Positions 1-27,303 of a stretch of DNA of 27,303 nucleotides are shown piece by piece. A program made the position numbers and the translations under genes. This stretch comes from a virus. The stretch's first letter is position 1; every line of letters begins with the position of its first letter. Location of the stretch: positions 1 through 27,303 of the IMG/VR virus record IMGVR_UViG_3300025645_000368; one strand, given 5' to 3'. A model generated the notes under the pieces. That model did no database searches. It saw nothing but the letters and a program-made list of their open reading frames with translations, and was not told the origin of the DNA.

Positions 1-2
1 CA

Positions 3-434
3 CCTGTAACTGGTGCCAAGACTTGGCACAGAATCAACCGTGCGTTTATGTCTGGTACTGCCACTAACGTGGGTACTATTATTGTTAAGAATGCGACACC
101 TACTGTTATCACAGAGATTAAAGCAGGGCGTGGGCAATCACTACAGGCATTTTACACTGTTCCCGCAGGTTGTACTGGGTTCTTAAATAGTATACAGATG
201 ACTTCAAGTAAGGCCCAGCCAGCAGAGATATCTATGTTTGCCCGTCCTTTTGGTGGTGCATTCCGAGTCGTTAGTGGGGTGTTCTTATACCAAAGTGACC
301 ACACTATCGAGTATGCTACTCCGATTAAGTTCACTGAGAAGACCGACATTGATGTTCGTGCTATTGGTGCCTCTAACGGTGTTATATCGGTGTCGTTTGA
401 TTTAGTCCATGTTGAAAATAGTGTCCTTACATAA
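3..434 (+). CDS. Virion-like protein, C-terminal part (5' end outside window)
   Basis: The reading frame is open from base 3 with no stop, so the gene begins upstream and the ATG at 48 is probably internal. The visible 143 residues are rich in beta-prone stretches, Gly, Thr and Val, with no signal peptide or membrane segment. The pattern (an RINRA segment, a VPAG turn, then a KFTEKTDIDVRA segment near the end) resembles fibre or head-decoration proteins that I associate with marine T4-like phages. That is an impression of family style, not a domain match. It lies directly upstream of a late promoter and a set of late-type genes, which fits a structural role. The precise function is unknown. 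Confidence 0.6.
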   Translation, partial: PVTGAKTWHRINRAFMSGTATNVGTIIVKNATPTVITEIKAGRGQSLQAFYTVPAGCTGFLNSIQMTSSKAQPAEISMFARPFGGAFRVVSGVFLYQSDHTIEYATPIKFTEKTDIDVRAIGASNGVISVSFDLVHVENSVLT

Positions 435-453
435 ATCTGTACATTTCATAAGG

Positions 454-461
454 TATAAATA
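454..461 (+). promoter_or_regulatory. T4-type late promoter box TATAAATA
   Basis: Exact match to the T4 late promoter consensus recognised by gp55-type sigma with the sliding-clamp coactivator. It lies in the only non-coding gap between two genes. With T4 geometry transcription would start about six bases downstream, near 467, which is the ATG of the next gene. The transcript would then be nearly leaderless for that gene but would normally serve the genes further on. Confidence 0.6.
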
Positions 462-466
462 GATTA

Positions 467-736
467 ATGAAATCATTTAAACAACATTACAACGAAGCGA
501 CTTATCAGGGGAAGAAAGTTTCTCTGAATAAACCAATGTCTGGGGATGTAAAGAAGTCCAAAGTTTATGTTGACCCTGACGGTGACGGTAAGGCAAAGAA
601 AGTTAACTTCGGTGACAAAAACATGACGATCAAGAAGAATATTCCTGCCCGTCGAAAATCATTCAGGGCACGTCATAACTGCGACAATCCGGGCCCAAAA
701 GACAAGGCGCGATATTGGTCGTGTAAGGCGTGGTAA
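467..736 (+). CDS. Small basic DUF6321-like phage protein with capsid-targeting-like N-terminus
   Basis: An 89-residue, Lys/Arg-rich protein. Its N-terminus MKSFKQHYNEA resembles the capsid-targeting peptide of T4 internal head proteins (IPIII-type MKTYQEFIAEA as I recall it). Residues 36-41 (DPDGDG) form a DxDxDG acidic loop that could bind calcium. The C-terminus, with RARHNCDNPGPK followed by ARYWSCKAW, is the recognisable signature of a family found widely in T4-like marine phages, which I believe is DUF6321. A weak AAGG at 450-453 is the only ribosome-site candidate, and a late promoter box sits five bases before the ATG. Function is unknown. A head-internal or DNA-associated late protein is my inference. 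Confidence 0.75.
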   Translation: MKSFKQHYNEATYQGKKVSLNKPMSGDVKKSKVYVDPDGDGKAKKVNFGDKNMTIKKNIPARRKSFRARHNCDNPGPKDKARYWSCKAW

Positions 737-737
737 T

Positions 738-1028
738 ATGAGTGCAGATACAAACGCAAATCGTCTAAATCGCATCGAAGAAAAAATCGATAAGATGACC
801 GATGCCATTGTTTCACTAGCAAGGGTGGAAGAAAAAATCGAAGACTTGGAAACACGTCGAGCGGAACAGCACGAACGGATGAACCGTTTGTCCGGTAAAA
901 TCGACAACATAGAAACACACGTAACTACTCTAGTAGAGAAAGTTGCGTACATGCAAAAGTTTGTTTGGATAGTCTTAGGTACTATTGCAACCTGTCTTAG
1001 CGCTTACTTTACACAATATATTTCTTGA
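738..1028 (+). CDS. Coiled-coil protein with C-terminal membrane segment, holin/XhlA-like
   Basis: A 96-residue protein. Residues about 8-72 are heptad-like and highly charged (RIEEKIDKM, RVEEKIEDLE, GKIDNIETH), predicting a long coiled coil. Residues about 75-93 (FVWIVLGTIATCLSAYF) are a single hydrophobic segment, leaving a very short tail. This layout matches XhlA/hemolysin-type phage proteins involved in lysis, and also some tail or membrane-tethering proteins. The start codon follows the previous stop by one base, so the pair is probably co-translated. A holin-associated role is plausible, but one membrane segment is few for a classic holin and no lysozyme gene is adjacent (the lysozyme is at 17.7 kb). 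Confidence 0.6.
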   Translation: MSADTNANRLNRIEEKIDKMTDAIVSLARVEEKIEDLETRRAEQHERMNRLSGKIDNIETHVTTLVEKVAYMQKFVWIVLGTIATCLSAYFTQYIS

Positions 1029-1046
1029 TCGGAGAAACTAAACAAA

Positions 1047-2027
1047 ATGAACAAAGAACTGTACGACAAAATGGCAACCCTCTGGTCACAGGTAACTGAG
1101 AAAACCCTTGATCCAGTAGATAAAACAGCGGTCAAGAAGAAGTTTGATGACCGTAAAGACCAAGACTTAGACAACGATGGAGACACCGACTCTACGGACA
1201 AGTATCTTCATAAGCGTCGTAAGGCGATCTCTAAGGCGGTCACAAACGAAGATGCGGACGAAATGACCGAGTGTCCAGAGTGCGATGGTTCTACAGAGAA
1301 CCACGATCCGGATTGTCCTCGTGCCGAAAAAGGTGACAAGAAGAAGATCGACGAGAAGGATCTTGACCAAGACAACACTAAGAAGGCATTGAAGCACGAC
1401 TGTGCATCTCATGTGACTTCAGAACAGTGGGGTTATGGAGAGTGTCTCGCTGGTGAACATACTCTGGTAGAACAAGAAGACGGTACTGGTGTTGTTACTC
1501 ATTACGTAGTAATGTTTGAACATGGTGTAGAACTCGTTTCTGTAGAAGAACTGACTGTCGTCAAAGAGAAGTCTCATATTCATGCAGGTAAGAAACCTCC
1601 TTTCGATGGCCCTTATAGTAAATCAGATAAGGAAACCAAGGATCGTTTTGGAAACGTTGTCAAGAAGAAGAATCTCGCAAAACACCTAGCAAAGAAAGGT
1701 ATGTCGAAGTTTGCAAAGAAAGAGTCGTATACTCCTGAAGATATGGAAAGCATGATTGATGCCGCAATCGACTTAGCACTCACCGAGAAGACTCGTGAGA
1801 AGAAGACTGGTGAGAGTGCACTTGACAAGTTCAAAGGTAAAGGTTCTAAGGACATGGCAGCAGACAATAGCGTCGGCAGTCCTAAAGAAGCAGACATCAC
1901 AACCGATGAAGAAGGTCACGATGATGCGTCAAAGGCAGGTAAAGTAACTAAAGCTGCAAAAGCACGTGGCGCTGGAGACCAACTTTCCAACGGCGATAAG
2001 ACTATAGTAAAAGGAGGAACGAAGTAA
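1047..2027 (+). CDS. Highly charged virion-type protein with acidic calcium-binding-like loop
   Basis: A 326-residue hydrophilic protein without signal peptide or membrane segment. Residues 40-51 (DLDNDGDTDSTD) form a near-perfect DxDxDG loop of dockerin or EF-hand style, followed by a YLHKRRKAI stretch that I recognise from proteins of many marine T4-like phages. Residues about 76-92 contain CPEC and a later HDPDC, possibly a small metal site. The C-terminal half is Lys/Glu/Ala-rich with long charged helices, like prohead core or internal head proteins. GGAG at 1031-1034 is a plausible ribosome site for the ATG. It shares one base with the next gene. A structural or scaffold role is inferred only. 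Confidence 0.65.
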   Translation: MNKELYDKMATLWSQVTEKTLDPVDKTAVKKKFDDRKDQDLDNDGDTDSTDKYLHKRRKAISKAVTNEDADEMTECPECDGSTENHDPDCPRAEKGDKKKIDEKDLDQDNTKKALKHDCASHVTSEQWGYGECLAGEHTLVEQEDGTGVVTHYVVMFEHGVELVSVEELTVVKEKSHIHAGKKPPFDGPYSKSDKETKDRFGNVVKKKNLAKHLAKKGMSKFAKKESYTPEDMESMIDAAIDLALTEKTREKKTGESALDKFKGKGSKDMAADNSVGSPKEADITTDEEGHDDASKAGKVTKAAKARGAGDQLSNGDKTIVKGGTK

Positions 2028-2320
2028 TGTCAGCACCAAAGAATGCAATACCTACCCCCAATGGTTGGATTCACGAGAAAACTGGTGAACTTCTAAAGTC
2101 ACAGAAGTTAACATCTACATTTATTGCAGCATGGCACGGTATAACTGAATTGACTGAGGTTGTACCTGCACCTAAACCTGCACCTAAACCTCGTGTTACA
2201 AAACCCAAAGTACAAACCTTACGCGAAGCACCTGCGGTAGAACGTGAAGTCCAAGAAGAAGAAAAGTCTTGGCACGACTCACCAGCTGTTTTCACCCCAC
2301 AGGAATTAAAGGAAGACTAA
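2027..2320 (+). CDS. Small unknown protein with Pro-Ala-Lys linker
   Basis: A 97-residue protein with a strong ribosome site (AAAGGAGG, just upstream within the end of the previous gene). The start overlaps the previous stop by one base (TAATG), implying translational coupling. Residues 1-40 are a compact segment including NGWIHEKTGELLKSQK. This is followed by a PAPKPAPKPR linker encoded by a tandem 12-base repeat around 2162-2190, and then an acidic tail. No signal peptide or membrane segment is seen. I do not recognise the family. The N-terminal pattern suggests a short binding module on a flexible tether, perhaps a virion accessory protein like its neighbours. Confidence 0.6.
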   Translation: MSAPKNAIPTPNGWIHEKTGELLKSQKLTSTFIAAWHGITELTEVVPAPKPAPKPRVTKPKVQTLREAPAVEREVQEEEKSWHDSPAVFTPQELKED

Positions 2321-2321
2321 T

Positions 2322-2651
2322 ATGTCCGATACTAAAACAATCGATTCTAGTTTACTTGACGGTGTCGATGCTAATGGTGATGGACATATATCGAAAGAAG
2401 AACTTGAGATGCATCTTGAGTTCAAACGGAAAGAGTTAGAAGATCAGGACGCAATGCGTGATGCACAAAGAAGCATGACGTGGTTTGCATTGGGTGGATT
2501 GTTGTTATATCCATTTGCTGTAGTACTTGCAGCTCTGTCTGGACTTGATGAAGCTCAAAAGACTTTGGGTTCAATGGCACCCACATACTTTGTAGCTGTT
2601 GCTGGTATTGTTGCAGCATTCTTTGGTGCACAAGCTTACTCTAAAAAATAA
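2322..2651 (+). CDS. EF-hand membrane protein
   Basis: A 109-residue protein with a canonical EF-hand loop at residues 16-27 (DANGDGHISKEE: D16, N18, D20, E27), a charged helix to about residue 50, and two hydrophobic segments at about 52-70 and 88-105 separated by a short polar turn. It therefore looks like a two-pass membrane protein with a calcium-binding cytoplasmic head. Two membrane spans in a small phage protein would fit a holin, but the EF-hand is unusual for that. It is the last gene before an intergenic region with two inverted repeats. Small EF-hand membrane proteins occur in marine phages without known function. A calcium-responsive envelope role is inference. Confidence 0.65.
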   Translation: MSDTKTIDSSLLDGVDANGDGHISKEELEMHLEFKRKELEDQDAMRDAQRSMTWFALGGLLLYPFAVVLAALSGLDEAQKTLGSMAPTYFVAVAGIVAAFFGAQAYSKK

Positions 2652-2663
2652 ACTAGAACAAGG

Positions 2664-2695
2664 TGTTCCAACAAGGATAGAACTGAGTTGGAACA
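2664..2695 (+). terminator. 9-bp inverted repeat, possible terminator
   Basis: TGTTCCAAC (2664-2672) and GTTGGAACA (2687-2695) are exact reverse complements around a 14-base loop. Two G-T pairs could extend the stem outwards. The downstream tail (TTCTTT) is only moderately T-rich. It sits 12 bases after the stop of the EF-hand gene, where a terminator would be expected, but it could equally be a protein or RNA-processing site. Confidence 0.45.
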
Positions 2696-2699
2696 TTCT

Positions 2700-2720
2700 T
2701 TGCATATATATACTATGCAA
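2700..2720 (+). repeat. Second inverted repeat, TTGCATA / TATGCAA
   Basis: TTGCATA (2700-2706) and TATGCAA (2714-2720) flank a 7-base TATATAC spacer. It begins five bases after the previous inverted repeat and ends 30 bases before the signal-peptide gene. The AT-rich centre and dyad symmetry look more like an operator or a promoter-embedded site than a terminator. No exact late promoter or sigma70 box accompanies it. Confidence 0.4.
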
Positions 2721-2750
2721 CACAATATTATTTTAAAGGATGGTTACATT

Positions 2751-3314
2751 ATGCAAAAGTTTATCATATTCTCATTGATGGTTTTCAGTAGTTTGACATT
2801 CGCTCAGACTGAACCCAGCGATGAAGTGCCGCAGGATATTATCTACACAGATAGTACAACGGATAGCACGGTCAGGTCACAAGCGTCTTCAACCACTACG
2901 TTAAAATCCCCGCCTGCTTCTGCGATCACACCTACTATAAACACCTCCAACTCGGATCTCTGTACATTCGGAGTCGCTGGTGCCGTACAGACCCAGATAT
3001 TGGGTATTTCTACGGGAACACAGGTCACGGATGATAATTGTGAAAGGTTAAAAAATGCGAAGACCCTGTATGATATGGGTATGAAAGTTGCAGCAGTATC
3101 AGTAATGTGTACTGACCGTCGTGTTTTTGACGCTATGATGAATGCAGGTACTCCATGTCCCTATGATGGGATGATTGGTAAAGAGGCAAAGACCGCATGG
3201 GAAATTGCAGAAGCAAACGGCGAAGATGTCGTAGAGGAGGATTGGAGTGATGGTACTAAGACAATGGCTGGTGCCGGTGCTGTTATTACTTTGTTGCTCG
3301 GTCTCTTACTCTAG
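2751..3314 (+). CDS. Exported protein with signal peptide, conserved Cys-rich domain and C-terminal membrane segment
   Basis: The ATG at 2751 is preferred over the upstream one at 2688 because it has AAAGGA at 2735-2740 and begins a clean signal peptide (MQKFIIFSLMVFSSLTFAQ, cleavage near FA-Q). The mature protein has a Ser/Thr-rich spacer, then a conserved core at about residues 75-150 with four Cys (contexts DLCTFGVAG, DNCERLKNAK, SVMCTDRR, GTPCPYDG), likely two disulfides. The last 16 residues are a hydrophobic segment with no charged tail. It would therefore sit in the periplasm, tethered to a membrane. Similar Cys-patterned proteins occur in marine phages without assigned function. Its 3' end overlaps the next gene by 65 bases. 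Confidence 0.65.
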   Translation: MQKFIIFSLMVFSSLTFAQTEPSDEVPQDIIYTDSTTDSTVRSQASSTTTLKSPPASAITPTINTSNSDLCTFGVAGAVQTQILGISTGTQVTDDNCERLKNAKTLYDMGMKVAAVSVMCTDRRVFDAMMNAGTPCPYDGMIGKEAKTAWEIAEANGEDVVEEDWSDGTKTMAGAGAVITLLLGLLL

Positions 3315-4125
3315 TACCGAATATGGTATTACAGGTAATGCCGCACGTGACAATGCTTTACAGTGGGTGATGAGTAATATCTTACCCCAACAGGCAGGGT
3401 TACAAGTAAACAGTGTATTCTATCGATATACGACGGTTAAGAACCCGGAAGACGATATGTTAGTACATGTGCAGAATGAAAATGCACGAGGAACTGGATA
3501 TATCTTTCGAGAGACAGATGACTGGAGTGGAGTGAACGGTAACACGATCACTAAGTCTGTTCCTGTGCCCCTGATACCAATTGATTTTTGGGGTAATGGA
3601 TCTATAGAAGTGGAAGGTCAAGGATCGGTAGTTGACACAGAGGTTGTTTATGGATACCAGTTTGATCCATGTTTCGACCCACAGTCTAACCCCACATGTC
3701 CAAACTATGTAGATCCAATGGCAGTTGTGAACGAAGCGATCGATGTAATAGATCCACTGGACGAGGATTACATTCAGGCAGAGTTAGATAGAAAGTCAAA
3801 CATGCGAGCACAGGACGAGGAAGACGAACGTCGTGAACGCCGTGCGACTGCCGAACAGGTAGAAGAAGATGATACAAGACTGGAAGTCTTACTTGGTATT
3901 GCAATAGAGTCCGAGTTTAGTGCAGATCAACTTGTATTACATAACAATTTAATGGCGTTGAAGGGTATTCCAACGTCATACACGTATACTATAAATGGGG
4001 GGACATACAACGACGCGGTGACGTTGAAGGATGCTAAACTTCCCAAGAATAGTAAAGGATTGAGAGTGAGTCTGGCGCAGGATCTTAAGCACCAGCAAAT
4101 AGTTAATTTACAGTATGCAAAGTAA
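3250..4125 (+). CDS. Exported unknown protein, signal peptide plus coiled-coil linker
   Basis: The ATG at 3250 has an excellent AGGAGG (3235-3240, spacing 9), and an alternative GTG lies one codon earlier. The protein is 291 residues with a signal peptide (about 1-22, LRQWLVPVLLLLCCSVSYSS). A conserved beta-rich domain follows, with the segments GTGYIFRETDDWSG, PVPLIPIDFWGNGSIEVEGQ and YGYQFDPC. Residues about 185-215 are Arg/Glu-rich (DEEDERRERRATAEQVEEDD) and helical. The mature domain contains two Cys (FDPCFDP, NPTCPNY). It is periplasmic or surface-exposed by inference. It shares its start region, in another frame, with the membrane anchor of the upstream gene, so the two are probably coupled. 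Confidence 0.65.
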   Translation: MVLRQWLVPVLLLLCCSVSYSSTEYGITGNAARDNALQWVMSNILPQQAGLQVNSVFYRYTTVKNPEDDMLVHVQNENARGTGYIFRETDDWSGVNGNTITKSVPVPLIPIDFWGNGSIEVEGQGSVVDTEVVYGYQFDPCFDPQSNPTCPNYVDPMAVVNEAIDVIDPLDEDYIQAELDRKSNMRAQDEEDERRERRATAEQVEEDDTRLEVLLGIAIESEFSADQLVLHNNLMALKGIPTSYTYTINGGTYNDAVTLKDAKLPKNSKGLRVSLAQDLKHQQIVNLQYAK

Positions 4126-4146
4126 GTAAGTAAAGGAGAACATAAA

Positions 4147-4650
4147 ATGTTCAAGAAGTCTTTTGTATTATTGTTATTGATGATTTTAGGTAACACTGCA
4201 ATTGCGAGTACTCAGATACCAGTTAGTGGTTCTGTAGAAAGCAAATGTGTAGTGACTCAGGATATCGGTGGGGTGTTTGGTAACCCTGCTCCCGGTACCC
4301 TAAGTACCGATCCTACTGATGGTGGTGTACGTCCTATAGTGCGATTTGATGTCGTTCAGGCAAGTTATTACAAAGCAGTAATAACTTCTCCGGACGCTTT
4401 CACAGAGAGTCCCGCACTATCTGATGTTGTATACTGGACAGGAGAGGTTACCGTTGATCAAGTATCGGACAGCACTATGAGTTCATATGATACTGACAAA
4501 GTAGAATACAACAACGTAACTGAGATCACTCTCAGTGTCGCTGGTTCTACTTGGTTCAAGATCGACTCTGAAGTAGTTTATGGCGTAGGTCGTGCATTCC
4601 CCGGTGGTTCTTATCAGACTGCTGTGGTTGCCGAGTGTATTGCCATCTAA
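4147..4650 (+). CDS. Secreted fimbria-like beta-sandwich protein (tentative)
   Basis: A 167-residue protein with AAAGGAG upstream of the ATG and a clear signal peptide (MFKKSFVLLLLMILGNTAIA, cleavage about residue 20). The mature part begins with alternating hydrophobic strands (IPVSGSVESKCVV) and ends in a Gly-Tyr segment and VAECIAI, with exactly two Cys (C34 and C164). This strand pattern, the early Cys and the C-terminal strand recall fimbrial or spore-coat-U-like subunits. However, in classic chaperone-usher pilins the second Cys is much closer to the first, so the call is weak. It is the last gene before a strong terminator. It is exported by the host Sec system, so it is probably not a capsid protein. 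Confidence 0.55.
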   Translation: MFKKSFVLLLLMILGNTAIASTQIPVSGSVESKCVVTQDIGGVFGNPAPGTLSTDPTDGGVRPIVRFDVVQASYYKAVITSPDAFTESPALSDVVYWTGEVTVDQVSDSTMSSYDTDKVEYNNVTEITLSVAGSTWFKIDSEVVYGVGRAFPGGSYQTAVVAECIAI

Positions 4651-4676
4651 GAACCGTGCACGTTTTTCCACCGAAT

Positions 4677-4701
4677 AAAGTGGCATTTACCCACTTTTTT
4701 T
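4677..4701 (+). terminator. Rho-independent terminator
   Basis: AAAGTGG (4677-4683) pairs with CCACTTT (4691-4697) around a 7-base loop, followed by further T residues to 4701. It lies 27 bases after the stop codon of the exported protein gene and before the next start, in the typical terminator position. It would end transcription of the genes from about 2.75 kb, so the following exported genes need read-through or their own promoter. Confidence 0.75.
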
Positions 4702-4718
4702 AACTGAGTAATAGAGTG

Positions 4719-5120
4719 ATGAATGGATTAAGACGTGCATACGTTTTCATAATGTTTTTAGCCATGAGTGGGTACGCAAGTGCCCACGAATGGATTCCTA
4801 CGTACCCTAAGTTAGAGATGTCACACATTCCCCGCGTGTTCACTACTCAGATGAGACTGTTCAACACTAGATCTGACGTGGCATATTACAAAATACAGGT
4901 GTTTGATGCAGAGTGGGAGAAAGTTCCGTTTGCACTAAGTACGGCAACTGTTGCCACACACACCGTTCATGTACCTTTCCAATCTAGAAAGAAGATAGAT
5001 ATATACATAAGGTCAGTTGAATCTAGTCGTGCAGTGTATGTGTGTTCTAAGTCCAGACCCTTAAAAGTCGCAGTAACTAAAACTATGTTATATTCGAGAA
5101 TCTGCTCGAAGATAAAGTGA
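4719..5120 (+). CDS. Exported small Ig-like or chaperone-like protein
   Basis: The ATG at 4719 is preferred to the GTG one codon earlier. The 133-residue product has a signal peptide (MNGLRRAYVFIMFLAMSGYASA). The mature domain of about 110 residues opens with PTYPKLEMSHIPRVFTTQM, then LFNTRSDVAYYKIQVFD, then VPFQSRKKIDIYIRS, and ends RICSKIK, with two Cys likely bridged. The order of strands, with an Asn/Arg turn after a hydrophobic strand and a later basic strand, resembles the first immunoglobulin-like domain of PapD-type chaperones, but the second domain is missing. Similar proteins occur in marine T4-like phages. No function is established. It is the first gene after the terminator, and no strong promoter is seen. 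Confidence 0.6.
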   Translation: MNGLRRAYVFIMFLAMSGYASAHEWIPTYPKLEMSHIPRVFTTQMRLFNTRSDVAYYKIQVFDAEWEKVPFALSTATVATHTVHVPFQSRKKIDIYIRSVESSRAVYVCSKSRPLKVAVTKTMLYSRICSKIK

Positions 5121-5121
5121 G

Positions 5122-5577
5122 ATGCAAATGAGAAGTATTTTAATTATACTCTTAATGATGATAAGTGTACATGTGTGGGGACAATCTAGTTCTGTCAGCA
5201 TGGCGTTACCAAGTTCATCACAGAGTTACCAGTCCGACAGAGTTCGGGCAGGACAGTTTGAGTGTACACAGGCCATTGGTTCTGCAACGAATCTAGAGTT
5301 CGGTGTAGTAGGCGTGTTGAACCAGAACGATCCATACGATACATACAACCAACAGAACGTCGGTGTGTATCCCGAAGGATACAATCCTAACGGATTCATG
5401 AGAGACGTTGGAGTGTATGCAAAAATAACAATTCCATTGGGGAAGGTACCCAAGACAAGGTTGGATTGTAACCGACTATATCAGTTAGAGTTACGTGCAA
5501 GGGAATTGGAAATAAAAAAACTGGAAGCAGAGGTATACAATCTACGTAACCTCAAGTTTGCAGAGGGCACGGACTAG
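5122..5577 (+). CDS. Exported protein with C-terminal coiled coil
   Basis: A 151-residue protein with signal peptide (MQMRSILIILLMMISVHVWGQ); an in-frame ATG two codons later is also possible. A compact domain with one Cys (FECTQAIG) and strands LEFGVVGVLNQ and GVYAKITIPLGKVPK follows. After a second Cys (RLDCNRLYQLELRARELEIK) there is a coiled coil to the end. The strand pattern could be a short outer-membrane-style beta element, and the helix could oligomerise the protein in the periplasm. It starts one base after the previous stop, so these two exported proteins probably form a unit. Family members are seen in marine phages, and the function is not known to me. Confidence 0.6.
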   Translation: MQMRSILIILLMMISVHVWGQSSSVSMALPSSSQSYQSDRVRAGQFECTQAIGSATNLEFGVVGVLNQNDPYDTYNQQNVGVYPEGYNPNGFMRDVGVYAKITIPLGKVPKTRLDCNRLYQLELRARELEIKKLEAEVYNLRNLKFAEGTD

Positions 5578-5589
5578 GGAGAACAGATC

Positions 5590-6048
5590 GTGGCAGAAAT
5601 AGAAATTGCAGGTATAAAGTTTCAAGGTGGTATGATGGCGATTGCATTTACCGCATTGACCACACTCGGTGGTGCATCATGGGGTACATTCGAGTTTTAC
5701 AAAGACTATATGGACATGAAAGAAATTGTTCAGAACATCGACGTGGGTGATATTCAAGCACGTAACGATGTGATTGAGGTCAAACTCGATGAGGCAATCG
5801 ACTACTCTCGATCAATTAAGAATGACCTAAGAGACGATTTTAACCGCATGGAACGTCGTGTAGACCGCTTCTCGACCACTGTAAGGTCAATGGAAGAGAA
5901 GGTGGATGATCAGGTAGAACGGGCAAACGAGAAGTTTGACATGAAACGAGAGACCCTACAGAATGACACCAGACTCATGGTTGAACAACTCGAAGACCGA
6001 TTAAACAAAAAGATTCAGAGCGTTTTGGATAATCCACTGGCAGACTAA
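5590..6048 (+). CDS. Membrane-anchored long coiled-coil protein
   Basis: A GTG start with AGGGAG seven bases upstream. The 152-residue product has a hydrophobic, Gly/Ala-rich segment at about residues 12-33, then FYKDYMDMKEIV, and from about 50 to 150 a continuous charged helix with repeated heptads (DDFNRMERRVDRF, SMEEKVDDQVERANEKF, VEQLEDRLNKKIQSVL). It therefore looks like an inner-membrane anchor with a rod on one side. It follows the exported cassette at a 12-base gap and could span or tether envelope components. Similar proteins with an AEIEIAGIKF-type N-terminus occur in marine T4-like phages. Function is unknown, and a lysis-accessory role is possible. Confidence 0.6.
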   Translation: MAEIEIAGIKFQGGMMAIAFTALTTLGGASWGTFEFYKDYMDMKEIVQNIDVGDIQARNDVIEVKLDEAIDYSRSIKNDLRDDFNRMERRVDRFSTTVRSMEEKVDDQVERANEKFDMKRETLQNDTRLMVEQLEDRLNKKIQSVLDNPLAD

Positions 6049-6081
6049 ATAGAAACACGATAATCTATTTGGAACTGTTTT

Positions 6082-6453
6082 ATGCATTTGTTTGATGAAT
6101 TACAAGACTCTACCTTTGAGCTATACGCGATACGACACTACTACAATCCACGATGTGTGGACGCAGAAGAGTTCTACGAAGATCTAAAACGTTTTAAGTA
6201 CATTAAACGTCTCATTACCCGTTACAATGATAACGGAAATCCCCCAGTCAATCTACTACTTAACCACCTCATCGTTGTATTCAACGTGTTTGGGGTGGAT
6301 GCGGGTCTACGAATGTTAGAGTTCAAGATCCAAAGTGAAGATGATTGGTCAATAATAAAACCCTTCCTGATCTATCTTAGACATATAGAAAACACTAAAT
6401 ATGCTAGTACCCCAATGGATCCACGGATCGTTGAAGAACTGAGGAAAATATAA
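6082..6453 (+). CDS. Conserved T4-like phage protein, all-helical, unknown
   Basis: A 123-residue soluble protein with no signal peptide, rich in aromatic and helical residues: FELYAIRHYYNPRCVDAEEF, then DLKRFKYIKRLITRY, then LLLNHLIVVFNVFGVDAGLRML. The pattern FYEDLxRFKYIKRL is one I recognise from a conserved small protein of marine and other T4-like phages that usually precedes the family of the next gene. No role is established to my knowledge. It overlaps the following start by one base (TAATG), so both are probably translated together. An ACTAAATA box at 6044-6051 could be a variant late promoter, but it does not match the consensus. Confidence 0.65.
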   Translation: MHLFDELQDSTFELYAIRHYYNPRCVDAEEFYEDLKRFKYIKRLITRYNDNGNPPVNLLLNHLIVVFNVFGVDAGLRMLEFKIQSEDDWSIIKPFLIYLRHIENTKYASTPMDPRIVEELRKI

Positions 6454-7037
6454 TGTCACTAGCATCAAGAGCAGGTGATCTCTACTACACATTTCGATTC
6501 ATCAAGATGTTAACCACACCTTGGGAAGAGACTGACGCATTCAAGTTAGGTCTCATTGACAATAACGGTAAACGTGATAAGTCAAAAAAGATATCAACTG
6601 CTGAAGAGAAGGATGCCTATAGCACATTCATGCGTTTAGTATTTAACGTCAAACGTCTACTGAACAAAGTACCCGGTGGATCAAGTAAACTTGCATCCTA
6701 TGCTGCTGCACTATTCCTGATCAAAGAAAAGTACGAGATGAGTGATAGGTCAATAGACAAGATCGTTGCCAATTCGGATTTAGATTTTGAATTACTTGAA
6801 GGTGATTCTTCGTGGTATACTTCAGACGCAGGACAACTAGGACAAGGTGTCTACCGACTGAATGAAAACAAACTGGACATTACACACTATTCAGAAATCG
6901 CAAACAAAAACGATACAGTGAGAGTTAAGGATGGATGTTTCCCTGTAGGAAACGTGTTGGGTCACAAGGTTTATTGTGTCGAACATATAAATACAGGACA
7001 TTCCTTATATATCACTCTAGGAGAAATAACTCGGTGA
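6453..7037 (+). CDS. Conserved T4-like phage protein, probable virion or head-associated
   Basis: A 194-residue soluble protein starting at the TAATG overlap. The N-terminal half is helical (SRAGDLYYTFRFIKMLTTPW, then FMRLVFNVKRLLNKVPGG, then SKLASYAAALFLIKEKYEMS). The C-terminal half is a smaller beta-rich domain. This gene and its upstream partner form a pair I associate with T4-like marine phages. I believe it is a virion-associated family but cannot prove it. Its 3' end contains an exact late promoter box (6986-6993) and overlaps the GTG of the next small gene by four bases. Confidence 0.6.
   Translation: MSLASRAGDLYYTFRFIKMLTTPWEETDAFKLGLIDNNGKRDKSKKISTAEEKDAYSTFMRLVFNVKRLLNKVPGGSSKLASYAAALFLIKEKYEMSDRSIDKIVANSDLDFELLEGDSSWYTSDAGQLGQGVYRLNENKLDITHYSEIANKNDTVRVKDGCFPVGNVLGHKVYCVEHINTGHSLYITLGEITR
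6986..6993 (+). promoter_or_regulatory. T4-type late promoter box TATAAATA inside a coding end
   Basis: Exact consensus match within the last 50 bases of the upstream gene, with start expected near 6999 and 35 bases of leader before the GTG at 7034. An 8-base AT-rich match could occur by chance in coding DNA. The position just ahead of a short late-type gene argues for function. Confidence 0.5.
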
Positions 7038-7195
7038 AAACCTTTAAACAGATGTACGAAGATGCCATGACTACGGCAGACGCAGGCATACCTCAAGACA
7101 CGAAGGATATGATGCCTAAGAAGAAGAGGAAGACCAGACCACTAACCCGTAACTATATTGAAGTTGCAGGTAAAAGGGTTAAAAGATCTAAGTGA
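7034..7195 (+). CDS. Small basic protein with capsid-targeting-like N-terminus
   Basis: The GTG at 7034 (GTGA overlap with the previous stop) is chosen because the product then begins with V/M-KTFKQMYEDA, matching the N-terminus pattern of the proteins at 467 and 14618. The longer ATG frame from 6935 would add 33 unrelated residues lying inside the previous gene. The 53-residue product is very basic, with PKKKRKTRPL in the middle and KRVKRSK at the end. It resembles T4 internal head proteins in size, charge and N-terminus. Packaging in the capsid with DNA is an inference. It overlaps the following lipoprotein gene by four bases. Confidence 0.6.
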   Translation: MKTFKQMYEDAMTTADAGIPQDTKDMMPKKKRKTRPLTRNYIEVAGKRVKRSK

Positions 7196-7488
7196 AGACG
7201 TACGCATCCCTACTATGTCTGGTGTTACTGACAGGATGTGTTGCGGTCTCTGGTAACCTAGAACAAAGGAAGAACATTGAGTCAGGTGATCCTTACTTCG
7301 TAATTGGTATGGAAGTTAGTTACCCCGCAAAGAAGTTTATATCCCCCGAAGAGTGGATTGAGTTTCATAAACTACCCGGTCACCAAAAAACCATGATGTA
7401 CGAGTACTATAAGGAGCGAGAAGAAATTGAAGAAAATTGGGCAAGGATTATCGAGGATTGTCTCCTCCGTTTCACAATCGATTGTTAA
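7192..7488 (+). CDS. Lipoprotein, unknown function
   Basis: A GTG start overlapping the previous stop (GTGA). The N-terminus is a lipoprotein signal (hydrophobic SLLCLVLLTGC, lipobox LLTGC, lipidated Cys16). The mature part of about 83 residues is polar and helical (SPEEWIEFHKLPGHQK, MYEYYKEREEIEEN) and ends in a pair of separated Cys. It would be anchored in the outer or inner membrane facing the periplasm. Neighbouring genes include a spanin-like pair, so it may be part of the late envelope or lysis set. It is not a clear o-spanin. Its 3' end overlaps the next gene by 62 bases. Confidence 0.6.
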   Translation: MKTYASLLCLVLLTGCVAVSGNLEQRKNIESGDPYFVIGMEVSYPAKKFISPEEWIEFHKLPGHQKTMMYEYYKEREEIEENWARIIEDCLLRFTIDC

Positions 7489-7669
7489 GTTATACACCAA
7501 TGAGTGGGAAGTTCATATATGGAGAGACGAGTCCTCACGAGTAGAGTACCGTTTCAAACATATAGATAAAATCAACAGCAAATGTCTGAAGGGGGTTCTG
7601 ACCACCGGAGAGGCGTTTGAATTGACTACTCAATATCCCTTTAATTACCAGATCAAAAAGGTTAAATAA
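7427..7669 (+). CDS. Conserved small phage protein, TTG start
   Basis: The start is TTG at 7427, supported by AAGGAG at 7411-7416 (spacing 10). An 80-residue soluble product with a basic amphipathic N-terminal helix (KKIGQGLSRIVSSVSQSIVK) and a beta-rich remainder (YTNEWEVHIWRD, VEYRFKHIDKINSK, YPFNYQIKKVK). The pattern NEWEVxIW ... PFNYQIKK is one I know from small T4-like cyanophage and marine phage proteins of unknown function. It overlaps the lipoprotein gene by 62 bases and touches the next start (TAATG), so it sits in a tightly coupled string. Confidence 0.6.
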   Translation: MKKIGQGLSRIVSSVSQSIVKLYTNEWEVHIWRDESSRVEYRFKHIDKINSKCLKGVLTTGEAFELTTQYPFNYQIKKVK

Positions 7670-8085
7670 TGTTCGGAATGATAAAGATGTTACCCATCCT
7701 AATTATACTTGCAGTTGCAGGTTGGGGATACCACACAGTGACTCTCGGTAAAGCTGAGAAACAAATCGCACAGTTAGAATCTAACAACGTCATACTCAAG
7801 ACCAATCAGATCCAGATGGAACAGGCACTGGAAACAGAGAAGAAGTCAAGAGAACGTGCAGAAAACAATCTACAGAATCAACTCAAAGCAGTAGGGGAAT
7901 TGACTGAGAAGTCTAACCAACTGAAAGCGGAACGTGACGAGTACCTAAGTATATTCAAACGTCATGATATGACCAGACTTGCACGTGCGAAACCCGGTCT
8001 TATAGAACCCCGTATTAATAAAGGAACGGCTGCGGTATTCCGTTCAATTGAGACAGACAGTAAGGAGATAGAAAATGCTGAATAG
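7669..8085 (+). CDS. Inner-membrane spanin-like protein (Rz-like)
   Basis: A 138-residue protein with an N-terminal membrane segment (about residues 7-24, LPILIILAVAGWGYHTV) and a long periplasmic coiled coil (about 28-95, KQIAQLESNNVI through LTEKSNQLKAERDEY). A short basic and polar C-terminal region follows. This is the standard layout of an i-spanin, which bridges inner to outer membrane and fuses them in the last step of lysis of Gram-negative hosts. The next gene is a lipoprotein overlapping by 11 bases, as expected for an overlapped spanin pair. The family assignment is by architecture, not by sequence match. Confidence 0.65.
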   Translation: MFGMIKMLPILIILAVAGWGYHTVTLGKAEKQIAQLESNNVILKTNQIQMEQALETEKKSRERAENNLQNQLKAVGELTEKSNQLKAERDEYLSIFKRHDMTRLARAKPGLIEPRINKGTAAVFRSIETDSKEIENAE

Positions 8086-8521
8086 GATCCTTGCGATATC
8101 ATCATTAGTGTTACTGACAGGATGTGCAGGTCTACCATCGTGGAATGCCACCCCCGTCATCCCAGAACCAGTCATCAAGACTGTAACTGAATACAAGACT
8201 TTAGAGATTTACCAACCACCATTACCACAAGCTATCTCCCTAGAGGATGTGGAGTTCTTTGTAATCACGGAGAAGAATAAGGATGAGAAGATTGCTGAGT
8301 TAGAAAAAATGCAGTCAGGATCATTTGTCCTATTCGGATTAACTCCACAGGGTTATGAGAACATGGCGTATAACCTACAAGAGATTCGTAGATATATACG
8401 TGAACAGAAAGAGATTGTTCTGTACTATCGAAAAGCAACACAAGAAGATGAAGATACCGATAGTCAGGATTGGTTGAAAAAGAATGAAGAATTGTCATCT
8501 GATCAATTGACAAACGACTAA
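8075..8521 (+). CDS. Lipoprotein, candidate outer-membrane spanin
   Basis: A 148-residue product with lipoprotein signal (LAISSLVLLTGC, Cys17 lipidated) followed by a Pro-rich segment (WNATPVIPEPVIK, YQPPLPQA). It then has a helical, charged region (SLEDVEFFVITEKNKDEKIAELEK, QGYENMAYNLQEIRRYIREQ). O-spanins are usually shorter, but the lipid anchor, proline-rich stretch and 11-base overlap with an Rz-like gene support the call. Proteins with the LFGLTPQGYENMAYN-type core are common in marine phages. It is the last gene before the sigma70-like promoter that leads nrdA. Its last codons contain that promoter's -35. Confidence 0.6.
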   Translation: MLNRILAISSLVLLTGCAGLPSWNATPVIPEPVIKTVTEYKTLEIYQPPLPQAISLEDVEFFVITEKNKDEKIAELEKMQSGSFVLFGLTPQGYENMAYNLQEIRRYIREQKEIVLYYRKATQEDEDTDSQDWLKKNEELSSDQLTND

Positions 8522-8535
8522 GTATAGCGTATAAT
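8507..8535 (+). promoter_or_regulatory. Consensus sigma70-type promoter before nrdA
   Basis: TTGACA at 8507-8512 and TATAAT at 8530-8535, both exact, with a 17-base spacer. Start is expected near 8542, giving a leader of about 40 bases to the nrdA ATG at 8583. The host polymerase alone could use it, so the nrd block is likely expressed early. The -35 lies inside the end of the lipoprotein gene. Confidence 0.8.
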
Positions 8536-8582
8536 GTACTCTTACAAAACACTTTAAAAACAAAAAACCGAGACAAACCTAT

Positions 8583-10562
8583 ATGTCAGTCAAGATTGAG
8601 AAAAACCGCGACTCCGTCCTTCAGGATTACGCAGTAGGAATGCTGAAAGACTTCTACCTAATCGAAGGGGAAAAGACTCCACAAGAAGCTTATAAACGTG
8701 CAGCGACCGCGTGGTCAGGTGGTGATGATGCACTCGCTCAGAGACTATATGATTATGTCTCTCAGAAGTGGTTCATGTTTGCTTCACCGGTACTGTCTAA
8801 TGCCCCCGCCCTTAACGGCAAAGGTAAGCAGAAAGGATTGCCTATATCATGTTTCTTGACATATGTACCTGATACTCTTGAAGGTCTGATCGACCATACC
8901 GCAGAACTACGATGGTTGTCTGTGTTCGGTGGTGGTGTAGGTGGACACTGGAGTGATGTACGCACAGTGTCTGATGTTGCACCTGGCCCTATGCCGTTCA
9001 TTCATACCGTAGATGCGGACATGATTGCATACCGCCAAGGTAAGACTCGTAAGGGTTCCTACGCAGCATACATGGACGTGTCTCACCCCGATATCATTGA
9101 GTTCCTGAACATGCGTATACCTACGGGTGACGTACAACGTAAGGCATTGAACCTACACAATGCTATCAATATTACTGATGAGTTCATGGTAGCAGTCACC
9201 ACTGGCGTCGACTTTGACCTACGAGACCCCAAAGATCAATCAGTCAAAGAAACTATCAACGCACGTAAGTTATGGGAACGTATCATTGAGACTCGTTTCC
9301 GTACGGGCGAACCTTACTTAAACTTCATTGACACTGCAAACCGCGATCTACCCCAACCTCTAAAGGATCTGGGATTAAAGATCAATGGTAGTAATCTCTG
9401 TAATGAGATCCACCTACCCACTTCAGCTGAACGTACTGCGGTGTGTTGTTTGTCGTCGCTTAATTTGGAATATTATGATGACTGGAAAGACACTACAATC
9501 GTCCAAGACCTTATTTGCATGTTGGATAATGTCCTTGACTATTTCATCGAACACGCACCCGACAGCATTCAACGTGCAAAGTTCTCTGCCTCCCGAGAAA
9601 GAAGTATCGGACTTGGTGCAATGGGTTTCCACTCCCTATTACAGAAACATGGTGTTGCGTGGGAGTCAGACAAGGCACGAGAGATCAATGATGTCGTGTT
9701 CGACCATATTAACACAGCAGCAGTGGCAGAGACTAAAAGACTTGCAGAGACAAAAGGTGAATATCCAGATGGGATTGGAAGTGGACGACGCAACTCGCAC
9801 CTGCTTGCAATTGCACCAAATGCCTCATCTGGAGTCATACTATCAACCAGTCCCTCTATAGAACCACTGAAGGCATGTGCGTATACTCATAGAACTCGCG
9901 CTGGTTCCTTCCTTGTAAAGAACATATACTTGACGGAGTTGTTGGATGCGAAAGGTGAGAACACCGAGTCTAACTGGACTTCAATCATTACCAACAAGGG
10001 TTCGGTACAACACTTACCATTCTTGACTGAAGGTGAGAAGGCAATATTTAAGACCGCACAGGAGTTGGATCAGAACTGGGTAGTACAACACGCAGCGGAT
10101 CGACAGAAGTATATCTGTCAAGGACAGTCAGTAAATCTGTTCTTCCCAACGGGAGTACCAAAGTCTTACGTGAACAGCGTCCACATTAAAGCATGGAAAG
10201 AAGGACTTAAAGGTCTGTATTACCTAAGAACTGAAGCAAAGTCCCGTGCAGAGAATGTATCGGAGAAGGTAGAACGTGTTGCATTGCAAAGTGACATGCG
10301 TACTCTAGTATATACTAAAAAGAATTGTCCCTTCTGTCAACTCGCAAAGGAAGAGTTGAAATTAAGGGGAATACCATACGACGAGATAGATCTAGCAGAA
10401 GTGGGTAAAACTGCTGCGGAAATAACTGGCCGGAAGGATGTTAAAACGGTGCCGCAGATTTATCTGGACGGCGAATACATTGGCGGATACGACGACCTCA
10501 TGGCAGTTTTGAACAATACAAATGCACAAGAGTCTGAGGAATGTCGTGCATGTGAGGGTTAA
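8583..10562 (+). CDS. nrdA: Ribonucleotide reductase class Ia large subunit fused to glutaredoxin
   Basis: Reduces ribonucleoside diphosphates to dNDPs with NrdB. The catalytic core has the first redox Cys at C90 (PISCFL), N271-L-C273-N-E275 as the radical site, a candidate second redox Cys at C288/C289, and the Y546-Y547 radical pathway. At 659 residues it is shorter than the usual 750 or so: the N-terminal ATP-cone (dATP off-switch) is absent. After about residue 572 a complete glutaredoxin is fused, with active site C582-P-F-C585 and a VPQIYLDGEYIGGYDDL thiol-binding segment. The extreme C-terminus keeps the NrdA shuttle pair C654-R-A-C657. The promoter is just upstream. The adjacent FkbM gene separates it from nrdB. 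Confidence 0.97.
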   Translation: MSVKIEKNRDSVLQDYAVGMLKDFYLIEGEKTPQEAYKRAATAWSGGDDALAQRLYDYVSQKWFMFASPVLSNAPALNGKGKQKGLPISCFLTYVPDTLEGLIDHTAELRWLSVFGGGVGGHWSDVRTVSDVAPGPMPFIHTVDADMIAYRQGKTRKGSYAAYMDVSHPDIIEFLNMRIPTGDVQRKALNLHNAINITDEFMVAVTTGVDFDLRDPKDQSVKETINARKLWERIIETRFRTGEPYLNFIDTANRDLPQPLKDLGLKINGSNLCNEIHLPTSAERTAVCCLSSLNLEYYDDWKDTTIVQDLICMLDNVLDYFIEHAPDSIQRAKFSASRERSIGLGAMGFHSLLQKHGVAWESDKAREINDVVFDHINTAAVAETKRLAETKGEYPDGIGSGRRNSHLLAIAPNASSGVILSTSPSIEPLKACAYTHRTRAGSFLVKNIYLTELLDAKGENTESNWTSIITNKGSVQHLPFLTEGEKAIFKTAQELDQNWVVQHAADRQKYICQGQSVNLFFPTGVPKSYVNSVHIKAWKEGLKGLYYLRTEAKSRAENVSEKVERVALQSDMRTLVYTKKNCPFCQLAKEELKLRGIPYDEIDLAEVGKTAAEITGRKDVKTVPQIYLDGEYIGGYDDLMAVLNNTNAQESEECRACEG

Positions 10563-10567
10563 ATGGG

Positions 10568-11281
10568 ATGGAAAGCATACCAAGTTTTGGCGGTAAGACA
10601 AGAATAAATGGATGGATGATGTTGACGAAAGAGAAGTCCATGTCTTTCCGCAATATGGTTGAGGGCAAAGGGAATTATGATCATAACTTTTGCCTAAAAC
10701 TAAATAAGTTCTTTACAAGGAATGCAACTAAGAGAAGAGTTGCAATTGATGTTGGTGCATCATACGGGTTCGTGAGTGAATATCTTGCGGGGGCGTTCTC
10801 CGAGGTCAAAGCCTTTGAGATCGTACCACAGATTAGAGAATGTTTGATAGAAAATGTGAGTTATCGATCACTAGCTTCTGTTGAAGTTTTCCCATATGGA
10901 TTGGGAGAGGAAGAAGGTGAAATAGATATATATTTCAACCCACTCTATACAGGACATTCATCACATTATAAAAACATTGATATTCAAAATGAGGAACCTT
11001 TGCAATGTGAAGTTAGAACGTTAGATTCCTTTGAGTTTGATGAGGTAGACTTCATCAAGATAGATGTTGAGGGTTTCGAACTTCAGGTGTTGAAGGGTGC
11101 ACTAGAAACGATAAAGACACATCGACCAGTCATCACCACAGAACATTCCATACAGACACCGAGTGCAGTAAAGAACTCATTCGGTGTTGTGCAATTAATG
11201 GAGAGTCTGGATTACGAATATATTCGTACAATCGGTGGGGACTTCATATGGAGTCCAAAAGAATACAACCATATAGTTTAA
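10568..11281 (+). CDS. FkbM-family SAM methyltransferase
   Basis: A 237-residue protein. SAM motif I is RRVAIDVGASYGFVSEYL (D61, VGA), and the FkbM hallmark DFIKIDVEGFELQVLKGA lies near residues 157-174. FkbM enzymes O-methylate sugars or other hydroxyls. It lies between nrdA and nrdB, which are normally neighbours, so it looks inserted. Arginine codon use differs from nrdB: 6 of 10 Arg codons are AGA/AGG here against 2 of 13 in nrdB, supporting separate origin. No role in nucleotide metabolism is expected. It may act on the same glycan as the 18-25 kb cluster or on host or virion glycans. The ATG at 10568 has a weak GAGG upstream. Confidence 0.85.
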   Translation: MESIPSFGGKTRINGWMMLTKEKSMSFRNMVEGKGNYDHNFCLKLNKFFTRNATKRRVAIDVGASYGFVSEYLAGAFSEVKAFEIVPQIRECLIENVSYRSLASVEVFPYGLGEEEGEIDIYFNPLYTGHSSHYKNIDIQNEEPLQCEVRTLDSFEFDEVDFIKIDVEGFELQVLKGALETIKTHRPVITTEHSIQTPSAVKNSFGVVQLMESLDYEYIRTIGGDFIWSPKEYNHIV

Positions 11282-11300
11282 TTAATCAGAGGCAAGATAA

Positions 11301-12269
11301 ATGCTGTTAGAGTTCAGTAAAACGTATAAACCTTTCATGTACCCATGGGCAGTCGAACTGACAAAGAAACATGAAGAGGTTCACTGGGTAGAAGATGAAG
11401 CTGAACTTAGTGAAGACGTTCAGGATTGGAAGACTAAACTTACGACAGAAGAGAAGGAGTTTATTACTCAGGTACTGCGTTTGTTCACACAGAGTGACGT
11501 ACAGGTAGGAGAGAACTACCACGAGTTATTGATTCCTAAGTTTAAAAACAATGAAGTTCGTAACATGTTGTCATCCTTTGCGAATCGGGAAGGGGTACAC
11601 CAACGTGCATATGCATTGTTGAATGATACTCTTGGTCTACCAGATGAAGAACATTCTGCATTTATGGAATACAAGGAGATGGCGGACAAGATTGACTTCA
11701 TGAAAGAGGGTAATATCAATACCCAAACAGGTCTTGCATTAATACTCGCACAGTCTGTATTCAATGAAGGTATGTCATTGTTCGCATCGTTTGTGATGTT
11801 GTTGAACTTCCAACGTTTCGGTAAGATGAAAGGTATGGGAACAATCGTTGAGTGGTCTATCAGAGATGAGACTATTCACGTGCAGGGTAATGCAAAGTTA
11901 TTCCGTGAGTTCTGTGACGAACATCCTCGCATCGTAAATGATGAGTTGAAGTCTAAGATATATACTATGGCAAAGAATGCTGTTAAACTGGAAGATCGAT
12001 TCATCACTCTGGCATATAAGTCAGGCGATATTGAAGGTTTATCAGAGACTGATGTGAAACAATATATCCGTCACATTGCAGATCGTAGACTGTTACAACT
12101 GGGTATGAAACCTAAGTTTGGCGTCAAGGATAATCCGTTACCGTGGTTGGACTGGGTATTGAATGGTGCATCACACGATAACTTCTTTGAGAAACGTGTT
12201 ACCGAATATTCGGTTAACGGAATGGAAGGCGACTGGGGTTGGGAAGACCTAAAGGTCGTCGCGGTATGA
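11301..12269 (+). CDS. nrdB: Ribonucleotide reductase class Ia small subunit
   Basis: The 322-residue partner of NrdA, generating the tyrosyl radical at a di-iron site. Metal ligands align with the class Ia family: D66 (TQSDVQV), E97 and H100 (REGVH), then Y104 as the radical tyrosine (spacing ExxHxxxY), the Glu in FNEGMSLF, and the later RDETIH pair. The C-terminus after about residue 300 is acidic and aromatic, as expected for docking to NrdA. Length is slightly below the E. coli protein. No intron is seen, unlike T4 nrdB, but a GIY-YIG endonuclease gene lies just downstream. The gene ends 11 bases before the zinc-ribbon gene. Confidence 0.96.
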   Translation: MLLEFSKTYKPFMYPWAVELTKKHEEVHWVEDEAELSEDVQDWKTKLTTEEKEFITQVLRLFTQSDVQVGENYHELLIPKFKNNEVRNMLSSFANREGVHQRAYALLNDTLGLPDEEHSAFMEYKEMADKIDFMKEGNINTQTGLALILAQSVFNEGMSLFASFVMLLNFQRFGKMKGMGTIVEWSIRDETIHVQGNAKLFREFCDEHPRIVNDELKSKIYTMAKNAVKLEDRFITLAYKSGDIEGLSETDVKQYIRHIADRRLLQLGMKPKFGVKDNPLPWLDWVLNGASHDNFFEKRVTEYSVNGMEGDWGWEDLKVVAV

Positions 12270-12279
12270 GGAATTGCCA

Positions 12280-12411
12280 ATGGAATATGAATACGAAATG
12301 GTCTGTGGGGTGTGTGATGTCTCCTCCTCACTAGTAGTGAAAGACTCTGAAGAGAAACCTACCCACTGTCCTATGTGTGGTACGCCTTCTCAAGAGGAGT
12401 GGGAAGATTAA
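12280..12411 (+). CDS. Small zinc-ribbon protein
   Basis: A 43-residue product beginning MEYEYEMVCGVCD. C9-x2-C12 and C30-x2-C33 (HCPMCG) form a four-Cys zinc ribbon, followed by an acidic end (SQEEWED). Such tiny zinc proteins beside nrdB occur in marine T4-like phages. The function is not known, and they may act as DNA- or RNA-binding adaptors. The ATG is 11 bases after the nrdB stop. Its stop (TAA 12409-12411) overlaps the likely ATT start of the next gene, which suggests translational coupling. Confidence 0.7.
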   Translation: MEYEYEMVCGVCDVSSSLVVKDSEEKPTHCPMCGTPSQEEWED

Positions 12412-12832
12412 TAATTGGTTTTATGAAAACCTAGCCTTTGAACCCGACGAAGAGTTTCTAAAAGACTTCGTCGGGTTTGTCTATTGTATCACCGACCCAG
12501 ATGGGAAGAAATACATAGGCAAAAAGTTCTTCTGGTCGACTCGAAGACTCCCTCCTTTGAAGGGATCTAAACGAAAACGGAAAGTCACCAAACAGTCTGA
12601 CTGGAGAGAGTACTACGGTAGTAACGAGACTCTAAAGATACTGGTAGAACATCAAGGCGGTGAAAAATACGAACGAGAGATCCTGCGTCTATGTAAGACG
12701 AAGGGGGATTGCTCTTATTACGAGGCTAAACTTCAGTTTCAATACGATGTTTTGTTACGTGATGATTATTACAATGCCTTTATTGGATGTAAAATACACG
12801 CAAAACATTTAACTGGAGAACCAGATGGCTAA
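12377..12832 (+). CDS. SegE-like GIY-YIG endonuclease
   Basis: The GIY-YIG core is seen as GFVYCITDPDGKKYIGKKFFW, followed by a basic loop (LKGSKRKRKVTK), SDWREYYGS, the conserved helix SYYEAKLQFQYD with the catalytic-type Glu, and a YYNAFIGCKIHAKHL end. This is the SegE-type phage family, related to freestanding homing endonucleases of T4 that attack related phages near nrd and other genes. The GTG at 12377 would overlap the zinc-ribbon gene by 35 bases. A better start is ATT at 12407, which has AGGAG at 12395-12399 and a stop-start overlap, giving INNWFYEN as the N-terminus. It overlaps the carbamoyltransferase by 8 bases. Confidence 0.8.
   Translation: MVRLLKRSGKINNWFYENLAFEPDEEFLKDFVGFVYCITDPDGKKYIGKKFFWSTRRLPPLKGSKRKRKVTKQSDWREYYGSNETLKILVEHQGGEKYEREILRLCKTKGDCSYYEAKLQFQYDVLLRDDYYNAFIGCKIHAKHLTGEPDG
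12441..12477 (+). terminator. 12-bp perfect hairpin inside the endonuclease gene
   Basis: AACCCGACGAAG (12441-12452) and CTTCGTCGGGTT (12466-12477) are exact reverse complements around a 13-base loop, followed by TTGTC. It lies in the first 60 bases after the probable start of the GIY-YIG gene. The stem-plus-T tail could terminate or attenuate transcription from the nrd promoter. It could also control translation or be the enzyme's own site. Confidence 0.45.
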
Positions 12833-14588
12833 CTTGGCCGCTGCATATTGGGGACACGATTCCTCAATATGTTTTTATAACGACCAAAGTAAAACCTTTC
12901 ACGTAATAGAAATAGAGAAACTAACCGGAATTAAACACTATCGTGGACATGCACGATACGAAGAACAAAAAGAAATACTAGAGAGATGTCTTAAAGTATC
13001 CGAAGAAGACTTCGGCATCGAGAACGACTATGACGTTTTCATTGTGGGATCAGATGTCGATGAACAGATAAATCCTCTGTGTCTAGATCCAGACATTGTC
13101 AAACAGGTCTTCAATGTACGCGAGACCACCACTCATCATCGTCACCATGCTGCACATGCATGGGGCGCATATGCTCAGTCCCCATGGGTAACTAAACCGT
13201 GCACTGTCTTTACTCACGATGCGGGTGGAGACGACGGTCATACTCATATATGGAGAGCTAATTCCAAACGTCTCCGATCCTTAAATGAAGTAAACTACGA
13301 CAGAACCGCCTACGAGAACATTGACACCAGATTTTTTGGTCGTAACTATAATATTTCTTCTGGTCTCGGATGTCAAAACATGGTAGGTGTAACCCCCAAC
13401 CCATTAGATATGGCAGGTAAAGTCATGGGTGCATCTGCATATGGCGATCATATGTCATACTTCGGTCACTGTGGTAAGGGTCTGATAAACGAAGACGAAG
13501 AGATTACTGAGGCAATAAATCCATCTTTCCCTTGGTTCCGACAGCAGTACACGAAGACCGAACAAGGTCTCGTGCGAGATAACATTATTCGTTATGGAAG
13601 GACATTTAGTAGTGGTAAGGAATGGTGGGTTGATAATCAAGCAGACTCGCCGGAAGAACATAACTATTTTCAAATGTTCATTAGTCCTTTACAACTCACG
13701 TGGGAAGAAGAGTGTGACGTTGCAGCAGGTATCCAAAGACAACACGAAGACAATGTATTAGAGTACCTACAGACACCCAGAGTGTGGGAAGAGATTGTCC
13801 GTAATGGTAAACGTCTAGTGATCTCGGGTGGTTGTGGATTAAACATACTAACCAATACTCGTATACAAGACGAGTTGGGTCTTGAGGTATTTGTTCCACC
13901 CGATGTGCATGATAGTGGATTACCTTTCGGTATGTTATGTAAATATATGTCAGTCAATGGTATGCGTGAGTTCGAAGGGGTGGACATTCGATATGCAGGT
14001 CAACCTATACAGGACATGGAATTGTTGGATGTACATGAATCAACTATAATTACTCTGGAACAATTAGCGGATCTATTAAAGGATGATAAGATACTAGGAT
14101 TGGTTCAAGGTACCTCAGAGGTAGGCCCTCGTGCGTTAGGCAACCGTTCTATCATCTGTGACCCCAAGGGTTGGGATAAGAAGGACAAGGTTAACATAGT
14201 CAAATGCAGAGAGAACTACAGACCGTTTGCTCCCATGGTAAGACAGGAAGACGCACATATATACTTTGAAGCAACATCATATGACAACCTAGAGTATATG
14301 AACTTCAGTGTCAAAACGCGTGAAGAGTATAAAGAAGAACTTGCAGCAGTGACTCATGTAGATGGCACGGCAAGGGTGCAGTCAGTTACCAGAAAGTCGA
14401 ATGCGCTTGTGTACGACCTTCTCAGTGCGTGTGGCGGGGTGTTACTGAACACTTCTTTCAATGTTAAGGGGAAACCGATACTAAATACTTTGAAAGAAGC
14501 ATTTGAAGTATTGGAAGAAACTGCGTTAGATGGAGTCGTGGTATATCATGATGAAAAACTTCATTACTTTACTTCCGAACTATTATAA
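12825..14588 (+). CDS. NodU/CmcH-type O-carbamoyltransferase
   Basis: A 587-residue enzyme expected to transfer a carbamoyl group from carbamoyl phosphate, via carbamoyl-AMP, to a hydroxyl of a sugar or related acceptor. The N-terminal Kae1-like domain starts AAAYWGHDSS and has the metal motif H107-H-A-A-H111 within HHRHHAAHAWGAYA, then DAGGDDGHTH. The C-terminal domain carries the hallmark E432-V-G-P-R-A-L-G-N-R and RENYRPFAPMV. Length is typical of NodU/TobZ. It starts within the end of the endonuclease gene. Carbamoyltransferases of this kind occur in cyanophages. With the FkbM gene it points to sugar decoration, perhaps together with the 18-25 kb cluster. A late promoter overlaps its stop codon. 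Confidence 0.9.
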   Translation: MANLAAAYWGHDSSICFYNDQSKTFHVIEIEKLTGIKHYRGHARYEEQKEILERCLKVSEEDFGIENDYDVFIVGSDVDEQINPLCLDPDIVKQVFNVRETTTHHRHHAAHAWGAYAQSPWVTKPCTVFTHDAGGDDGHTHIWRANSKRLRSLNEVNYDRTAYENIDTRFFGRNYNISSGLGCQNMVGVTPNPLDMAGKVMGASAYGDHMSYFGHCGKGLINEDEEITEAINPSFPWFRQQYTKTEQGLVRDNIIRYGRTFSSGKEWWVDNQADSPEEHNYFQMFISPLQLTWEEECDVAAGIQRQHEDNVLEYLQTPRVWEEIVRNGKRLVISGGCGLNILTNTRIQDELGLEVFVPPDVHDSGLPFGMLCKYMSVNGMREFEGVDIRYAGQPIQDMELLDVHESTIITLEQLADLLKDDKILGLVQGTSEVGPRALGNRSIICDPKGWDKKDKVNIVKCRENYRPFAPMVRQEDAHIYFEATSYDNLEYMNFSVKTREEYKEELAAVTHVDGTARVQSVTRKSNALVYDLLSACGGVLLNTSFNVKGKPILNTLKEAFEVLEETALDGVVVYHDEKLHYFTSELL

Positions 14589-14591
14589 ATA
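14584..14591 (+). promoter_or_regulatory. T4-type late promoter box TATAAATA
   Basis: Exact consensus that overlaps the stop codon of the carbamoyltransferase gene and lies 26 bases before the GTG of the kinase gene. Start is expected near 14597, leaving a leader that holds AAGG at 14607-14610. This is the best placed of the three late boxes in the window. Confidence 0.65.
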
Positions 14592-14617
14592 ATTGTATCA
14601 TAAAATAAGGATTCACC

Positions 14618-15298
14618 GTGTTAACCTTTGAACAATTTTTAAACGAGGGTGTCAATGACCCTGCAATCTTCAAAGCAATCTTCCTTGCGGGCGGGCCAGG
14701 TTCTGGTAAGTCATTCATTGTCGGTAAGACAGGTCTGACCTCTATGGGTTATAAAGTTGTAAACTCTGATGATGCGTTCGAGTCTGCAATGAAGAAGGCT
14801 GGTATGGAAATGGATCCAGACAACATCTTCTCTGTTCAAGGACAAGAACTTCGTGGTAAGGCAAAGAAACTAACTGGTACCAAACAAGCTATGTACATTA
14901 AGGGTCGTCTAGGTTTGGTAATCGATGGCACTGGTAAGGATCCACGTAAGATTTCTAAACAGGCAATTCAACTACGTGCGCTTGGTTACGATGTCGCAAT
15001 GATTTTCGTAAACACTGATCTCGATACTGCGATCTCCCGCGATGCACAACGTTCTCGTACACTGGGTGCTAAAGGCGTCACAGATTACTGGAAAGCGGTA
15101 CAAAAGAATATTGGTAATTTCCAGCAAATGTTCGGTAAAAAGAACTTCCTAGTAGTGGATAACTCTGAAGGTAAGGATTACCAGAAAGAGACTGTCCGTG
15201 CATACCGTGATGCCACTAAGTTCACTAAGGCACCTATAGCGAATAGTAAGGCGAAGGGTTGGATCAAGAAAGAGACGGCCAAGCGTAGTAAAAGATAA
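14618..15298 (+). CDS. P-loop kinase (zeta-toxin/AAA_33-like) with capsid-targeting-like N-terminus
   Basis: A 226-residue P-loop protein: Walker A G25-GPGSGKS32, VVNSDDAFESAM after it (phosphate-binding region of zeta-toxin and polynucleotide-kinase-like enzymes), LVIDGTGKD as the Walker B strand, and a basic tail (KKETAKRSKR). The ligand is not evident: it could phosphorylate RNA, nucleotides or a sugar. The first 11 residues (MLTFEQFLNEG) match the capsid-targeting pattern of T4 internal proteins and include LNE-G, the (L/I)xE consensus of the prohead protease. GTG start at 14618 follows an exact late promoter, so it is expressed with virion proteins. Similar kinases with such N-termini occur in marine T4-like phages. 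Confidence 0.85.
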   Translation: MLTFEQFLNEGVNDPAIFKAIFLAGGPGSGKSFIVGKTGLTSMGYKVVNSDDAFESAMKKAGMEMDPDNIFSVQGQELRGKAKKLTGTKQAMYIKGRLGLVIDGTGKDPRKISKQAIQLRALGYDVAMIFVNTDLDTAISRDAQRSRTLGAKGVTDYWKAVQKNIGNFQQMFGKKNFLVVDNSEGKDYQKETVRAYRDATKFTKAPIANSKAKGWIKKETAKRSKR

Positions 15299-15301
15299 CG
15301 C

Positions 15302-15330
15302 TTGACATAACACCTACATAACTGTATAAT
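15302..15330 (+). promoter_or_regulatory. Consensus sigma70-type promoter
   Basis: TTGACA at 15302-15307 and TATAAT at 15325-15330, both exact, spacer 17 bases. Start near 15337, with leader of about 24 bases holding AAGGA (15346-15350) before the ATG at 15361. It begins a run of small genes leading to IscA-like, PhoH and lysozyme. It is identical in quality to the promoter before nrdA. Confidence 0.8.
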
Positions 15331-15360
15331 GAGCTTCAATGCGTTAAGGATAAGAATATT

Positions 15361-15798
15361 ATGGCACTAACTGCTATTAGATACCAAGTCTATGAGATAC
15401 TAGATAAAGTAACTAACACTAAATCAAGACAAGACAAAGTATCTATACTAAAAGAATACCAGAATAATGCACTAAAAGATGTATTACGGGGTACCTTTGA
15501 CAATGTTATTCAGTGGAATCTACCTGCTGGATCGGTACCCTATAACCCCACCTCCGAAGAATCTCCCCCTACATCCCTGCTCAAGCAACACATGAACTTC
15601 AAGTATTTTGTGAAGGGATTGTTGGCGTCTGAACAGTTGACAAAGGTTCGAAGAGAAAAGATGTTTTTGGATATGTGTGAATCCATACATCCTCGTGATG
15701 CGGACTTGATCATCGGTATGATTAACAAGAAGATGCCTGTTAAAGGTATCACCAAGAAGCTGGTAATGGAGGCATTCCCAGAATTACTTCATGAATAA
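15361..15798 (+). CDS. Conserved T4-like phage protein (possibly DUF6433)
   Basis: A 145-residue soluble protein with helical N-terminal half (TAIRYQVYEILDKVTNTKSR, VSILKEYQNNALKDVLRGTF), a Pro/Ser loop (NPTSEESPPTSLL) and a C-terminal segment (DMCESIHPRDADLIIGMINK, ITKKLVMEAFPELL). The last segment resembles the helical N-terminal domain of ATP-dependent DNA ligases, which could suggest a DNA-related adaptor. I believe the protein belongs to the DUF6433 family of T4-like phages, but I recall this only. No function is known. It is first in the transcript of the promoter at 15302 and is preceded by a good ribosome site. Confidence 0.65.
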   Translation: MALTAIRYQVYEILDKVTNTKSRQDKVSILKEYQNNALKDVLRGTFDNVIQWNLPAGSVPYNPTSEESPPTSLLKQHMNFKYFVKGLLASEQLTKVRREKMFLDMCESIHPRDADLIIGMINKKMPVKGITKKLVMEAFPELLHE

Positions 15799-15824
15799 CT
15801 AACCCAATAAGATAAGGAGAGAGT

Positions 15825-15998
15825 ATGGTTGGAACCACAAATCAACTTGAAAGACTTAGAAAAGACTCGCGAGAGTTGGGACATTTCATTCATAAACTAA
15901 ATAAGAAAGGCAAACCGGACATTGCATATAAAGTCGCGAAACGTCAAACGTTTTTAGAGACTGCAATCTCTCAAGCTGAATCTCGCCTAAGGGGGTGA
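15825..15998 (+). CDS. Small helical protein, unknown
   Basis: A 57-residue product starting MVGTTNQLERLRKDSREL, with AAGGAGAG upstream of the ATG. It is basic and likely two helices (QLERLRKDSRELGHFIHKLN and RQTFLETAISQAESRL), so a small RNA- or DNA-binding or adaptor role is possible but unproven. The gene lies 26 bases after the previous stop and ends in the ascending arm of a hairpin that looks like a terminator. I do not recognise the family. Confidence 0.55.
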   Translation: MVGTTNQLERLRKDSRELGHFIHKLNKKGKPDIAYKVAKRQTFLETAISQAESRLRG

Positions 15999-16022
15999 TC
16001 CTGTATCTGGAACAGGCCCCTT
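15989..16022 (+). terminator. Bulged hairpin, possible terminator
   Basis: AAGGGG (15989-15994) pairs with CCCCTT (16017-16022), and inside it CCTGT (16000-16004) pairs with ACAGG (16012-16016) around a 7-base loop. The 5-base bulge weakens it. It is followed by TATT. It overlaps the last codons and stop of the small helical gene and precedes the next ribosome site, so partial termination or RNA processing is possible. Confidence 0.4.
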
Positions 16023-16057
16023 TATTGGGGTCTATTTCATACAGGAACTATAATATT

Positions 16058-16297
16058 ATGCCAACATACGATCTGAAGAATACCAAGACCGGAGAAGTCA
16101 AAGAAATGATTGTCTCTATCAGCACCATGACCGAAATGGTCGAGTCCGGCGAATGGACTAATCAAATAAACTCTGCACCAAAACTAGTCACTCACAGCGG
16201 TTCTATACTGAACAAGACCAGTTCTGACTGGAAAAACAAACTCACCCAAATTAAACAGGGCACTAGTCGCATGGTTAAGAATAGTATTCATGACTAA
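16058..16297 (+). CDS. FmdB-like protein lacking its zinc cysteines
   Basis: The ATG at 16058 is preferred to the upstream GTG in the same frame at 15995 because AGGAA lies at 16043-16047 and the product then begins MPTYDLKNTKTGE, the N-terminal pattern of the FmdB zinc-ribbon family (usually MPTYEYxCxxCG). Here the two Cys positions are Asn and Thr, and no other Cys occurs in the 79 residues, so no zinc can be bound at this site. The rest (SSDWKNKLTQIKQG near the end) is typical of phage members. No function is known. It overlaps the next gene by 8 bases. Confidence 0.6.
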   Translation: MPTYDLKNTKTGEVKEMIVSISTMTEMVESGEWTNQINSAPKLVTHSGSILNKTSSDWKNKLTQIKQGTSRMVKNSIHD

Positions 16298-16469
16298 ATG
16301 GTGGAGAATCTGGGCGAAGAGTCTAGGGGAGAAAGTTGGTGAAACAGATAAACAAGCTAATACTATTGCTTTTATTAGGACTCTTTGGTGGTTTACTCAT
16401 ATGGCGACTTGTGTCGCTATCATCCTTAACGCAGTAGCAAATCACGGTTGGGGGTTAATAGGATTATAA
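16290..16469 (+). CDS. Small single-pass membrane protein
   Basis: A 59-residue product beginning MTKWWRIWAKSLGEKVGE, overlapping the previous gene by 8 bases. The N-terminal amphipathic, Trp-rich part precedes a polar stretch and one hydrophobic segment (about residues 36-50, THMATCVAIILNAVA), ending GWGLIGL. A protein with the same TKWWxIWAKSLGEK opening is common in T4-like cyanophages, so this is a real gene despite its size. Its function is not known. It precedes the IscA-like gene, whose start lies inside its end. Confidence 0.7.
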   Translation: MTKWWRIWAKSLGEKVGETDKQANTIAFIRTLWWFTHMATCVAIILNAVANHGWGLIGL

Positions 16470-16789
16470 CTATAACTCCCCCCGCACTAGACGTTCTAAA
16501 GAAAAGATTAGAGGGTCGTTCTGACTGTGATGGTATTCGTCTGAGAGTCGACACTGCTGGATGTAGTGGTTACGCATATGGAATGGAATATTCTTACGCC
16601 CAATCGTATGAGGATATAACAGTGACCGTAGAGGACGTGACTTTAATTATTGATCCTAAGAGTGTGCCGTTTCTAACTGGGACAAGACTTGAGTATCTGG
16701 TCGAAGGACTGAACGAAGGGTTTCAGTTCGTCAACCCTAATGTAACTGGCGAATGTGGTTGTGGAGAAAGTTTTTATGTGGAGAAATAG
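16448..16789 (+). CDS. A-type Fe-S cluster carrier (IscA/HesB-like)
   Basis: A protein of about 108-113 residues with the three Cys of A-type scaffold and carrier proteins: C38 in TAGCSGYAYG and C104/C106 in GECGCGES (numbered from the TTG). This family carries or delivers [2Fe-2S] or [4Fe-4S] clusters, and it is a common marine T4-like phage gene. The gene could supply iron-sulfur clusters to the radical SAM enzymes downstream, which is inference. The TTG at 16448 lacks a ribosome site. The family usually begins near the ITITPPAL segment, so ATT at 16463 or ATA at 16466 may be the true start. Both overlap the previous stop, TAA 16467-16469. Confidence 0.88.
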   Translation: MGVNRIITITPPALDVLKKRLEGRSDCDGIRLRVDTAGCSGYAYGMEYSYAQSYEDITVTVEDVTLIIDPKSVPFLTGTRLEYLVEGLNEGFQFVNPNVTGECGCGESFYVEK

Positions 16790-16795
16790 TTTTAA

Positions 16796-17488
16796 ATGAA
16801 GAGAGAACATTCAGAATCCATGAATATACGCATGGAACATTTACGTACCATCGAACCCGCCACTATACGACAGCAAGATGCATTTGATGCATATAAGGCG
16901 GGTAACAACCTTGCACTGGTAGGTACGGCGGGTACAGGAAAGACTTTCCTTGCAATGTACTTCGCACTGGTAGAGATACTTGACAAGAGTACCCCTTATA
17001 GTCATCTTCACATCATTAGATCTGCGGTACCTACTCGCGAGGTGGGATTCTTACCGGGAACTATTGAGGAGAAACTACAAGCATTCACTGGGCCATATCG
17101 TGCAGTCGCTGCAGATCTTTTTGAAGACGATCGCGCCTATGAGAAGTTGGTTCATAATAAATACATTGAGTTCGAGTCGACATCATACATACGAGGTATC
17201 ACATTTGACGATACTATAATATTAGTTGATGAGATGCAAAACCTGAACTTCCATGAACTCGATTCGGTGATTACCCGTATAGGTAATAACTGTAAGGTGA
17301 TTTTCTGTGGGGATGGTAAACAGTCGGACTTCAAGACAGACAAAGATAAGAAGGGTATTAGTACGTTCCTAGAGATACTGGAACAGATGAAACTCTTCGA
17401 AACAGTGAACTTCTCGTGGGAGGATATAGTCAGAAGTGGTCTAGTAAGAGACTATATAATGACTAAGGAACACATGGGAATCGCATAG
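16796..17488 (+). CDS. phoH: PhoH-like ATPase
   Basis: A 230-residue P-loop protein with Walker A G43-TAGTGKT50, Walker B IILVDEMQN (D145, E146), and the conserved PhoH segments PTREVGFLPGTIEEKL and VIFCGDGKQSD. Lengths near 230 are typical of phage PhoH-like proteins (longer bacterial homologs carry extra domains). In phages it is a common signature gene, and proposed roles in phosphate-stress or RNA metabolism are not settled. It lies six bases after the IscA-like gene and 14 bases before the next gene, probably in the same transcript. Confidence 0.93.
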   Translation: MKREHSESMNIRMEHLRTIEPATIRQQDAFDAYKAGNNLALVGTAGTGKTFLAMYFALVEILDKSTPYSHLHIIRSAVPTREVGFLPGTIEEKLQAFTGPYRAVAADLFEDDRAYEKLVHNKYIEFESTSYIRGITFDDTIILVDEMQNLNFHELDSVITRIGNNCKVIFCGDGKQSDFKTDKDKKGISTFLEILEQMKLFETVNFSWEDIVRSGLVRDYIMTKEHMGIA

Positions 17489-17502
17489 CGAGGAGAAGAA
17501 CA

Positions 17503-17748
17503 ATGAGTGATATATTCGATTTTGGTTTTACTGCGGTAACAGAGGACGAGTTAGAAGTCGTCACTACCGAACGTGAAGCTGGGACTGAGACGCAAGAACG
17601 ACTGGAAAGGTTGTTCAACGCAATCACCCCACTGTTAAACAATCTCAAAAAGAATCCGGAGAAGGATTACATTCTCTGGCCAAACAGACTAAGTAAAGTA
17701 GAACAGTTTGAAGACATGTTACAATCAATCTATCAAGGAGACAAGTAG
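17503..17748 (+). CDS. Small acidic phage protein next to phoH
   Basis: An 81-residue acidic protein (MSDIFDFGFTAVTEDELEVV), with a helical middle and end (QERLERLFNAITPLLNNLKK, LSKVEQFEDMLQSIYQGDK) and no membrane segment. A protein with the same MSDIFDFGFTAV opening follows phoH in many T4-like cyanophages, so it is conserved despite unknown function. GAGGAGAA lies just before the ATG, a good ribosome site. Its stop overlaps the GTG of lysozyme by one base (TAGTG). Confidence 0.7.
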   Translation: MSDIFDFGFTAVTEDELEVVTTEREAGTETQERLERLFNAITPLLNNLKKNPEKDYILWPNRLSKVEQFEDMLQSIYQGDK

Positions 17749-18194
17749 TGAATAGGCAAGAAGTGTTTGAAACATTAAAAGTGGACGAAGGTGTAGAATA
17801 TGAAATCTATAACGACCATCTTGGGTACGCAACATTTGGTGTCGGGCACCTCGTACTTGAAACTGACCCCGAACACGGACAACCGGTTGGAACCCCAATC
17901 AGTGAAGACAGAGTTGCCGAGTGTTTTGACAACGACCTCAATACAGCAATCAGCGAGTGTCATGCTTTATACGGACAGGGCGACTTTGATTCGTTACCAG
18001 ACGGAGTACAAGGTGTACTTGTCAATATGATGTTCAACATGGGACGCACTCGTTTGAGTAAGTTCAAGAACTTCAATAGTGCAATCGCAGAAGGTGATTG
18101 GGTTCGTGCAGGTGTAGAAGGTCGAGACAGTCTTTGGCACCGACAGGTTACAAACCGTGCGGAAAGACTAATGGTACAACTAGAACAGGTATGA
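17748..18194 (+). CDS. T4-type lysozyme (endolysin, GH24)
   Basis: A 148-residue glycoside hydrolase of family 24, cleaving the peptidoglycan sugar chain. Alignment by eye to T4 lysozyme gives the catalytic triad E14 (KVDEGVE), D23 (YNDHLG) and T29 (ATFGVGH), all kept, and the C-terminal segment RWLxxxNRAERLMVQL-like (seen as WHRQVTNRAERLMVQ). No signal peptide, so it needs a holin to reach the wall. GTG start at 17748 shares one base with the previous stop. The holin-like (738) and spanin-like (7669, 8075) genes are far away, so lysis is not a cassette here. Confidence 0.92.
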   Translation: MNRQEVFETLKVDEGVEYEIYNDHLGYATFGVGHLVLETDPEHGQPVGTPISEDRVAECFDNDLNTAISECHALYGQGDFDSLPDGVQGVLVNMMFNMGRTRLSKFKNFNSAIAEGDWVRAGVEGRDSLWHRQVTNRAERLMVQLEQV

Positions 18195-18209
18195 AGGTAG
18201 GATAGTAAC

Positions 18210-18350
18210 ATGGCGAAGTATACCCGCTTTGACCCCCGAAATAAAAAGAAAGATCGTCATAAACAACAGTATCAGGGTTTTACCGTAAAGGTTAAGAAAG
18301 AAGAACCTAAAAAGGATACTTGGACTGATGGAACCGTAAGAGTGAAGTAG
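18210..18350 (+). CDS. Small basic conserved phage protein
   Basis: A 46-residue lysine-rich product beginning MAKYTRFDPRNKKKDRHK and ending DGTVRVK. Its opening is conserved in many T4-like cyanophages, where it also lies near lysozyme. It has no membrane segment, and a nucleic-acid-binding role is possible but unknown. The ATG is 15 bases after the lysozyme stop, and the gene ends two bases before the next one, the first of the glycan cluster. Confidence 0.65.
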   Translation: MAKYTRFDPRNKKKDRHKQQYQGFTVKVKKEEPKKDTWTDGTVRVK

Positions 18351-18352
18351 TT

Positions 18353-19201
18353 ATGATTGATGTGTACCGTGAGCCTATCTCAGGTCAACCAATAACGGTG
18401 AACGAAGACTATGAGATTGACTGGCGCGGTACCATTGGTGTCGGGGATATTTTATATGGTCTCAATGCCGCTCATGCATTGGCCAAGATGTATGACCATC
18501 CAATAAAGATGAATGTTTTCTGGACGCATGATGAGGACTATGTCTACCATTATGATGATCCAGAAACAATCATTGAACGTACCCACGTACTTCATAGTTT
18601 GTACCATAACCAACATGATGTTACTGTAAATCATATCTTCAATTCAACAGATGAGGAGATAGAGAAACTACGGTGGCGAGGTTTTGGTCACAAACGAGAT
18701 CAACAGAAGGTGCTCACCTTCCACCACTGGATATTCCGCAAGGATCTATTCCAACGTTCTGAAAACAAAGTAGTGTTCTGGAGACCCACCTTTAACCGTG
18801 AGATACCTTCGGGTGGAAAGAAATGGAAGATGACCTTCTCTGTAAAAGAATGGGAAAGGATCATTATGTTTCTTGAACTCAAGGGTTACAATCTTGTGGA
18901 GTTAACCTACCGCACTCCTGTAAGGGAGGCAATTTATCATATAAGTACTTCCAAGTTCTGCATCTTTTATGATGGGATGTGGCAGTACATCGCCCGTAAC
19001 TTTTGTAAACCCGTTATCACACTAGGTGGTAGTAGTATCGCAAAGATACATTCACCGCAGGGCGTACACTTCAGTAAACCCCATGATGACAGTAACTGTT
19101 TTTGGGATTACCTATATAAGTTACCTAAGAACGAAATGCATTTGTTGAGTCGTGCAAAACGTTATAAGAAACAATTAATGGATAAGATAGATGACTTTTA
19201 A
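18353..19201 (+). CDS. GT9-like (heptosyltransferase-type) glycosyltransferase, tentative
   Basis: A 282-residue protein. Near the N-terminus GTIGVGDILYGLNAAHALA is the kind of Gly-rich loop found in GT9 heptosyltransferases. The C-terminal half has TSKFCIFYDGMWQYIARNFCKP followed by VITLGGSS, like the acceptor/NDP-sugar region of GT-B enzymes. No DxD is expected. Such proteins occur in marine phages. The substrate is unknown, and the fold assignment is by motif impression only. First gene of the cluster at 18.35-24.94 kb. It overlaps the next gene by 11 bases, so the two are co-translated. Confidence 0.6.
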   Translation: MIDVYREPISGQPITVNEDYEIDWRGTIGVGDILYGLNAAHALAKMYDHPIKMNVFWTHDEDYVYHYDDPETIIERTHVLHSLYHNQHDVTVNHIFNSTDEEIEKLRWRGFGHKRDQQKVLTFHHWIFRKDLFQRSENKVVFWRPTFNREIPSGGKKWKMTFSVKEWERIIMFLELKGYNLVELTYRTPVREAIYHISTSKFCIFYDGMWQYIARNFCKPVITLGGSSIAKIHSPQGVHFSKPHDDSNCFWDYLYKLPKNEMHLLSRAKRYKKQLMDKIDDF

Positions 19202-20168
19202 AATTGATCGTGCAGTGATCGAGATCAACGGGGGATGTAACTACTCGTGTTCTATGTGTCCTCAAGACGTACGAACAGGTGGACGACACAAAGACTTCCT
19301 CAAGAAAATGTCACTTCAAGAGTTCGAGGACAACGTAGCAGACTGTGCACAGTACGGTCTACGTGTTGTTAATCTCGATGGTTCAGGTGAAGCAACACTC
19401 AATCGCAATCTACCCAAGTACATCGAAATCGTTAAGAAGTATGGTGCGAAGGCATTCATCTTCTCGAATGGTTATCGTATGGAAGGGAAGTTCATGCGCG
19501 ACTGCGTAGATGCAGGGTTAGACTTCTATAGATTCTCTTGGATTGGATATGATGTCGAAGCATATGACAAGTGGATGTACAACCGAATCGCAGGTAACTT
19601 TGATAACACATGGGCCAAAGTAAAAGAAATGCGGGATTATGTCAAAGAGACTAATTCAGATTGTGTTGTGTCTACCTATCATCTAATCACAGACAACGAC
19701 AATCTAGACTTTGAGTTAGATCATTACAAACGTATTGTTGACGAACTCGATGTCAAAACAGAAATATGGAAGATGCACAACTGGTCGGGTGTCACTGACA
19801 TCTCTGAGTCTGGTGTACGTAAAGGAGCAGTGAAGACTTGTGGAAGACCCTTCTCTCCAGATGTTGTAATCCGTGCAGGTGGATTGGAAGGCAAGAAGGG
19901 TGCTGTCCATCCGTGTTGTCAAGTACTTGGTAGAGATGAGGAAGCAGTCCTAGGACACACAAGTGAAACTGATATCAAGTCCATCTTCTTTGGAGAGGAA
20001 TATTCTAAACTACGAGATCAACACACTTCAGGAGATTATCCTGATTTCTGTAAGTCGTGTGATTTTCTAATAGACGACCCAGAGGTACTAGTGTACACAA
20101 ACCACGAACGCGATCTTATGAAGATGCATGGCACTGAGTTCAATCTGCGTGACTATCAGTCAGAATGA
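19191..20168 (+). CDS. Radical SAM enzyme with SPASM-like C-terminus
   Basis: A 325-residue enzyme. The 4Fe-4S motif is C16-x3-C20-x2-C23 (GGCNYSCSMCPQD), and GSGEATLN is the SAM-binding GGE-like motif. A C-terminal Cys-rich region (KTCGRPFSP, HPCCQVLG, then FCKSCDFL) is SPASM-like, typical of enzymes with auxiliary clusters that modify peptides, sugars or other small molecules. The substrate is unknown. It lies between the GT9-like gene and the GT25-like gene, overlapping them by 11 and 4 bases. A second radical SAM gene follows at 21507. Clusters would need Fe-S supply, and an IscA-like gene is 2.4 kb upstream. Confidence 0.88.
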   Translation: MTFKIDRAVIEINGGCNYSCSMCPQDVRTGGRHKDFLKKMSLQEFEDNVADCAQYGLRVVNLDGSGEATLNRNLPKYIEIVKKYGAKAFIFSNGYRMEGKFMRDCVDAGLDFYRFSWIGYDVEAYDKWMYNRIAGNFDNTWAKVKEMRDYVKETNSDCVVSTYHLITDNDNLDFELDHYKRIVDELDVKTEIWKMHNWSGVTDISESGVRKGAVKTCGRPFSPDVVIRAGGLEGKKGAVHPCCQVLGRDEEAVLGHTSETDIKSIFFGEEYSKLRDQHTSGDYPDFCKSCDFLIDDPEVLVYTNHERDLMKMHGTEFNLRDYQSE

Positions 20169-20722
20169 AACCTGATGTATGGATGATCCAGATGCCCGAC
20201 AACCCCACTTCGATGTACTATCGTGGTAGAGTTGAGGCCTCATGGGAAGGATATAATGTAAAATATTTTAATGCGATTACTCCAGAAACAATGGATAAAC
20301 TGGGGTACTTGCATTTTGGTAAGAAACGTGGTACAATAGAGTTCACACCGACAGAGAAAGCAGTGTGGTATAGTCATGTAGAGTTATGGGCAAAGGCAAG
20401 AAGGAAACCTATAATAATCATAGAACATGACGCAATGTTAGTATTGCCTGTACCAGATGACCTGTTATGGGAAAAACATGACATGGTGTGTCTAGGTCAT
20501 ACAGGTAAAAACAAGAAGGCGTTACCGGGACTTGCGTACTATCTGAAACCCGAAGTCGCGACTCGTATGGTCAGAGATGCGAAGAGTATAGATAATATCA
20601 CATGGAACTCAGATGGTACTATCCACGGGTACTGCGATAAGAACGGGGTATTTGTAACCAAACACGTGTCTCAGATACAGAATAGATCTATTGGCACAAC
20701 TATTGAGCATAAGAAAAAGTGA
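20165..20722 (+). CDS. GT25-like glycosyltransferase
   Basis: A 185-residue protein with the GT25-type core: FTPTEKAVWYSHVELWAK (SH at 70-71) and KPIIIIEHDAMLV, where E87-H-D89 replaces the usual E-D-D, then LGHTGK, GLAYYL and KNGVFVTKHVSQIQNRS. GT25 enzymes add galactose-like sugars to LPS or proteins in Gram-negative bacteria. The one-residue change at the metal motif may alter activity. It overlaps both neighbours by four bases (ATGA and GTGA). Confidence 0.7.
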   Translation: MKPDVWMIQMPDNPTSMYYRGRVEASWEGYNVKYFNAITPETMDKLGYLHFGKKRGTIEFTPTEKAVWYSHVELWAKARRKPIIIIEHDAMLVLPVPDDLLWEKHDMVCLGHTGKNKKALPGLAYYLKPEVATRMVRDAKSIDNITWNSDGTIHGYCDKNGVFVTKHVSQIQNRSIGTTIEHKKK

Positions 20723-21510
20723 AACGATTAGTATATCAAGTTTGTTTAGGCAAAGCGAGAGACTCGAAACTATACCAGCACTGCATTGAATCTGTAAGTC
20801 AGTACTGTAAGAAGTATGGATTCATCCATATGGTACAACAAACTCCTATGCTGAACATACGTCCAGATCCATTCATGAGTAATAGATCAGAGGACTCGTG
20901 GAAGAAACATGGCGGTTTCCTACCTATCTACGAGAAGGAGAATGCATTCTCTTTCCTCAATGAGTATGATCAGATCGCGATCGTTGATGCTGATATCCTC
21001 ATCCGCGAAGACGCACCAAACATCTTTGAAGACTTCGGTACTGATAAACCCTTTGGTGCAGTATGTGAACGTGAGATGAACATCAACGATCAGTATGTTC
21101 AGAAGATAAGAAACTATAGTACTATGCAATACAACATGTTGCACAGTAAAAAGACTGACTTCAAACCTAACGATAAGGGTTTCGAGTTTTTCAACATGGG
21201 TCTGATTCTACTCAACTCAAAACTATTCCGTCCATACCTGAATGGTCAAACCCCCTCAGAGTTCATCACACGGTATGAGTTCATGGACTTTGTCAATGGT
21301 AAAGGGCCATGGAAGTGGTCGACTGACCAAACATTACTGAACTACTTCCTGAAGAAATATAAGATCCCTACTGTCCATCTGGATCAAAAATGGAATGGAT
21401 TATTCACGGCAAACAAGGACATCTCTAAATGTCACTTTGTTCATTTCTTTTTAAAAGATTTGTTACCGGCTAAGGGTGAAAACGTAGAGGAGTTAATGGG
21501 TCTAATATGA
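20719..21510 (+). CDS. GT8-like (GT-A) glycosyltransferase
   Basis: A 263-residue protein, GTG start with a GTGA overlap. D90-A91-D92 (IVDADILIR) is the DxD metal motif, followed by EFFNMGLILLNSK and STDQTLLNYFLKKYKIP then LDQKWN, the order seen in GT8-type retaining transferases (DxD, later NxG, then D-Q of the sugar site). N-terminal YQVCLGKARDSK is an unusual cap. The sugar donor and acceptor are unknown. It overlaps the second radical SAM gene by four bases, so it is part of the coupled run. Confidence 0.75.
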   Translation: MKRLVYQVCLGKARDSKLYQHCIESVSQYCKKYGFIHMVQQTPMLNIRPDPFMSNRSEDSWKKHGGFLPIYEKENAFSFLNEYDQIAIVDADILIREDAPNIFEDFGTDKPFGAVCEREMNINDQYVQKIRNYSTMQYNMLHSKKTDFKPNDKGFEFFNMGLILLNSKLFRPYLNGQTPSEFITRYEFMDFVNGKGPWKWSTDQTLLNYFLKKYKIPTVHLDQKWNGLFTANKDISKCHFVHFFLKDLLPAKGENVEELMGLI

Positions 21511-22619
21511 GTGAGAGTTTCGAAGAGAAGACACAGAAATATTCTACGTGGGGAGACAAGTATCTCCAACACACTGACGTACTGTATTCTATCCAGTATG
21601 AAGATACTTTCAAACCTATCAATATACAACTATGTTTGTGTGAAATGTGTGATAGTGATTGTCCGTTCTGTTCAGTTGCTGCACGTCCACTCAAGAGTTA
21701 TATACCGTGGGAGAAACTGGAGAAGTTATTTGAAGACTTCCATAAGTTGGGTGCAAAGGCAATTGAGATTACCGGTGGTGGTAACCCAATGTTATACCGC
21801 GATAAGGTTGCAAAGAAGAACATTAATGACGTAGTTCTACTTGCAGCAAGTTACGGGTTCGATGTGGGTATCATCACCAACACGGAGAAACTAGAACGTC
21901 ACCTTAGACCAGAGGTTTACCCTCATCTCAAGTGGATACGAGTCAGTCTAATTAAGTTAGACGAGAAGTGTGCACCCGAAGACTATGACTTTGGTTCGTT
22001 TCCAAAAGATAAGATCGGTCTATCCTATATCATCTATGATGGTACCAATGGTATACCGGATGAGTTGTCACGTACGAATAAACCCTACACTGGTACAACC
22101 GTAGAGTCGATCAAGAAGATCGCAAAGTTGATTGAGTTGAATCCTGAGATCAAGTTCTGTCGTCTCGCAGGTAATGCCTTGATTGATGGTGCACAGGTAG
22201 AAGTACAGAACCAGTGGAAAGAGGTTGTGAAACAGGTTGATGTCGATAACAAGTTCTTCATCAAGGACATCTGGGATAACGCGACACCTTACGAAAATGG
22301 TTGTTATGTGGGTCTCACACGTCCCTACATTGCGCCACACCCCGATGGTGGAGATTATCAGGTGTATGTGTGCACAAGTCACGTACTTGAGAAACGTACA
22401 TATGATCTAGATTTTTCATTGGGATCTATTGACAATATCCTTGAGATATGGGATACTTGTAACATACAATACGCGAAGACTGGTATACCTTATACGATAA
22501 GGGGTGCAGGTGACGGTGGTTGGAAAGCAGCATGTCCCAACTGTTTTTACTTCAATAACAATAAACTATTACATACGGTCGCTCAAGAGATGAGTCCAGA
22601 CGATAGGAACTTTGCATAA
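21507..22619 (+). CDS. Second radical SAM enzyme
   Basis: A 370-residue enzyme. C48-x3-C52-x2-C55 (CDSDCPFC) is the 4Fe-4S motif, with two more Cys at 43 and 45, followed by ITGGGNPML as the SAM-binding motif. The C-terminal region has YVCTSHVLEKRTYDL and ACPNCFYF, again Cys-rich and SPASM-like. It differs clearly from the enzyme at 19191 in length, motif position and spacing, so it is not a recent duplicate. It may act on a different step of the same pathway. It overlaps neighbours by four bases and one base. Confidence 0.87.
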   Translation: MSESFEEKTQKYSTWGDKYLQHTDVLYSIQYEDTFKPINIQLCLCEMCDSDCPFCSVAARPLKSYIPWEKLEKLFEDFHKLGAKAIEITGGGNPMLYRDKVAKKNINDVVLLAASYGFDVGIITNTEKLERHLRPEVYPHLKWIRVSLIKLDEKCAPEDYDFGSFPKDKIGLSYIIYDGTNGIPDELSRTNKPYTGTTVESIKKIAKLIELNPEIKFCRLAGNALIDGAQVEVQNQWKEVVKQVDVDNKFFIKDIWDNATPYENGCYVGLTRPYIAPHPDGGDYQVYVCTSHVLEKRTYDLDFSLGSIDNILEIWDTCNIQYAKTGIPYTIRGAGDGGWKAACPNCFYFNNNKLLHTVAQEMSPDDRNFA

Positions 22620-23212
22620 TGATTACAGATTCAGACTTCGGTGAAGCATATTACAGTACGGTAAACTATGTCGACTTCTTAAAAAGAGGTGACCGGTATA
22701 AGAGACTCGCAGCAGACATCAATGATCTGTTAAAGAAGATCGGACTCAACAAAGGGCCTGTTCTAGACTTCGGATGTGCAGTTGGGTTTGTTGTTGAAGC
22801 TATGGAGAACGAAGGATACGAAGATGTGTCCGGTGTAGATATCAGTGAGTGGGCGTTGAATCAATGCAGAGAGAAAGGATTGGACGTTCGTAACACTGTT
22901 GATTGGGACAAGGAGTATGGTCTCACCTTTGCACTAGACGTATTGGAACATATGAATCTAGACCAAGTAAACGATTTTCTGTTTGGTTTAAAGTCAGAGA
23001 CTCTGGTATTTCGTATGCCGATATGTGCAGAAGCTGGGGAAGATTATGTTTTAGATTGTTCAAGACAAGATCCCACACATCAAATTAGGATGACAAGAGA
23101 TGAGTGGGAAGACATTTTCAATAGGTCTGGATACTACTGTGTAGATCTTAATCTACCTACTATTTACTGTAGTGACGGTGTGTATTCCGGACTCGCAATA
23201 CGGAGAGATTGA
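22619..23212 (+). CDS. Class I SAM-dependent methyltransferase
   Basis: A 197-residue protein with motif I P-V-L-D-F-G-C-A-V-G (V48 to G56), acidic motif II (D74 in VDISEWAL) and the DVLEHMNL segment (D107, E110, H111) typical of small Methyltransf_11/23-type enzymes. It methylates O, N or C of a small molecule. The acceptor cannot be told. Start ATG at 22619 shares the last A of the previous stop. In context it probably modifies the cluster product. A DNA methyltransferase is unlikely: no target-recognition domain, no NPPY or PC motif. Confidence 0.85.
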   Translation: MITDSDFGEAYYSTVNYVDFLKRGDRYKRLAADINDLLKKIGLNKGPVLDFGCAVGFVVEAMENEGYEDVSGVDISEWALNQCREKGLDVRNTVDWDKEYGLTFALDVLEHMNLDQVNDFLFGLKSETLVFRMPICAEAGEDYVLDCSRQDPTHQIRMTRDEWEDIFNRSGYYCVDLNLPTIYCSDGVYSGLAIRRD

Positions 23213-23574
23213 TGAAATATTTAATGGTAGGAATACATGGTGACCCTTCTTGTAACGTGGTGAACGGCATGATGGAGGTATGGTGTAACCAAAACAATCA
23301 TATGTACGAATACAATTACCTCCCGAGTCTGACTCCTGAGTGGCAGACCATGCTGATGGAAGTTGCACAACGTGAGGATCCAAGTTACAGGGGAGGATTT
23401 GAACCAGAAGATAACTGGGAACTTGCAGGTACATTTACTGACAGTGATACACCACGTATGGATTTTGCTGAGATTTCTAACTTCCGTATTGTCCCGCAGT
23501 GTTTTACAATTGAAGATGGTAACTGGGGATATGTTGGTGGAATGGAAGAGATTAAAGACCTATGCGAGACATAA
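23212..23574 (+). CDS. Unknown protein in the glycan cluster
   Basis: A 120-residue soluble protein from the ATG at 23212, which overlaps the previous TGA (TGATG). It includes MVGIHGDPSCNVVNGMMEVW near the start and an acidic, aromatic tail (ISNFRIVPQCFTIEDGNWGYVGG). No motif of any known enzyme is clear to me. Conserved location inside the cluster suggests a partner or accessory role. Three Cys near the start, middle and end might form a metal site. Confidence 0.55.
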   Translation: MKYLMVGIHGDPSCNVVNGMMEVWCNQNNHMYEYNYLPSLTPEWQTMLMEVAQREDPSYRGGFEPEDNWELAGTFTDSDTPRMDFAEISNFRIVPQCFTIEDGNWGYVGGMEEIKDLCET

Positions 23575-23577
23575 CTT

Positions 23578-24939
23578 ATGAACACCAAACTAATCCTCTT
23601 CGATCTCGACGGGGTATTGATTGATGCGAAGGACATTCACTACAGGGCATTAAATGATGCTCTGGGTGAGGACTTTGCAATCTCCCCCGAAGACCATCGG
23701 AACATATATGATGGTCGCAAGACCTACGAGAAGTTAGAGATACTGACAAAACGTAAAGGTCTCCCTTCTGAACGACACGAACAAATATTCCAAGATAAAC
23801 AGTCCGCGACCGTTAAAGAGTTACAGTCCATATCTTTGAACCTTCCTGCAATAAAACTGCTTGACAATCTTCAGGATCTCGGTTATACTATAGGGGTATG
23901 TTCAAACTCTATACGACGTACTGTTCTAACTGCGCTTGCGAAGAGTGGGTTAATTGAGTTCTGTTCAGTGATTCTATCTAACGATGATGTCCAGAACTCC
24001 AAACCTCATCCCGAGATCTACTGGAAAGCAATGTCCATGATGAAGTGTCTACCCGAAGACACTGTCATTATCGAAGACTCTCCACCCGGATTACTTGCCG
24101 CAGAGAGATCACGGGCACACTGCATACGGGTATCAAACCCAACCGAAGTGACCATTGATAATATATTACCAAAACTGACGAGATTGGAAGATCCTATGAA
24201 TAGTAAATGGCAAGACGATAAATTAAACGTCCTCATCCCTATGGCGGGTGCAGGTTCTCGTTTTCAACAAGCGGGTTATACCTTCCCCAAACCACTGATT
24301 GATGTCAATGGTAAACCCATGATACAGGTAGTGGTAGAGAACCTAGGACTGGACGCAAACTTCATCTTCGTTGTACAGAAGGAACATCGTGAACGTTTTC
24401 ATTTAGAAAACATGTTGCCATTGATCGCCCCAAACTGTAAAATAGTAGAAGTAGAAGAGATGACGCAGGGTGCTGCGTGTACTGCGTTACTTGCAAAAGA
24501 CTACATTGATAACGAGTGTCCTCTGTTCTTTGCGAACAGTGATCAGTGGGTAGACTGGAACCCCACCCAATTCATGTATGAGATGCAAGAGACCGCTGCA
24601 GATGGTGGTATCGTAACATTCAAAGCGACTCACCCTAAGTGGTCATTCGCAAAGGTAGACGATAACAACTTTGTGACAGAGGTCGCAGAGAAGAATCCTA
24701 TCAGTAACAATGCGACTGTGGGTTACTACTACTGGAAACATGGTTCGGACTTTGTTAAGTATGCAGAACAGATGATCGAGAAAGACATCCGAGTCAATGG
24801 TGAGTTCTACGTTTGTCCCGTATTCAACGAAGCAATTGAAGACTGTAAAGAGATCAGAATCCACGAAGCGACTGATATGTGGGGTCTGGGTACACCAGAA
24901 GATTTAGAATATTTTTTATCAAGTGAGAGAACCCGATGA
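23578..24939 (+). CDS. HAD phosphatase fused to sugar nucleotidyltransferase
   Basis: A 453-residue bifunctional protein. Residues 1-205 are a HAD-type phosphatase: D9-L-D11-G-V, the SNS motif (CSNSIRRT), K in NSKPHPEIY and IEDSPPG. Residues 217-453 are a nucleotidyltransferase of the GT-A-like type: M222-A-G-A-G-S-R-F, then FPKPLIDVNGKPMIQ, FFANSDQWVDWNP and GEFYVCPVFNEAI. Together they could remove a phosphate and activate a sugar (or similar alcohol) phosphate to an NDP form, as GmhB- and HddC-type enzymes do in heptose pathways. It feeds the glycosyltransferases upstream, by inference. It overlaps the next gene by four bases. Confidence 0.87.
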   Translation: MNTKLILFDLDGVLIDAKDIHYRALNDALGEDFAISPEDHRNIYDGRKTYEKLEILTKRKGLPSERHEQIFQDKQSATVKELQSISLNLPAIKLLDNLQDLGYTIGVCSNSIRRTVLTALAKSGLIEFCSVILSNDDVQNSKPHPEIYWKAMSMMKCLPEDTVIIEDSPPGLLAAERSRAHCIRVSNPTEVTIDNILPKLTRLEDPMNSKWQDDKLNVLIPMAGAGSRFQQAGYTFPKPLIDVNGKPMIQVVVENLGLDANFIFVVQKEHRERFHLENMLPLIAPNCKIVEVEEMTQGAACTALLAKDYIDNECPLFFANSDQWVDWNPTQFMYEMQETAADGGIVTFKATHPKWSFAKVDDNNFVTEVAEKNPISNNATVGYYYWKHGSDFVKYAEQMIEKDIRVNGEFYVCPVFNEAIEDCKEIRIHEATDMWGLGTPEDLEYFLSSERTR

Positions 24940-25310
24940 ATAGTTTAATTAGAAATGCCATGCAAACTCCTGACGGAACGATCTTAGAATCGACCCATCG
25001 TCACGATTATAAGACACATACTGATGCCAATGGTAAAGAATACATGGTTGACGGTGGTTTAGATTATTTGAGACGGTCTATTCACGATGATCAGATTGAC
25101 CTGAGTGAGTATGATGATGCGCCTCATGAACGACAACGTGAGTTACTTACGTGGGGAACATACGGTATCAATGGCGACCAACCATTGCAGTATAAGACTA
25201 TCGCAGAAATGGAAACCGGACACCTCGAAGCTGTAGTAAAAATGACTGGTATATGTCCAAGACGAAGAAAATGTATGCAAAAAGAATTGGAGTTACGAAA
25301 TGAAAATTGA
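24936..25310 (+). CDS. Conserved small phage protein, unknown
   Basis: A 124-residue soluble protein with MNSLIRNAMQTPDGTILEST, then HRHDYKTHTDANGKEYMVDG, LTWGTYGINGDQPLQYK and a basic C-terminus (PRRRKCMQKELELRN). The HRHDYxTHxDANGKxY segment is one I recognise in small proteins of many tailed phages of proteobacteria and cyanobacteria. The role is unknown. It starts with an ATGA overlap on the previous gene, so it is probably translated with the cluster, although its broad distribution suggests it is not part of that pathway. Confidence 0.65.
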   Translation: MNSLIRNAMQTPDGTILESTHRHDYKTHTDANGKEYMVDGGLDYLRRSIHDDQIDLSEYDDAPHERQRELLTWGTYGINGDQPLQYKTIAEMETGHLEAVVKMTGICPRRRKCMQKELELRNEN

Positions 25311-25452
25311 AGTAGAGTTAGACCACGAAAAAACTGATGAGATTGTTATTGCGGATTTGCAACAACATATTGACAACTTAGAAGAAGACGGTGCGAACAA
25401 TGAAGAATATCTTTCGGCGTTTCGTTTAGTGTTGGATTGGTACGGAGGATAA
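25300..25452 (+). CDS. Short acidic protein, unknown
   Basis: A 50-residue acidic product beginning MKIEVELDHEKTDE. It looks like one helix-rich fold (IVIADLQQHIDNLEEDG, then EYLSAFRLVLDWYGG). It overlaps the previous gene by 11 bases and ends three bases before the next. Similar tiny proteins are common in phage accessory regions. No function can be proposed. Confidence 0.55.
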   Translation: MKIEVELDHEKTDEIVIADLQQHIDNLEEDGANNEEYLSAFRLVLDWYGG

Positions 25453-25455
25453 GTG

Positions 25456-25551
25456 ATGAAACGTAATGCTATGATAAACGTAATAATCCGATTTACAGTT
25501 GGATTTGTTATTGGTTATGGACTCATGTACTTATTGCAGGCTATCCTATGA
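25456..25551 (+). CDS. Very short membrane protein
   Basis: A 31-residue product beginning MKRNAMINVIIRF and containing one hydrophobic segment (about residues 8-30, FTVGFVIGYGLMYLLQAIL at its end). The positive N-terminus suggests insertion with the N-terminus inside. GGAGG (25444-25448) lies seven bases before the ATG. Its stop overlaps the next ATG by four bases (ATGA). Function is unknown. Confidence 0.5.
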   Translation: MKRNAMINVIIRFTVGFVIGYGLMYLLQAIL

Positions 25552-25826
25552 CTATGCCAAATGAAAGACGTAATGCTGTTAACCGTACTCGTATATTCTT
25601 ACTTGACTTAATGGATCCTAAGAAGACACCACGTGTACCAAAATCCATAAGAAAAGAAGCGGCAAGTTGTCTGAGACATTACCCAGGCGAATACTATATG
25701 TTATTAGCTTCAGAACAGGCACCAGAAGTATTTGGTGAATGGAATAGTGGATGGCCAGACCTAGACCTAGAGAGTGACCCTGTTCTGGCGGTAATAGACA
25801 AAGTTTTTGAAGAACACGGTAAGTAA
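25548..25826 (+). CDS. BPSL0761-like small protein
   Basis: A 92-residue protein with MPNERRNAVNRTRIFLLDL, PKKTPRVPKSIRKEAASC and LRHYPGEYYML. This pattern (ERxxAVxxTRxFLxxL, then a basic linker and RxEAxxxLRHYP) is typical of the BPSL0761 family of small bacterial and phage proteins, as I recall it. Its role is not known. It is translationally coupled to the tiny membrane protein and lies one base before the next gene. Confidence 0.65.
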   Translation: MTMPNERRNAVNRTRIFLLDLMDPKKTPRVPKSIRKEAASCLRHYPGEYYMLLASEQAPEVFGEWNSGWPDLDLESDPVLAVIDKVFEEHGK

Positions 25827-25827
25827 A

Positions 25828-26151
25828 ATGATGAACGAATACACACCAGACAACTGGGTTGTGTTGAAAATAACTTCTAGTGAAGAAACATTATATAAGG
25901 TACTCGGTGGTTGGAGTGGTGGGTATCTTGATGGTGACTCTTGGCGGATGAACAGCGGTATCACTGGCGTAGAGAAACAAGCATATCTGTATGGATTCTA
26001 CGGTAGCTCTGGTTCTGTGTATTGGTGCCATCAAGGAGGTTACGGGTTGCGTATGAATAACACCGGCGTGTATAATCAACTTAAAGAACGCTTTGGGGAT
26101 GCAGTTGAACTGATGCCTGAAGACACTAATTGGCATGAGGTGAAGTGGTGA
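25828..26151 (+). CDS. Tandem paralog 1, YTPDNW protein
   Basis: A 107-residue protein (ATG at 25828, or 25831; the longer frame lacks a ribosome site and lies inside the previous gene). Core segments are EYTPDNWVVLKI, LYKVLGGWSGGYLDGDSWRM, GFYGSSGSVYWC and YGLRMNNTGVY, ending MPEDTNWHEVKW. The gene at 26165 repeats the same segments in the same order, so the two are paralogs. No known domain is seen. The Gly/Trp-rich beta pattern suggests a small soluble beta protein. Confidence 0.65.
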   Translation: MMNEYTPDNWVVLKITSSEETLYKVLGGWSGGYLDGDSWRMNSGITGVEKQAYLYGFYGSSGSVYWCHQGGYGLRMNNTGVYNQLKERFGDAVELMPEDTNWHEVKW

Positions 26152-26164
26152 AAGGAGAAGATGA

Positions 26165-26503
26165 ATGATCATTGAAGGTGGTGGTAGATATACCCCAGAC
26201 AACTGGGTGGTACTAAAGTTTGACATTGAAGGATCTCCAGTTATCTATAAAGTATTATGTGGTTGGTCAGGAGGTTATCTTGACGGAGATGCGTGGCAAA
26301 TGAATAGCGGTATCACGATGGTCTTTGAAAGAGAAGATAGAGTAGACTTCTACGGTAATAGCGGCAGCTGCTATATCTGCTATAAAAACTCTTATGGTCT
26401 GCGAATGAATAATGCAGGTATGTTCGATAAACTGAAAGCGGGGTTTGGTGACGGCGTTGAGATGTTGCCAGAAGATACTAATTGGCGGGAGATGGAGTGG
26501 TGA
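26165..26503 (+). CDS. Tandem paralog 2, YTPDNW protein
   Basis: A 112-residue protein with AAAGGAG seven bases before the ATG. Shared with paralog 1 are YTPDNWVVLK, GWSGGYLDGDxWxMNSGIT, FYGxSGSxYxC, YGLRMNN and PEDTNWxExxW, in the same order and spacing. The differences are mostly at surface-like polar positions, so both copies are probably intact and under selection. Function is unknown. Confidence 0.65.
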   Translation: MIIEGGGRYTPDNWVVLKFDIEGSPVIYKVLCGWSGGYLDGDAWQMNSGITMVFEREDRVDFYGNSGSCYICYKNSYGLRMNNAGMFDKLKAGFGDGVEMLPEDTNWREMEW

Positions 26504-26826
26504 AAACTTATACTGTACTAGTGAATCGTGGGGGTGATGCTGAAAAACATACCTATTTTGTTGGCGTGTATGGTGATCTTGTTAGTGCGTATCGTGCGGC
26601 AATTGCTGAAGAGTATTGGCGAGGTGGTAAGTACGACTGTGTCGTACACGAAAGCGAACTCAATGCCGAGAACATCTGTGAGATTGACGGTGAAAATATA
26701 CAAGAATGGTGTGAGAAATACTGTTTACCTGATGGCGCTTATGCGTTAGACGTTATGGCTCGTGTCAATCAACATTATGATTTGTATAACATTACAGCGG
26801 GTGAAAACCCATTGGTGAAGAAATGA
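26500..26826 (+). CDS. Small unknown protein, GTG start
   Basis: The GTG at 26500 overlaps the previous stop and has GGAG at 26494-26497. The product of 108 residues opens VKTYTVLVNRGGDAEKHTYFVGVYG and continues with AAIAEEYWRGGKYDCVVHESEL, a short mixed alpha-beta pattern. It has no signal or membrane segment. It is coupled to the next gene by a four-base overlap. Family not recognised. Confidence 0.6.
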   Translation: MKTYTVLVNRGGDAEKHTYFVGVYGDLVSAYRAAIAEEYWRGGKYDCVVHESELNAENICEIDGENIQEWCEKYCLPDGAYALDVMARVNQHYDLYNITAGENPLVKK

Positions 26827-27041
26827 GTATTCAAGTAAATAAAAGACGAGCAGTATCTAGTGAACTGAAAGCGTATTGCCATCACAGTGGTGTTAACGAT
26901 TACATGGAAGTCACTCAGTGGACAAATGGAGAAGGGTTTGTCATTGTCATTGATCGCAAGCATGATTCTGAAAAGTTCAGTCTTACATATGGTGAGTTTG
27001 AGTTGTTACAAGTGTTGATGAATTACAAGGCGAGTGAGTGA
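26823..27041 (+). CDS. Small unknown protein
   Basis: A 72-residue soluble protein (SIQVNKRRAVSSELKAYCHH, then DYMEVTQWTNGEGFVIVIDR and a short helix ELLQVLMNYK). A four-base overlap with the previous stop (ATGA) and a one-base overlap with the next start support a real gene. The mixed beta-alpha pattern with a basic N-terminus could suit a small regulator, but nothing specific is visible. Confidence 0.6.
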   Translation: MSIQVNKRRAVSSELKAYCHHSGVNDYMEVTQWTNGEGFVIVIDRKHDSEKFSLTYGEFELLQVLMNYKASE

Positions 27042-27223
27042 TGAGTAAAACAATTAAAAAGTTTATAACAAGAGCTGATCATGACGGTTGTTACTTCGAA
27101 GCAGAGTTCATTGATGCATTCAAAAAGGAACTACATCTTTCGATCAGTGACGATATCGAACAATCATATCATGACAAGTTGGTCAAACTTGGCTGGACTC
27201 CTCCTAAGAAAGAGAATGAGTAG
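27041..27223 (+). CDS. Small unknown protein
   Basis: A 60-residue protein from the ATG at 27041, overlapping the previous TGA by one base. The alternative GTG one codon earlier is less likely. It contains MSKTIKKFITRADHDGCYFE and a helix-rich end (SYHDKLVKLGWTPPKKENE). No motif is recognised. It shares one base with the start of the last, incomplete gene. Confidence 0.55.
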   Translation: MSKTIKKFITRADHDGCYFEAEFIDAFKKELHLSISDDIEQSYHDKLVKLGWTPPKKENE

Positions 27224-27303
27224 TGAGATATAGGATAGTTGAGAAAAAGAATTGTTATAACGAATCCATCTTCTATGTTCAAGAGAAGGGTTTGTTGTGG
27301 GGG
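27223..27303 (+). CDS. Partial small protein, cut by window end
   Basis: A GTG at 27223 overlaps the previous stop (TAGTG), and the frame stays open to the window end, giving 27 residues (VRYRIVEKKNCYNESIFYVQ and onwards). This looks like the start of another short beta-rich phage protein. The rest is outside the window. Confidence 0.45.
   Translation, partial: MRYRIVEKKNCYNESIFYVQEKGLLWG

Follow-up and report, generated by a model that had tools for sequence, protein, structure and literature searches.

Gene organization of the locus

The DNA analyzed here (the window) is a whole IMG/VR contig of 27,303 bases and is a fragment of the genome of a T4-like marine phage. Judged by ribonucleotide reductase, the closest annotated phage is C48C1 (Kyanoviridae, 77% identity), followed by Methylophilales phage Melnitz. 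An earlier note on this DNA had described a cassette of seven open reading frames from 2322 to 6048, and all seven (P1 to P7) are present where it placed them (Table 1). The starts listed for P2 to P7 are the best start codons. These six genes lie on one strand and mostly overlap, and 65 bases of the window are read in two frames, one giving the hydrophobic C-terminal end of P2 and the other the P3 signal peptide. The four-cysteine domain of P2 carries the motif ..NSDLCT.GVAGAVQTQ..CQD.RVF.AM..AGTPCP..G.IG..AK..W.

Table 1. Genes and sequence elements of the cassette and its surroundings in the window.
Feature	Position	Strand	Description
XhlA-like gene	738-1028		Coiled-coil membrane protein; upstream of the cassette
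P1	2322..2651	+	One EF-hand and a membrane hairpin, 109 aa; frequent, mobile neighbour
Inverted repeat	2664..2695	+	Perfect, 9-nt arms, 14-nt loop; between P1 and P2
P2	2751..3314	+	Signal peptide, Ser/Thr-rich linker, 4-Cys domain, C-terminal hydrophobic segment
P3	3250..4125	+	Signal peptide, 2-Cys domain, charged segment, C-terminal domain
P4	4147..4650	+	Exported Ig-like beta-sandwich (predicted); conserved C34 and C164; pilin-like fold (AF2, Foldseek)
Stem-loop	4677..4697	+	With T-run, terminator-like; directly after P4
P5	4719..5120	+	Exported single PapD-like domain (predicted), ending at its last strand; conserved Cys pair
P6	5122..5577	+	Exported; 2-Cys domain (EFGVVG..GVY.RI.IP.G), then C-terminal coiled coil
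P7	5590..6048	+	N-terminal membrane anchor, then long coiled coil ending DNPLAD
Spanin-like pair	7669-8521		1.6 kb downstream of the cassette

P1 is the EF-hand membrane protein recognized in the earlier note, with an EF-hand that scores just below the Pfam cut-off (EF-hand_5, E = 1.7e-5, 24.5 bits against 25.9). In other loci the P1 family is found before the cassette, after it, or between P6 and P7. Because its position wanders, the cassette core is 2751-6048 and P1 lies outside it; the ordered set proposed earlier stands for this core and not for P1. The inverted repeat preceding P2 is a possible transcription boundary. The stem-loop after P4 is not conserved across loci, and the P4 and P5 genes overlap in many of them. 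The T4 late-promoter motif was seen three times against 1.2 expected, which is not significant, and an Rfam search gave no match.

The gene order of the window on both flanks of the cassette recurs in C48C1 and Melnitz, where homologues of its genes at 467, 1047, 6082, and 6453 are followed by the ribonucleotide reductase. P1 to P7 are absent from both phages between these conserved flanking genes, leaving an empty site, which in C48C1 holds a glycosyltransferase-like gene (assigned by eye from sequence) in place of the cassette.

Conservation and distribution of the cassette

IMG/VR holds at least 599 stretches encoding P2 relatives and at least 583 encoding P4 relatives, which makes the cassette a common module that is apparently undescribed, its families being without a curated functional name. 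The earlier note had suggested a search for the ordered set across phages. The order P2-P3-P4-P5-P6-P7 was found in 71 loci, the window included, among the best 80 of at least 599 P2 loci together with loci from other collections, and an independent search from P4 gave 67 complete loci out of 77 new ones. The pooled set contains 136 complete loci (97 distinct by P4 sequence) with invariant order and strand, which excludes chance assembly. Another 22 loci are incomplete, mostly cut by the contig end, with a few that lack P7 for other reasons. Every complete locus has a P2/P3 overlap of 62-179 nt, and P4 to P6 are close or overlapping.

Distance matrices among P2 to P6 correlate with one another (r = 0.59-0.82, the highest given for P2-P3 at 0.82), whereas the correlation of P7 with the other genes is weaker (r = 0.31-0.47), making it the loosest member of the cassette. 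Values of dN/dS of about 0.07-0.3 against close relatives, where dS is finite, indicate that all cassette genes are under purifying selection. The T4-type capsid protein Gp23 is encoded by 5 of the 22 larger carrier contigs, and T4-type DNA polymerase was also found among the carriers. One 91.8-kb carrier contig without Gp23 encodes a 4,794-aa tail-fibre protein and a DNA polymerase of another family. Homologues of P3, P4, and P5 are absent from 50,697 deposited phage records, and the six-gene form therefore seems unknown from cultured phages. Bacterial P2 homologues were found on 23 genome contigs only, nearly all from metagenome-assembled genomes. P4 is absent from 321 genomes of one bacterial class and from 337 genomes of another, save for a phage-contaminated bin and one match (E = 1.4e-3) judged to be due to chance. 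P2 to P7 are an accessory, probably horizontally mobile phage cassette whose genes are co-inherited.

Export signals and cysteine content

Signal-peptide-like N-termini, called by a simple rule, occur in 99% of the P2 family members, 88% of P3, 97% of P4, 99% of P5, and 100% of P6, compared to 13% of the other open reading frames in the same loci. The P7 family is also positive by this rule (86%), owing to the N-terminal membrane anchor before its coiled coil. No lipobox was seen by eye in the signal peptides of P2 to P6. The mature parts contain four cysteines in P2 (228 of 257 members) and two in P4 (151 of 153), P5 (147 of 153), and P6 (144 of 148), with mostly two in P3; such near-fixed even counts fit disulfide formation in an oxidising compartment. 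On the evidence of their sequences, P2 to P6 are exported by Sec. The signal peptides and membrane anchors, the paired cysteines with their suggested disulfide-bonded folds, and the coiled-coil products (P6 and P7) reported in the earlier note are all borne out at the family level. In a 155-kb T4-like contig, exported genes cluster solely at the cassette.

A second architecture with P2 and P7

P2 is the most widespread member of the cassette and is also found in HTVC115P, HTVC023P, and other Pelagibacter phages, in Mosig, in the podovirus ctXG6705, and in roseophages. In a second architecture, a single large exported protein, P3L (mostly 480-570 aa), stands between P2 and P7. The loci of HTVC115P, ctXG6705, CRP-810, and related contigs share homologous P2, and P7 where detected, with the six-gene cassette, but one large exported protein replaces P3 to P6. 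Both P2 and P7 are present in 60 of the 80 loci retrieved with the HTVC115P protein, and the remaining loci have P2 only within the available stretch. Mosig has P2 and a large exported neighbour, and P7 was not detected there. A single hhalign comparison of the C-terminal 45 residues of P3 with those of P3L gave an E-value of 1e-4 at 55% probability, which is only suggestive of a relationship between these segments. The P2 gene is located downstream of tail-fibre or fibre-like genes in HTVC115P and CRP-810, and a lysozyme gene lies near P2 in CRP-810 and ctXG6705.

The genes of the second architecture carry annotations that are either hypothetical or based on weak similarity. The annotation of the CRP-810 P2 homologue as OmpA was rejected because no Pfam domain was found.

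Predicted folds of P4 and P5

Structure prediction, which the earlier note had proposed as a check, gave confident AlphaFold2 models from the locus alignments for both P4 (pLDDT 92.9) and P5 (pLDDT 93.1). The P5 model shows a single PapD-like domain, about 110 residues long. Its best PDB matches by Foldseek are the pilus chaperones FaeE, Caf1M, SafB, PapD, and CsuC (E = 5e-4 to 1e-3, TM normalised by query 0.50-0.61), and MSP domains, which belong to the same fold class, match about as well. The last strand of the model ends close to where the pilin-contacting strand of PapD presumably ends, which is a lead only. The P5 profile had no significant similarity to seven E. coli K-12 chaperones, and no PapD Pfam match was found in 53 P5 members.

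The P4 model is Ig-like and resembles pilins. Chaperone-usher pilins are the largest class among its Foldseek matches, making up about half of the best 50 (CfaB, FimF, FimG, FimA, CsuA/B, the PapG pilin domain, and Caf1); the remainder are mainly staphylococcal adhesins and other beta-sandwiches. The E-values start at 1.4e-3 and the TM scores are 0.32-0.46 for the best pilin matches and do not exceed about 0.5, and the pilin match is therefore only moderate. P4 also has an N-terminal extension that is conserved (I-x-[IV]-x-G-x-V-x-S-K-C) and unpaired in the model. The profile of mature P4 against E. coli K-12 pilins was indistinguishable from column shuffles; an apparent profile match to E. 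coli pilins (71% probability) was a signal-peptide artefact that disappeared with the mature part. No fimbrial subunit Pfam was found in 47 P4 members, bar one stray FimH_man-bind match (E = 0.036), and a viral fold library returned mostly uncharacterised proteins with weak similarity. A PDB sequence-profile search with P2 to P6 gave no match. The resemblance to fimbrial subunits and to a short Ig-like chaperone domain noticed earlier is thus upheld by the predicted folds and not by the profile and Pfam comparisons.

Comparison with known envelope systems

The chaperone-usher pili (FimA/FimC/FimD and the archaic CsuA/B-CsuC-CsuD) share with the cassette an exported Ig-like subunit adjoining a PapD-like fold in one operon, and like such subunits P4 has a conserved N-terminal extension and a cysteine pair. 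Known pilus chaperones, however, have two domains, whereas P5 has one, and the cassette differs further in lacking an usher and any detectable similarity in sequence, in having four further proteins that are unrelated, and in being carried by tailed phages. The usher search (PF00577) covered 38 records, several of them fragments (the window, 22 carrier contigs, four phages, and 11 further contigs of up to 160 kb), and gave nothing above the cut-off with a positive E. coli control. Membership in the chaperone-usher family was rejected on the basis of the missing usher, the one-domain P5, and the lack of a convincing Pfam match. The cassette may nevertheless work by analogy with a chaperone-usher system, with a chaperone-like domain and an Ig-like subunit on two inner-membrane proteins.

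Pelagiphages and Melnitz carry curli (type VIII secretion) clusters (PMC9599517, PMC7029224, PMC9004378), which are likewise exported multi-gene accessory cassettes located in variable genome regions of marine phages and have been proposed to alter the surface of the infected cell. The cassette proteins, on the other hand, are unrelated to them and are apparently anchored in the inner membrane rather than routed through a known outer-membrane pore. CsgG (PF03783) was found in none of 26 carrier records with positive controls, and curli membership was rejected on this basis. With no usher, no CsgG, and a one-domain P5, the cassette stands outside both systems, and in the absence of a recognised outer-membrane channel its route to the surface is not evident. 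The two-component spanins (Rz/Rz1) are also small phage envelope proteins with overlapping genes, a membrane anchor, and a coiled coil. However, the cassette has six genes and no apparent lipoprotein partner, the P2 anchor is C-terminal, and the window has its separate spanin-like pair.

Proposed role of the cassette

The occurrence of pilus-subunit-like and chaperone-like folds in one cassette suggests that these phages probably build a structure in or on the host envelope. We consider the chances about evenly balanced that P2 to P7 form an envelope or surface complex that alters the infected cell for superinfection exclusion or adhesion, possibly based on donor-strand exchange. We infer that P2, by its C-terminal anchor, and P7, by its N-terminal anchor and coiled coil, would sit in the inner membrane of a Gram-negative host. 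P3, P4, P5, and P6 would be exported by Sec and then disulfide-bonded in the periplasm, where P5 would probably chaperone or cap P4, and P3 and P6 may connect P4/P5 to the membrane proteins. P3L would take the place of P3 to P6 between P2 and P7 in the second architecture. The finished complex would most likely display P4 (or P3L) either on the outside of the infected cell or in its periplasm, and the altered surface may keep competing phages from adsorbing or from delivering their DNA, or may make infected cells sticky. The curli genes of pelagiphages are a precedent for phage-borne surface fibres, for which aggregation or ‘sibling capture’ and defence against superinfection have been discussed (PMC9599517, PMC7029224). 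Together with the accessory status of the cassette and the empty site in relatives, this precedent favours a role at the surface or in entry over one in lysis. Superinfection exclusion and surface remodelling, both raised in the earlier note, are candidate roles.

A periplasmic complex that does not polymerise is a tentative possibility. In such a complex, the Ig-like P4 and P5 would bind each other and P2, P3, and P7, and would act from within the envelope to block a receptor or the entry of DNA, without forming a fibre. The lack of both an usher and a secretion channel fits this arrangement, as do the moderate pilin match of P4 without sequence support and the MSP domains that rival chaperones as matches to P5. 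On the other hand, the share of pilins among the best P4 matches coincides with a PapD-like domain in the same operon, a pairing unexpected by chance. A further reading is a pilus or fibre assembled by donor-strand exchange without an usher, in which P4 would polymerise, P5 would be a minimal one-domain chaperone, and P2, P3, P6, and P7 would provide a new kind of inner-membrane-anchored platform for assembly and export; we regard this as doubtful. If true, it would be the first virus-encoded chaperone-pilin system, and no phage-borne chaperone-usher or pilin cassette was found in the literature.

The lysis control suggested in the earlier note has become less likely. A lysis-stage complex that helps or times envelope disruption would be consistent with the neighbouring spanin-like and XhlA-like genes and with the lysozyme genes near P2 in CRP-810 and ctXG6705, but we consider it improbable. 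Melnitz retains homologues of the spanin-like pair in the same region without the cassette, which marks the cassette as an accessory module that lysis does not require, and an endolysin is encoded in the window in addition to its spanin-like pair. To our knowledge, six exported proteins also far exceed the needs of any known lysis system. A function on the virion, including assembly on exported material during or after lysis, is very unlikely even with P2 following fibre genes in HTVC115P and CRP-810, as tailed-phage virions assemble in the cytoplasm, the Sec signals and cysteine parity are clear, the cassette is accessory among close relatives, and P1 to P7 match no virion-protein PHROG, in line with the earlier view that they have no obvious virion role.

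If the proposed envelope or surface role holds, lytic marine phages devote several kilobases of their genomes to envelope machinery that is exported, as proposed for pelagiphage curli. P4 and P5 would be a minimal chaperone-subunit pair open to expression and study in E. coli. The families of P2 to P7 have no Pfam, NCBIfam, or PADLOC assignment and no named PHROG, and P7 has weak coiled-coil matches alone in PADLOC. P2 and P6 match PHROG 20531 and PHROG 37374, respectively, both without a functional name, and P6 has further weak matches in Klebsiella-group giant phages and a Vibrio phage.

Cassette Genes and Their Non-coding Features

The hydrophobic segment at the C-terminus of P2 and the signal peptide of P3, both exported cassette proteins, are encoded by identical bases in different frames (window 3250-3314), and this P2/P3 overlap is present in every complete locus. 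A terminator-like hairpin is located immediately 3' of the pilin-like gene P4 (window 4677-4697) and could raise the level of P4 relative to the downstream genes. In many loci, however, the gap 3' of P4 is absent. P6 (window 5122-5577) has weak matches in giant phages of the Klebsiella group and in one Vibrio phage, a hint of a wider distribution of the motif at its C-terminus.

Cassette in Other Contigs

On a 155-kb T4-like contig (locus L126), an additional small exported protein, outer-membrane-protein-like in appearance, is encoded directly 3' of P7 (G024:C1:142826-143149). Rhodobacteraceae Water_Bin34, a metagenome bin, seems to contain several phage contigs, as four of its contigs (L088, L089, L090, and L092) each carry the cassette, whole or in part.

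Other Genes in the Window

The spanin-like pair consists of an N-terminally anchored coiled coil and a lipoprotein. The match of C48C1, a related phage without the cassette, to the ribonucleotide reductase also spans the glutaredoxin-like extension. The gene run that includes several glycosyltransferase-like products possibly represents a sugar pathway.

Other features of the window
Feature	Window position	Remarks
Spanin-like gene pair, overlapping	7669-8521	Homologous to spanins of Melnitz, a Methylophilales phage
Ribonucleotide reductase large subunit	8583-10562	C-terminal glutaredoxin-like extension, judged by sequence
Large protein, NodU-type carbamoyltransferase-like	12825-14588	Likeness by eye
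Gene run: glycosyltransferase-like, two radical-SAM-like, methyltransferase-like, HAD-like/nucleotidyltransferase fusion-like	18353-24939	By appearance
Two short tandem genes, clearly alike	25807-26503	YTPDNWVVLK...GGWSGGYLDGD
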